NCBI RefSeq assembly: GCF_028009165.1
Contig: NC_079246.1
Coordinates: forward strand, 2,914,001-2,978,000
DNA length: 64,000 nt
Direction: 5' to 3'
Source: Akanthomyces muscarius
Taxonomy: Eukaryota > Ascomycota > Sordariomycetes > Hypocreales > Cordycipitaceae
Positions 1-64,000 of this stretch are shown piece by piece (the first letter of the stretch is position 1; each line of letters opens with the position of its first letter). The translations under genes were made by a program, and so were the position numbers. The notes under the pieces were generated by a model. It made no database searches. It was not told the DNA's origin and saw only the letters and a list, made by a program, of their open reading frames with translations.

Positions 1-844
1 GCAGTCTCGGCAGCCATCGCTGTCCTTTTCCAATGCCAAGTCTCGGCGCCATGGAACTTTACGACTGGACAATGCATTAATTTGGTACGTCAGCGGGCAT
101 TTTTTTTCTGGGCGTAACTGACGTGCGATAGCCTGCGTTCTGGTCGTATTTTGAGGTGCTCAACATTGCCACTGATCTGGCCACCATCGTTGCCATTGGC
201 GAGCTGGTTTGGAACATCCAAGCCCAAAAATCGATGAAAAGCTTGGTTATTTTTATATTCGGCAGTCGATTAATGTGCGTCGCTCACTGGCGTCTTTTGC
301 CGCGTCTGAACCAGCTAACAAGCTTACCAGTATCATTCCGGCTGCTGTGTGCCACATCGTATACGTCAACAAGGCCGCACAGGCATACAAGTCGACGAGT
401 GACACGTTCGAATTTTGGCCACCGGTTATCATCAGACAGGTTGTGCAGTGCCTCAGCATTGCCACCGCCTGCATACCATACCTCAAGCCATTCCTGGACA
501 ATTTGGAGTCTGGACAGATGAGGGCCGGCGATGCCCTCTTGTACATCAAGTCAGGGTCTGGCAACAGCGGGAATAAGAGCTCCCGCACTCGAGAGCGGAA
601 GAAGACGGGGGCTGATTCGCACACCGCCCAGAGTGCGCAAAAGTCGAATCCTGGGTCCTCGGCGACGAGGCCGTTTGAGCTGTCTGACATTGCCAATAAC
701 CACAAAGGCGCAAAAATGACGACGACGATTATGCACGATGATGCGCAGCCGTCGTGGGACGGACAGAGCCAATCCAGCCAAACAGTGCTGGTACAGCAGT
801 CGTGGCGCGTCGACGTCGAGGCCAGGCCCAACTCGCAGGTGTAG
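1..844 (+). CDS. rhodopsin-domain (PTH11-like) integral membrane protein, 3' part
   Basis: Only the last three exons lie in the window: 1-84, 132-274 and 331-844. They are joined by a 47-bp intron (GTACGT..ATAG) and a 56-bp intron (GTGCGT..CCAG). The joined frame reads the usual features of the fungal rhodopsin-domain family: FQC..P.W....GQCI, then N.ATDLATIVAIGELVW.IQ, then IIPAAVCHIVY and a closing TACIPYLKPFLDNLESGQM. These proteins are seven-helix plasma-membrane proteins of fungi, some related to the PTH11 receptor; a specific ligand cannot be inferred. After the last helix comes a hydrophilic, Ser/Lys-rich cytoplasmic tail of about 110 residues, which is normal for the family. The start and first helices are left of the window. 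The long antisense frame across this region is a shadow. Confidence 0.8.
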
Positions 845-2205
845 TTCCAGAAGAAGCCAAAAGTAGAGCAAAGCTTAATCGCAAACTTGGGGCTCAAACA
901 ACCATATAATTTAGATGATTTAGATGATCCAATTACCGTTCCACAACCGAGACGCATAAACGTCTTTGCTTGGCAGCTCGTCTATGCAGAGCTCGAGCAA
1001 GAATACAGAGACGATGTAAATGATGCCATTTTCGTTGCACAGCCGTGACGCATGAGCGTTTCTGCTTGACATTTTGTTTCGTGCAGTAAGCGGGCGCGGG
1101 AATCGCAGTTTCGGCGAGTCAGTCTAGTGCGGCCTTGTGCGAATAAGGATTGTGGTGGCGCCGAGCGCCACGATTCGCTGCAGCGTCGGCAGTTGCCAGA
1201 CGAGTTGTCTCGGGATTTGGAAGCCACGAAGCCTGCAGGGAAGCCTGCCTGCTCCCTTCTAGAATTACGCCACGCGCCATCCGTGTACCCTGTTGCCCGC
1301 CAAACTGCGTGAACTGCCACGGTCCACCCAGCACCCAGTCACTGACCACCCATACCATGTACGCAATCCAAGCTTCCACACGCAGGGAGAAGGAAGATGG
1401 GACGAGAATTCTGCCATTAGCCGACCGATGATTTTCCCTCGGTGTCCACACGAAAAAGGGGAGGAAGGACTGGCTTCGAAAATCTGGTGAACACTGGAAA
1501 AAGCAGAGGGGCCGGACGCTAAGATGCTCTGCAACGGAGCGGGGCCTCCTAGAGGATTCTATGGGGGCGAAACTGGGCTTTGAGAAATTATGAGGCCGTT
1601 GAACAGCCCAGCAGTACGGATCGGTACCTACTACCTAGGTAGGTTTGTCTCAATCCTGGTGCCTGCGACTGGTTAACGTTACCAGTTTCCCCCACCTGTT
1701 TTTTATTCATTTCGTTCGGCGGCCTCGTTCCCTCGCGTCGGGTTATTTCTAGCTGATTGACTCTCTAGCGCCTGTTTGAAGTGACTCGGAGAGCGCTGGC
1801 GTCGGGTCTAAATGTCGATCGACCGCTGGAAGCCAAGCCCATATTTATTGCTAGTGGTTCGCAAAGGACTTGGCTTTCTGCCCCCCCCCCCCCCCCCCCC
1901 CCCCCCCGGTCTTGCCTGGAGTACCCAATAGATGAGTTGACGAGCGTCGCCTGCTAGTTATGCCGTTGCGGCGGAGCGCGCTGTGTAGGTGGACTTCCCA
2001 ATTGCCATCCCGACGTAGCACTGAAGGGCCCCGCATTGGGGTCCGTCAACGAGAACACCAAACACATACTAAGTAGAAGCGCCTCGCAAGCCTCGCAGTT
2101 CTTACCATGCAACACCAACCGCACGCCTAGTCTGCGCTGCCATCTCAGCCCAATTGCCTTCTTCCGCCGTCTTCTTTCTGTAGAGCTGGCGTCAGACTGC
2201 CCACG
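845..2205. other. intergenic region, no gene recognised
   Basis: This gap separates the rhodopsin-domain gene from the permease. I see no conserved protein in any frame. It holds a long poly-C tract (listed separately) and the short palindrome CTACCTAGGTAG near 1630. The last few hundred bases presumably hold the permease promoter. Confidence 0.5.
1881..1907. repeat. 27-bp poly-C homopolymer
   Basis: An uninterrupted run of 27 C residues, about 300 bp upstream of the permease start. Such tracts are unstable in length and hard to sequence, so the exact count may not be real. No similar run occurs elsewhere in the window. Confidence 0.9.
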
Positions 2206-4092
2206 ATGAGTCGCCCGACAGAGAACCACGAGCTCACCCATGTGTCGCCGACCACAAAGGACACCAAGGGTCCGCGAGCGCAGCTCGACGACCTGTCCCA
2301 GCGCGAATATGACGACCGCGTGCAGCTGATGCGTCTCGGCAAAAAGTCTGTTCTCAAGGTGCGTTGTCAATTGAGCAAATGATGTAAAAAAACCTTACCA
2401 ACACTTATGCACAGCGCAACTTTAGTTTCCTGACCATTCTCGGCTTCAGCTGCGCCGTCCTCGTCACCTGGGAGGGCACGCTGATGAGCTTCGCGCCAGG
2501 CCTCGCCAACGGCGGCCCGGCCGGCCTCGTCTACGGCTTCCTCTTCGTCTGGGTCGGCAACCTGACCGTCTTCTCGACCCTCTGCGAGCTGGTCTCGATG
2601 GCGCCCACCTCCGGCGGGCAGTACCACTGGGTGTCGATGATGGCGCCGCGCTCGTGCGCCAAGTTTCTCAGCTACATCACCGGCTGGCTGACCGTCGCCG
2701 GCTGGCAGGGCACCGCGGCGTCGGGCGCCTACCTGGCCGGGAGCATGCTGCAGGGGCTCATCAGCTTCACGATGCCCCAGTACCACGGCCAGACCTGGCA
2801 GGGCACCCTGATTGTCTGGGCCGTCGTGCTGGTCGCTGTCCTGATCAACACCGTAGTCAGCTCCCTGCTGCCCAAGATTGAGGGCATGATTCTGGTGCTG
2901 CACATCGTTGGATTCTTTGGTGTTTTGATTACCCTGGTGACTTTTGGCGCCCACGGGGATGCATCGGAAGTATTTGCCACCTTTCGCAACGAAGGCGCCT
3001 GGCCTACGCAAGGCCTTTCATTTTTCGTTGGTCTATTGGGACTCATCTTTTCTTTTGCCGGTATGTCTATTAGTCACTGCGTCGTCTATACAATCACTAA
3101 TAAATCTGTCCAGGTGTCGACTGCTCTTTTCACGTAAGGCTCCCGCCACGACCGTTCAGCCACATCTGGTTGATAACGTTTTGTCGGCGCTGACATCAAC
3201 TAACATTTGTATAGATGTGCGAAGAGGTTCAAAATCCCTCCGTCGCGGTGCCTCGGTCTATCATGGGAAGCTTGGTGATCAACGGTCTTATGGGCTTGGC
3301 CATGGTCATTGCCATGCTCTTTGCTGCCACCGACATTGACAAAGCGCTCAAGTCCAGCAGTGGCTATCCGTTCATCGAAATCTTCTTCCAAGCAACAGGC
3401 TCCAAGGGCGGTACCGCTGTCATGGCCTCGCTCATTATTTTCATGACCATCTCGGCTGTCGTTGGCGTGATTGCCACGACTTCCAGAATGTTCTGGGCCT
3501 TTGCCCGTGATCGTGCGATGCCCGCTTGGCGCACACTGTCCAAGGTGCGTTGAATGCTGCCGATGTCGGATTTAACAGTCGAAACCAACATGAATACTGA
3601 TCAAACTAGGTCGACCCTACTACCCACGTCCCCATCTGGGCTATCGGTGTCACGAGTCTGATCTCGTGCCTTTTGGCCCTCATCAATATTGGGTCCACGG
3701 TCGTATACAATGCACTCGTCTCTCTGTCCATTTCTGGACTCTACTCATCCTACCTAATCGCCGCCTCTCTTCTTCTGTACCGACGTTGCACCAATGGCTT
3801 CACGCTACCCGATGCGAGCGCCGAGCCTGCTCTCGCCGATGCCGACAACGCAGAGGGACTCATCTGGGGACCGTGGCATGTACCGGGCATCTTTGGCATC
3901 GTCAACAACAGTGTTGCTTGTGCCTATCTGCTCACAATGTGGTTCTTCAGCTTCTGGCCGCCGGCCCCCGTGTCGGATGCGAAGGACATGAACTTTAGTG
4001 TCCTGATGACGGGAGCGGTCGTCATTTTCAGCGTTGTATATTATCTTGTGTGGGCGAGAAAGGACTACAAGGGACCGATCCGCGAGATCTGA
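2206..4092 (+). CDS. APC-family amino acid/choline (GABA permease-like) transporter
   Basis: Five exons (2206-2358, 2415-3060, 3114-3133, 3215-3544, 3610-4092) give 543 residues. The third exon is only 20 bp (reading GVDCSFH) and is required to keep the frame into MCEEVQNPSVAVPRSI, the conserved segment after transmembrane helix 6 in the amino acid/choline transporter branch (HNM1, BAT1 and GABA-permease relatives). Other family features are a polar N-terminus, TILGFSCAVLVTWEGTL at helix 1, G-rich stretches NGGPAGL and SGGQYHWV, and about 12 hydrophobic helices. The expected role is proton-coupled import of an amino acid, GABA, choline or a polyamine across the plasma membrane; sequence alone does not choose. 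Start: the first ATG, in frame with a hydrophilic leader typical of the family. Confidence 0.88.
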
Positions 4093-4247
4093 TTGCGCAC
4101 TGCTCTGTCCTTCTCGTGGTGCGGATTGAAGGTGAAAAGTACCGGCTCACGAGCAGTTGCCGTGAAACAATTGTCGTGACTACTTTTGTGTAAAACAATG
4201 TTCATTTTGCATAGTCATAGCTCTGATATTCCATCTTTTTGATACCT

Positions 4248-5077
4248 TCACGTCGATGCGGCAACTGTCTCAGGAACCACGTCTCCGTCAGGATAGTGTC
4301 GATAAATACCATTACCATACTTTTGACGCTTGTCGCTTGCCAAGTACTTGGCAATTCTGGGCCATGCTTTGACTTGCTCCCAGTGGCCAAAGACGCGACG
4401 ATACTTGCAGGATTCATCCAGGTGGGCCATGGCTTTGGGGAACGCATACTTGACCCCATCAACACACTACAAGGCTGCTATAAGAGTTTGGGCTACAGTT
4501 GCCAAGTACTTAGGCAGAATAGAGGACTATGAAACTCACCTGTGATAAGAACAATGTCGGCATAGGTAAATGTGCTTCCCATCAACCAGGGACCACCTTT
4601 GCTTGCAAGCACACTTTCCCAGCATGCAAGAAACTTTGCGGACCCTGATCCATTGTTTAGAAGCCCGGGTGCTTTCGTCTTCTTAATCTTCGTAGTAGAG
4701 AGTCCCGCTTATCGGGTGATGCTTGGCGTGGGCTTCATCACTGAGACTATCAAGAGCCGTACATGCAAGTGCATTAACCCGAAACGCATCCTCAGCAGTA
4801 GACCCCGCGAGGTCAAACTTACCCCCCAAGAACATGAGGATATTACTGGCCTGGGAGATGATCAGATCCCCGTGCCTGAAGAGTGGTGGCGCAAAATACG
4901 GCGGATTTCCGTCTTGGCCTTTGAGCACCTCTTGGATCACTGCAAAGGCCGCGTCCCAGACAAGCGACGTGATGTCCGTATACGTGTGACTCCAGCTTCC
5001 TCAAGAAGCAGGCGAATGTGCTCCCCTCGACCAGGCGCAAAAGGGGCATAGATTAGCTCATACGGAGGGGTCGGCAT
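4248..5077 (-). pseudogene. glutathione S-transferase-like pseudogene (two frameshifts)
   Basis: Read on the minus strand from ATG at 5077, the start PPYELIYAPFAPGRGEHIRL is a fungal GST N-terminus (thioredoxin-like domain with GRGEHIR). About 30 codons in, the frame breaks near 4990: the continuation VIQEVLKGQDGN..PPYFAPP, with the glutathione-site region DLIISQASNIL, is in another frame. A second break near 4690, after LYYED and a stop, moves the C-terminal helical domain to a third frame (KFLACWES..GSTFTYADIVLIT). A normal intron (GTGAGT..TTGTAG, about 4466-4535) precedes the last exon, which ends at 4248. All parts of a roughly 220-residue GST are present in order, so the gene decayed recently, or the breaks are assembly errors. 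Cellular role if intact: glutathione conjugation. Confidence 0.7.
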
Positions 5078-5776
5078 GATGCTGCTGTTGGGTCGTGGCA
5101 GCAGGAATCTATTTTGCGCGGAACAAGTCGGTCGAGGTTACGGCTGGCTTCGGGGGAAAATATTGCCACGAATTTATAAGGACATCAGGAGCGAAGAGAG
5201 CAGGCTGAGATGGAACTGGCGGTTGGCACAACATGGATTGGTGTATTCGCACAGTGACGTCAGCACTGGTGGCAGACCGTCTATATAGTGACGGAATTGG
5301 CTGCAGCGGATGAAATAACTAAACAAGGCTGTATGGGTAGGTCGACGATAGATGCTGCGGGGAGGGCGCCGGCGTTGTATAATGAGACCTACAGGCTGCG
5401 CAGGCTTAGGTTCGTAGCTCGTTTTCCACCAATGGGTAACGGTTTTTTCTAGCAGTATTTTTTTTATTTTAAAAATAGCGGGCAGTCATGGCGGATCTCA
5501 TAAAGGCAACGAAACAAACACCATCCTGGGAATGCTCCCAATATAGAAAAACCAGATGACGGGAAAAGTACTCGAGACCAGGTATCTCGCTTGTATCAAA
5601 GCAAACATGCCACATGACGGAATATTTGGCTTGTAGCAAGGTGCTCTGGTGCCGTCACAGTGAAGCTTAAGTCACGAGTTGGCAAGGTTTTGTTTTTTGC
5701 TTTGAAAACCTTGGCCAATCACATATTCTACTTACGCATTCGACTTTGCTCAAGTAGCACAGCTGCCTTATCTAAG
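5078..5776. other. intergenic region with a dispersed repeat
   Basis: No protein-coding signal is recognised. The region contains copy A of a short dispersed repeat (5379-5450, listed separately) and an A/T-rich stretch near 5450-5480. Confidence 0.5.
5379..5450. repeat. dispersed repeat, copy A
   Basis: About 72 bp nearly identical to 12345-12431. Shared blocks include AGGCTGCGCAGGC, TAGGTTCGTAG and CCACCAATGGG. The five or so differences are all transitions (for example GGGTAAC here against GGGCAAC there). Copy B also carries 15 extra bases in the middle. I do not recognise the repeat family; it may be a fragment of a larger element. Confidence 0.75.
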
Positions 5777-7055
5777 TCAACGCAGAAGATACTGCAGCTG
5801 CGGGAATACATCCGACCACGGTGTACCAATGTCCCAGTTCCGCAAATCCGACGCAAAAGACTCGAATTCAGGATTGAGCTCCACACCACCGCGCTCGGCC
5901 TTGAGCATCAAGCTTGTGCCGGGGGGTAGAGTAAGCTTCAGCGAACGCATATACAAGTCCGCCGTGTGCCCGGTATTGTCCTGGTTGTGACAAAGGTAGT
6001 TGCGTAGCGCGGGAAAAGGCAAAAGATCAAGGTATTGAGGGTGTTTGATCGTAATTTGCGCATTCGTCGGGCGTATTATGGCCGGCACGTCGACAGCGGA
6101 TCCAGCTGAGTGATAGAAGCGTGACTATTTACTCAGTCAGCCTTGGAGCCTCGTCGTTTTTCATGCAAGTGTGCAACACATGTAGAACTATAAGGGTTTG
6201 TGCGGAAGACAGACTCACCCTCAGCAATCTATAAGCCAAAAAGAATATGCCGCATAGTGTATCTATATGCGCCACATCATACTGCCGCATAATAGACGAC
6301 AAAATACATGCAATAGGGCTCGAAATTGCTGTATTGTGCAGCAGTATGTCTGACAGACTAGGGTCGCGTGGAGCCAGTGTGTCTGGTGGGTTGGAACGAC
6401 AGAACACATCCGTGAGCAGTGACACCATGGCGGCCGTAACGTGCTCGATGCACTCTGCCTCTGAGTGGTGCAACCTTCCACAATGGCAATGAACAGTCTC
6501 CCGTTCGACAGTCTCGGCTGACGGCGCATTCATGTCCATCTGCGTTCCCGAGAGCTCCTGCGGGAAGGCTCGATGTGCATGATCGTGGTGCAACCTGTGC
6601 TTGGTTGGGCTGAGCGAGGAAGCCGCGAGCGACGGCACGCTTGGCGCCGCTGTCAACCGTGTGAGTGACTCGAGTGGACGCCGCGCTCCCGCAACCAGCA
6701 ACGGCCGGGGTGGAAGATACGGCTGTGCCGCTGAGTGTGAAGGGGGTTTATATTGCGATGTTGCGAGAGTTTCCGTCAGCTGCTGTGATAAGTTGAAGAT
6801 GGCCGAAGTGCTGTTGTGGTTGAGCTGCCGCAGCTGGGGAAGCAACTCTCTCATGGTGTTGCACAAGGAGGACAAGTCATGTTCAATTTTCAGCAGACGC
6901 GTCCTATGTTCTACTCGATTCTCGTGGTGCTTGGACTTGTCAATAGCTCGTTTCTTCGAGTGCTGCTCTCCGGTAAGCGTCCCTGCCTTGATGAGTGGTG
7001 TCTCATCCATGACGACGTGGGTTGTGGCGGATGACACTCCCATGGACATGAGCAT
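5777..7055 (-). CDS. bZIP-like transcription factor with DUF3425 domain
   Basis: Two exons (7055-6219 and 6124-5777, intron GTGAGT..AATAG) encode 394 residues. Near the N-terminus is SKKRAIDKSKHHENRVEHR, a degenerate version of the basic region found in fungal AP-1-like proteins (K.RAIDRE..R..R.R type), followed by a possible coiled coil. The C-terminal third matches the DUF3425 pattern: PSLSDILLHNTAISSP, IMRQYDVAHIDTLCGIFFLAYRLLR, then across the intron IIRPTNAQITIKHPQYLD and PFPALRN. Such proteins are nuclear regulators of unknown targets. I chose the first real ATG in frame (7055); an extra upstream exon is possible. The middle of the protein is low-complexity and rich in Pro, Ser and His. 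Confidence 0.72.
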
Positions 7056-7934
7056 GAAATAAGAACAAAGTAATGATTCCTCGCTATTTTCGGCACCTTC
7101 CCTGCTTGGGGTTCGAGGTTCGCTCTCCCAGGGGACAATGCTCTTGCACAACCAATCTCAAACTGCGGTGGTGCGTTGACTGCCACATATTGCCAGCGGG
7201 GCAGACAGTCTGGTTTTACGGGATGCGACTCTCGGCTCGAGGGCTCAAGAACAACATGGGGTGCAACTGCGAACGAGGGGATGTCCTCGGTTTCCTGCAC
7301 GCTACTTTGCGGACACAGCGGCAACCCGAATAGGTATCGGCAGACAGCGTAACTGGATACGGCACGCCGAGGATAACCCCTGTGGCTTATGTACAAGCCA
7401 TCTCCAAACACCCCAATTTTCATTAGCGGAGCAGCGATCAGCGGCAGTCACGGCGCGAGGGTTGCGCAAGGGGCCGCGTAGAATCCGTAATTCAGTGTTT
7501 GTAATGCTCAACTATTCGCCGTATTTGGTTATCGCGTAGCGGGGACGCACCGGCATAATTGCGGAGTTTGCGGATTCACAACTACTTTCCAGTTCAGTGA
7601 AGCGGCGCGGGGCTCACGGGATCCACGGAGCATACCCGGTGCGGACCGCACTCCGTTTGGTAATGGCTCTTTGCAACAAATTGTCCAAGTCAACCAGTAG
7701 TAAGAGCTTGCTCAGCGTTGTATACCGAGAGGATGTTTTTTGTATGTACCTCGCGAACAATGCCGCGTATTTGACAGCTGAACGATGACAGGATGTTTCC
7801 CTTCGACAGCTATAATCACGGATAAAGCGGTTAGCCCTTACCACAGTCATCATCGCTTCAAATGTCTTGTTTATAACGGCCCATGCCATCTTGAATTCTG
7901 TGCCTAGATGCGTCGAGACTCTAGCATAGCGAGC
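7056..7934. other. intergenic region, divergent promoters
   Basis: This gap lies between two divergently transcribed genes (the bZIP/DUF3425 regulator and the dienelactone hydrolase). Open frames here, including a 186-codon minus-strand frame that runs into the hydrolase, show no recognisable domain. Confidence 0.5.
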
Positions 7935-8868
7935 ATGAGGGGGTCTTATCCGCCAGGACAATGCTGCACGCGCGGCCAGCTTCAATCGTAAGTGCGCCAC
8001 TAGATATGAGAACATCGATGCCCGGCCCAGAGAAATGCCCAAAGACTTTCCTGAATTGTACTTGACTGCTAACTTGATAGCAGTGGCCCATTGACTGGTA
8101 GCATGACGAAAATCGAAAACGATTTTGATGCCTATATTAGCTTGCCTGGGAACATGATCGCTAGCAACGGACACGGGTTGCTTCTACTGTCTGATGCAAT
8201 GGGCTTGTACCAGAACACCAAACTTCTAGCAGACAGTTTCGCACATCAAGGTTATATATGCCTTGCGCCTGACATCTTCCGTGGCGATCCAGTGCCCTTG
8301 AATATACCTGAAATCTTTGATTTCCAAGCCTGGCTATCAGGAGGATCTACTGGCGATAATGGCCACACAGCGGAACATATAGATCCGATTATCCTTATGG
8401 CATGCAAAGCGTTGCGGGATTTAGGGTGCAACAGAATTGGAGCAGCAGGTTACTGCTTTGGTGCCAAGGTAAGTGCTTTTGCCTAGGTTTTCATATGACA
8501 ACACTCCAGAAAATTTGGTTCATTGTTGCTAATGCGTGACCAACTACCAGTATGTCGTGCGCCATTGCTCTACCACTATCGACTGCGGTTTTATTGCACA
8601 CCCATCCTTTGTTGAAGAAGAAGAGCTTAATGCTTTAAGCGGGCCATTGTCGGTGGCAGCAGCAGAGGTTGATGATATCTTCCCTGTCAGCATGCGCAAT
8701 ATATCAGAGGCTACATTGCAAGGTCTTCAATTGCCCTATCAAATTGTGCTTTATGGAGGAACCAGCCACGGCTTCGCTACTCGTGCGGATATGGACGTTC
8801 AGCTTGAAAGATTTGGTAAAGAACAAGCATTCAAGCAAGCAATCGCGTGGTTTGAAGAATTTTTGTAG
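7935..8868 (+). CDS. dienelactone hydrolase family protein
   Basis: Three exons (7935-7987, 8081-8468, 8551-8868) give 252 residues. The small first exon is supported by its sequence SYPPGQCCTRGQLQ, the usual start of fungal dienelactone hydrolases, which joins in phase to SGPLTGSMTKIENDFDAYI across an intron with a TGCTAAC branch site. The alpha/beta-hydrolase triad is visible: nucleophile Cys143 in GYCFGAK, Asp in EVDDIF and His in GTSHGF. Family members hydrolyse dienelactones or related lactones and esters in aromatic degradation; many fungal ones have unknown substrates. No signal peptide is seen, so it is probably cytosolic. Length is normal for the family. Confidence 0.85.
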
Positions 8869-9379
8869 TGAAGGAGCAAAAGCTGGCAGGCCGACAGCGG
8901 GCCGTGGTTTGCCTATGTTCCTTACTTTTGATTCTTGGCTTAAGCAGTCGGTTCAAATCACATTTCATCACTCCAAAGCCTGACATTAGTCAAAAGCCGC
9001 AGCCGCACTAGCTTATAATCGAACACCCTTTGCACAAGATTCGCGCCATGAACAGCGGCCTTGGGAGAACAATTTGGGATGCTTCGCTGACGCCGAGGGA
9101 ATGTCGCTACGGAAGGCTAAGACGAACATGTTTATCTGGCGGGAGCTATTATTCGTAAACCAAGCTGAACAATGCACAGTAGTCGAATCGACCAGGGGCG
9201 GAGTTAATGTGGCCGTCGCAGCCGAGTATCATGTCGAATTAAGTCGCTGAACAAGTCAATCGCGCCACTTGTATGCTTGCACTGTGAGCATTCATTCCGA
9301 CGGTTCCGTTGCGTTGCGAAGCTCGGCTGCGCAGTTGTTTATGTGAAGGCCGTGCCACGCACGGGAAGCCCGCGGTCGA
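8869..9379. other. intergenic region, nothing recognised
   Basis: No conserved frame is seen between the dienelactone hydrolase stop and the SDR relic. Confidence 0.5.
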
Positions 9380-9834
9380 GTCACCCTAAGCTTTCACCCG
9401 GACGAGACGAGCTTATTGGTTTATCGGCTTGGTCCGGCTCACGTCTCATAATTGGGGTTCTTGTCCCGTTTTGGACAATGTAGTCAAGTCTGACGTTCAT
9501 CGGGCGCCATGCATACGCCATTGGTCTGGTCAAGCCCACAACAGCGTCTTGACTCGCCGCGTATCCAGACAATCCAAGGAAAGAACTAGATTCCAGTCAT
9601 AAAAAAACCTTGACAGCGCCTGCAGATTGCGGGAAATGGTGGAAATCGGATCTTGCGGACCCCCCAGCATTTTGCGGAGTGGGCATTATAACTAACGTTA
9701 TGCGGAGCGGTTCGGTTGCCGCGCAAACTGACTCAACTGACTTTACTGCGAAAACTCCGGGGTCTAACAGAGCCAGATCCATAGCTATGCCCACACAACC
9801 ACTCCATACAACATCGAATGCAACGGGCTTGTAG
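9380..9834 (-). pseudogene. short-chain dehydrogenase/reductase relic
   Basis: Minus-strand translations in two adjacent segments show pieces of an SDR in the right order. First is a stretch with NAGGSARS, like the NAG motif. Then a stop is followed by SSSFLGLSGYAASQ and AVVGLTR, corresponding to the active-site Ser and Tyr region, with Gln where the catalytic Lys of YxxxK should be. Last is NGTRTPIM, like the conserved segment after the active site. Stops separate the pieces and the nucleotide-binding start is not found. I read it as an old dead copy; there is no evidence of expression. Confidence 0.45.
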
Positions 9835-10114
9835 GGTTACTCTCTCGTTGCGGAGGTCACCAGATTTTGTGGACTGTGCGTTTGCCTTTACAAAGCCCAT
9901 TAGTTTTAGATTCTGCGGCGTGGGCCCCGTTTCGCTCTGATTCTCGTTCCGACTAATACAAGTTTGACGTTAGTACACGAAATGCCACTGACGTTTTCGG
10001 CGACAGGCGTTATAACCAGAGTATATATTGCAGCGTGTTTCTTGTTCTTCCAACGTCCTATCTGACATACAGCGAGACAACTATCATACATCTTTAGTGC
10101 AGCTACGAGCCAAC
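9835..10114. other. upstream region of the aldo-keto reductase
   Basis: The gap before the aldo-keto reductase start. It holds a TATA-like sequence at 10022-10028; no gene is seen. Confidence 0.4.
10022..10028 (+). promoter_or_regulatory. TATA-like box
   Basis: TATATAT lies about 87 bp upstream of the aldo-keto reductase ATG, a usual distance for a fungal TATA element. Assigned by position and sequence only. Confidence 0.4.
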
Positions 10115-11117
10115 ATGCCATTCTCTCAATATATCCAGCTTAACGACGGTAACAAGATCCCACTGGTATGTGATTGGAATCGAACAACAAACACCTCTGC
10201 TGCTCTTCTACTAAGAAAATATAAAAACAAGATTGCATTTGGCGTGGGCTCAGCCGTCTCGAAAAGATGGGGAAACGCCAAGGCTCTTCCCGAGCTTGTT
10301 AAAACTGCTCTCCAAGCTGGCTATCGACACCTTGACACAGCTGAAGGTAAGTCAAAGCACAGCAGAGCTAGCACGACTGGACCCTGATAACATGTTACTC
10401 TTCATAGAGTATGAGAACGAGGAAGAAGTAGCAGAGGGTATCAGGATGTCTGGCGTCCCTCGCGAAGACATCTTCATTACTGCTAAAGATTTGAGCACAG
10501 AGAGTGTGACGACTGAACAAGCCCTGAGAAAAACGTTGAACAATCTGGGCGTCGAATACGTCGACCTCTATCTCATTCACAACGCCATGTTTGCTAAGAA
10601 TGACCAAGATTGGCAGCGAAAATGGACTGAAATGGAAGCCGTCCGAGAAAAGGGCCTGGCAAGGTCCATCGGTGTTAGCAACGTTGAGCGGCAGAAGATT
10701 GAAGCCATTCTAAAGATAGCCAAGGTCCCCCCCGCCATCAACCAGATTGAGCTGCACCCCTATTTTCAGCGCACAGAGCTCGCCTCGTGGCTCAAGCAGC
10801 AGAATATTGCCCTTGCCTGTTACAGTCCTCTCGCTCCCTTGCGGAGCACTAGGCCCGGCCCAGTCGACGACATTTTCCAAAGCTTGGCGGAGAAGTACAA
10901 CGTCGACGAATCGGAAATTGGATTGAGGTGGGCGATCGATCAAGATCGCGTCGTCATAACTACAAGCTCCAAAGTGGAGCGGGTGCGAGGATATGCAAAG
11001 AGCCTGCCCAGCTTTAAGCTGACTAGCGACGAAATTTCTGATATTGCGGAGCTGGGAAAAAAGAAGGAATTCTCGGGTTTCTGGCAGTTTTTTGCCCCGT
11101 CGGGAGGGGACAAATAA
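10115..11117 (+). CDS. aldo-keto reductase
   Basis: Three exons (10115-10165, 10232-10346, 10408-11117) give 291 residues. The catalytic tetrad of the superfamily is complete: Asp52 in GYRHLDTAE, Tyr57 just across the second intron (EEYENEEE), Lys82 in FITAKDL and His113 in YLIHNAMF. Other signatures are GVSN, NQIELHPYFQ and the C-terminal ITTSSKVERV that contacts NADPH phosphate. The protein should reduce carbonyls to alcohols with NADPH in the cytosol; the substrate is not predictable. Length (about 290) and barrel layout are normal for the xylose-reductase/GCY1-like branch. Confidence 0.9.
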
Positions 11118-12821
11118 GTTCCTCCCAAGTGTCTTTGTTGGCGGCACATGTGTGGGAGGACACCTGGCGTGTTGATTAAGGAAACCAGCTTCTGTGTTCT
11201 AACTATCCAGAGGCAAAGGAATCTATATAGTGACAGCGCCTTGTGTCTTCCCAATACGCCGGCGCCTGCGAATAGCCACAACAGCTCCTACCAGACCGTA
11301 ACAATCCACCATTTATCAAACGATTTCAACTCTATAGAATGTCGGTGAGATGCTTTCAGCCTAGTGGCCCAACGATGATTGATCATATCTCGAAAAGACG
11401 CAGATCAGAGACAACGTGATAACGGTCGTGCCTAACCTCCAGCAGTACCTGCGGTTTGCGTTACTCTTACCAACCAGTCAGTTGCCAATGCTTTACTACA
11501 CATATAACTTGAGGAATGTTGACCAGTAATGAAGAGTGATGGGGAATAGTGAAGATGAGGAGTAATGAGGAATATCTAGAGCATAGTAACACATCAGCGG
11601 GATCAACATGTGCTTAGAGAAATTTAGGCAAATCACGCCACATTCATATAGTATTCTGAAATCTATAAAAAAAAAAGGAGGAAACGCAAAAATAGCTGTA
11701 TAAATGTGGATACGTTGACTTCTATATATATGTATATATATATTACGTTGGGAGGTGCTGAAGGTAGGGAAACTTGGCTGCACTGTGGACTCGCCTGGCG
11801 TGAGAGGGCTTCGCTGCTGGTGGTGAAGCCCTCAGAGTTGTTAAACGTGTTCCGCCCCCAGCGACCACAATTTGATGAGAATTGTAGTTCGTTATCCGCT
11901 TCTTTTGGCTATTGTTTTCTCATTGTCTATAGGTTATAGATTACTTTCCCCTTTGATGCCTTGCCCGTTTTTCGGTATTACAATGTCTTGTGGGTCAATC
12001 AACCTCTACGCAGCACCCAACGCAAGACGGAACTCTGCTCGTTGCTTTCTTACTGTTTTAAATCTCACCAGGCATGCTACTTCCACTACAAACTTGCTAC
12101 TAACATCAGTCATACGTGCCTCGCTGCTGCAATGTTAGGCTACGCCGGTACAGGCTCTCCTACGATGCAGGCACACACAGTACCCGTGCCAAGCCCTATC
12201 AGATGGCACTGCTAGTCTTTGCAGATCTACAGGCGAAGGGCGATGTCTGTGCCTGGAGGTGCATGCATAGGAAGTCGGGTGCACCAGTGGTCTGCATCAC
12301 GGTGCGACACGTCACCGATCTGGCATTGCCCGTCAAATTAGTGCATAGTGAGACCTATAGGCTGCGCAGGCCTAGGTTCGTAGCCTCGAATGACGTGGCT
12401 CGTTTCCCACCAATGGGCAACGGTTCTGTTTGAATGAGTCAACCAGCGAAACCGTTTTCCGGTACTGGAAGATGGAATTTGCCGTGACGCATGATGGGCT
12501 AACCAGACCACAGTTTCCGGCGCGACTTCACGAGCGCACCATGGATGCAGGTCCTCGGGCGTTCTCCCACTAATATGCAGACTAGTATAGAGCAAACATT
12601 AGTTGGTCACGCAACTCCTGCACGCCGCAACCCCCCGCGTCGCTTCGCCTTTTCATCAGTCCCGTCTCAAAAACAGAGCAAGTACTGTGGATGTCATCAA
12701 CGGCCAATATACAGCACGTCTCTTCATCTCATCATTCCTTGAACCCGGCCTCGTCACGCTCGCTGCTTGCCGCTTGGAGGAGCTAGGTGCACGCCGTCGA
12801 GCGCTCATCCGCCAGCCGAGC
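11118..12821. other. intergenic region with a dispersed repeat
   Basis: No coding sequence is recognised in 1.7 kb. The region contains a TA-rich microsatellite near 11720-11745, a GA/AT-rich stretch near 11520-11570 with poorly conserved GAGGAGTAATGAG-like repeats, and copy B of the dispersed repeat at 12345-12431. Confidence 0.5.
12345..12431. repeat. dispersed repeat, copy B
   Basis: The second copy of the repeat at 5379-5450, in the same orientation. It differs by transitions and by 15 extra bases (about 12384-12398) in the middle. Confidence 0.75.
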
Positions 12822-14490
12822 ATGCCCGTTCAGGCTCCCATCGACGACCTTGACATTGCATCGCAGCGACAGAAACGCTGGACGCCGAGGGTCCGTACAG
12901 GTTGCTACACATGCCGGTTCGTGGAATCCAGCGCACCCAATTCACTGCGACTCATGCCACCCATCGTTTTCTGACCCTTCGCCGCAGCACTCGCCGCATC
13001 AAATGCGACGAGGCCCAGCCAACCTGCAAACGATGCCGTATTCGAGGACTGAAGTGTGACTACCCGCTGCGGCCGCAGCACCGGCCGCAGGAAAAGCTGT
13101 CTCTCAGCGTCCCCCAACCTCCCGAATGGGCCTTTGCCGAGGCCCTGCGGTATTGTTCGTCCACCCAGGCCAGGTTCGATGCGCAATGACGACTGATCCG
13201 ACCGCGCGTAGATTTGACAGTCATTCTGCAGCCCAGGACGGGCGAGACCCCCAAAGTGCCCACACCCGAGGAGCACATGAAGAACTACCGACCAGACATG
13301 CATATATCTCGACAGGAATCGATACCGTCGTTTGTGATGCTCGTCATTAACACCCACATCACCCACATAAGCCAAGCTAATAGCGTTCGGAAAGTACCAG
13401 GCTCTTGGCCCGCCATCAATCACCTCTGGCGCTTGTTTTTTAACTACATGGCGAAAGCTATTCAACATCTCAACCGATGCATTGCTACGGATTTTCCACC
13501 GCGCTATAATCTCTTCAGAATCGTTGATCTCCTTAGTATTGAAGTAAGTTGGAGGTCGTTTCCAAAAATCAACATGAAAGCTAAATAGTGGCAGTTGGAC
13601 ATGATCGACTCAACATTCTGGCAGGCGCACTGTAGGGGATTTCTCGCCCTCGTTGAGGTATATGGGGGCGTCGATGCTGTCATCAAATCTGCCAATAATC
13701 CTTCCCCCGTGTTGGCCCTGCAATTTGTGTTCATGTAAGTCAAAATTGCGTTGCCATTATAGAACATATTGCTGACAGCCGATCTACCGCTAGGCATGGG
13801 TTGATAAACAACACGGCTAGTCCAGTTAACGATCAAATAAGCGAATTCGACAATTTCAAAGAAGCAGACATACTACGCATATATTGCGACATGTACTTTC
13901 GAGTCTTTCCATGTCCCAGCTTCCTCTTTCTGGCTATTGTACGAATCACTCGTCTGCGCGTCTTGGCGGCAACACTAGGGTCAGAATCGCTCGAGCTGCT
14001 GTCGGTCGCGAAACATATATCGGACGAAGTGTACGAATTTATGCCTGATCGCTGGACAGAGACTTACAAGCTGCCATTTGACCCCAAAATCTACACCTTT
14101 GCACGGGTATTCAAAGCCACGACGATTTTGTACGCGCTGCTCTCTCTTCCACAAAACCAAGCGCAGCCGTTTTGCCGTGCAGAATTTGCCAACGGCCGTG
14201 ACCCGCGGCTGCACTACCGTGATGTTCTTGCGACGGCCATTACGAAGGCAAGCACCGTTCAGTTTGGCATGGCTGGCATGTGTTGGCCGCTGGCTGTGCT
14301 AGGTGTGTCTTTGTACGATGGTCCTCCGGAGGAGCAGGCTGGTGTTATAGGCTGGCTGAAGGATATGGAAAAGCTTCCGACAGTCGCCTCTGGGCCGGTC
14401 ACGCTGCAGCAGATGCTGCCGGAATTCTGGGCTTCTGGGAAACGTGGCTGGGAAGATTGTTTCTATAAGCTTTCTCAAGTCGCAGCGTAG
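12822..14490 (+). CDS. Zn(II)2Cys6 fungal transcription factor
   Basis: Five exons (12822-12916, 12988-13154, 13212-13543, 13595-13734, 13794-14490) give 476 residues. The binuclear zinc cluster is complete across the first intron: Cys28, Cys31, Cys38, Cys45, Cys48 and Cys55, spacing C-X2-C-X6-C-X6-C-X2-C-X6-C, with an Arg-rich first loop. After the cluster the pattern WAFAEALRYYLTVILQPR and later helical blocks (DSTFWQAHCRGFLALV, NPSPVLALQFVFM, WPLAVLGVSL) follow the fungal_trans_2-type regulatory domain. The short second intron (GTTCGT donor) is the least certain but restores ALRYYL in phase. Nuclear DNA-binding regulator; targets unknown. The dead paralogue-like gene at 14.5-16.1 kb on the other strand is its neighbour. 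Confidence 0.82.
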
Positions 14491-14555
14491 CGAGTGCAAG
14501 TTGAGAACAGTCGAATATATAGATACCTACAAGCCCCAAAATGGCTGGCGCAATA

Positions 14556-16090
14556 CTAATTATAACCAGCAACACCGAGATCATCGTTCTTTGAGGGAAT
14601 TGGAAACCCGATTTCGGACAAGACGCTGGAAAACAACTCTGCCGAGGCCAGCTCTGGCAGTTCTTTTCTCTGCCGCGATTTGTCGCCTCTTTCCGCCAAT
14701 GCTTGAAACAAAGGCAAAGGTTCTAATATAACCGTCGCGACTGCCAGGGAAATGTTCAGCAGAATGAACTGCGTGGCATTGCCACGCACGCTATGCGCTA
14801 TACCGCTACCGCGTGGTTCATCCCCAACCATGCTTGCAGTGATCTCATGCGACTGTCGCTGTGAGGCGGACGCCAACTGCCTCCCGAGACAGGTACGCAG
14901 GAGATTAGTTAGAAGATTAGTTAGGAGTATGTAGCACTCGGAGGTACATCAGTTGTGTATCTGCCGGCCGGGCATGTCTTCCTCACCCGGGTCAGTTTTC
15001 TTCAGGGCTTTCCCGTCCGGCCGCATAGGGAAAAGCGTATATTGCCCTGACTGGCGTCTCCAATGTACCAGCTCGCTTCTGTGCCTGTCCACGCGCCTGA
15101 GCAGTCTACTTCTGCGGCTTGGACTGTTTTTATCGTTGACGATGAACGCAGCGCAGTCCGCGAACAGTCCAGACGACGAGGCAATGATTCTGGTCAAGGA
15201 TGTAAAGGACTCGTGAAGGGTTTTCTGCAGCGGGTCGTCGGTTATGCAGGATTCAAGAACATCCTGCCACTCGCCGCCCTCCAGAAACATGTGAGAGCCC
15301 GTCCTGAATGCCTGGACGAGCTACATATCCAGGGAGGATGGCGGTATTTTGCTGCAATACGGAAAAGATTTAAAGCGAGCCGAGCATGCGCCACTAAAAG
15401 CGACTCTTCAAATGCTGTGGTGAAGTTGCGCTATCCACGATGCTGAATGATGCGCGGCATCCCAAGGGTATGCGAAGCGGTTCCGTCTGGCCGATGGCGC
15501 GCGACGGCCTATCTCGATAGTTAGCACATCACTATCCATCGCCGTAGTCGCTGCAAGGGATCGTGCACAGCCACCTGCAATCTTGTAAAGCATCGCCGTA
15601 CGGAGACAACATTCGCGTCTCAGACGCAGATCCTCGAAGGACGGCTGATTCCGTGTCCTTCCAGCAGAACGAAGCGGCGACGCATTCCACCACGCTGTCG
15701 AGGGCTGCATGGTGACCAGCCCGACGCGGGAGCTCGTGAAGGAATAGGCCATGCGCTGCTTGCACCCGAGCGTCAAGTCTAGCCAATCCCTTCGCCGGGG
15801 GTCCGCTCCGCCGAGGGAACCATGTTGGGGCTCGACAACACTGATAAGATGCAGTAAATCAAGAATATCGGCGCTGCCACACAGCTTCGGCGTCGGAGTA
15901 GGGGCTCTAGCGATGCGATGCACCGGCGCCGCATTGACCCAGAGTCCCAGGCTGGCGCGCAATTCAGGGCATACTCGCAGTACCTGTAGTTTGCAGCGTA
16001 ACGTTGGCAACGTGTCTTGGATTCGTCGCATTTGACTCATCGCCGTCTGCGTTTGCGGGTGAGTCGAAGCCGCTTGGGGGAGGGGACTGG
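14556..16090 (-). pseudogene. inactivated Zn(II)2Cys6 transcription factor
   Basis: Read on the minus strand from about 16080, the end of a zinc-cluster exon is clear: Arg-rich loop, then a TGA stop where Arg is expected, then VKCDESKTRCQR followed by Tyr where a zinc-binding Cys belongs, then YRYCEYA. Both defects are C-to-T or G-to-A type changes. Further on come pieces of the regulatory domain in three frames: GHHAALDSVVECVAASF and SPYGDALQD (15.6 kb), VAVHDPLQRLR, HTLGMPRIIQHRG with a stop in place of Trp, FTTAFEESLLVAHARLA (15.4 kb), then FLEGGEWQDVLESCITDD and a downstream helical segment (15.3-14.9 kb). The part from 14.88 to 14.56 kb is a likely but weaker C-terminus. No single frame can make the protein. 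Confidence 0.7.
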
Positions 16091-16687
16091 GCGGATGCCT
16101 GTAAGTCACGCATTCTGTGTGCGTTCTATGCACGAATTGCCTTTTGCGGGAACCTGGCGGCCGTCGATTGGTGCAATCATATCTGCAGCGAACATGTATC
16201 CAAGACACACTCGACCAGGGTGGCACGGTGAGTGCCAAGTTGAAATGTCACAGCCTGATTGCGCATCTGCCACGCGATCATGACGCAGTGGATTTCGAGG
16301 CCGCGATGTTTTACTTCTGGGGAAACTGCTTCAAAACCTGTTATTACGCTGTTGCTTTATCGCTAGATGGGCACTGTAGGCGAGTGCGCGAATGGTTGCA
16401 ACGTCGACTGTCGACCAATGCATGCGTGTCTTGGCGGCGAGCCCACCCAACAGGCTTCCGATCAATGGAGGGGGCATGGCTGCGTCTCTCGGAGGCGAGC
16501 GAGAGAGAGAAATACGCAAATATTATATAAAAAGTGAAATACATACATAGACCGGCATGCGGCAACTTCATTTTGAGATTTGTCCTTGTGATTGTAAGTG
16601 CGTCGCACCGCCCAGCGCAGATTGGGTATATTGCTGGGTCGGCACCCGCTGTATTGTCCTGAAACCCAACATCATAACCAGCAGCAC
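16091..16687. other. intergenic region, nothing recognised
   Basis: The first exon of the dead zinc-cluster gene should lie here, but I could not identify its first two cysteines with confidence. The rest shows no gene. It ends at the 3' side of the DUF3431 gene. Confidence 0.4.
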
Positions 16688-17752
16688 TCAACTCTTGAAA
16701 AGATTGTCGAATGCTGCTGACCTCCGCACCTCGTCCTGGCCCCTCTTCAACGCATCTACTATCCCTTCTCGCAAAATGGCGTCAATCTCAGCCATGCGCG
16801 CCCTCGCCTTGACACCCGCCTGGGGGTCCAGAATCTCCCGCAACACCTCTGTCGCTTCCATCAGATCCCGCTTCTCCTGCCAGAGCCTGTTGTAGCGGGC
16901 CGCCGCCTCGGCCCTCTCGAAGCAGATGCCGTACATGCTGCAGTACGCCTCGGCCTCACTAGGACAGTCGACTGCCTTGCCGCGGAAGAGCCAAGGAAAC
17001 ATGTGCTCCCACGTGCGGCCGGCAATGTAATCCGACCATCCCGTCTCGACGAGCCAGTCGCGGCTGCGCTGGTACTGGCTGCGCGGGTGCCGCCGTACGG
17101 CCTCCTTGGTGACGACAAACTGCGAGCAGCACGGCCCGGCCAGGATGCGAGGCACCTCGAGGGGCGGCCCAAAGTTGGCCTCAAACGCCTCGCGCATGTA
17201 CGGCTCCTCCTGTTTCTCAGAGTCCTCGGGCGTCTTTGTCGTGTCGAGCCAGGCCGGGCACGCATTCTCCCAGCTGACGCGCAGGTTCGCGTAGCCGCGC
17301 TGGCGAGCCCGCTCGAGGTCCAGCTGCGACAGGGCGAACGCCATGGACTGCTGCAGCACGCCCTCCGTGTGCCAGGGTCTCTCTTCGGCGTGGATCATGA
17401 TGGACAAGTCGGGCAGGTCGTCGTAAAAGTCGTAAAAGTAGGTGTGGTAGATGAGGGCCTCGCGGCCCTTGCGCGGCACCGGCGGGCGGTACTGCGCGGC
17501 CGGGTCGTCGCTGACATAGCGGATGACTCTGAGGTTGGGGATGTCGAGCTTGGACGTCCACGAAATGTCATCGGCCTTGAGCGTCGCGAGGACGAGGTGG
17601 ACGCTGAGGTTGGTGTTCGCCAAGCCGGCGGTGGTGTGGCGCCAGCTAGGCAGTTGTTGCGCCGCTGCGGCGCGCCAGTGGACGAGCGCCGCAAAGTAAA
17701 AAAACGTGGCCGCGAATAGCGTGAGGAAGAGGAGCGAATCTCTTCGGGGCAT
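16688..17752 (-). CDS. DUF3431 domain protein, membrane-anchored
   Basis: A single exon of 354 residues. Right after the start comes a hydrophobic segment (SLLFLTLFAATFFYFAALV), which reads as an uncleaved signal anchor. The lumenal part carries what I recognise as DUF3431: LVLATLKADDISW, LIYHTYFYDFYDDLPDLSI, MIHAEERPWH, GPCCSQFVVTKEAVRRHP and WEHMFPWLF.GKAVDCPS. The family is fungal and has no established reaction; its layout resembles Golgi type-II glycosyltransferases. I placed the start at the ATG directly before the anchor (17752), because the 52 upstream codons in frame are unlike the family. The C-terminus is a charged helix. Confidence 0.78.
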   Translation of the reverse strand: MPRRDSLLFLTLFAATFFYFAALVHWRAAAAQQLPSWRHTTAGLANTNLSVHLVLATLKADDISWTSKLDIPNLRVIRYVSDDPAAQYRPPVPRKGREALIYHTYFYDFYDDLPDLSIMIHAEERPWHTEGVLQQSMAFALSQLDLERARQRGYANLRVSWENACPAWLDTTKTPEDSEKQEEPYMREAFEANFGPPLEVPRILAGPCCSQFVVTKEAVRRHPRSQYQRSRDWLVETGWSDYIAGRTWEHMFPWLFRGKAVDCPSEAEAYCSMYGICFERAEAAARYNRLWQEKRDLMEATEVLREILDPQAGVKARARMAEIDAILREGIVDALKRGQDEVRRSAAFDNLFKS

Positions 17753-18819
17753 TTTGCACCGCAAAACTGTGTACTTATGCCACCATGACTTTTTCTCACG
17801 ACGAAAATTGCAGCGTTTGTCGATTGGGAAAACGCGCAGAGGGGCTGCAACATCTGGCTGGCTACGGACGTCTACGTCAGCCGTTACGAGACAGGGGGTG
17901 TCAGTCACGGGGAAGCGAGTTTTCTCGATAGACAGGGCTGGCTATCGGTCGTATCTATTGCTTGGATTCGCGGGCCAATTTCCCGTTGTAGCACGCTACA
18001 GGTCAGGCTGGAGCTGCAAAGCGAGCGTTGTGGTGCGTGGCTTGGTGTCGTTGATTTCCTGGTGGGCCAGGCACGCCATTTCAAGACCAGACGGGCCTTG
18101 TAGGGCTCGTTTTAGTGCTTTCAACCCGCCAAGCCCAGCAAAACTCACCCGCAGTCGGCTCACGGCCCCCGCTAGACCTTCCCGGCTTGGCGCTGCGCAT
18201 TGTCCTGAGTAGCGGGGCTTCCACTGAAACACCTGCCGATCCTGTGGAACGGGATGGCCGTCAATTCCTGGTTGTCGGTCTTTTCTTCTGGCGGTTCACT
18301 TGTATTCTGTTTGTGTCGCTTTTTAACTCGGAAGAAATTTGTAAAAGAGCGTACAGCCGGGCATGATCCGTTTGGTTTTATTTAGGGTAATCGCTCAAAA
18401 CAAATTCGCTGCCGTCTCGCTCTGTTGCCTGGCCCGTGCTGTGCTTACATGCTTGCGTGGCCCTCGCTAGGAGCCGCTAGCCACCTACATCATCAGTTCC
18501 ACCACAACAATCATGACGGCGCTGCAGCGATTCAACTGGTTAAAGTCGAGCCGTACTCCGTATGTTTCTCAGCAGAGGACCGATAGCTATCGCTAACGCC
18601 GCAACGCCGCAACGCCGCAATCTCCGTGCCATCCTGTCACTGTCACTGGAAAAGGATCCGCTCAGGGAGTCGACAGCGTCTCAGCCGGCTTATGTGGAGA
18701 TGTAACTTTACAGCTAGCAGCTTCAACAGAGTCTCCAGACAGTCAACTGTATATAACGCATCATCTCGCCAACGACAAGTCTATCGGCACCGCCCTCATC
18801 CTACTCCCACTTCGTCAAC
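17753..18819. other. intergenic region, divergent promoters
   Basis: This region lies between the DUF3431 gene and the amidohydrolase. It holds a short tandem repeat of the 8-mer GCAACGCC near 18601-18620 and the TATA box at 18750-18756. No coding sequence is recognised. Confidence 0.5.
18750..18756 (+). promoter_or_regulatory. TATA box of the amidohydrolase gene
   Basis: TATATAA lies 63 bp upstream of the amidohydrolase ATG. Position and sequence fit a core promoter element. Confidence 0.5.
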
Positions 18820-19788
18820 ATGCGACCTCTCATCACCCTCGAAGAGCACTTTGCCTCCCAGACCGTCATCACTTCCAGTGACGAGGCCAAAGCCCACTAT
18901 GCCCACTTTCCGTCTCACATCCTCGACAAGCTCACCGACCTGGACCAAACGCGCGTCGCCGACTTGGACAAAGGCCATGTGTCGCTGCAAATCGTCTCGC
19001 ACGGCCCCGGCAATGTCGGCACCGGCGTCTGCACCAAGGTGAACGATGACCTCGCCGCCGCCATCCAGCGCAATCCCACCCGTCTCGCGGGCTTTGCGAT
19101 GTTGCCCATGCGTGAGCCCGATGCCGCGGCGGCCGAACTGGAGCGCTGCGTCAAGACGCACGGCTTCGTCGGCGCCCTAATTGAGAACCACCTCGACGGC
19201 GTCTTTTACGACGCAGAATCCTTTTGGCCCGTCTTCGCCCGCGCACAGGACCTGGACGTGCCGCTCTACATACACCCGACTTTTGCTTCCGACTCCATGG
19301 TCGAGCACTACAAGGGCAACTACCCGGACAGCGTCGCCTTGGCGCTCAGTGCCTTTGGCTGGGGCTGGCACGCTGAGACGGGCCACCACATCCTGCGGCT
19401 CTTTGCGGCGGGCGTCTTTGACCGCTTTCCAAAACTGAAAATCATCATTGGCCACATGGGCGAGATGCTGCCGTTTCAGCTCGATCGCTGCATCGGAGTT
19501 TCGGAGCGATGGGGCGCCAAGCAGCGCGGACTGCGCGAGGTCTGGCGCGAGAACATCTGGGTGACGACGAGCGGCATGTTCAGCCTCACGCCGCTCAAGT
19601 GCCTGCTTCAAACGATGCCCATTGACCACGTTTTGTACAGCGTCGACTACCCATTTTCTCCCAACGAAAAAGGGCTTGATTTCCTGAACGAGATTGAGAA
19701 GAGCGGTCTCATCGCGGGTGATGACCTAGACTTGTTCGCTTACAAGAATGCCGAGAATCTACTGCGAGTTACAGCGACACCCAATTGA
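18820..19788 (+). CDS. amidohydrolase-2 family (gamma-resorcylate/salicylate decarboxylase-like)
   Basis: A single exon of 322 residues. The start TLEEHF gives the E-x-H metal-binding pair (Glu8, His10) of the amidohydrolase_2 decarboxylases. Further metal or active-site residues are His in YIHPTF, His in IIIGHMGEMLPF and Asp in YSVDYPF. The family includes 2,3-dihydroxybenzoate and salicylate decarboxylases and 2-amino-3-carboxymuconate-semialdehyde decarboxylase; all act on aromatic or related carboxylates in the cytosol. The exact substrate cannot be told from these motifs. Convergent with the carboxypeptidase gene, 112 bp apart. Confidence 0.85.
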   Translation: MRPLITLEEHFASQTVITSSDEAKAHYAHFPSHILDKLTDLDQTRVADLDKGHVSLQIVSHGPGNVGTGVCTKVNDDLAAAIQRNPTRLAGFAMLPMREPDAAAAELERCVKTHGFVGALIENHLDGVFYDAESFWPVFARAQDLDVPLYIHPTFASDSMVEHYKGNYPDSVALALSAFGWGWHAETGHHILRLFAAGVFDRFPKLKIIIGHMGEMLPFQLDRCIGVSERWGAKQRGLREVWRENIWVTTSGMFSLTPLKCLLQTMPIDHVLYSVDYPFSPNEKGLDFLNEIEKSGLIAGDDLDLFAYKNAENLLRVTATPN

Positions 19789-19900
19789 GACATGACCAAA
19801 TGAAGAACGATGTAATATAAAACGAAGCTCTCAACTTGATTACACTGCCCGATCTCTACACACCCATGTACATATACAAATATAACGCGTTGCGATACGC

Positions 19901-21378
19901 TTACTTCTGAAACTCACCGCCTACCCATCTGCTCACAAGGTCGAGGATCGGCTTCGGTTGGTCCATCGGCACCAAGTGGCCCGCCTTGAATATGCGCGCA
20001 AAAGCCAACCCCTTGGCATGCTTCAGCGTTCCGTATGCCTGAGTCGAATTCGACGAGTCGATCGTCAAGTTCCTCGTTTGCGCCCAGTTGAAAGCCTCGT
20101 GCACAGACCACTGAAGCGCATTGGTCCAGGCCCGCTGACCGAGCCAGTTGAGAATGTAGTCAACATCGCCCGCGTAAATCAGCACCGGTACGCCTTTTTC
20201 CAAGACCGTCTCGACATGGCGATATACGGGCTGGATGTCGTCGCCCGCCGCGTGAAAGGCCTTGTCCATGCTGTCGCTGCACGACGTCCAGCTCTTGACC
20301 TCGACACCGAGCGCCGCCATCACCTCTGGCTTGTTCAAGAACTGCGTCACGTACTCGACACCCTGGTAGCACATGTTGGTGAGGTCCCCAACGCACTGCT
20401 TGCGCATATCATAAGGGTTGCGCTCACATGGCCCACCAACAGCGGTACAGTCCTGCGACGTCTTGATGCACCGAGAGGTGTTGTGGTGATTGTAACACTG
20501 TTGAATCATTTGCTGACACTTGGGCACAGCGTGTCTCATGGTTTCACATGTAGTCTCCTTGAAAATGGCTGGCAGTCCTCCCCTGCCGCACGCCATGTTG
20601 GGATACTGCGGCACCTGATGATATGGGTCCACGTATCCGTTGCCGATCATGATGCTCTTCAGATTGATGCTGCTGTCTGCGTGCGATAAAATTTCGGCGG
20701 CATCAGTGGGGATGTAGTGGCCGGCGTACGACTCTCCCGTAATGTGAAAGTCGAGCTTCGCGTATTGTGGGAACTGCTGGAAGAACAGGGAGAGCAGGGC
20801 GTAGATGTCCTTGCTGGCGGCTAGGGTGGTGTTGACGGCGTCGCCATGGGAGAAGCCGGTATTGACAGGCGGGTCGATGTATAAAACGTTGGCCTTGTTA
20901 TTCCATGAGTCGGGGTTGCGAACAATTGTTAAATTCTCGCCGATTTTGGCAGGACCATTCTCGAAGAAGAGACCAGACATGCCGGAGCAGCCAGGACCGC
21001 CCTGGAGCCACAGGATCAACGGATCCTTCGAGGGATCGTTCCGCGACTCGAAGAACCCTGGAAGAGGCTTGTCAGTAGATTGCTTCCAGAAGTAGTCGTC
21101 GAAATGCTAGACGTACAGTAAAACAGATGCTTGTTCCTTTCGTTGTCATCTAAATAGCCTGCACACTGCTTGACAGTGTCGACGCCTAGTGCGGACGAAT
21201 CAAGAGTCCTACCACGCAGCGCATAATTCGAAACGGCCGATTTGGTTGGTTCAGCGGCGCGCTCGATTTTGTTGTGTGTGGCGATAAAGTCCCATGCAGC
21301 GTTCGAGTGGTATGGGCTTGTCGGCTTGGCCAGACCGGGAGAGAGCAAGCTCAATACAACAAAATATGTCCACCGCAT
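19901..21378 (-). CDS. secreted serine carboxypeptidase (peptidase S10)
   Basis: Two exons (21378-21117 and 21057-19901, 59-bp intron) give 472 residues. An N-terminal signal peptide ([19 protein letters not shown]) and a short propeptide precede [20 protein letters not shown], the usual mature start. The catalytic triad is complete: Ser197 in [10 protein letters not shown], Asp in [11 protein letters not shown] and His in [12 protein letters not shown]. The oxyanion/substrate loop [13 protein letters not shown] is also present. Several N-glycosylation sites and paired cysteines fit a secreted or vacuolar enzyme. It removes C-terminal residues from peptides at acid pH. Intact, normal length for the carboxypeptidase Y/S1 group. 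Confidence 0.93.
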
Positions 21379-22076
21379 GATTACAAGGGCACTAGATAGA
21401 AGTCAAACAATTGCAGATCATCAGTCGAGTGGGGTCTGCGGGGGGGACAGAAATAGCGTAGGCATTTTATACTCGTATGCGTGTGTCCATGTCAGTGAGT
21501 GTCGTCTGCGAAGTTGTGCAGCATCCGTAATAGGAAAAGTATTTGGCTTATCCGCTGTCTGATTCGCCACGCATGCTCTCGTAGATGATTACTGACTGGA
21601 GACTCTGGGTATAAATCCTACACTCGCCCACTTTCGTTTAGGATCATCTAAAAACTAAAGCTCATTACCTGTAATCTTTTTATACGAGACTAATATTTGT
21701 TCTGTCTACACGCAATCACGCTCACGTCATGCCCAGATCTCAAAAGTCTATGGGTGGGTTCCGGTTCGCTGCATTTCCACGACCGCTCTCCACTCCATGA
21801 TGCGGAATAATTGTGCCCAAAAAAACACCTACCAACTCGATGTCTACCGGAGCATCATTGTTTAAAATATTACAGATTTAGCAAGATGCTATTTTCTTGT
21901 TATATCATATATTTGCCCTGTAGGGTACCTGCTGACCGCCTGCCGGTGCGGAGGCCCGTTCTTCCGGGCCGGCTTGGCCTCGTCAACGAGGCTCGCTAGC
22001 TTCGCCTGACCCCTAAATCATTTCCAGGTGCGCAAGTCTGATTCTTTACTTTCTTCATACTTGTCGAATCGCAGTA
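21379..22076. other. intergenic region, divergent promoters
   Basis: Separates the carboxypeptidase from the divergently transcribed cell-surface protein. A group of GC-rich hairpins (21935-21992) is listed separately. Nothing else is recognised. Confidence 0.5.
21935..21992. repeat. cluster of GC-rich inverted repeats
   Basis: Three palindromes in a row: ACCG..CGGT (21935-21947) overlapping CCGC..GCGG; GGCCCG-TTCTTC-CGGGCC (21953-21970); and GCCTCGT-CA-ACGAGGC (21977-21992). The flanks are AT-rich. They sit about 85-140 bp upstream of the next ATG, so they could fold in the promoter or 5' leader. They may also be a fragment of a mobile element. Confidence 0.6.
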
Positions 22077-22973
22077 ATGAAGACTACAACGATGTTCTGG
22101 ACCGTTGCCGGGCTCATCGGCGCCGCAGCCGCCGTCCCGGCACAAGCTAGCTCCGAGACACCCTCGCCCACCACCAGCGGCCCGGCCCCAACCTGCACGG
22201 CGGCCCTCGTCACCAAGCTCTGCGACTACCCTCAACCAGGACCGGATTTTGCCATCGCCTACGACAAAGAATCGTGCTGGCAGTACTGCAACGCCCACGG
22301 CCCCTGCAACTTTGTCATCTTCGCTGCCGGCAACCCAAACACGGGCAGCGGCACCTGCTGGCTGTACCCCGGCGAGACGTTTGACGCGAGCAAGGGCAGG
22401 GGATCGGGCTGCGCCAATCCCTACCTGTCCGTATACGACAAGCCTACATGCACCGGCGGTGCATCCACAGGGCCCGGCGATGGTGTGCCGAGCCAGTGCT
22501 CCGCGGCCGTGGCCACGCCGTCCTCGCTGGCCGAGATCTGCGGGTACCCCACGCCGCCCGACGGCTGCTTCGCCGGCTGCGCAGCGAGCCGCAGCGCGTC
22601 CGAGTGCCTGGCCCAGTGCGCAAAGGCGGACGCGTGCAGCTACGTCGTCTTCAACCCGGGCAACCCCTCCAAGTCGCCGTACTCGTCGGGCAACTGCTGG
22701 ATGTACCCCGAGGGCACGTACGACAGCAGCAAGGGCGAGACGTGCAGCGGCAAGCCGGATCAATACGTGTACAACAACACCTGCCCGCGACCGTCGCCTA
22801 CGACATCCAAGGCGTCCTCTTCGACAGGAGGCATGGGACACGCTGACGGGGCAATGGCCAACAAGGCCGGTGGTGCATCGACGACGACGAGTGATAATGC
22901 AGCACCCACTGGGGTTGTGCTGAGCCACGGCTTGGTAGTGGGCGCAGCAGCGTTGGCATGGAATGCGCTGTAG
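22077..22973 (+). CDS. GPI-type cell-surface protein with two Cys-rich PAN/apple-like repeats
   Basis: A single exon of 298 residues. A signal peptide is followed by a short Ser/Thr/Pro stretch and two similar Cys-rich modules (about residues 40-125 and 140-235). Each carries C..LCDYP or EICGYP, a central SYVVFNPGNP-type strand (CNFVIFAAGNPN in the first), CW.YP and a closing cysteine after Y.Y. The pattern resembles PAN/apple domains that bind sugars or proteins at the cell surface. The C-terminus is Ser/Thr-rich and ends in a hydrophobic tail (VVLSHGLVVGAAALAWNAL), typical of a GPI-attachment signal. Likely location: cell wall or outer plasma membrane. Function unknown; may act in adhesion. 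Confidence 0.75.
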   Translation: MKTTTMFWTVAGLIGAAAAVPAQASSETPSPTTSGPAPTCTAALVTKLCDYPQPGPDFAIAYDKESCWQYCNAHGPCNFVIFAAGNPNTGSGTCWLYPGETFDASKGRGSGCANPYLSVYDKPTCTGGASTGPGDGVPSQCSAAVATPSSLAEICGYPTPPDGCFAGCAASRSASECLAQCAKADACSYVVFNPGNPSKSPYSSGNCWMYPEGTYDSSKGETCSGKPDQYVYNNTCPRPSPTTSKASSSTGGMGHADGAMANKAGGASTTTSDNAAPTGVVLSHGLVVGAAALAWNAL

Positions 22974-24541
22974 CTGGGCTTTCAAGTACTTGTATGCGGG
23001 CCTGGATGCGGCATTGTATATATATGTCTGCGGACGTGCATCTGTCTCACGCATCCTCGACTGGTGTGGTCTGTCCCTGTGGCTGCCACACACCCTGCAT
23101 CTACATCATCAGTTCCCCGACAATGCTGTTGTCGCTGCCGAGCGAGATGGGGCGATCTGTCAGTTGGTATATACAATGTGGGATTGTTTATAATCTGGAC
23201 TGGCACGCAATCATAATATTTAATAAAGCATTATCCAAAGGAGGTAAAGTTTGATCGCACAACATGCTCATGGATGCTGCACACGTCTACGTCGCATCAT
23301 TGGCGTACATGACGAGGCTTTGTGGCTTCGTGGCTGGCAATACTATTGCCATTGCTGCGGGCAGCCCTGCAAGCTGACGAAACGGAGTGTACGCGGGTCG
23401 GCCAGTTTTCGGCAGAAGAGTAGTGACAGATATACCGGTCCGTCCGAGCTTCTCTCTTCGAAATATTACCCAGAACCATATTGCCCCAAATATAGCCCCT
23501 ATTAAGGATGGGACAGTCGCAGCCGACGCTAAACAGCCATCTAGATCGGTGATTTCGTCTCGGACGCCGCCATGGAGCTGGGCGATCATGGCTTGTATAC
23601 GTTTCCACCCTGACAATGGCGAGGAACCTATGGCACCGGGCAGCGGAAAGGGCGCTTCTTGGGTTTATTGCTGAGCCCATAGGGTGTGAATGCACTGAGC
23701 TTAGTGCTCGTGAAGTCATGCGGCATGCAGGCGCAATTCCTGCAGGATCTTGCCATCAGTTATTCGCATACATGTCCAGAATGAGTGAACTTGGCATAAG
23801 CCAATTTCTGGATCGAGACCGTCATAAATACTGTACAATCTTTGTAATACGAGCCACCGGCTGTGGCGTCCAATACGCCATGCTATGCCCCTGACGCCAC
23901 GGATGGAACGACGGTTTTTAGTACCCCATGCCTCTGTCATGAGGGGTCATTGGCTACATTTGGTGTTACGTTGCTGATCTTTCGGTACCCAACCTCACAA
24001 AGTTGTCGCAGCTCGACAATCACGGCGGCCCAGTGCTGCATCTCAGTACTTTCGCAATCGATTGGATGTCGCAATCGATGAAAGGATGCAAGTGAATACC
24101 CAACAATGAGTTAGTTGGCAACCGTCGTCACAAGACTGAATTGCAGCTACAGCTGTGCATGTGGCAGCATCTCGGAGATACCTTGGGCTCCAGACGCCAG
24201 CCTTGGCCTCACAAGACCGGTCACACATCAGCTTAAAGTTGTAAATAACTGACTAGTTGACCGGTGAGCTTCACGCCGTTATGCTAAAGTATTCGTACCC
24301 CACTACCCGCTGCGGGTGGCACTTCATCGTCGGCCACTAGCTACGGCCCAGCGAGGCATTGGACCCAGTCTGGGGCGAGCCAAAAGGCTTTCCTGCGCGT
24401 CTCGGATCCCAGCACGTCCCGGATCCTAGCATGCAGCCCCCAGCTGCTGGCGTTGCGCCGTGGTGCGTCCAGCTCTGCTACGCGCATTTTTGCTCTCGGC
24501 ATCCTCGGGGTTCCCTCCCACGATGATTCAGGACAAGTAGG
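22974..24541. other. intergenic region, nothing recognised
   Basis: There are 1.5 kb without a convincing gene. A 109-codon minus-strand frame (23287-23616) contains one hydrophobic segment (VPSLIGAIFGAIWFWVIF) but has no recognised family and no supporting context; I do not call it. This gap marks the left edge of the candidate biosynthetic cluster. Confidence 0.4.
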
Positions 24542-25682
24542 ATGCCTCCTGACTCCAGCGGTGGCGGCGTGGATCGTCGTCGACAGCAGAATAGAGATGC
24601 GCAGAGAAGAAGACGTGAGTAAAACCAACTTTCGTGACTCGTCTTTAGTACCAACTGAAGGACTTGGCCAGCTTACGACTTTGCGGCGCATGCGTATCAC
24701 AGGAACCGCACTGAGGATGCAGATTGAAGAGCTCCAGGCTAAAAACGAGGAGCTCCAGACGAAGAACTTTGAGCTGCAGACATTCAAAACTACGACGCTC
24801 TGCACCAAAGAGTCTGGTTTTCCGCTGTCCACTGCCAAAAGCCCAATTCCATCAAGCTTCTTTGAAGTCAACTCTGCTCGAGAAGCATTGCCAAGCCGTC
24901 CGATGCCACACCAATTCTCGTGGAATGTCGCGGGCATAGCTTCTGAGAGCTCCCCAGCTTCAGTGTCATCTGCAGCGAACTCAACGTATCACAGTCGGCG
25001 CCAATCGCTCCATGAAAGAATCACGGGTCGCCCGGTTCCAGAGCCGGCGGGACAATTCCGCAACACAGTGCCATCGTCTCTTAGACAGTCCGAGTCCTCT
25101 GACAGAATGCGTCCTCCGGCACTGTCACTCGCAGGGTCCTCTAGCGACGAGTCTACAAGTCCTCTTGACCCAGGAAGCTACCTTGAAGCTGCTTCCGAAA
25201 CCCTCCGCTCCATGGACATTGCTCGGCCGCATTCGCAATCCCCATTGTCCACTTATTTCAAAACCAATGTACTCATGGATGCTTCAATGGCAGAATCATG
25301 GACACCCACAAGAATCCGGCCAGACTCTTTGTCGACCCGCGAGTGCTTGCCCTGGCCCGACTCCTACGGAATGCCGAAGCCTACCGGCCAGGGCCAGCAC
25401 GCCAAGCAGAAGGCCCTGAGGATTGCCGTCGTCAATCGGCAGATTTCGAGTGTAGAGCTGTTGATCAAATATGGCGCGGATCTGAACTTTATTGACGATA
25501 ACGGACGGACGGTGCTGCACGATGCTGCCGAGTCCAATGACGGGGAAATGGTGCAGATGCTGCTTGGACGCGGTGCTAACGCTGATTTAATGGACAGAGC
25601 AGGAATGACAGCTTTGGAAGTTGCCTCATCACTTGGGAATCTAGAAGTGGCAGAGGTCTTGCTAAAATCAAGCTCGGGGTGA
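24542..25682 (+). CDS. bZIP-ankyrin (bANK) transcription factor, ToxE/APS2-like
   Basis: Two exons (24542-24614, 24703-25682; intron 88 bp) give 350 residues. The first exon ends inside a bZIP basic region (RRRQQNRDAQRRRR, residues 12-25). It joins in phase to a leucine zipper with perfect heptads (Leu28, Leu35, Leu42, Leu49). A long Ser/Pro-rich middle follows, then three ankyrin repeats in the last 95 residues (VVNRQISSVELLIKYGADLN, GRTVLHDAAESNDGEMVQML, GMTALEVASSLGNLEVAEVL). bZIP-basic plus ankyrin regulators are known as pathway-specific activators of fungal NRPS clusters: ToxE for HC-toxin and APS2 for apicidin. Here the gene flanks an NRPS cluster, so I infer the same job. It is convergent with the aminotransferase fusion gene. 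Confidence 0.85.
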
Positions 25683-26537
25683 AGCGCATTATCTCCAACA
25701 CGATAGTAGTCATCAGTGATAATTCACAGCATAGCATTCAGCGGCGCAGGCTTGAATTCCTCGGTTCAGTGGTTTGGCAACCTTCAGAGTTTCATAGCTC
25801 CTGCAGAGCACTGCGTCTGCACGACGCGTGAATGACTGTCAATACAGGAACGCTGCAGGGGAGAGGAGTTCATCACGGGCTGCAGCTGCATGGCCATGTC
25901 GTCCACGTAGTCAAGCCGAAATTCCATTTGCTGACTTGTGTAGTCAGCGCAGTAAGCTCCAACGTATCCATTCGGAAAATAGTGTCTTGAAAAGGCTAGT
26001 TCTGGCAGATCTGCCGTTGTTCAGCTTGTCACCACGCATGTGGCTTGCAGCTGGTGTATACAGGGGAAGAACCTCCGCCCCAGCAAAACGCAACAACAAT
26101 GCATGTTCGTCAATAAAATGCCAACGTCATCACGGGCTTTATAAACGTGATGAGCAAAAAGACGCCATTAATGCGTAGGATCGCCGGAAAAGAAGCCAAA
26201 CCTACGGCGCACCACACCATGTGCCGAATCGAAGGGGTTGTGCCGAGAAATGCCCCAAACCCTTCCCTGTCATGGCGCCAAGATGCAGTATAACTTCACA
26301 GAAAACAGGCAAACTCCAGTCGGAGCCGGTCTGGTAACTTCACTGCATTTTGCGACTCTGCGATGTAGTGGCCCACATTCTATCCTGCAGCAATAATATG
26401 CAACTGTGAAAATCTATTGGTGCGCCGGCAGTTTATAACAAACGAATTTATTTTATTACTATCCACAGTTTTCTACAATGAGGCTTTACCCAACACAATA
26501 CTGCTGAGCTGCTTCAAGCGCCCAAGCAGCACCCAGT
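25683..26537. other. intergenic region between convergent genes
   Basis: Holds the 3' flanks of the regulator and the dehydrogenase-aminotransferase gene. No gene is recognised. Confidence 0.5.
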
Positions 26538-28981
26538 TTACAGTCGAGGCTGGGGACCCTGACGTCGGGCACTGCGATCTTCGTAGCGTTCCCCGCTGGA
26601 CAGGGAGCTTGCCGCTGCCAAAAAAGACTTTACATATTTGGCCACAATGGCGCTGTCGGTATCGGTAGACCAGACCGGCAGCTTGATGGCCTGATCATAG
26701 AAGAGCTTGGCCTTGGGAAACTCGGACGTTGGCTGCGCTTCGTACCAGGGCGAGTCGCCGTATCGCGGAATCGCTTCGTGCGGGCTCGTAAAAAGCGGCA
26801 AGTCGTGCAGAAGACCGGTAGACATGGGAATGTCCACTTCCTTCAGGCCGTGCTCGTCTTTCAGAACGCGGACAAACTTGTCACGGCTCAAGCCGTGGGG
26901 CGCCTTGGAAGGCTCAAACTGCATCACAAACGCGTACCAGGCGTGCTTGTCCTGGGACGAATTCTTGACGGTGGGCATCTTGAGAAACGGGATGGCGCTC
27001 AGCTCGTTGGCCATGTAGGATGCGTATGCTTGCCGCGTGGAATCGTGGCGCTCAAATAGGTTCAGCTGCTGGTTGGCTAGTGTGATGGCAAGAGGATGCG
27101 CCCGCAGGTTGAGACCGATTCCCGTCACTGTATTATTTCGTAGTCAGAATTTGTTGCTGTTCTCCGAAGAGTGATGGCCACTTACACCAGAATTTGCGTA
27201 GGGGGTGATCGGCAGGGACTTCTTGCTTTGCTCGCCTGTTAAAGTGGCCATGGAGGATGGCGCGAGAGTAATAGTCAGTAGAATTGGTGCCCATAACACC
27301 CGCCTGTCCGCCCATGACATTCTTCTTTGCCTGCATAGACCAGGCCGCCATATCACCCCATGACCCGACAATCTTGCCGTCCACCATGGCACCATGGGCA
27401 TGCGAGCAGTCTTCAAGAACTTTGATTCCGACCTTGTGCGCATTTTCCACGATTTCCTTCATCCTACAAGGCAGACCCCACATGTGCGTGACGATGATGG
27501 CTTTCGTTTTGGGTGTCGCTCGGGTGAGGATCTCGGCTGGGTCCAGATTTCCATCCTCCAGTGCATCACAGAACACTGGGACTGCTCCGTACTGCAGCAG
27601 TGGCGATGCCGTCGCGAAAAAAGTGTACACCGGGCAGAGAATCTCTTCGCCTGGGCACAGGCCAAGGGCGTCAAACATGTGTAAAATGGCAATAGTGCCC
27701 GAGCTGCAGACAAGTGCGTGCTTGAGATTGTGCATCTGCCGCCACCTGTCTTCAAATACCTGGTAGATATCCGAGCGGTCGTAGATAGACAGTGTCCTGT
27801 GCATCTGGTCCACAACTGCCGTCTCAGACTCTGCGGAGAGCAAGGGCCACACATGATGCGCGCCGTCTAGGGATGCTTCGGACGCCTGATGACGAGACTT
27901 CTGAGACGACGCAACACTTTCGTTGGCGTTGGCGTGGCTGTACGAATTCCTGATGGCTTCCATGACGCTGACTGTATCTCCGAGTCTTGCCAGCGAGGCG
28001 GGAAAGTCCGGCGCGCTGTCAGACACCCAGGCCGAAAACTTTTGGAGCATCGACTTGACTCGCGACGTCTTGCTTGATGAGTCAGTGAAGTTGAATATTT
28101 CGTTTCCAACGCCATCCTTGAGCTTAACGGCCTTGCCTTCTAGAGTAAAGGTACCGTTGGTGCCGGTGATGACCAAAGATTCTTCGTCTCTGTGGGCGAC
28201 ACGCGAAAGATGGACATGTCCGATCGTGCGTTGGGCCGCCTCGCCAAAATTCATGATGATATTGGCAACGTCGTCTCCACTGTAGGACTGTTCGATGCGT
28301 ACTCCTGCTGCACTGCGCGCGATGACAGACGTTGGGCGACCGAAGAGCGACACCATCATGTCTAACATGTGACAGCCGAGGTCCTCCTGTCGCGGGCGGA
28401 GAATCAGCATCTGGTGATTCGCAGGAATTTCATCATTCTTAAGGGTGTGTGTCGCTACTTACAGTTACGCCGACGCCACTACCTGCTCTCCAGGTAGCGT
28501 CCAGGTCCGCGATGCTAGCTGTCAGTGTACCCGTGACAGAGGCAACTTGGCCAACATGATGTAAGAGATCGGCTACAGCAAGGTATCGTGGCTCGAATCG
28601 TTTCTGGAAAGTGACTCCAATTTTGACAGGAAGCTTGCGGAGATGATCATACTCTTCCAGCGACTCTGCCACGGGCTTTTCCTTAAGAATCGCTATGCCA
28701 GCCGCTGCGAGAGCTGTGCAGCAAGGAAGATGGAAGCGATGCGGAACACACACCACAGCAAAGTGTAAATGATGCTTATGCTTCTTGATCAACTCCCCTA
28801 GGTCACTGTAGGCGCTAATGTCGGGGTGCTTGCTTGCGAATCGCTTTCGCGCTGCATCGTCGGCGTCACAGACGGCAACCACATTCCAAGACCGAGGGTG
28901 TGCGAAGAGGGTGGTGAAATGCGTCTTGTACCCACGGTGGCCGACACCGATAATGGCGACGTTGAGCGGTGTTTTTTCCAT
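26538..28981 (-). CDS. fused Gfo/Idh/MocA dehydrogenase - DegT/DnrJ/EryC1 aminotransferase
   Basis: Three exons (28981-28463, 28386-27186, 27127-26538; introns 76 and 58 bp) give 769 residues in one frame. Residues 1 to about 325 are a Gfo/Idh/MocA oxidoreductase: NAD(P)-binding AIIGVGHRGYKTHF, the EKPVAE active-site motif, and GVTEDLGCHMLD across the first intron. After a 25-residue hydrophilic linker, residues about 350-769 are a DegT/DnrJ/EryC1/StrS PLP aminotransferase: SSGTIAILHM, CPVYTFFATASP, VLEDCSHAHGA (Asp499) and WSMQAKKNVMGGQAG with the likely PLP lysine at 528. Together the halves would oxidise a sugar or cyclitol hydroxyl to a ketone and aminate it in place, as separate bacterial enzymes do in kanosamine (NtdC/NtdA) or scyllo-inosamine pathways. 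No ATG or stop near the linker suggests two genes. Substrate unknown. Confidence 0.88.
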
Positions 28982-29787
28982 TGTTATCTCCGTTCTGTGA
29001 TGCGAAAGTTATGGAATGCACTGATAAGGATGCGATTGGTCTCACGTCTTGTTAAACATAAGATGGGAGAGCGGAGGTACCTTTCATAACAGAGTTATGG
29101 GTCTTCTGGGAACTGCTTCTCAGCATATAATTGCTGTAGGCTGAATGAACAAGCCGAGATATGTCATCTGCAATGTTTCTTCTTAGCTTAATCACGATCA
29201 ATGTCTTTCCTCAGCTTGAGCGCGATCTCCGTGGATCACATCCGACTCCTCATTCGACAGAAGACCCTGTAATTACGAAATACTGGTACGTCCACCTCCG
29301 GAGCTACTCGGATGTAACAGTATGCATAGCTGTACTCAGCAATGAGCAGCCCCGTCTGCTGACACGCGCAATATTGACTGCAGCTGCTAAATGTATTATG
29401 CTATCCATTTTTGGAGTGATCCTTCGCTGGTGACTATACACAGATCTCGATCAAAACTCATGCGGGTGTGACAGTGACTACACCCGCTGCACTCAGAACA
29501 TGTGGCGCGAATAGAAAATGCTGACTCACTCTGTTGATTGTGCCAGGGGTACGAATTGGTATGGGTATTTGATCATTTATGCGTAAAGCATAAATCAAGG
29601 GCGAACAACTCGAACTTCATGCAACTCCATGGCTGGTGCCACAAATTTCGAGTGGAATACACGCACTGCCGAGTAGCTACAAGTTGCGAAGCTACCATGT
29701 TTTCGCAGGACACACGTAAATGTGTAGAGACAAATGTGAATTATTGATGCATATGCCGCATTCTGAGGGATACGCCACGCAGCAATT
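28982..29787. other. intergenic region upstream of the fusion gene
   Basis: Lies between the fusion gene start and the NRPS stop, both on the minus strand, so it should carry the fusion gene promoter and the NRPS 3' end. No gene is recognised. Confidence 0.5.
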
Positions 29788-32700
29788 CTACTCTTGGGGC
29801 CGCTTCTTCAAACGCAGCAGGAGATGGACTTGCGACTTCATATCTGCATGCTGTAGGACGTCTTCCATGCTTACTGGGAGCCCATGACGCTGAAAGTGCT
29901 TTACAAGCGCGTACGAGGCAATGAGATTGCCCCAAACGTCGTAAAATGGAACATTCTTTGCCCATGCATTCTCAAGAGCTGAGTGAGCACAGCCCAGTTC
30001 AGCGACCCACGCTGTCTGCACCAGGCTGCGTATCTCGTCGTGTTGCAGCTCTAAGTCTCCAGTCTCGTTGTTGCTTGCTGCATCTTCTTTATGTGACGAC
30101 TCGAGTGGCACGTCTATAGGTATCTTTGGAAGTCCCAGTTCGCCTGCTTCTGCCAGCGACACCTTTGCGTTGACATCTTCGTGGAAGAGTGTGGCATGTC
30201 CGACCATTCGGTCAAGTATTCTCTGTGCTGTCGCTTTCGAGAGCATAGATTTTGAAAAGTCCAGAGCAATGAAAGTTTCCTTTTCACCCAACGGCATACT
30301 GAATATTGTAGTATCGTGTCGATCGGCGGGAGGTCGAATCTCGTTAGCTGCGTAGGTATTGCCACCACCGATATGGAAGAATTCCTCGTCTTCTCCCAGA
30401 TTCTCGTACTCAACGAGCGTGCCCAGTCGTTCCCAAGGCCGCCATTCGGTGCATTCCTCAACAATACGTTTTAGTCGAAAATTCTCGAAACGAATTGCCT
30501 GAAAGTACTGTGTCTGAACTGCTTTCAGGAGCTCCAGCCGAGTCATATCAGTTTCAAGGCGAACGCGCACTGGGATATTATCGATGCATGCTCCGGCGAC
30601 ATGCTCTACATCCGGGAACGGGGCATTGCGGCCGCCTATCACAGACCCAAAAACCACATCGCGGCTGCCTGCCATCTCTGCTAATACAAGCGACCAGGCG
30701 GTTTTGATTGCGGTACCGATTGTGATTTCTGCGTGTGGTTGAAGAAACTTTGTCTCGATGGTTCTCGTAACCTCTCCATCCAACACATGCTCATATGGAA
30801 TGCCGTGGTGTTGAAAAACATTTGTCATGGAAGAACCAGAGAGCAGTTTGCGCCAGAAAGCTTTCGCCGCAGGAGCGTCATGATTGGCAGCGAAACTAAT
30901 GTAATTGAAATAGGACGGCGTGGGTGCAAGTGACGAATCGTTAAAAAGCAGCCCAAACTCTTTCCACCAACGGCCAATTGTGACTCCATCGTACTGCAGG
31001 TGTGAAGCTCGGAATATAAGACGCTTCACTCTGTTTTCCGAACCATAGAGCAGCCAAAACTTTATCAGGGCTTTAGTAATATCCAGAGACTGCTTAGACT
31101 CTGTTTGCATTAGACTTGTAGTTGCAATGGCAGGATTATCGACGCCGAAGCAGTGAACAATTTCAAAGGGCAATTGCTTCAATGAGGCTTGGTAAACACG
31201 TCGGCGATAGACAAAATAAACTGTCCGTAGTATGGCATGATATGAAACAAGAGCCCTGATAGCCTTTTGGAGCTGCTCGCTGTCCACAGCAGAGGCAAAG
31301 TCGAAAGTGTGGTAGTTTGTTCCGCCGCGAGTCTGAAGAGATGACCATGCCAGGTTTTCGATTTGGTAGTCCGTCGCCAAAGCTAAGTCTTCAATCTGCG
31401 ATGCAGGTACACCTAGCATCGGAGCTGCGACTCTTTCTAGAAAGTCAGTGGCAAAAACACTAGACAACGACGATAGTGGCTTGTAGTCTGGTTTTTTTGC
31501 TGCCTGTGGCTGGGTTTGATGTTTTTGTGAAATCACCGAGACGAGCTGGTCGAGACCGGGGTTATTGAGTATCTGCGCAACCGTCACCTCCAGTCCACGT
31601 CTGCGGGCGGCAATAGCCAGCTTCATAGCAAGAATCGAGTTTCCACCCAGCCAAAAGAAGTTGGACTCCGGAGTAACATCGTGCGCAGTCAACCCCAAAA
31701 TTTCGGCCCATAGATCAACCATGGCATTTCTGTCTCGACTCTTCACGTTCGAGGATTCTTCGCTTTTGGGTGCCGCAGTCAGCAGATAACTTTGGAGTTG
31801 CGATTCCGAGAGAGCTTCGGCCATTGCCCTGAGGAGCTTCCGGTCTGCCTTGCCTGACGCAACAGCTGGGATGCAGCTGACAGGCAGAAAGGCAGACGGG
31901 ATAAAATGTTCCGGTAGATATTTTGATAGCGCCTTCACAATTTCGACATGCCTAGCCTTGGTTATCTCATCAATTGGCTTCAATGGCGATGTGGCAGAGA
32001 TGTTTCTTGATGTGTCGCTTATAAATGCCACAAGATGCTCATGCGTCGGGCGATAGCGTGGGCAAATTACCTCCACGACCGAAACGGTTTCCCCTGAAGC
32101 ATCACTGCGATTGATGCGGTACTCAATTTCCCCCAATTCAACCCGGTTTCCCCTGATTTTGACCTGGGTGTCGCGCCGTCCACAGAATTGCAGCTCTCCA
32201 TTGTCTCTGTAGCGCACGAGATCGCCGGTATAGTAGGCGCGCTGTTTTTGAGTGCTAGCAGGTAACCAAGGAAGCGTGTTCACAAATGACGCCGCTGTGC
32301 GAGCCTCATCATTCAGATACCCTCGGGCGACTGTTGGTCCCTGAAGAACTAATTCGCCAATGGCACCGATGGGCGCAAGAAGTGCGCGGTTGTCAGTCCG
32401 AACGATCCAAGCTATTGTCTCTGGTATAGCCCTGCCCAGATTGGTCGGATCCCTGATACCATTTGACCACGAATACACTGTCGTCGACCCAGAAGTCTCC
32501 GACGGGCCGTAGATGTTGCGTAAATCCACCGCATCAGCCCATTCCGTAATGATATCGGTTGTCGCCGTTTCGCCCCAGGTACAGAGTGTCTTGACGCTAG
32601 GCACATCTTCTGGTTTGATGATTCGTGCAAGTGTTGGAGTGATACCCACCCATGTCACCTTCATATCCGTAATACAACTGGCGAGATCGTTGAAGCGGTT

Positions 32701-34080
32701 CTCTTCGGATGGTATACAGATGCATGCGCCGGCTACTAGCGATGAGTATACTTCGTCGAGGATGGCGTCAAAGGTGTAGCTGGCAAATTGTAGAACGCGA
32801 GACTCCTTGGTAATGCCAAAAACTTCATGGCAACGAACTGCGAGATATGACGCATGCTCAATGACGATGCCCTTCGGCTGGCCGGTACTCCCAGAAGTAA
32901 ATTGGATATGTGCCGCATCAGTAGATCGTACTGAAGTCGAAGTAAAGAGAGTCGAATGTTCTGTGTCTGGGCCTTTTGGCACGCTGGGGAAGTTCTTTTC
33001 GTCCACAACCAACTTGACGAAATTTCTGTCCTCCACGTCCAGTTTGCGCTCCAAATCAAATCCAACAAGGAGGACTGCGGCTCCGGTAAACTCGAGAATG
33101 GCTTGCATTCTTGCGTGCGGATAGTCTTTGCTCAGAGCCACCGCTGCCGCGCCAGATTTCAGAATTGCCAGCATTGACACCACTGCCCACTTGGACTTGC
33201 TGAAGAAGAATGCCACATTTGCACCTGTTTCAACACCTTGCTCGTGTAGCTTGGACGCGACCCGGGAGGAAATTGAGTCGAGCTCGCGGTATGTAAAGTC
33301 GCCATCCCAACTGCATACAGCGGGTCTGTCGGGATGCTTCAGCGCTGTTTGATGAATCACTTGATGAATACAGGTGTCGTAGTTCGCGAATACCTTGTCG
33401 TTCCATAGTTGTATTTGCTCGAAATCGGCGGTTGGCAGTATATCTAGGTCGCAGAGGCGATCGTCGGTGCGAGCCGCCAGTTTCTCAATGCATCTAGCGA
33501 ATAGCAATCCGACCCGTCGTGCCCATTGTTCGCTGACAATGTCTGCCGGATAGAAAATCGAAATAGTTCTTTCGGTCGCATCGACTTGCGCCTCGAGTAA
33601 TTCTCTCTTTCGACGTGCAATGGTGCCACAGGTTGCAGATGGCTCCGTTCGTATGATAGACAACGCACTATCGAATAATTCAGTCGGTTGTTGCACGTCG
33701 CCTTTGACGGTATCCGGGTCGCTGTTTGACAAGGAAGCTTCTTCCAAAGACGAGAGTATGTTCGCAGCGCTCCTTTTCGGATCCAATCGGCATCGCAACA
33801 GCTTTTCAGAGTTCTTCATGTAGACGGCAGTGCAAACATCCTCTGTGCCGGCGTATGCTCCCACAACCATGCACCAGGCGAGCTTGAGTAAGGCAGCTGG
33901 AGAGGTGTCCTCTTCTTCAAAGGCGGCTTGCAGGGCCCTTTCATCCACTGCATTTTCAAGGACAATGATTTTCAGAGAACCATTGTTCGGAAGGTTTTCT
34001 TTATGCGTTTCGGCCCTAAGAAGGCGGCATGCGTCCCAACCCTGCCACTGCGCCGTTTGATCTGCGTGATGGGAGTCCAT
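29788..34080 (-). CDS. nonribosomal peptide synthetase, A-T-C plus serine-less carrier domain
   Basis: One intron-free frame of 1430 residues. Domains in order: partial condensation-like region (1-220, no HHxxxDG); adenylation domain (230-760) with IQFTSGSTGQPKG, YTGDLVRYRDNGELQFCGR and GKADRK; carrier domain with LGGNSI (Ser815); condensation domain (880-1310), whose motif reads SHLQYDG (His1027, Asp1031; the first His is Ser). At the C-terminus is a carrier-like region in which VWGNLIAS replaces GGDS, so the phosphopantetheine serine is absent (Leu1386). By hand alignment to GrsA-PheA the A-domain specificity residues are D438 A439 D442 G479 C500 W502 I523 G531 S532 K744; Asp438 predicts an alpha-amino acid, but I know no match for the set. 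One amino acid is probably loaded and condensed with an amine. No thioesterase or reductase domain is present. Confidence 0.93.
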   Translation of the reverse strand: MDSHHADQTAQWQGWDACRLLRAETHKENLPNNGSLKIIVLENAVDERALQAAFEEEDTSPAALLKLAWCMVVGAYAGTEDVCTAVYMKNSEKLLRCRLDPKRSAANILSSLEEASLSNSDPDTVKGDVQQPTELFDSALSIIRTEPSATCGTIARRKRELLEAQVDATERTISIFYPADIVSEQWARRVGLLFARCIEKLAARTDDRLCDLDILPTADFEQIQLWNDKVFANYDTCIHQVIHQTALKHPDRPAVCSWDGDFTYRELDSISSRVASKLHEQGVETGANVAFFFSKSKWAVVSMLAILKSGAAAVALSKDYPHARMQAILEFTGAAVLLVGFDLERKLDVEDRNFVKLVVDEKNFPSVPKGPDTEHSTLFTSTSVRSTDAAHIQFTSGSTGQPKGIVIEHASYLAVRCHEVFGITKESRVLQFASYTFDAILDEVYSSLVAGACICIPSEENRFNDLASCITDMKVTWVGITPTLARIIKPEDVPSVKTLCTWGETATTDIITEWADAVDLRNIYGPSETSGSTTVYSWSNGIRDPTNLGRAIPETIAWIVRTDNRALLAPIGAIGELVLQGPTVARGYLNDEARTAASFVNTLPWLPASTQKQRAYYTGDLVRYRDNGELQFCGRRDTQVKIRGNRVELGEIEYRINRSDASGETVSVVEVICPRYRPTHEHLVAFISDTSRNISATSPLKPIDEITKARHVEIVKALSKYLPEHFIPSAFLPVSCIPAVASGKADRKLLRAMAEALSESQLQSYLLTAAPKSEESSNVKSRDRNAMVDLWAEILGLTAHDVTPESNFFWLGGNSILAMKLAIAARRRGLEVTVAQILNNPGLDQLVSVISQKHQTQPQAAKKPDYKPLSSLSSVFATDFLERVAAPMLGVPASQIEDLALATDYQIENLAWSSLQTRGGTNYHTFDFASAVDSEQLQKAIRALVSYHAILRTVYFVYRRRVYQASLKQLPFEIVHCFGVDNPAIATTSLMQTESKQSLDITKALIKFWLLYGSENRVKRLIFRASHLQYDGVTIGRWWKEFGLLFNDSSLAPTPSYFNYISFAANHDAPAAKAFWRKLLSGSSMTNVFQHHGIPYEHVLDGEVTRTIETKFLQPHAEITIGTAIKTAWSLVLAEMAGSRDVVFGSVIGGRNAPFPDVEHVAGACIDNIPVRVRLETDMTRLELLKAVQTQYFQAIRFENFRLKRIVEECTEWRPWERLGTLVEYENLGEDEEFFHIGGGNTYAANEIRPPADRHDTTIFSMPLGEKETFIALDFSKSMLSKATAQRILDRMVGHATLFHEDVNAKVSLAEAGELGLPKIPIDVPLESSHKEDAASNNETGDLELQHDEIRSLVQTAWVAELGCAHSALENAWAKNVPFYDVWGNLIASYALVKHFQRHGLPVSMEDVLQHADMKSQVHLLLRLKKRPQE

Positions 34081-34445
34081 TTCGCGCGTTTGCGTGTTGG
34101 GAACGAGAGCAGGTGCTTAAAGCCGAGAGTATCTGCCCGGGAGCTAGTATATCTTGCGAAAAGGTAAGCAGCACAAAACAGGCTCACAAAATGAATGCAT
34201 TTCCGTACTGTAGAATGCCGCTGCATCCATGATGACGAGAATGCACTTCGGTGTATGGTGCCAACTCAGCAGTGACGGTTTCTGGGGACAACGTTGTCAC
34301 CGATCCCCCTCGCTACACCAGCTGCAACACCTGCACACTCAGCACATATGCGTGTTACAATGCATGTATACTCATCCTGGCACAAAACCATGGTGCGCCG
34401 TAGATATGATTTAATTTTCCTTCTAGTCTAACTCCAACCTGTATT
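34081..34445. other. NRPS upstream region
   Basis: 365 bp between the nucleotidase stop and the NRPS start (same strand), so it should hold the NRPS promoter. Only a weak match to the ToxE tox-box is seen (34151-34160, see rejected items). Confidence 0.5.
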
Positions 34446-36335
34446 CTATAGATTCGCCTCATGCATAATTTTAATCCGGCTTTCTACCACGGGACTAACG
34501 ATGGGGAGGGCGTCCTCGGTGTGGTACCCAGAAACAATAGCTGCCCTTGCCCTCTGTATCCCTTCTGCATGGTGATCTGCCACACCAGACTCATTCGCAT
34601 CATTTTTGCTCAATTTGAATATTTCGAGCAGCATATTTGTATCTGTGATGGCGCCTTCCGTATCAACCAACGTCTCGCAATCTCGGAAGCAAGTGTATCC
34701 ATCAAACCCGGAACCGATAAAATCTACCATAGTCACCGTGTACATGCGATCCATTTCCAAAGGCTGAGATTTACCATTTGATGGATGGAACAAAATCTCG
34801 CTGACTCGAGAAGTTTCTGGTCGCCTCCAATCTAGCCTCATGCTGAGTCCGCAGAGCTGCAGAAATCTCCCATCAGTGTGCGCATCTGAGACGGAATTCT
34901 CGAGCGCCTGCGCAAGAACTCTACCACCGACTCGCTTTACAACAAAGGCGTTGTCAAAAGGGCTAATCTCAATTACGTCGCGGATGCAAAGAGGCGCGCC
35001 ATTGCCGCACTCTATAATTCGATCGCAACGTACAGCGCCACTATTGACGAAGCCAATGTCTGTGTCGTAGAATGCTCTGACGGCATCAGCCAACATGTTC
35101 CCTAGGTTTGTTTCTTGGCTCCGGATAATATGTGATCGTCCGTCGAGTGGCGATGCAGTGCGGAACAAAGGCTGTGTGACGACCTCTTCAATCTTGCCGT
35201 GAGCTGCTTGCAAAATGTCCAATGTTGCCTGCGAGACAGGAATTTGGCTATAGTTGGAAATTTTCTTTAAGTCTGCAATTTGTCGCACTATATCAAGATC
35301 AGTAAAACGCCCAGAGATCACGAAGTGACCAGACTTGAACGTACAGGACATGCCGAGTATCGTTGACTCGCCTTTCTCCTTACTTCCAAGTCGCAAACGT
35401 ATAATGGAAAGCCCTCTCCAGTCGGTACCGCTCTTGATGATTCGGAAGTCACCCTCGCACTCGGTAACTGCAGCTCCGTCGAGATCGAATCCTGATTGCA
35501 GAACCTCGGGATTTGGATCGGTGTCAGACACATCTCGGCGAACAACGTAGTGATCATGACCGCCCAGTATCAAATCTATTTTCTCTGCGCCAGACATCGT
35601 ATTGTTGAGAGTTTCGAGATCTTCCACCAAGCGCATATGAGTTACCGCTACTACCAGGTCGCACTTTTCAACCAGCCGTAGATGTGTGACTACTCGTTTC
35701 GCAACCGTCGCGGGGTCCAGTATTGTGCATTCCGGCAAATGCTGGCAATTGGAAGGCCAGTCGCTTTATTGTATGTTAGCAAAGATCATAGAAGCCAATA
35801 ATATTCCTGATCAGTGAATCTTCTTACCTGCCAGCTAGACCGAAGAATCCCAGCTTGTATTCGGCTACTTCTTTGATCACATATTCCTGGGCACCAGCAA
35901 GAAGGCGGCCGTGTCCCTCGGCGTCGTGTCCTGGTGCAACTGCGTTGGCAAGGGTCCAAGGGAAGCGGATCTGGCTGGTAAGCTCGACAAGTCGATCCTG
36001 GCCAAAATCAAAATCGTGATTTCCATAACAGCCCACGTCGATATCAAGACTGTCTAACAGCGGCGCCATGTGGTCGCCGCGCAAAACGGCGGCTTCTAAC
36101 GAGGGCGAGAAAGCATCTCCGCTGAAGACGCGCAAAATGGGGCCGCTCGGTTTATCATCGCCAGTAGCACAACTCGGGTCTGCGAGGACGGAAGCAAATT
36201 TGGCGACTAGCTCGGAGTCCGATATGTGATACTGCAAACAGTTGTGGCCCTTCTGTCAGCGCAGGTTCTCCGTCGGTCGCGTTCGTGAAGAGCGCCACTC
36301 ACCACATCGTTGAAGTGCAGTATGGTGAGGTCCAT
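34446..36335 (-). CDS. cytosolic 5'-nucleotidase / metallophosphoesterase (UshA-like)
   Basis: Three exons (36335-36303, 36231-35828, 35763-34446) give 584 residues. The 33-bp first exon reads MDLTILHFNDV and continues YHI across the intron, giving the family start HFNDVYH. The N-terminal metallophosphoesterase domain has GNHDFDFG, VAVTHMRLVED and LGGHDHY, the dinuclear metal ligands. The C-terminal 5'-nucleotidase domain has ETNLGNMLAD, NSGAVRCD, ISPFDNAF and GSGFDGY, the substrate-binding loop. There is no signal peptide, unlike secreted UshA-type enzymes, so it should act in the cytosol. It removes phosphate from nucleotides or other phosphomonoesters. Placed between the NRPS and the ABC exporter, it could dephosphorylate a pathway intermediate or detoxify the product. 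Confidence 0.87.
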
Positions 36336-37356
36336 CGCTGGGTGAGCGGCCCGGTCGAGCGAGACTCTTCAAGGGTGCTTTAAACCCCAAGCCTAGTTAC
36401 GACCTCGGTTCTTGTCGGTCGCAGGTTTTTCTACCTGCCGTGATGATGCTGCACAGCCAGGCACCCACAGCGGGCGCCACAGAGCCGTTATGGCGCCGCC
36501 ACCCCGCTGCGGAAAGTCGACGAGCAGCAGCCACGGATTGCAATTCAGCATAAGACAATCACAGCGGCCAGTAGCGGGAAATCAGGCTACGGCACAGTCT
36601 TGCACATCAAATTTCCACGACGATGCTAACTAATTGCCGTTCAGATCAAGCTCGCTGCGATGAGCAAAATACAAGATACGCTGCAGCTACTGTACGCTGC
36701 CCGTGAGAATCCGAGACCCAGGCATCGAGGATCAGACTGTCTTGAACATCATCGATTTGCACATTTATTGTGCAAAAACTAGCATGTGGGACTACCGTGT
36801 CTCACTTCTCATCTCCGAATTTCTGCCCATGACACCATTTGCGTCCAGATCCTGCAGCGATGCCCGTTTGCGTGCATTCGTGCCCGTGTCTGCGATGACT
36901 GTGCAGTGTCAGCAACATGCATCTATCACAAAACAGCACAAGCAATGTACTGCAGGTCTAAAGCCTCAAGGACTTTGTGTAGCTAGTACCCTGGCATGCT
37001 GACTACACAGCCAACTCATCCGATGCAGCTCGTCTCTGGAGCTGCGACCTACACACCATTTCAGCCGCAATTCCTGTTCAGCATTGCTTCGGGCGGCGCA
37101 AAGGGCCAACTGGTCAACTATTCATGTAACACAAGCCCAATCCTTCGTGCGGGGTAAACTAATCCCTGCCATGTTCCTTTTATTGAATTTTGAGGTGGCG
37201 CAATAACCCGCACTTTGTCTGCCTCCGTCACAGTCCCGCCACCGATTCCAGTCCCGCGCATCCTCCGTATGAGGCTGTCCTATCAACCCAGTCGCAACTC
37301 AATCCCAATTGTTCACAGAGTTGTCTTCAGGTTGATTTCAATGCGACTAGAGAAAT
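36336..37356. promoter_or_regulatory. divergent promoter region, nucleotidase / ABC exporter
   Basis: 1.02 kb between the divergent starts of the nucleotidase (minus) and the ABC transporter (plus). No coding sequence is recognised. The arrangement suggests shared control, but I identify no specific operator. Confidence 0.45.
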
Positions 37357-40300
37357 ATGAGCAATAACAAGAATCAGGATCCGTCCGCGTCACCTCAGGA
37401 CGGGCGAAATGTTGCTGGTGGCCCTGCTCAGCAGGGCCTCTCGATAGCGGCCGCGGCCACGCCAGCGTTTGAAGCCCATGTTGCCGTCGAGCACGCTACC
37501 TTGGAGCGGCAACTCCATTTCGACGAAAACAATGTTTCATTCCTTGGAATATACCGCTTCGCCGACACCATTGACATGATAATTGCCGCCATTAGCACTC
37601 TGTGCGCAGTGATTGCAGGCTCGTTGATCCCAGTGACCCCGGTACATTCTCCCTATGCAAGGCTTGCCTGGTGCTAGAACGATCAATTGCTGACAAAAAC
37701 GTCGACGCATTCTAGATCATCAGTTCACGAATCATAGAAGCATTTTCGAAAGCCGAGGGGCATGATCAGGATGCTGAAAGTCTCTTGAATCGCTACACGG
37801 TGTACTACGCCTACATTGTCCTGGTCGCATTGGTGACCTGGTTCATCGCAACAGCCGGCTTCAACTATACCGGTGCGCGGATCGCACGCCGGATCAAGAT
37901 TCGCTTCTTTGCCGCCACTTTGAAACAAAACATGGCAGTTTTCGATGACAATGGCATCGGCGGCATTCTCTCGCAGCTGACAGACGATGCCAACGCCGTC
38001 CAGAATGCCATTTCGTCGAAGCTGTCTCAGACAATTGCTGCACTGGGAACGCTAATCGCCACTGTGGTCGTTTGCTTTGCTGTCGATGCCATTTTGATGC
38101 TGGAGCTGATTTGGTCGCTGTTTGTCGGCTACATAGTGCTATATCTGGGTGGTGTCCTCACTGTCCGTTATAGCACCCGCAGCATAGAGGCTTCTTCCTC
38201 TGGGTCGGAAGTGGTCGAGGAAGCCTTTAGTTCCATCAAAACCACCACCTCTCTTGGAATTCAGAAATACGTGCACAACACATACATGGGCTTCTTGAAG
38301 CAATCGGCCAAATACGGGTTTTTGATCACCTCCCTTAACGGAATCTTGATTGCAATTTGCGTCGCCACTGGCTATCTCAATGTGGCATTGGCCTTTTGGC
38401 AAGGCGCGCGTCGCATTACAGAAGGGAGCTCCAGTTTCACTGCTGTAGTGACCATTGCCATGGTTTCCAAGGCCGCCGCTTTTTGTGTTCTTGGAGTTGG
38501 TGCAAATGTGGAAGCATTTTCTTTGGCGGTGGCCGGTGCACGTCGTCTCAACCGCATGATTCTGCGTATATCGCCCATTGATTCTTCCTCTAGTGAAGGT
38601 CTCGCTCCAGGTCGATTCAATCCCACTATAGAGCTACGTAACATACGACACATCTACCCTTGTCGGCCAGCCACTACGGTGCTAGACGACGTGAGCATCC
38701 AGTTTCCGGCAGGAAAGACAACAGCCTTGGTGGGGCACTCTGGCTCCGGCAAGAGTTCTATTGCGCATCTTCTTCTACGGTTTTACGACCCAATTGCCGG
38801 CGAGATTTTGCTAGATGGTAGGAAGTTGGCTGACTACCAGATTAGTTGGTTGAGGCAGCAAATGGCCGTGGTTAAGCAAGAACCTTTCATGTTCAACAAG
38901 TCAGTATTTGAAAATATCGAGCTGGGGTTTACCGGTGACCGTGGAACTCGAATGTCACCCCCTGAAAGGCGCAAAGCCGTCGAGCAAGCCGCAAAAGTTG
39001 CGCAGGCCAGTGACTTCATCAGCAAGCTGCCCCAAGGCTTCAATACCATTGTTGGGACTCGTGGGTCCAGGCTGTCGGGCGGCCAGCTCCAACGCATTGC
39101 CATTGCCCGAGCTCTAGTAAATAATCCGAAAATTCTAATATTGGATGAAGCAACGTCAGCCCTCGATAGTGAGACGGAAGCGCGACTGCTCGCTACCATG
39201 GCGGAGAGTGAAAGGCAGCAAACCAATATTGTCATTGCTCATCGTCTTTCCACGATTCGAAGTGCCGACAACATTGTCGTTATTGACGCCGGAAAAGTCG
39301 TGGAAAGCGGCAAGCACGATGACCTCATGGCGGCAGAGTCTCACTACTACCACCTTGTCAAAGCACAAGACCAGGATCATGATAAACAAGATCCCTTTGA
39401 CGATGCTTATGAGTATCGACCTTCAACGGATAGCATAGCTGCGCACGACAGCGAACCAGCCTTGGAAGACCTCGCCGCTCAAACAGAACGTTCTATACAG
39501 TCTACTTCAATCTGGTCAATGATTTTGTTCATGATTAAGCTCAGCAAACGCGAGAGCCATTGGATGATCATCGGTCTTATTGGCAGCATCATCGCAGGAG
39601 GAGAAGAGGCCGTCTCCGCTGTGCTCTTTGGAAAAGTCATTACTGCTATTGCCCGTCCTCTTGATGAGTCACACAGCATTCGCTCTGACGCTGGCTTTTA
39701 TGCGCGGATGTTTCTCCTACTAGCCGTCGTCATGCTTCTCAGCAGTGTGGCCGAAGGAGTCGCCTTTGCGATTGTAGCAGAACACCTCTCCAATCGCGTT
39801 CGTGACTTGACACTGGACCATTACCTCAAGATGGATGTGTCATTCTTTGACAGGGACGAAAACTCTTTTGGCGCCATTTCTGGGTTCTTGTCTGGATCGG
39901 CGAGCGACATTACCGGCCTCAGCGGAAGCGCCCTAGGCATCATTTTGATCTGCTTCTCTACTGTGGTTTCTGGTATCGTGATTTCATTCGCTCTGGGATG
40001 GAAGTTGGCTCTCGTCTGCTTTGCAGTTATGCCGCTAATGGTTGGCGGCGGATACTTTGGCGTTTTGCTTGTGGCCGACTTTGAGGAGATGAACGAGGAG
40101 TTTGCCCACCAAGCCGCCGAGTTTGCTGGGGAGACTCTGGCAGGCATCCAGACCATTGCCGCCCTCACCCGCGAGGATCAAAGCCTGCAGACATTCCAAC
40201 AAAAGATCAGACAAAATGAGTCAAAAGCTCTCGTCTCCAATGTTAAGGTGTCTTTTCTCTACGCACTCACGCAGACTGCATACTATGCTAGTATGGCAAT

Positions 40301-41342
40301 TAGCTTCTGGTACGGCGGGAGGCTTATCTTGCGCGGCGAGTATACCCTATTTCAGGCCATCACAATTCAGTCGGCCATGCTTCTGAGCGCGTTCTCAGCG
40401 GGTCTTGTTTTCGCGTGGACGCCAAACATTGGCAAGGCCAAACAAGCAGCCGCATCACTGCAGCGTTTGTTGGCGCAAAAGTCGGAGATTGATCCTTCGT
40501 CAGCCGAGGGTGCAGACCCCGGTGCCGTTGAGGGCCAGCTTCAATTTAACTCCGTCAGTTTTGCTTATCCCTCGCGGCCTGACAATCTGGCGCTCGATAA
40601 TGTGAGCTTCACCATTCCGGCCGGCGCGAACATTGCTTTTGTTGGCACGACCGGGTCTGGTAAAAGCACTATTGTCTCTCTGATTGAGCGTTTCTATGAT
40701 CCGCTAAAAGGCGCTATTTTTCTAGATTCAAAGCCCATCACTTCACTTCAACTGTCGAAATACCGCAGCTGTATCGGGCTTGTTAGCCAAGTGCCGAATC
40801 TGTATCGCGGAACTATCCGAGACAACCTAACACTCGGCATGGATAAAGAGGCCACGGTAACGGAAGACGAGGTCAAGCAGGCCTGCGAGGAAGCTTTCAT
40901 CTACGATTTTATTAGCAGTCTACCGTAAGTACCGATATACAGGTTATTCCAGCCCGTCGCATGCCAATCACTCACCGGTCACAGGGACGGCTTCAATACA
41001 GAGGTGGGCAGCAAGGGCGTTCAGCTCAGCATCGGGCAAAAGCAGCGAGTTGTACTGGCCCGAACATTGCTGCGTAAGCCCAAGATTCTTCTCTTGGACG
41101 AAGCGACATCTGCGCTGGACTCACAGTCCGAGGCCATCATTCAGGAAGCCCTCGAGAAGATGAAGAGAGCCAGGACCACCGTCACCATTGCACATCGGCT
41201 CAGCACGATTGTAAAGGCGGACAAAATTTATGTATTGAGCGACGGCCGCATTGTCGAGTCTGGCACCCATGCGCAGCTCATGGCTCGCAAGGCCGATTAT
41301 TACAGACTCTACACCGCGAGCAAGAGTGGACAGACTCTGTAG
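37357..41342 (+). CDS. ABC exporter, ABCB/MDR type (full-size)
   Basis: Three exons (37357-37641, 37716-40924, 40985-41342) give 1283 residues in the order TMD1-NBD1-TMD2-NBD2. NBD1 has Walker A GHSGSGKSS, signature LSGGQLQR and Walker B ILILDEATSALD, then the H-loop IVIAHRLST. NBD2 has Walker A GTTGSGKST, signature LSIGQKQR (Ile where Gly is usual) and Walker B ILLLDEATSALD, with the H-loop TIAHRLST. The 54-residue N-terminal extension is hydrophilic, normal for fungal ABCB proteins. The first intron removes a stop; the last restores PDGFNTEVGSKG. It should pump a hydrophobic or amphiphilic compound out through the plasma membrane. At the end of the cluster it is the likely exporter or self-protection pump for the product. 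Confidence 0.93.
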
Positions 41343-41501
41343 CCCACGTTACAGCCAGGCGATAGTTGCATGCGGAACAGAAGCTCAAAAATGATATGTA
41401 AGGTTATTTATCAGTTCAGAATATAGACATATGAAAGTATAGAATATATATACACAAAGATTCGTCTCAGACGATACAAAGCGCTCAGAATTCGGCAGCG
41501 C

Positions 41502-42065
41502 TTAGAATCCAGCAGCACTGCAGACCTGCTTGGCGAGGGGAATACGCTTCGCGTAAAGGTTACCTGCCTGGGCCCTCTGGACGGCCTGGTCCAGGGCAGA
41601 GATCTCCATCGTCTGCCAGCCCTTGATGCCCTTCATGACGGACAGGAACTGGCGAGTGCTGCCGGCAGCAGACATGTCGGTGGCAATGTTGGGGTAGAAT
41701 TGAGCGCGCTGCTGGAACATGCCTTTAACTTTGTTAGTACTTCCACTGTCTTGGACGGCGTGGGGCAGATATCACATACCGACACTGTCCTGGTCGCCGC
41801 CGACCTTGTCGTGGGGGTAGTTCATCGAAGCAGGGACTCTGGGGTTGGCGTAGATCTGCAGCTCAGACTCCTGGAGAGCAGTGCTAATGACAGCCAGGCA
41901 AGCCTGTCTGTTCAGGCCCTCGGCGCGGACCTCGCCAATGGCAGCCTTGGCGTTGCGGCTCTGGACATTATTCAGGCCCGGGTAGCCGCGAGCCTCGACG
42001 GGCACAGTCGCGGCGAAAGCGCCGGTGGACATGAGGCCCGCGACGAAAGCAAGTGTGAGCTGCAT
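41502..42065 (-). CDS. secreted lysozyme/lytic transglycosylase-like protein of bacterial type
   Basis: Two exons (42065-41780, 41722-41502; 57-bp intron) give 168 residues. A signal peptide (MQLTLAFVAGLMSTGAFAA) is followed by a single domain with NAKAAIGEVRAEGLNRQACL, STALQESELQ (candidate catalytic Glu66) and DSVGMFQQR. This is the order seen in actinobacterial secreted or phage-associated cell-wall proteins (ALQESxL..DSLGLFQQR..GW). The C-terminal helix block (DQAVQRAQAGNLYAKRIP) also fits. In fungi such a protein could act on bacterial peptidoglycan. I infer the activity from motifs; the fold assignment and acquisition from bacteria need a search. It has its own TATA box 108 bp upstream. 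Confidence 0.72.
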
Positions 42066-42172
42066 GTTGAAGTAGATTTGGGAATGTAAGAGTGCTTGGA
42101 GAGGATATCAGTGTAGAGAAAGCTTGTTTGCTACGGAATGGTTTCTTGGATATAGATGCGAGACGACATCAG

Positions 42173-42180
42173 TTTATATA
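42173..42180 (-). promoter_or_regulatory. TATA box of the lysozyme-like gene
   Basis: On the minus strand this reads TATATAAA, 108 bp upstream of the ATG at 42065. Confidence 0.5.
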
Positions 42181-44804
42181 CTTTATGAGATCGCTCCGGA
42201 CACAGCATCGGCCAGCCAGCATGGAAAGTCCCCGACGCTCTCGACGGCGATACTGTCTCCATCAAGCTTGGCATGAGCTCATGATCATGATGATATACGT
42301 CTCACCACACTTCGGAACGTCCACCGCGACGTATCCGTTAGGGTTTCTTTCCTGAACGAGCATACATGCACTGCATGTGAGAACATACTGCAGTAGTCGG
42401 GAGCGCATGTGGATCAAGGTCGCGTCGCCCATGCCGGATCAGCAACGCGTAAAGTGTCCGTTCGATGTGCATTTAGTGATCGGAAAAATAGCGTCCTTCC
42501 TGTCACGAAACCTATTCCAGCGTTGACGTAGAGGGAAGAGTCCGGAAGAGGAAACTGCCCGACGAGAAGAGGTGAAAGATCGGCGGCGAACCGCACGGTG
42601 TGGAGAGAATGAGACGTTACTCGTTCCTTCTAGGCTACCACCATGCCGGTTCTGCTGACAAGTCTGGGGCAGATTGTGCCTGTCTATCACTCGCAGACGT
42701 TCGTCGGCGGCATCCGGGATGGTTTCAGGCACAGTACGGCTAGAAGTTACTGAGGCTTGCTCCTACATAGCCTGACAGCCTTGAGGCTCTGTCTCTATGA
42801 CGAGGCCACGCCAGTCACGGTTGGGACAGTCAAAGATTCTCCGAGTTGACTTCGAGTCGGTGGTTGAAGTTGAATGAAAACAGCCTGGAGAAAATACATG
42901 TACAAAGAAGCTGCTGACGCTTGTAAGTGGTGGGTAATAAGTAGGCTTGGCAGACCATGGAAGGCGGGCCTCGTTCACTTACAGAACTTGTGCGCAAACG
43001 TGCGCGGAGGCCTGGGCATGCGTTTCAAAGGCTTGTAAAAGGGAAGGGGGGCAGTGTTTAGACTTACAATGTAACAACAAATTACGCGCAATTAATAATG
43101 CCACCAAGGTAAGTAATTGCCCGCCTGTCTCATGCCATGCCGAACTGGACATCATAACTGTCCCAGCCTTGAACTGAAGTCAACTATTCCCGTCTTTCCA
43201 GACAAGTCGGGAATACTCCCATTACCCTGTAGCTCAGAAAGTCGTCGGTCTGTCTACTACTTGCACCGGATCTTTCGGAGTAAAACAATAGCGTTATACC
43301 TTGATTAGTATGGAAAAGGTCGAAGTAAAGAACTAATTCTCCAGCAATCAGCCCCGGTTTGCACACACAGGTGACCGACAGTGGAGCGATGCTCGTCTGC
43401 TCGATGTCAGCGTCAGCGGAGTCGGGAGACTTGCTCGGCGAGGCTCGTGGATCCTAACTACAATTGCCGAAGGATCCATCAATGTGTGCACTAATAAATA
43501 GCAAGGACGGAAAGTATTAGGGCTGTCGTCTCGTCCAAGCTGGCTAGTTAGTTGGGGCAGGAGGTTCGGACTGGCCAGAGAGCCTACCAATAAGCTGTAA
43601 GCTCGCTTGTACCAGTAAGTACCGGCAGTATTCGGTCCGTCAAGTCGACGGATCTGGGCCCGCGCAGGGCCTCGACCGCTCCCAGCGCGCAACCTTGAAA
43701 GCGTTACTCCGTAGCTATTTCCCAGATCGCATCAGACCGCCAGCTGTTCCTACTGTGCCCTCCAACAGCTCACTAGCCATCGTCGCCCGTGTATCCTTTC
43801 CCCTCTTGCGTCGCATGGTCCTCTCGGTCTTGGCGACACGCGGCGGCCATGTGGACTTGCGGAAGAACCAAGGCTGCGCCAATGTCTCGTTTCTATTGGG
43901 ACTTGATGTCCAGATTCTGCCGTTACGAAAATCGGAGACATCATGCCCCATTTACGTGTACCGCCATGCCTTGTGCTCCTGCAGGAATCTATGCTCCATC
44001 GTGGTGGCGTAGGCCATCTTACCCCTTTAGGCAAACCGCCGTTGCTCTGCCTGTGACCCGGCCAGCCACCTTTCTTAGTCGGCGGGCAAAGGATTTTCTT
44101 TCGGCTGCACCTTGGCTGTTTCAAGTAACAAAATACAATGAGCAGGACAGAGTGGTTGCTGTCGCAAAACTCCAGCCTTGTTCAATTCCTTCATTCCTTT
44201 GCAGGATCGTGACTTTTCGTTTGTCCGGTGGTTTTGCATGTAGGAGGGTCTATATTCTTACGGGCTCGTGCAGCCGCCTCGAACTGGTCCATGTTTTCTC
44301 TAATTAGTTACAGCTGACTTTATCAGGCTGACAAAGGCTGCAGCGGGGGCGCGGGAGATGGTCGCAACCAGACGAACTGAGTGCGACATAGTGTTGCATT
44401 TGGAGAATGATCTTCACCGATTCAGGCACAGGTTTAAACAAAGGCCTCCCAAATTACAAGTAAAAAGAAAATTAGCTAGCACTTTGAAGTCAGTAATGCG
44501 TTGTCAATTAAATTGACGGCTCCAATCAAATTCTACTGCCTCGTTGTACTTGCGGACCTGATCTTTCCAGACAGGCGTGAACCATGTGTATAATTCAAGA
44601 AGCGTTCGTAGGTAGGGCAAGGCGCTGACTTAACGACTGGTCCCACTACATTCTCAAACCCTTTGAGTTAGGTTATTCTGCAGCCTGATACTGCTGCTTA
44701 AACGACCCCTTCTTGCTCAAGTCGAGGCTGTACTAGCCTGTAAGCCGTAGTTGGTAGCTCAGGATTGAATGGGGATCTAGACATCAAGGCACAAACAAAA
44801 TGTC

Positions 44805-44812
44805 TATATAAA
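44805..44812 (+). promoter_or_regulatory. TATA box of the thaumatin-like gene
   Basis: TATATAAA lies 115 bp upstream of the ATG at 44928. Confidence 0.5.
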
Positions 44813-44927
44813 CCGAGAATTCCTGTTTCAGATTGTACATTTGCTCATCATCAATAAAGCAACCAGTTTCAAGCACAAAGGTCACCAACTCCTCGACCTT
44901 CAAGTCAAGCACCTTTAAGCCGCAACA

Positions 44928-45908
44928 ATGCAGTTCCAGGTCCTCGCCGCCCTCGCCGCCACCCTGGTCTCCTCGGTCATCGCCGCTCCTGCCGAGAACC
45001 CCAACGGTCCCAGAATCGTCACTATTGACGAGAACTTCCCGCACGGTATCGGCGGTGCTCTCGACAAATACGACCACCCTGACAGCAACTCCAAGCAAAC
45101 CAACTCGGACCGTGTCCGCATCACCTTCCAGAACCGCGACAACACGTCCATCATCATCGGTCACTCTGTGGACCCCAGATCGCCCAACGCCGGCTCCTAC
45201 GGCGACTTCCACCTCGGTGTTGGCAGAGACCACACCATGGAGTACTTTAACGGTTTCCGTGGTATGGCCCACATCAACCTGGACAGCCCCGGCTAGTGAG
45301 TTCTCAATCTTTCGCGCCTGATAGCTTCAGCTAGAAAATAGAAAACGAGTTCCAAGTACTGACATGGCAACAGCCGCCTGACCAAGGCTGACGAGTCCGG
45401 TGTCGAGGTCTCCTACGTCAGCTCTCCTGGTATTGGTCTGGCTGGTGATGTCGATGTCAGCTACGTGTAAGTCTTGCAATGCAACTTCAATCAATTTTTC
45501 TAAAGTACTAACATATACTTCTTAGCGACGGCTTCTCTCGTTCTATTAGCTGCAAGTGCGTTGACAACAACCGCACTGTTGGTTGCTCCAAAGAGCTCTG
45601 GGCTCTCCACCACTGCCCTGTACGTTCAAAGCTGCCGTCTTATCAGTGCCAAAGCCGTTGAGCGGCCATTTGCTAACCCCTAACAGAACGACAACGGTGT
45701 TGGGTCCTGCAGAAACCCTAAGCGCACCGACGACCTCGCCACTTCGCCCACCGAATTCTTCGCTCCCTGCACCTACCACGGTGGTGCTTTCACCTACCCC
45801 CGCGCTGACGCCAACACTCTCTACAACGGCTGCCCCTCTGAGCGCTACATCTGCTGCATTGGTCATGGCGACGAGTGCATGCGCTACAACGGCAACCCTC
45901 GCAAGTAA
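44928..45908 (+). CDS. secreted thaumatin-like-fold protein
   Basis: Four exons (44928-45295, 45374-45466, 45526-45619, 45687-45908) give 258 residues. A signal peptide (MQFQVLAALAATLVSSVIAA) precedes a Cys-poor N-terminal half with VRITFQNRDNTSIIIG. The second half has GDVDVSYVDGFSRSISC, the position and wording of the thaumatin DVSLVDGFN core, followed by many cysteines (CKC, GCSKE, HHCP, GSCRN, APCTYH, NGCPSERYICC, ECMRY). I assign it to the thaumatin/osmotin superfamily on this basis; similarity is partial and a distinct fungal family is possible. Such proteins bind or cut beta-glucans or act as antifungal or defence proteins. Predicted secreted and disulfide-rich. Confidence 0.62.
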
Positions 45909-46712
45909 ATTCGATCGGTTATGCCCAGGGCGCGATCCTTTGAAACGACTTGAAAACGCGCTATGGTGCTGGAAATAGTGTTTTGTCCATAGTCTCTTAG
46001 ATTATCTTCTCGTCTATACTTTTTGGCTCTGGTTTACTTTGATGAGCTCCGTAAATACACGAAGTTTATGTCTATAAATACATCATGCTCCGGTGGCAAA
46101 TATGAATTTGTAGAGCCTCTCCAAATACTTGATTCCTCTAAAGAAATGAGGGGGGAAATGTACCACTTGGTCTTCTTCCTCGTCACCACTGCGAGTCAAA
46201 GCTTGACACAGTCTGTATAGTCTGTAATGCGCAAGCCCATCAGCTGTAACTCAGTTCGTTTCTAACCAACCCTCGCTGTATGTCCTTCAGTTATCAAGCA
46301 ATTGTGGCCTCCACCCGGGCCCCCGGCTCATTTTGATGCCTCGATCGAACGCTAGCAGAATCAAAGTACAAGTTGTTTAGCCAAGTTTTATTTTACGACG
46401 ATCCCACATCCCAAAAGGGATATTTGTCCCGGGAAAGTGGTAACAGCCTTGGCCCTGGCGCGCAACATTCACGCGCGACATTCACACGCGCCATTTGTAC
46501 TAGACTGGCGCACTTATCTTCGCTACCTCGTTTCAATACAAACTGTTCATTTAAGTTTTAGATTCTTTTATCAAATAGCTGTATTGGCGACCACAACTCC
46601 CAAAATTTTGACTCATTTCATGGGCAAATGCCCCATCTATAAAGAACCCCAAAAGCTGGTACTCAAATGTCCATCCAGAATAAAGAAAATTCGTCTTTGC
46701 AAAGAGGGGTGT
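45909..46712. other. intergenic region between convergent genes
   Basis: Holds the 3' flanks of the thaumatin-like and con-13-like genes. No gene is recognised. Confidence 0.5.
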
Positions 46713-47623
46713 CTATTTAGTGGTAATGGCGCCCACAGATACGTGGTGGACACATGCCTTGTCCTGGCCAGGAACGTGAAGAGTAGTGGTTGAGCCGCCC
46801 AGTCGGCCGTACTTCTGCATCGCGCGAAGCTGGTTCTGCATCTTCCACCAGTTGGGATCAACAGCCTGGATTCCACCAGGCACGTTCTCGTCAAACACCG
46901 ACACGACCGTAACCTGGGCAAGGTTCTCAATCATGTTGCTCTTGGCATAGTTGTCTGGCACACCCTGGTCCTGCTGGTAGCCGTCCCAGAGACTTTGGAA
47001 GTTGTCACCGGGGAAGCCGCCCATGTTGGTGGAGTGGGCGGTCTCATGGACCAGAACACTAATCATGCGACCGTTTGCATTGTTGATGTAGATAGTACCC
47101 CCAGCGTTGTAAGCCGACGTGCTGCCCGCCGGGACGTCAATCAGGAGTCGTACCCACTGACGCATGCCAATAGGCACTTTGCTGAATTGGCGAGCGATGG
47201 TGTCGGGGCTCACAGGAGCGTTTCGGTTGTGGCACAGAAGCCAAGGCTCAGCGCACTGTTTTAAACCGTATAAGCATTAAATTCGCGAGACAGGATGCGT
47301 TGTCTGAACCTACATCGTCGTAATGCATCTCGTAGATGTCAAAGTCATTTGCATTACCCACGCGAGTTTTGCATCTTAACGCGGGATGGTGTTAGCACAT
47401 CGTCAATAAAATTATTCATCGCTTGCTGTCCAACGTACTCTTGAGGAATGCGGTTGTCGTTCCACTTGTTCAGAGTAAAGGAGATTTCTGGCAGATAGCG
47501 CTGGAGACCATCTTCAATGAAGTCGAGGTTGGGGTGGATCGCAGGTTTGCTGAGAGGAGCACTCCAGTCACCTTGGGCAAGTGCTACAGAGAAGAAAAGC
47601 GAAGCAGCAGTAGCAAATTGCAT
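46713..47623 (-). CDS. secreted conidiation-specific protein 13-like, HExxH motif
   Basis: Three exons (47623-47439, 47374-47314, 47255-46713) give 262 residues. A signal peptide precedes RYLPEISFTLNKWNDNRIPQ. The 61-bp middle exon (CKTRVGNANDFDIYEMHYDD) joins to CAEPWLLCHNRNAPVSPDTI, the cysteine pattern I know from con-13-type proteins. ISVLVHETAHSTN contains an HExxH zinc-binding motif (about residues 152-156), so a zincin-like metallopeptidase fold is plausible, although family activity is not established to my knowledge. The second intron has a GTAGGT donor. It is one of four small secreted proteins in this stretch, with a TATA box 107 bp upstream. Confidence 0.72.
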
Positions 47624-47729
47624 TTTAACGGATGATACTTTCTTATGCGGCAGAACTCAATTGACAACGTTGCACAGGCGAATAGAGAACAGGGGAGATG
47701 TAGACAGAGGACAGCAGCAACTTTGAACG

Positions 47730-47737
47730 TTTATATC
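47730..47737 (-). promoter_or_regulatory. TATA-like box of the con-13-like gene
   Basis: On the minus strand this reads GATATAAA, 107 bp upstream of the ATG at 47623. Confidence 0.45.
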
Positions 47738-49180
47738 TTTGTCTGCGAGCTTCTGCCGCTTAACTAGTTCCTGCAGCTAAAAATGAGGCTCTGGCTGTTA
47801 AAGAGCTCAATCAATTCGGAGGACCGAGTGCGGTTTCTCAACGGCCAATTCCCGTCACATGTGCAAGCCTCCATGTCTGTTTTCGGGTCTGGCCGAACCG
47901 GACACCAGGATCCTGGTAGTATTTTTAAGCCTATGACTGGAGAATTCAATTCTACGATTCCACTTGACCGCATTTCAAGCTAGTCAATATTTTCCCAGGC
48001 ATCTCCGTGGCATCGTGTACTTCGCTGCCCTGTGCAAGTCTTACACTAGCCGACTGCTCAACAATATCCGTTCGTTACTATTTTTTTTTTTCGCAACGGG
48101 GGAAACAAATATTACAGTATGCTATCGATAGAATCTTGCTATACTATCGCGACTGACGGTCAGCACGTGAAGTGGCGCCTCCGCAAGATGTACGCCACCA
48201 AAGGACGTTTCCAGACCGTTCCGGACACATTTTCCACGTAGCCGGCTTCGCTTGACTGCAATACCTCAGCTGGGCACGTCTTTATTCTCGTCTATTCCTC
48301 GCCAAGAACCGGGACAGCTTTGCGGCTTTTCTTGAGCATCTAGAACCCGAATACTCCTCGCATAAACTAGACGAAAAGTCTCGGAGGATGGTTGCAGGCT
48401 ATTGAGAGCCTCTAATCTACTCCGGCTGATCCTTCGACATCAATCATGTAGTTTTCTTAATTCCTTCGAAATTTACCCAGCGCTCGGAGAGAAAGGCATC
48501 ATGCAGCCAGCGCAGCATCACGCAATCAGTGCAACCGACTACAGCGTTGTTCTTTCGGGATCCGACTGGACACGATCTTGCCAAGCACTAGACTGCACTC
48601 GCTTTTGACCATCCTGCAGCAAGGCAATGGCATGCCACGGACTGCAATCTGATTCGTGGGCTGACTAGCTGAGCACTACTGCCACTCCGGCGCTTTTCGA
48701 CCATTTTGGAGTTCCCTGCATCCAGAGCCCGCCAACTCATTGCAATCTCCATCTTTTTACAGCGAAAGCACCGCACTGCGGTCAGTTTTAAAGTGAAAAC
48801 TAGAAACCAGGACAGCGTCTCCTTTCTCTTCTATTAATACATGTCTTAATTTCCGTATATTTTTGCCAGGGCTGAATGTTCGATTGGTCTGCGGAAAGAA
48901 CGCCTAATTGTGGAACTCTGGGGTAAATAGGACTCGAGCTAACGAATGCCGGGCCTTCAATCTCCCTGCTTTACCTGGTCGCTGACGGAGCACTAGTTAA
49001 CAAGTTACCAGGACAGTGTCAGCACGAGTGGCGCAAGGATCCAATCCTTCGAGTGTTTGGGCCACTTTGGAGTCGCAGTAGGCGAAACAACTGCTCATAG
49101 GCACCTACCTGTTTTGTAAAGTTCCGAAGGGCAGGGGTGGTTAGGCGTTCAGCTGATTGTCAGGTACACCGCGAGTGCGA

Positions 49181-49187
49181 TATAAAG
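49181..49187 (+). promoter_or_regulatory. TATA box of the CVNH gene
   Basis: TATAAAG lies 75 bp upstream of the ATG at 49262. Confidence 0.5.
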
Positions 49188-49261
49188 GATCGGCACGTAT
49201 GCTGAATTTTCTTATTGTTTATTCGCTCGAAAACTCTCCAAGTTAGGCAATCACATTCACA

Positions 49262-49763
49262 ATGCGCTGGACAACAAACACCTTTGCTACCGCTCTGGCT
49301 TTTGCTACCCTCGGTAGCTGCGTCCACTACACGGACAGCTGCTCCGACACCAGCCTGTCTGGCACCACGCTGTCTGGCCACTGCGGCGACAACAAGGGCA
49401 ACAGCCCCTACAGCAGCGTTGACCTGGCCCAGAAAGTTGGCAACAACGGCGGTATTTTGACTTGGGGCGGGTAAGTTTCTCTCGCCAGGCGCGGTAATGC
49501 TTGCAGTCGAGATTGTGACGATGCTAATTGATGACGCGCGTGAACAGTGTCAACTTCCAGCAAAGTTGCTCCGAGATTGTGTACAACTCCTGGAACGGTG
49601 TCTTGTCTGCCAAGTGCGGCAATGGCGGCGGCCGTGATATCCGCACTGTCCTGAACCTGAGTATGTGCTATTTTCCCGCTGGTTGACGAACTCAACTTTT
49701 TAACATTCGACTACAGATGACTACATTTCCAACAACTTTGGCAAACTGGCATTTGACTCCTAA
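49262..49763 (+). CDS. secreted cyanovirin-N homology (CVNH) lectin
   Basis: Three exons (49262-49470, 49548-49660, 49717-49763) give 122 residues. After a signal peptide the mature part is one CVNH domain with the two sequence repeats of the family: SCSDTSLSGTTLSGHC..SSVDLAQKVGNNGGILTWGG, then NFQQSCSEIVYNSWNGVLSA KC..RTVLNLNDYISNNFGKL. The four cysteines are in the conserved places. CVNH proteins bind mannose-type glycans; fungal ones may act in cell-wall recognition or defence. Most fungal CVNH proteins lack a signal peptide, so a secreted form is worth noting. The last intron places the end NDYISNNFGKLAFDS in phase. Confidence 0.85.
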
Positions 49764-51256
49764 ATCTATACAGGGTTTCCAAACTCATTTGATGCGCAAG
49801 GTGACTATTACCGGGGAAACATGTCATCATAGGTCATACAGTCAAGCAGTAGCCGAGCAGGCCATGAACGGCGTGACACACGGGCGCGGATTCAGCCCGG
49901 CGCGGGCTTAAAATATACTCGCGATTGTTTTGTCAAAATTCACATAGGCTACTCCAGCAATCAGCCACTCTGCCCACACTAGGACCGGCTTGGCATCCCC
50001 TAAACTAGCTAACTTGCCAAATATACGTAATTCGAATATATCAAGCCGTATGGAGTATCTAGCTACAGTGGGTGTAATATCTTCCCTAGTGACAGCCTAA
50101 ATGGGTCTGGGAGCAACTTTAGCAGCTAACGCGGCCTCCCAGCGGCAGCGCTACTTCTACTAACGTTAGTCCTGCACGCCACTATATACATACAGCACCG
50201 GTGCTCTTATTTCCGCTTCCGCCGTCGTTCAGGACGTCAAACTTCCAGAAAACTATTTAAGAGAAACATGAACTGTATTGTCAGAGTACTCATTAAATTT
50301 TTTTGAATATTTACATGGTGTTCATAGGATAGACATTGTTGATGCAGCAGCCGGCGGGCCTGCCTTGGCTTTGCAGGCTTCCACGGCGCCGACCACAGTT
50401 TTGATCCGTGATGCCTAGCTGTGGCCGACCAGGTTGTCCTTGCTGATCCTTAACTACCTCTTTTGCCAGTGCCTGGAGTTCTCCAGCTCGTGGTATTCTC
50501 TGGAGAGCCAGGATGACAGCGTTGTCGTAGCGTCTACGGGCGTCTGCAGCACTGACGCATGGGGGGAAAAGTTCGTCGAGAATTATTTCTTGTCACTCTC
50601 GCTCGAGTTCAAGAAGCTCTTCGGGACGAGCTTGCACTTGTTCCATCTATCAAGAGAGTCTAAGAGATCGCTAAGGCGAATATGTCTTTCAGTTTCGGCG
50701 TGAACTCCGATTCTATAAGAAACGCCATTGAGCTCGAACACTTTCCAAGTCGTGCTGCATGATGTTGAGATGCTCCATCGATGCGAAATTGAAAAAGAAG
50801 GCTGTTGAAGAGGAGGTAATGAGCAGCTCATGATTTTCTTCTGCATTATGCTGCTGCCCAACGACGTACCACTGTCTAATACATGTGGTCGTTCAGTGTA
50901 ACGTACATGTGCGTTAGGCTCCAATGCCGATGAGTAACTTCGCCACCCAGCCGACAGCTTCGCAGCCGTGATTCGGTGTGCCAGTGTGCCGCCTCGACGC
51001 CAACACATGACGTACACAGTATTTAAACACGCGGCAAACACAGTCGGTACCCCGCAGCGACTTTGCAAAGACAACTTCGCCACGATCTTGTCCGAGCGAC
51101 TCTCGAGAAATACAATATCTAGTACTTGATTTAAGCCAAACGAGTTAGTGAATCCCGGTATTTCGGCCACTCGCAGCTACTACTTATAATCACACTTTGC
51201 CTGTTTTTCCCTTCTGTTGCACTGCTTAATGACGGTCATTGTGACGTCCTAACACA
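49764..51256. other. intergenic region, nothing recognised
   Basis: 1.5 kb. A 195-codon minus-strand frame (50583-51170) and an 89-codon plus-strand frame overlap here, but neither shows a recognised domain or codon pattern, so I leave them uncalled. Confidence 0.4.
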
Positions 51257-51620
51257 ATGGCGAAGGACTCAGAAAGCTCAGGTAAGCTGAAGTATTCTTT
51301 GGCTTAGCTTGGCCCTGCAGGCTGCTAACTCGTTTCTCGAAAATGATCCAGCGGCACCAGCTGCAGTTGAAGAGAATTCGCCTACTGCGCAGTTAAATGA
51401 AACCGATATTATCACCCCTGACTGGGAAATTGTGGAAAGTGTGCCTGGCCAAGAGAAAGTGTCCAACAGCGAAGCCACAACGCAAGGAGCACAACAAGGG
51501 GGCACTTCTGCGGCCAACCACTACCACTCGTGGTCAAGGAGAAGTCAGTTCAAATGGGATGTCACTTGGCGAGGTCAGAAATATACCGTCTTCAGTTGGG
51601 ATGTCACGGTTAAGTTTTAG
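51257..51620 (+). CDS. small protein of unknown function
   Basis: Two exons (51257-51281, 51352-51620) give 97 residues. The 70-bp intron has GTAAGC, a GCTAAC branch site and CCAG, which is the main evidence that it is a gene. The protein begins MAKDSESS, has an acidic Ala/Pro/Glu stretch and NETDIITPDWEIVESVPG, and ends in a basic-aromatic module with an internal echo: FKWDVTWRGQKYTVFSWDVT. It has no cysteine, signal peptide or membrane segment, so it would be intracellular or non-classically exported. I do not recognise the family. It could also be a chance frame. Confidence 0.5.
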
Positions 51621-52189
51621 TACGCTTTTGTAGATTATGCAGCCTAGTGAGCAAGCGGTTGACCGCCCCTGCTAACAGGCACTATACCGGCTTTCTAGCG
51701 ACAATGTGAGTAACAAAGTTATATGCCGCTTTCAGTGTCGCATTTCAAAATAAAATTCGAGAAAACAAAGCCGCTATAAATACGGGTCTTGAGGACCTGA
51801 CAGGTAGAAGATGCAATGAAGTGCCAGCTCAACAAGCCTCCGCGGTCAAATTTGGCTGCGAGAAAATAGGCCATGCTAGCGCTATGGGTTGAGCACTGCT
51901 CATACATCAATTATAGTTGCAGAAGAAGCCAAATCCTGCGCATTATACACCCTGATTAGCTTCTTGATGGCTTACTTCCTGTATCTTCCAAGTGATTACG
52001 TGTAGCTCCCTGAAGAGCAGTAGCTTTGCGCTGGCTCTTATTGCCTAGTTGATACCAAACCATCAAGCCTAACATAGTGTGGAGTACCAGCAAATAGCCT
52101 CCGAGTAGAAGCAGCGATGCTGTCAGATCTGCGGCATATCATGTAACCAAAATCGTCGACCTCATAGAAAGCGCGTTTCGAAACAAAGA
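51621..52189. other. intergenic region, nothing recognised
   Basis: Separates the small unknown protein from the enoyl reductase. No gene is recognised. Confidence 0.45.
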
Positions 52190-53293
52190 ATGAGCACCCA
52201 TCTCGCAGCCGTGTCCGTAGCCCAGGGCCAGCCTCTCGAGGTTCAAAGCCGGGCCACGCCGAAGCCTGGCCCCGGCGAACTGCTGCTCGCCGTAAAGTCC
52301 GTCGCGCTCAACCCCGCAGACACGCTCATGCGCGGCGCCGGCGTCTTCATCCAAAACTACCCTACCGTCATTGGCTTCGATGTCGCCGGCGTCGTCCTCG
52401 CGGTCGGCGAGGGCGTTCCCCTGCAGTCCTCGGACAATGAGCACGGCGTCTTCTTCAAGCCGGGCGTCACCAAAGTGGCCGCCTACAGCGCCGCCGTGTG
52501 GCAGGGCTGCGATCCTAACTATGGCATCTTCCAGGAGTGCTGTCTCGTTCCCTGGCAGCACGCTGCGCCTCTCCCGGAGAGCTTCCCGTCGTGGCACCTG
52601 GCCGCGACGCTGCCTGTTTCCGTGCAAGTGCCGCTGTGTGCGTGGGACGCACTGGGGATCACCTCTTCAGAGTCTGGCGCCGGGGAATCACAGCAGGAAG
52701 CTCTTTTGATATGGGGAGCTTCTTCAAGCGTGGGGACAATGGGCGTGCAGCTCGCGCGGTTGCTTAGAAGCAACGGCGCTGCCATCGGCGCCGTCTACGC
52801 CACGGCCGGCACGGCGAACCACGCATACGTCAAGTCGCTCGGCGCAGACCGCGTCTTTGACTATAAAAGCCCAGACGTGGTAAACTCCATCGTATCTGCG
52901 GCAGGAGAGGACGGTTTGGCGATTCGTCTTTGCTTTCTCGGGACGGGAGATGTTGCGCTCTGTCAGGCCGTGCTGTCGGCCTTTGCCAAGACAGGCGGTA
53001 GTGCCGTCCGACGAGGTGCGAAGATTGCTTCGGCTCCGATTGTTCCTCCGGATATCAAGGAAGTAGAAGGCGTCGAAGTCATCTTTCTCGTGCCCTCTTC
53101 TGACAAGACAGAGAGACTTGCTCAGTTCCAGAAGTGGATGGCGCAGCTGAGCAAAAATGTTGCCGCGGGCACCATCAAGCCTAGTCCCGAGCCAAAGGTT
53201 GTAGGCACGGGTTTGGATACGATCAATGCAGGCCTGGATAGATTGTCTGAGGGAGTCAGCTGTTCCAAGCTGGTTATCCAGGTTTCAGAGTAA
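52190..53293 (+). CDS. zinc-less MDR oxidoreductase, TOXD-like enoyl reductase
   Basis: A single exon of 367 residues of the medium-chain dehydrogenase/reductase superfamily. The N-terminal GroES-like fold has VAQGQPLEV, PGPGELLLAVKSVALNPAD and YPTVIGFDVAGVVLAVGEGV. The NAD(P)-binding fold has LIWGASSSVGTMGVQLARLL and later YVKSLGADRVFDYKSPDVV. The cysteine ligands of zinc alcohol dehydrogenases are absent. This layout is typical of fungal trans-acting enoyl reductases such as TOXD and LovC-like proteins; many relatives have no known pathway. It would reduce C=C or C=O bonds with NADPH in the cytosol. It is divergent from no polyketide synthase here, so a general detoxification role is equally likely. 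Confidence 0.87.
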   Translation: MSTHLAAVSVAQGQPLEVQSRATPKPGPGELLLAVKSVALNPADTLMRGAGVFIQNYPTVIGFDVAGVVLAVGEGVPLQSSDNEHGVFFKPGVTKVAAYSAAVWQGCDPNYGIFQECCLVPWQHAAPLPESFPSWHLAATLPVSVQVPLCAWDALGITSSESGAGESQQEALLIWGASSSVGTMGVQLARLLRSNGAAIGAVYATAGTANHAYVKSLGADRVFDYKSPDVVNSIVSAAGEDGLAIRLCFLGTGDVALCQAVLSAFAKTGGSAVRRGAKIASAPIVPPDIKEVEGVEVIFLVPSSDKTERLAQFQKWMAQLSKNVAAGTIKPSPEPKVVGTGLDTINAGLDRLSEGVSCSKLVIQVSE

Positions 53294-53421
53294 ATAATCA
53301 TTACACCGCGCAATGGCCAACGTAGTAGTGTGAAACCAACTAGAAGCACACTTGCACTCAGTCTACGCCATAGATATATAAAGTCTTTCATCAAAACTTT
53401 CATATTGCCAGTAATTTACTT

Positions 53422-54754
53422 CTAGGCGTCTTGATCCTGGTTCATATCACGCTTCCACTGGTCCTTCATTTTCTGCAACAGCCCCGGCACCGTATAAATG
53501 TCCATCGCCGTACCAGCCATGGCTTTCGCCACCCTCATCGCGCGATCGAATGCCCCTCGTGTCTTTGAAGCCTGTTCAAAATCCGGACTATGCGGCTGTC
53601 CACGCTCAGGCCCCGGCGGAATAGCAAAGCTGACATTCATGCTGGGCAGGGCATAGCTCAGATTTCCCTGATCCGTGCTCGACTTGACATATGTGTACTG
53701 CCCGGGTGGTGGCAGCGGCGGATCTGGGGCATTGGGCATTTCATGCCAGTACTTTGCAAAAGACGATGCCAGGACGCGATTGGGCATGTGATCGAGGTAT
53801 CCCGGCCGGACTTGAATCTCGGCGGTCGCTCCTGTGGCTTCGGCCCCGGCGCGGAAACAGCCTTCCACCTTGCGCTGCAGCTCATGCAGATGAGGCGCGG
53901 TGGACGCGCGGAGAACCGCAGCTCCAGCCGCATATTCATGAATATAATTCGGTCTATCGCCACCATGTATAATTTGCACACCGATGAAATCATCTGACCT
54001 GGTTTGCTGACGCATCGCGGAGATACCATTGTAGGCAATGACCATGGCATCGAGCGCATTGACGCCTTGCCACGGGTTTTTGGCCGAATGTGCTGCTTTG
54101 CCGTGGTATTCCACATCGAGTCTGGTAAAGGCGGTAGTTCTGACCATTGGGCTGTTGTTGAGGATCCCAGGGTGCGAAATCAGGGACACATCCGTGTTTT
54201 TATATGCACCCGCTTCCAGCAGCTTGACCTTGCCGCCGCCGCCTTCTTCTGCTGGCGTGCCGACTATGATGACCTTGCCGGGAAGACCTTCTTGGTCAAC
54301 TATTTCTGCAGTTGCGAGGCCAGCAGCCACAGACACCATTGCAATGAGGTTGTGTCCACATGCGTGGCCTAGATTCGGCAGTGCATCTAGATTAATGTGT
54401 CAGTGCTCAGCATTGCGACGAGATGGGCTCAGTCTTACCCATTTCTGCGTTGAATGAAACCACAGGCCCCGCCCGGCCAGTATCGAAGATGGCTTCCCAC
54501 GCCGTTGCCATTCCGTACGCTGAGCGCGTTACGGTCCATCCTGAGTGACTTTTCATAAAATTGGTCAATGCATCGTGCGTCTTGAACTCTTTGTAGCCGA
54601 GCTCTGGGTTGTCGTGTATAAAGCAGTTCAACGGCCACAGGGCAGGCTCGAGCTTATCAATAAAGCAGTCGATTTCAGCAAGGTGTCGCGTCTTGAGTTG
54701 AGAGTCTGATGGCGCCTCATCCGGCCTCGACACAAATACATAGTCCTCATCCAT
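53422..54754 (-). CDS. peptidase M20D family amidohydrolase (ACY1L2/PM20D2-like)
   Basis: Two exons (54754-54439, 54386-53422; 52-bp intron) give 426 residues. Metal-site motifs are EMDALPNLGHACGHN (across the intron), a following Glu in GTPAEEGGGGK, and HPGILN. The dimerisation-lid segment DVEYHGKAAHSAKNPWQGVN and the C-terminal TYVKSSTDQGNLSYALPS also match. The family cleaves amide bonds of N-acyl amino acids or dipeptides; PM20D2 acts on unusual dipeptides and the bacterial relative AbgB on p-aminobenzoyl-glutamate. It is cytosolic, with no signal peptide. The gene stands at the edge of the AT-rich block and looks intact. Confidence 0.9.
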
Positions 54755-54906
54755 ACCAAGGACAAAGCTGCTTCGCCTCTACTACGACAGAGGAGGACAG
54801 GATGATAGATCTGAATTACAAGCCTGTCGGGGCACGCGCTAATAATCCCACAGCCCCAGCCTCTAAAGCTTTTGAGCAAACTAACGTCAGCCACCCACTT
54901 TCGGGT

Positions 54907-54918
54907 CACCCCTAGAAA
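54907..54918. repeat. left arm of a 12-bp inverted repeat flanking the AT-rich block
   Basis: CACCCCTAGAAA, whose perfect reverse complement lies at 63951-63962. A CCACTT is also found a few bases outside each arm. The two arms sit almost exactly at the borders of the AT-rich block. Confidence 0.4.
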
Positions 54919-54959
54919 CGGGTCGCGTCACGCCTGCCAAAACACTAGCAGACTAAGAA

Positions 54960-56284
54960 GTCTTCTTTAATGATATATATAATACTAACCTGTATAAAAT
55001 CTTTAATTTATTACCTATAAGCCTTTTTATATAAACTAAAATAGTTAATATCTAAAGGCTAAAATATATAAGAAAAATATATAACTGTCAGGGACCTCGA
55101 AGCTATATAGTGGATGCTAGGGATACTCGGCTACGGTCTGGTATTGCTTGATCTTTTTGATCTCTGTGGCTGTCAGGGCACTCGCAGGGCACGCTGGTTG
55201 GTAGGAGGTTATAGGCAACCAGAGGGATCACGTGCGAAGAAGCTACTATATAGTTGCGGGCTGCCGACGAGAGAGTAGCGAGGAGACAGCGATAATTCCA
55301 CCATCATCCTAAAACCTAAGGATCATCTAGTGACTGAAGCTCTTCGCCGACAGCACCTCACAGTGGCCGAGTGGTTACCTAGCGCCCCGGTTCCTCACAA
55401 TAACTAAGTATAGTTATAGAAAGAAATTATCTTTATATTTTATTAAAAAGCTTAAATAAATTTAAATAATTAAAAGTTAAAGAATAAAGAAGGTATATTA
55501 CTTATTTATTAACTACATTATATAACTAACGTGGTTAATAAACAAGTAGCGCAGATAAGCGAGTAGCGCACCTCTACTAACCCCTTAACCTTTAATTATA
55601 AATAATTTAACTATAATATTAATAAACATCTAAAACTAATTAGAATCCTCTTCCTTACTAATTTCTATATTTATAGTATAAGTGTATATATTATATCTAG
55701 TCTAACTATATACACTATATTACTAACTATATATTTTAACCCTTACTTTATAATAACTATAAGCCTATATTTTATCCTTTACTTAACTATTTATATCTAT
55801 TTACTCTTTTAAATCTCTTATATCTTATATAGAAAGAGATCTTTTAATTTATAGCCTTATTTTTTTAGTCTATTAGTACTTACTAATTAGCTTATTTATA
55901 GCTTTAAGGCCTTATACCTAAGTATATAAAAATATAACCTTATATATAATAGCTATTATATCTTTCTTAAAACTATTAAGTATATTAAGACTTTTAGTTA
56001 GAGAGCTATTTAAGTAATTAGTAATTTATTTTTTTAAAATTAAAGACTATAAAACTACTTTATTTACTATACTTAGTGTCTAAGAGACTTAAAACCTAGC
56101 TAATCTTAAATATAAGTTTAAAAGACTTAGTATTATAAACTTAAGTTTTAAGGTAAAAATAACCTTTTTAAGATTAAAAGGGGTAATTCTAGCGCCTTAA
56201 AAACTACCTTAGATATTTTTTTTTATAATAAACTTATTAAAAGTATAAAAAAATATAAAAAAGAAGTCTTTTTTAGTAATATAT
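54960..56284. other. AT-rich, gene-free block (left part)
   Basis: Sequence dominated by TA-rich words, without open frames and typical of DNA degraded by RIP. A GC-normal solo LTR (55086-55399) is embedded in it. Nothing coding is seen in the rest. Confidence 0.7.
55081..55404. mobile_element. solo LTR, 314 bp, with ATAAC target duplication
   Basis: The element runs 55086-55399, starts TGTCAGGGACC, ends GGTTCCTCACA (TG..CA ends) and is flanked on both sides by ATAAC (55081-55085 and 55400-55404), a perfect 5-bp target-site duplication. No internal domain is present, so it is a solo LTR left after recombination. A second, split copy occurs at 56285-56316 and 63508-63598. The body is GC-normal and barely mutated, unlike its surroundings. 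Confidence 0.75.
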
Positions 56285-56316
56285 TATTAGGGACTTCGAA
56301 GCTATATAGTGGATAT
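56285..56316. repeat. left fragment of second 314-bp-type LTR copy
   Basis: 32 bp matching the start of the solo LTR (TGTCAGGGACCTCG there, TATTAGGGACTTCG here), ending at the gypsy insertion point with the mutated target duplication GATAT. Confidence 0.7.
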
Positions 56317-56544
56317 TGTGAAGGATTCGGGCTTTGCCCGCTCCCTAGGGACTTAATACGAGAGCTTAGTAAGCTCTTATATTAGGCGTAGATCGTACTT
56401 ACTTTATAGTGTAGATTATAAGCTAGATTAGGGGAGAGGGAGAGGGAGAGAGCCTCCCCCTTCCTTCTTCTTTCTTCTCTCCTTAAAAGAATTAATAACT
56501 ATTATAACACTTACTTATAGTAGCTATAAGGCTAGTTTATAATA
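56317..56544 (+). repeat. 5' LTR of the gypsy element (228 bp)
   Basis: Starts TGTGAAGG and ends ATAATA (CA mutated to TA). It contains the low-complexity stretch GGGGAGAGGGAGAGGGAGAG followed by a CT-rich run. It aligns without gaps to the 3' LTR; the differences I noted are mostly G/A and C/T transitions. Confidence 0.85.
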
Positions 56545-57515
56545 ATTAATTCTCTTTATAAAATAGAGAATTACGACCCTTATAGTACTATACTAAAGAC
56601 ATTCTTAGGTATATAAGAATAGTATAACGCCCTTATAGAATAGAATAGGAGATAAGCTGAAAAGATACGGCTCCTCTATAAGTAAATACTACTCCTATAG
56701 AATTAGGCTATACCGCCCTTAGGAGTAACTACTACGCCTTCTTCTACTAAATTGACTAATACTAGTAATAATCTAATAACTTATAAAAGGAAACCGCTCT
56801 TATAAGGGGATAAATTTAATAGTAACTAAAAAGCCTTTATAGGCTAGAAATAGGCGATTACCTATAAGCTTAAGATTAACACGGAATTTATTAGGCCCTT
56901 AAAAGTATAATTTATATATATTTAGTTAAATCTAAGCTTAATAGCTTAACTTAAAGTTACTATATACTTTAAGGTAGGTAGGTATAATAGGGAGTCTAAC
57001 TTTTACGCTTTCCTAAGCTACCTAGAGATAGTATTTAGCGACCCTTACTAATAGGAACTTATAATAATAAAGCTAAACTACCTTAAGTAAGGAGAGAGAG
57101 AACCCTTCTTATAGTTTTATATATAATTTAAATAAGAGCTAGCCCTAGCTAGTAGCTTACTTTAAAATAATAAGGTTAAACTTACTAAACTCTACCTAGT
57201 ACTCTTAGATATAATATAGGGGCTTATAGTTAGCTAATAAGTATTATAGATAAGCTATAAGTCTATAATATAGGAGCTATAAAAGCTCTCTATTAACTTA
57301 GAATTATATTAGATTAAAGAAAACTACTAATATAATATTTAATAAAGGAACCTACCTCTAAGAAAGGACTTAGAAGGGGACACTTTAATAATAGGTATAT
57401 AAGGCCTATACGTCCTACCCTCCTCTAACCTAAGGCCCTAGGGATAAAACTTTTTATATTAATAAGCAACCTAGGTAACTAAAAAGGTTCTCTAAGAATA
57501 AAAGGATATAGGCGC

Positions 57516-57557
57516 CTGCCTTTATTACAGAAAAGACAGGCACTATATTAGTAAATA
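57516..57557 (+). pseudogene. gag zinc-knuckle relic
   Basis: Reads CLYYRKDRHYISKY in the frame of the RT. The spacing of a CCHC knuckle (C-X2-C-X4-H-X4-C) is kept, but the second and last cysteines are tyrosines, as expected from TGC/TGT to TAC/TAT changes. Confidence 0.65.
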
Positions 57558-58703
57558 CCACCTCTTACTAGCACGCTAGCTAATAACTAGGATAAATAAG
57601 ATTAACACCTATATAAAGGAGGACACTATATTAAACGACTTAGAAAATAAGGACGCCTAGGGAAAAGACTCCCCCTAGGCTAATAAAATATAAATATATT
57701 ACTAAAAGACTAACTAAAAAACACATACTAGACAGAAAAAGTATAGAAGGATATAGTAGGTAGAATAAATATAAAACTATTTCTTATACTAGCTATCTTT
57801 AAGACTTATATCCTAGTAGATATCCTTATAGATTTAAGGTATAAGTATTATAGAGCTATATAGGAGGACACTATAGACTCCCTATAATTAGAGTGTATAC
57901 TACTCTCTTTATAGTAGTAAATTAAACTTACTATTAGGAACTCCTTAAGATTCCTAGTATCCTATATAGTTAGGGTATAAGTGGATATTAATAGTTAGGT
58001 ATTCTTAGTACTTCTTTATATTATACCTTCTCTCTTTTAGTTATTAATCCTAGGATTACCTTAACTAACTTATTATAGATTATTAATAGATATAAAGTAG
58101 TGTTATATCTACCTATAGGTGGTAGTAGGATAGAAGATATACTTCCTAGACTAATACTAAATTATATAAGGCTCTAACTTACTAAGTAGTAACTAGTTTT
58201 ACTAATAATTAAAATAAGATTAAACTATATATAGTATAAAGATAAAAGTCTTAGTTATAAGTATCTATAAAATTAATAGTATTATATAATATACCCTAAA
58301 AAGCTTAAAGAGCCTACTAAAATAGTACTAGGTCTTTTAAAGCCTATTTATAGAGAAGGACATAGCTACCCTCCTACTATACCGCCCTAGTTTTAATTAT
58401 AAAATTAAAATCTATATAAAACTAGATAAAAGCCCTAAATAACTTCTATATAGTAAGCTATATTATATACTATAAGACTAACTACTTAAACTACACTACT
58501 AACTAACCGCCTTCCTTAATAAAGGCTAGATCTAAGCTAGCTCCTCTCTAGCTATAATACCTATACTCCTAATTAAAAAGGCAAATAGGAGTTAGCGTTT
58601 TTATATTAATTACTAAGGTCTTAACGCTATATTAGAAGATAACTACTACCTATTACTACTTATTAAGGAGACTATCTATTCCTTATTAACTATAAAGTGG
58701 CTT

Positions 58704-58930
58704 ACTAAGTTAGACATCTACTTTACCTTCTATAAGCTATAAATAAAGCTTAGTTCTAAGAAGTATACTATATTCTATATAAGATTTAGATTATTTAAGT
58801 AGCTTATCTACCCCTTTAGCCTCTTAGGTATACCTACTATATTCTAATAATATATAAATTAGGTTCTAAACGATACTCTAGACGACTATACTATAGCCTA
58901 TCTTAATAATATTCTTATCTATAATAATAG
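58704..58930 (+). pseudogene. Ty3/gypsy reverse transcriptase relic
   Basis: The frame gives TKLDIYFTFYKL, IKLSSKKYTIFYIRF, LIYPFSLLGIPTIF and AYLNNILIY (58896-58922), the ordered core blocks of gypsy RT. The catalytic YxDD is YLNN, explained by two GAY-to-AAY changes. Stops interrupt between the blocks. Confidence 0.8.
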
Positions 58931-61900
58931 TAACCTTACTAACTATAAGTAGAAGGTTACTATAATACTATTATAGCTTAATAAGGCTAGACTCTATTTT
59001 AATCTTAATAAGTGTAAATTCTCTATTAAGATAGTAAAATACCTTAGGTTTATTATAAAGGTAGGCATATCACTTATACCTAACCTAAAGAAGGTCTAGG
59101 CTATCTATAAATAGGAGCCCTTATAGACTATAAAAGGGGTTAGGAGCTTTTTTAGTTTCTTTAACTTCTATTAGGAGTTTATCCTAAAATTCGCTACCTT
59201 ATTAAAGCTACTTACTTAACTTACTTAAAAGTATATCTAGTTCTATTAAGGGGGTAAGGAGGATACTGCCTTTAAAAAACTAAAGTTACTATTTCTCTCT
59301 AAGCTTTACCTTACACTTTAGGATCCCACTAAGGAGACTATAGTTAAAACTAACTACTTTAGTGTAGGGCTAAGAGGTTACTTATTATAACTTAATAATA
59401 AGAATATTTTACGCCTAATTATATACTACTCCTAGAAGCTAATAATAGTAGAGTGGAACTATACTATCTATAATAAGGAACTCCTTATTATAATTAAGTA
59501 TATCTAAGTATAAAAAGTAGAACTTTAAGGGTAAGAGTACCCTTTTACTATACTTACTAACTATAAAAACTTAGAGTACTTTATAAAACTATATGTTATT
59601 TTAGAATAATAGGCCTACTAGGCTAAATTCCTCTCTATATTTTAATACCGCCTTTACTACTAGCCTAGCCCTCTTATATAATAGCTAGACACACTTAGCT
59701 ATTAGGAGGTATATAAAGATAGACTAGACCGCCTACTAACAGGGATCCTAAGGCTAATTAATATCGCTATAATAGAGGATAGTCCTTATATTAGGGTACT
59801 AACACCCCTATTTATAGATAATAACCTTAATATACTATAAGAATTAGCGGTTTAAATAGACCTAAGCTATATAATAAAGATTATAATAGTCTAAGATAGC
59901 GCTTATATATTTCCACCTAAAGCTAACTTAAAAGATTAAGTAGCAGACTATACTATCTCTACCTATTACTACCTATAGTTCTAAGGCCGTCTCTAGGTAC
60001 CTAATTAGGAGCCCCTTATTACTACTCTAATTAAGAAAGTACATACTAACCCCTCCTTAGCGTATCTAGGGAAGAATAACACCTTCCTCCTCTTTATACG
60101 GTTATACTACTAGTCTAGTATATTATAGGATGTTATATAGTATGTCTAAAACTATACTTATTTTAGAGCCTATAAGTCTAGGAAACTATAATAGGGCCTC
60201 CTCTAACTAATACTAGTAGCTAACCGCTATTAGTAATAAATATCTATTAACTTTATAACTAATTTACTAGTACAGGATAGTAACACGTTATAGTTCTTTA
60301 TAGTAATTATAGACTAGCTATCTAAATTTATTTAACTAGAAGTGATAACTATAATAATAGCTAAGGCTTATACTAAATGTTTTCTCTTATATTAGTGGCG
60401 TTTTTATAGCTTTTTTAGGTAAATTATTAGTAATTAAGGCTCTAACTAGGTTAGGGAATTTTAGCGTATATTATACCGCCTAATAGACACTAAGTAACTC
60501 CTCTTTACTATATATTACCCCTAGACAGATAGTAGTATAAAGAGGGCGAACTAAAAAGTGTAAGTAGTACTATATATACTTATCTTATACTTATAGTATA
60601 ACTAGATATAGTAACTATTAACTATATAATAGGCGTTAAATAATAGAGACTCTTTTATTACTAGCTATAGCCTAAACTTCTTACTTTATAGCTATAATAA
60701 GGAATTAATTTAGACACTATAAGAGGTAATAATAGTACTAAAATCTCTAATAGGACATATTTAGATATTTTTTAAATAAATTTAGGATAGAGTTAAGCTT
60801 ATATAGTCTACTATTATATATATATAATAGTAATAGAAGGACTTTATAGATTAGATATGTTAATTAGCTAAATAATTCTATATTAGTAATAAAGTATAGC
60901 TTTCTTTTTAGAATATTACTATATTATAGTTAAATAAGAAACTTAACTAGGTCTATATGAAATATATAGTAACTAATATACTATTACTATTAATAGTTAT
61001 ATTAGACGTCCCTAGTAATATCTATAAAACCTTCTATATTAACCTTATTAAAAAAGCCGTAACTAATCCCTTACCGTCCTAAGCTCGCGATAACTAGGCC
61101 CTAGCACCTATACTAGTAGAAGATAAACTAGGTTCTAACCTAGCTAAAGAATATTTTATTAAGAAAATCCTATATATTTAGAATACTTATAGGCGTATAA
61201 AGAAAAGAGAAGTACTAGTAAAATAGACTAGCTATCTTACTCTAATATAGGAGCCCTTAGTAGTACTAATAAATAGTGTAGCCTTATAGGAATTTAAAGT
61301 AGAATAGGGAGACGCCTAGACTAATAACAGCCTATATATAGCTTATTACTATATAGCGGGAGCTACCTAATATTACAGAAAAGATATAGGCCTAAATTAT
61401 AACTCTTAGAAAATTTTAATTAATAAATAGTATATTACTATAAGAGCCCCCTTAAGAGCTTATAGCTTCTTTAGCACTACGCCTAGCCTCTTAGCATATA
61501 TAACCTAGACCTATATAGGTATTAAGAAAATAAAGAAATAGTAAAGCTATAAGTGTATACTAATATAATATAAAAGACTAGGTATAAAAGGCTAAGAGTA
61601 AAAGGAAAAATAGGTGGGAGTATAGTAGCGCTATATTAGGTATATAATAGAGATATCTTACTCTTTATTAGTAGACTATTTATAATTAGGGCAGGGGGAA
61701 TATAAGTAATAATAAGCGTATAGTAAAGATAACTTAGGGGAGTAAGAGCGATAATAGTGCCTAGAGTGATAATAACTAGAACTATAATAATATAAAGAGT
61801 ATAAAGAGTAACACTTATCCTACTTATTATTAAGATAGGTAAGAGTATAGTATTAGGGAGTAGTAAGTATAGTAATTAATATAAAGGCGGCGATTATTTA

Positions 61901-63279
61901 CTACTATACTATAATGTTATAGTTATTACGTTTTATAGTAGTAGTAGTAGTAGTATAGTTCTCTATCTATATAGATAATTAATAGTGTACTAATAGAGGA
62001 GGAGTGGAGGGTATACCTAGATAGCTTAAAGGCTAGTAGTTAGTCCTTAGAAGGCTTATATAGCTTATACTATCTCTTATAAGAAGTTATAGCCCTAACT
62101 AAAGGTAGGGGTGAAGACTATCTATAATAATATAGGAGAGGGCGGTATAGATAAGGCCTTAGTTAGGGGGGGAGTAACGGCGAATATATCCTAAGTGATA
62201 TAAGGCTATAAGTATATAGACTTTAAAGCGCTATTATACTAATAAAGAGCCTTTCTAAAGGTAGGTGTAGTGATAAGAAACTTATACCCCTTCTAGTAAG
62301 ACATACTAGTAGCCGCCTTTATAACAGCTCTCTTCTTATTAATAAGAGACTATAGACATTTAGTAGTATAGTAAAGGCGTGTGTTACTAGTAAAAAGTGC
62401 CTAGTTATAAACGTAAAGCTTCTTTTTATACTAGTAAACTAAATAGGAGCTAGTACTTATCTAAATATAGATAAGTATTAGATTTTTAGTGGCAGTATAG
62501 AGGTATATAAGGTAAAGGTATTCCTCCTTATTCTCTAATATAAAAGCCTTATTATCTAAATTACTAATAATAAGAATACTATTAATAGAGTAGTGGGGGG
62601 CTTTATGCCCTAAAGGACTAGTATTACTACTACCTTATAGTAGAAAAGGGGGAGGAGGAGCTACTATAATAGATATAGTATGGAGGTGTTAGGGAATAGT
62701 GAGGGAGTTATTAAGATTTGATAATTAGGAAGTTAATAGTGTGTAGGTAGAGATAGAAGGCAGAATATAGTTATAGAAGTTTATAGAAGGTTTAGTAGGA
62801 TAGAGAAGGGAGATAAGATAGGGGCGAAAAGAAATTTAAGAGAAATAATAATAATAGTTATAGCTATAAGACTCTTTTTATAGGATATTTACTTTAAAGA
62901 GGAGTGGCGTTATAAAAGGGCCTTAAAGGCCACACCTAGCCTTAATTATAGCGTAAAAGTAAAGTGTATTATAAAAGTATTATATATAACTAGTTAGGGT
63001 AAGTAAATAAAGTAGGGCGTAGCCTTTATAGCCTACACTTAGCCCCCTATTTATATATAAAGTATTAGTGTATAAGTTTCTCTGTGTTATAGTATATATA
63101 GCGGAGGTATAGCGTATAGTGTGCCCGTACAGTATAAGCATATAAGAATAGTTAATCCGCGCTAGGACGTACCTATGCTAGCATAGTAATAAAAAACTTT
63201 TTTCTGGCGGCTAATATACACATAGTGTTAACACTACTATCCTATATCTATTTCAGCCCGGCCTAGGAGGAGAGGGGTA

Positions 63280-63507
63280 TATAAAGGATTTAGGCTTTGC
63301 CCACTCCCTAGGGACTTAATGTGAGAGCTTAGTAAGCTCTCGTATTAGGCGTAGATTATACTTACTTTATAGTGTAGATTATAAGCTAGATTAGGGGAGA
63401 GGGAGAGGGAGAGAGCCTCCCCCTTCCTTCTTCTTTCTTCTCTCCTTAAGAGAATTAATAACTATTATAACGCTTACCTGTAGTAGCCGTGAGGCCAGTC
63501 TATAACA
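63280..63507 (+). repeat. 3' LTR of the gypsy element (228 bp)
   Basis: Starts TATAAAGG (TGTG mutated) and ends CTATAACA. Towards its right end it is less mutated than the 5' LTR (for example GAGGCCAGTC here against AAGGCTAGTT there). Confidence 0.85.
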
Positions 63508-63598
63508 GATGCTAGGGATACTCGGCTACGGTCTGGTATTGCTTGATCTTTTTGATCTCTGTGGCCGAGTGGTTTACCTAGCGCCCCGGTTCCTCACA
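63508..63598. repeat. right fragment of second 314-bp-type LTR copy
   Basis: Continues the split copy from the gypsy insertion point to the LTR end CCTCACA. It lacks about 220 bp of the middle found in the solo LTR; the deletion ends lie in short GTGGC repeats. It includes TGGCCGAGTGGTT, which resembles a tRNA A-box. Confidence 0.75.
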
Positions 63599-64000
63599 TT
63601 AGGTGACTTTTTAATAGCAGATAAGGTAAGAATTATATTACCTTTTATAGAAGTATTATCTATAAGTTATTATTAAGTAATTATAATATAAAGATAAAAG
63701 TTAGTATTTTATAGTAAAGGTACGCTGCTTACTTATTTACGCCGCTTATTTATTAACTATATTATAGTTAGTTAAGAGTTTTAATATATAAAAATATTTT
63801 AATATAACTAATATATTTAATTATATTTTTTTTATAAGTTAATTTTTTTATATAGTTTTTAATTATATCTAATATATATAGTTACTATGTAAGTAATAGA
63901 GGTCTTTTATAGGAATTACCTATTACTAAAAAGCTAAGCCTGTTAGATCATTTCTAGGGGTGAAGCTGGCTAAGTGGCGGGCGGTTCCGTTTTCAGCTCC
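63599..64000. other. AT-rich block (right end)
   Basis: AT-rich sequence without a gene until about 63940, then GC-normal sequence. The right arm of the 12-bp inverted repeat lies at 63951-63962. Confidence 0.6.
63951..63962. repeat. right arm of the 12-bp inverted repeat flanking the AT-rich block
   Basis: TTTCTAGGGGTG, the reverse complement of 54907-54918, close to the point where base composition returns to normal. Confidence 0.4.

Follow-up and report, generated by a model that had tools for sequence, protein, structure and literature searches.

A candidate gene cluster for aminoacyl-aminonucleoside synthesis in Akanthomyces muscarius and other fungi

What could a fungus make with five neighbouring genes that encode a regulator, a fused dehydrogenase-aminotransferase, an NRPS, a phosphatase and an export pump? 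Such a set lies within a stretch of 64,000 nucleotides from Akanthomyces muscarius (the window), and a sequence-only reading had assigned its product to the aminoacyl-aminosugars or aminocyclitols. We prefer another view: a fungal cluster for an aminoacyl-aminonucleoside (a puromycin-like compound, in which an amino acid is attached to an aminated nucleoside, for instance one derived from adenosine) is probably the best explanation.

The five genes

All five genes were found where the sequence-only reading had placed them, using gene models of the window rebuilt manually with splice sites and orthologues as guides (the splice choice in the fusion gene follows the orthologues) and domains assigned with Pfam. 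The set is supported as a biosynthetic cluster:

24542..25682, plus strand: bANK transcription factor, 350 aa; exons 24542-24614 and 24703-25682
26538..28981, minus strand: Gfo/Idh/MocA - DegT/DnrJ/EryC1 fusion, 769 aa; exons 28981-28463, 28386-27186 and 27127-26538
29788..34080, minus strand: NRPS, 1430 aa; one ORF with Pfam AMP-binding, PP-binding and Condensation
34446..36335, minus strand: 5′-nucleotidase / metallophosphoesterase (PF02872), 584 aa; exons 36335-36303, 36231-35828 and 35763-34446
37357..41342, plus strand: ABCB-type full transporter, 1283 aa; exons 37357-37641, 37716-40924 and 40985-41342

The oxidoreductase half of the fusion matches PF01408 (62.6 bits) plus C-terminal domains, and the aminotransferase half matches PF01041 (192.4 bits; both Pfam scores are those of an earlier 767-aa model). 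In the alignment of 28 fusions, E103 K104 P105, D177, H181 and the catalytic lysine K530 of the aminotransferase half are unchanged in all (numbering of P0001). PF01408, EKP, D177 and H181 would suit an NAD-dependent 3′-dehydrogenase of the Gfo/Idh/MocA type, and PF01041 and K530 a 3′-aminotransferase of the DegT family.

The NRPS is present as described earlier, with its layout corrected to A-T-C and a second, T-like domain that has no serine. A partial C-like N-terminus, read by eye, precedes A, T (LGGNSI), C (SHLQYDG) and the serine-less T-like C-terminus (WGNL). The protein is 99% identical to an NRPS of Akanthomyces lecanii RCEF 1005. The C-domain motif SH(L/A)QYDG is kept in 21 of 22 aligned NRPS rows (SHLQYDG in 19), which would be expected if the C domain is active and takes a soluble amine as its acceptor. 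The earlier proposal that the NRPS should acylate an amine is supported. The family comprises at least three A-domain signature classes. Signature position 239 is Asp in six of the rows, including those of the window, A. lecanii, C. militaris and C. javanica, and not in the other 16; an acidic residue at this position fits a basic amino acid, prediction for fungal A domains being weak.

The third enzyme would remove phosphate, as had been proposed: by Pfam it is a 5′-nucleotidase (PF02872, 111.6 bits), and its top PDB matches are 5′-nucleotidases, the bacterial 2z1a and then CD73. Inspection by eye found no evident signal peptide. The identification of the regulator as a bANK protein of the ToxE/APS2 type also stood. 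It has a bZIP basic region, DRRRQQNRDAQRRRR, and C-terminal ankyrin repeats with no other domain; the ankyrin match is clear (Ank_2, 58.6 bits, 9.7e-16) and the bZIP match weak (bZIP_1, 20.1 bits, 6.7e-4, under the cut-off of 27.6). An exact match to the TOX-box consensus is absent from the promoter stretches of all five genes; this protein may recognize a different motif. The main exon of the pump encodes two ABC_membrane and two ABC_tran stretches by Pfam.

Gene neighbourhoods in other fungi

Conservation of the genes together was a point on which the sequence-only reading had staked its cluster. For three of them this is borne out: the fusion, NRPS and nucleotidase genes also lie close together in other fungi, and the regulator was seen to keep its place in Talaromyces atroroseus only. 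Locus numbers bring all three together in Hirsutella minnesotensis (NRPS HIM_02891, fusion 02894, nucleotidase 02895) and Ophiocordyceps australis (nucleotidase CDD81_1760, fusion 1764, NRPS 1765), and pairs of them in Claussenomyces (NRPS 005594, fusion 005595), Arachnomyces (fusion 005111, nucleotidase 005113) and Trichophyton rubrum (NRPS H112_00033, nucleotidase H112_00035). In T. atroroseus, bZIP-ankyrin and NRPS form a single gene model, UA08_00560 (P0164), followed in number by the nucleotidase, UA08_00561. Of 25 named fungi, 12 have a nucleotidase homologue near the fusion or on its contig. The nucleotidases of Escovopsis, Periconia, Microsporum and Neoarthrinium are listed on a contig other than that of the fusion, or from another strain. 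The C. militaris homologues of the three proteins are 71-80% identical. These observations support the view that fusion, NRPS and nucleotidase form one conserved gene neighbourhood, more than chance would give.

The gene family extends to dermatophytes and, without a listed NRPS, to basidiomycetes. Since fusion and nucleotidase are found on one contig in basidiomycetes too, this pair is probably the core of the cluster. In Leucogyrophana, Botryobasidium and Annulohypoxylon, for example, the two share a contig with no close NRPS among the 120 matches listed, as would suit a pair that makes a free aminonucleoside while the NRPS works elsewhere, the end product then not being an aminoacyl-aminonucleoside. 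We consider this quite unlikely, given the retention of the C-domain motif and the position of the NRPS, which adjoins the fusion or shares its contig in Claussenomyces, Ophiocordyceps, Hirsutella, Epichloe, Neoarthrinium and a 13.4-kb metagenome contig.

Bacterial relatives and the substrate

The likely substrate is suggested by the company that the bacterial relatives keep. Loci were picked solely by similarity to the 28 fusions (80 kept out of 361), and the relatives are 35-49% identical to the fungal aminotransferase half. Of 79 bacterial loci, many of them close kin (Nocardia, Glycomyces, Lentzea), 60 carry a Nudix-like ORF immediately downstream of the aminotransferase, and 45 do so by the strict Nudix-box pattern; the control was 5 of 394 other genes. 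In 19 of the loci none is directly downstream, and in 11 none occurs within 2.5 kb. The Nudix domain was confirmed by Pfam in nine representatives, including a Symploca inositol-phosphatase-Nudix fusion that adjoins the aminotransferase. Among NCBIfam models, four of these representatives come nearest to those for NTP pyrophosphatases or to general Nudix models, with every score far under cut-off. Nudix enzymes also cleave sugar nucleotides. Across 392 Streptomyces genomes, a Gfo match stands beside all 12 of the best aminotransferase relatives (as a fragment only in L095), and a Nudix gene goes with 10 of these 12 vs. a Nudix box near one of 16 weaker ones (Fisher p 5e-5, the split being made at a score gap picked after the search).

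Other neighbours also handle nucleotides or nucleosides. Thymidylate-kinase-like genes occur within 1.8 kb in 10 of the 79 loci and CYTH-like genes near the aminotransferase in six, and pyrimidine-nucleoside-phosphorylase-like genes are present in three Nudix-less loci (L072, L076 and L125); in L072 the gene immediately following the aminotransferase encodes an A-T NRPS protein. No domain of an NDP-sugar enzyme or sugar-nucleotide glycosyltransferase was found by Pfam in 42 hand-picked flanking ORFs from 21 loci (eight ORFs had no match); three Glycos_transf_3 matches among the flanking ORFs are of the nucleoside phosphorylase type. Because the nearest bacterial kin sit mostly in Gfo-DegT-Nudix operons with such neighbours, the earlier product class, aminoacyl-aminosugar or aminocyclitol, is not supported. 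What survives of the role first given to the fusion is the predicted chemistry, alcohol to ketone and then amination; the sugar or cyclitol substrate fits the bacterial operon context poorly.

An aminosugar pathway would have the fusion make a 3-amino sugar of the kanosamine type from a sugar phosphate or NDP-sugar, a UshA-like nucleotidase cleave it and the NRPS acylate the amine. Its chemistry is that of RifL/RifK, NtdC/NtdA and WbpB/WbpE, some nucleotidase homologues carry the names UDP-sugar hydrolase or diphosphatase, and general sugar-aminotransferase models of NCBIfam match, every one under cut-off. In view of the bacterial operons, with their TMK-like, CYTH-like, IMPase and nucleoside-phosphorylase-like neighbours, we consider it unlikely, the more so as NtdA ranks 36th of the 76 PDB sequences matched by the aminotransferase half (65 bits vs. 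142 for the top match). No paper naming PDB 8gyh, the best PDB match, was found in open-access PMC. The parallel once drawn with the kanosamine trio of Bacillus (NtdC, NtdA, NtdB), likewise an oxidoreductase, an aminotransferase and a phosphatase, was rejected because of this low rank and because the phosphatase family differs: the fungal enzyme is a PF02872 5′-nucleotidase, whereas NtdB is a HAD phosphatase. The NtdCAB pathway is not known to include an NRPS.

Still less probable, indeed very improbable, is a pathway in which the oxidoreductase half serves as an inositol dehydrogenase, the aminotransferase half makes an aminocyclitol and the NRPS acylates it. Inositol 2-dehydrogenase is the top NCBIfam match of the Gfo half, and the better PDB matches of the other half include deoxy-scyllo-inosose aminotransferases, but these scores (72 vs. 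a cut-off of 355, and 105 bits) are far under family level, the bacterial operons are nucleotide-related and the nucleotidase would have no obvious role.

A proposed puromycin-like pathway

For the aminoacyl-aminonucleoside, the fusion would act on a purine nucleotide, with ATP, ADP or AMP as the likeliest candidates, oxidizing its 3′-hydroxyl to the 3′-ketone and then transaminating this to a 3′-amino-3′-deoxynucleotide. The 5′-nucleotidase would strip the phosphate(s) to give the nucleoside, the job of a Nudix enzyme and a monophosphatase in bacteria. The NRPS would adenylate an amino acid and load its single functional carrier, and the C domain would join the amino acid to the free 3′-amine, a soluble acceptor. 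The ABCB pump may serve in product export or self-protection, and the bANK protein may turn the cluster genes on. In Cordycipitaceae the product is likely an aminoacyl-3′-amino-3′-deoxyadenosine, perhaps a lysyl or homocitrullyl compound.

Pur10 is of the Gfo/Idh/MocA type and Pur3 of the inositol-monophosphatase type, a family other than that of the predicted 5′-nucleotidase of the cluster. The bacterial Gfo-DegT-Nudix operons resemble, as operons, the puromycin and aminodeoxyguanosine enzyme sets. According to the relevant parts of the sources, pur10/pur4/pur7/pur3, the puromycin set, aminates a nucleotide at C3′ (PMC11641026), and E. coli expressing adgB-E, their homologues, makes 3′-amino-3′-deoxyguanosine (PMC9239236). 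A scan of Gammaproteobacteria for adg-like operons gave matches in five of 369 genomes, the top one being G397 itself and the others at most 150 bits.

The puromycin pathway of Streptomyces alboniger (with the related A201A and cystocin), as outlined in PMC11641026, shares with the fungal proposal a dehydrogenase, an aminotransferase, dephosphorylation and aminoacylation of the 3′-amine. The fungus differs in the fusion of the first two enzymes, in a 5′-nucleotidase in place of Nudix plus monophosphatase and in an NRPS in place of Pur6; Pfam found no methyltransferase or acetyltransferase among its five genes. Nudix PF00293 had no match in these genes or in the flanking ORFs scanned (part of the ORFs of the window), and no Pur3-type gene was found in the cluster. 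The adgA-E operon of Photorhabdus has the same nucleotide-core enzymes and an exporter; in the sections of PMC9239236 that describe it, it differs in having separate genes, Nudix and phosphatase, and no acylation step. The cns1-4 cordycepin/pentostatin cluster of Cordyceps militaris, as treated in part of PMC12648386, is alike in its purine nucleoside, fungal family and transport step and unlike in having four genes, other chemistry and no mention of an NRPS. The pertinent text of PMC6741141 contains no amino-deoxyadenosine pathway, and that of PMC6924690 merely cites chryscandin. As the sequence-only reading had supposed, we found neither a report of this fungal cluster nor an assignment of the set to a known product among the papers listed from the open-access PMC literature.

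3′-Amino-3′-deoxyadenosine is a compound known from the early 1960s onward. In its section 2.4, a 2025 review that refers to a 1963 paper for it counts it among the nucleoside antibiotics for which no gene cluster has been identified (PMC12648386). Mass-spectral profiling of Cordyceps nidus includes the compound and its 3′-homocitrullyl derivative (PMC5479552), and the present cluster could explain this unusual nucleoside, the metabolite tie being at the genus level. We regard as evenly poised the larger proposition, that the missing fungal pathway for 3′-amino-3′-deoxyadenosine and its aminoacyl derivatives consists of a dehydrogenase-aminotransferase fusion with a nucleotide substrate, a 5′-nucleotidase and an NRPS with puromycin-type acylation.

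In closing, a named five-gene candidate now exists for 3′-amino-3′-deoxyadenosine biosynthesis, which makes the question directly testable. If the reading is true, a fungus has built a puromycin-type pathway with an NRPS replacing the Pur6 ligase. Since the family reaches dermatophytes and basidiomycetes and its NRPSs fall into several signature classes, compounds that block translation as puromycin does, or that terminate RNA chains, would then form a widespread, unrecognized class of fungal metabolites, and dermatophytes and insect fungi would gain an unsuspected metabolite directed at translation or transcription.

The cluster and its proteins

The sequence-only reading had placed five genes side by side, and this observation was right; they encode a bANK regulator, a Gfo/Idh/MocA-DegT fusion (an oxidoreductase half and an aminotransferase half in one protein), an NRPS, a 5′-nucleotidase and an ABCB-type pump:

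24542-41342: five-gene cluster, reading frames intact
41500-42070, minus strand: small gene whose start resembles a signal peptide (read by eye), just outside the pump

The source assembly comprises 12 contigs and 36.2 Mb. Gene models were based on splice sites, and orthologues decided the first intron of the fusion. Judged from its start, the small gene likely encodes a secreted protein, and it probably does not belong to the cluster. An AT-rich block (55000-64000; 28-34% GC from 56001 on) with a strong RIP signature (TA/AT 1.8-1.9; (CA+TG)/(AC+GT) 0.13-0.26) lies some 14 kb away from the cluster.

Catalytic residues in both halves of the fusion are invariant across 28 aligned fusions. The NRPS has the domain order A-T-C and ends in a T-like domain where Leu or Ile replaces the serine (22/22 aligned rows), within WGN in 21 of them; SH(L/A)QYDG of the C domain is likewise kept in 21/22. 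The serine-less domain is nonetheless conserved in the NRPS of the window (29788-34080) and its homologues, and is perhaps a docking or structural part. In the PDB, the nucleotidase has sequence matches to bacterial 5′-nucleotidase and CD73. The host belongs to the Cordyceps family: in protein searches the NRPS shares 99% identity with an NRPS of Akanthomyces lecanii RCEF 1005, whereas the nucleotidase (34446-36335) is just 79% identical to A. lecanii LLEC1_00420; the two public strains of that name may thus be different species.

Bacterial and archaeal kin of the fusion

The 28-fusion alignment was used for a single scan across genomes of bacteria and archaea, which gave 361 loci (L-numbers); the best 80 were kept, and an aminotransferase ORF was obtained in all but L041. 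A Gfo-type ORF adjoins it in 60/79 loci. By a strict pattern, a Nudix box follows within 400 bases downstream in 45/79, with 14 boxes elsewhere. By BLAST, a Nudix-like ORF lies directly downstream in 60/79 and within 2.5 kb in 68/79, compared with 5/394 for other genes of these loci by the same measure. Many of the 79 loci are kin (Nocardia, Glycomyces, Lentzea); the pattern is also seen in Patescibacteria, archaea, Bradyrhizobium and Thiotrichaceae, and nine representatives have a Pfam-confirmed Nudix domain. Thymidylate-kinase-like genes occur within 1.8 kb in 10/79 loci and CYTH-like genes in 6/79 (the Pfam CYTH match is marginal in L009 and missing in L016). In Symploca (L013:6569-7879), an inositol-monophosphatase-Nudix fusion gene adjoins the aminotransferase. 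Among 42 flanking ORFs picked from 21 loci, Pfam found neither an NDP-sugar enzyme nor a glycosyltransferase domain of the sugar-nucleotide type; 8 of the 42 gave no match. Two arrangements were noted:

L007, L014, L019, L020, L021, L029, L031, L037, L040, L062 and Nocardia loci: Gfo-DegT-Nudix sets and kin
L072:8854-15638, L076:8911-13773, L125:5965-11415: Nudix-less actinobacterial group, each with Gfo-DegT and a pyrimidine-nucleoside-phosphorylase-like gene

We know of no product of the Gfo-DegT-Nudix sets; free amino-nucleotides may be what they make, possibly to act against microbes or as antiviral chain terminators. The sets and their kin, of which ten have a thymidylate-kinase-like gene, occur across Actinomycetota, Patescibacteria, archaea and Proteobacteria. 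The Nudix-less group has the appearance of an as yet unassigned family of nucleoside antibiotics: L072 and L076 carry a class-III aminotransferase, and L072 has a phosphoribosyltransferase-domain ORF and, immediately after the aminotransferase, an A-T NRPS protein. BLAST matches to the fungal NRPS were found in 2/79 loci, L072 and L049 (about 4 kb off).

Two further features concern the loci themselves. In Actinomadura (L073 by Pfam; L081, L082 and L086 by BLAST), a joined HTH-peptide deformylase protein adjoins the Gfo-DegT-Nudix operon. Clostridial aminotransferase ORFs (L022, L027, L032-L036, L043, L048, L064) run to about 600-720 codons, their long N-terminal stretch having no BLAST match to the Gfo half.

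As a second sample, 392 Streptomyces genomes were searched using the aminotransferase half of the fungal protein; 27 genomes yielded 28 matches (L090 duplicates L076). The 12 best all have an adjoining Gfo match (in L095 a 142-codon fragment only) and 10 have a Nudix gene; the 16 weaker ones have a nearby Nudix box once and a Gfo match five times (Nudix, p = 5e-5, the split being at a score gap chosen after the list was seen). In a quick tree (SH-aLRT only), the fungal fusions fall in one supported clade together with Nudix-operon enzymes and with fusions from bacteria or metagenomes; because several long branches join there, exact sister groups are unsure.

Linkage in other fungi

Linkage was judged from locus numbers and equal-sized contigs in protein-search entries (P-numbers), the best 120 matches for each search, so that absences are weak; equal-sized large contigs are evidence of linkage, not of adjacency. 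By locus numbers, two to three cluster genes are adjacent or a few genes apart in Hirsutella minnesotensis, Ophiocordyceps australis, Claussenomyces, Arachnomyces, Trichophyton rubrum and Talaromyces atroroseus. The 25 fungal-named fusion entries among P0001-P0030 include a few partial models (e.g., P0026, P0027, P0030). Among the matches listed, the nucleotidase is on an equal-sized contig in 12/25, comes from another contig or strain in 4 (Escovopsis, Periconia, Microsporum, Neoarthrinium) and does not appear in 9. Basidiomycetes are also among these 12 (Leucogyrophana, Botryobasidium and, on a 25.8-kb contig, Hygrophoropsis), and for them no close NRPS appears among the matches listed. Fusion and NRPS share equal-sized contigs in Epichloe (86 kb), Neoarthrinium (1.0 Mb) and a 13.4-kb metagenome contig (P0014, P0131). 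By position, the pump and regulator would belong to the pathway; beyond position, one gene model in Talaromyces joins the NRPS and a bZIP-ankyrin protein.

Likeness to aminonucleoside pathways

The A-domain signatures form three groups: DADGCW(I/V)G(S/T)K (six rows, including the window, A. lecanii, C. militaris and C. javanica), DAVGCWIV(E/V) (eight, including Claussenomyces, Ophiocordyceps, Epichloe, Neoarthrinium and Talaromyces) and DA(T/S)G(A/C)W(L/C/N)VGK (five: dermatophytes, Pseudogymnoascus and one metagenome row); P0140 (DAIGCWFVGK), P0145 and P0142 stand apart. An acidic side chain at position 239 is consistent with a basic amino acid, under a rule that is weak in fungi. The first descriptions of lysyl and homocitrullyl aminoadenosine date from the 1960s, with C. 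militaris as the source. Chryscandin is a peptidyl nucleoside of Chrysosporium pannorum, now Pseudogymnoascus, a genus where protein searches also found NRPS and nucleotidase homologues. Among the compounds listed in a metabolomic profile of Cordyceps nidus are 3′-amino-3′-deoxyadenosine and 3′-homocitrullyl-amino-3′-deoxyadenosine (PMC5479552), and a 2025 review (PMC12648386) counts the former with the nucleosides for which no gene cluster has been identified.

Puromycin synthesis involves Pur10 (dehydrogenase), Pur4 (aminotransferase), Pur7 (Nudix hydrolase) and Pur3 (monophosphatase) (PMC11641026), and Photorhabdus adgB-E, described as homologous to those genes, yield 3′-amino-3′-deoxyguanosine in E. 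coli (PMC9239236). The fungal fusion's relatives in bacteria thus lie in a gene set of the same kind, a likeness seen at the level of operon content. We suggest that the fungal cluster would work like the puromycin pathway; it is not filed as a member, since the Nudix gene, part of that pathway, is absent from the cluster and operon content was the sole basis of comparison. The logic of the sequence-only reading (oxidise, aminate, dephosphorylate, acylate, export) stands, but its sugar or cyclitol scaffold was probably wrong: the scaffold is probably a nucleoside.
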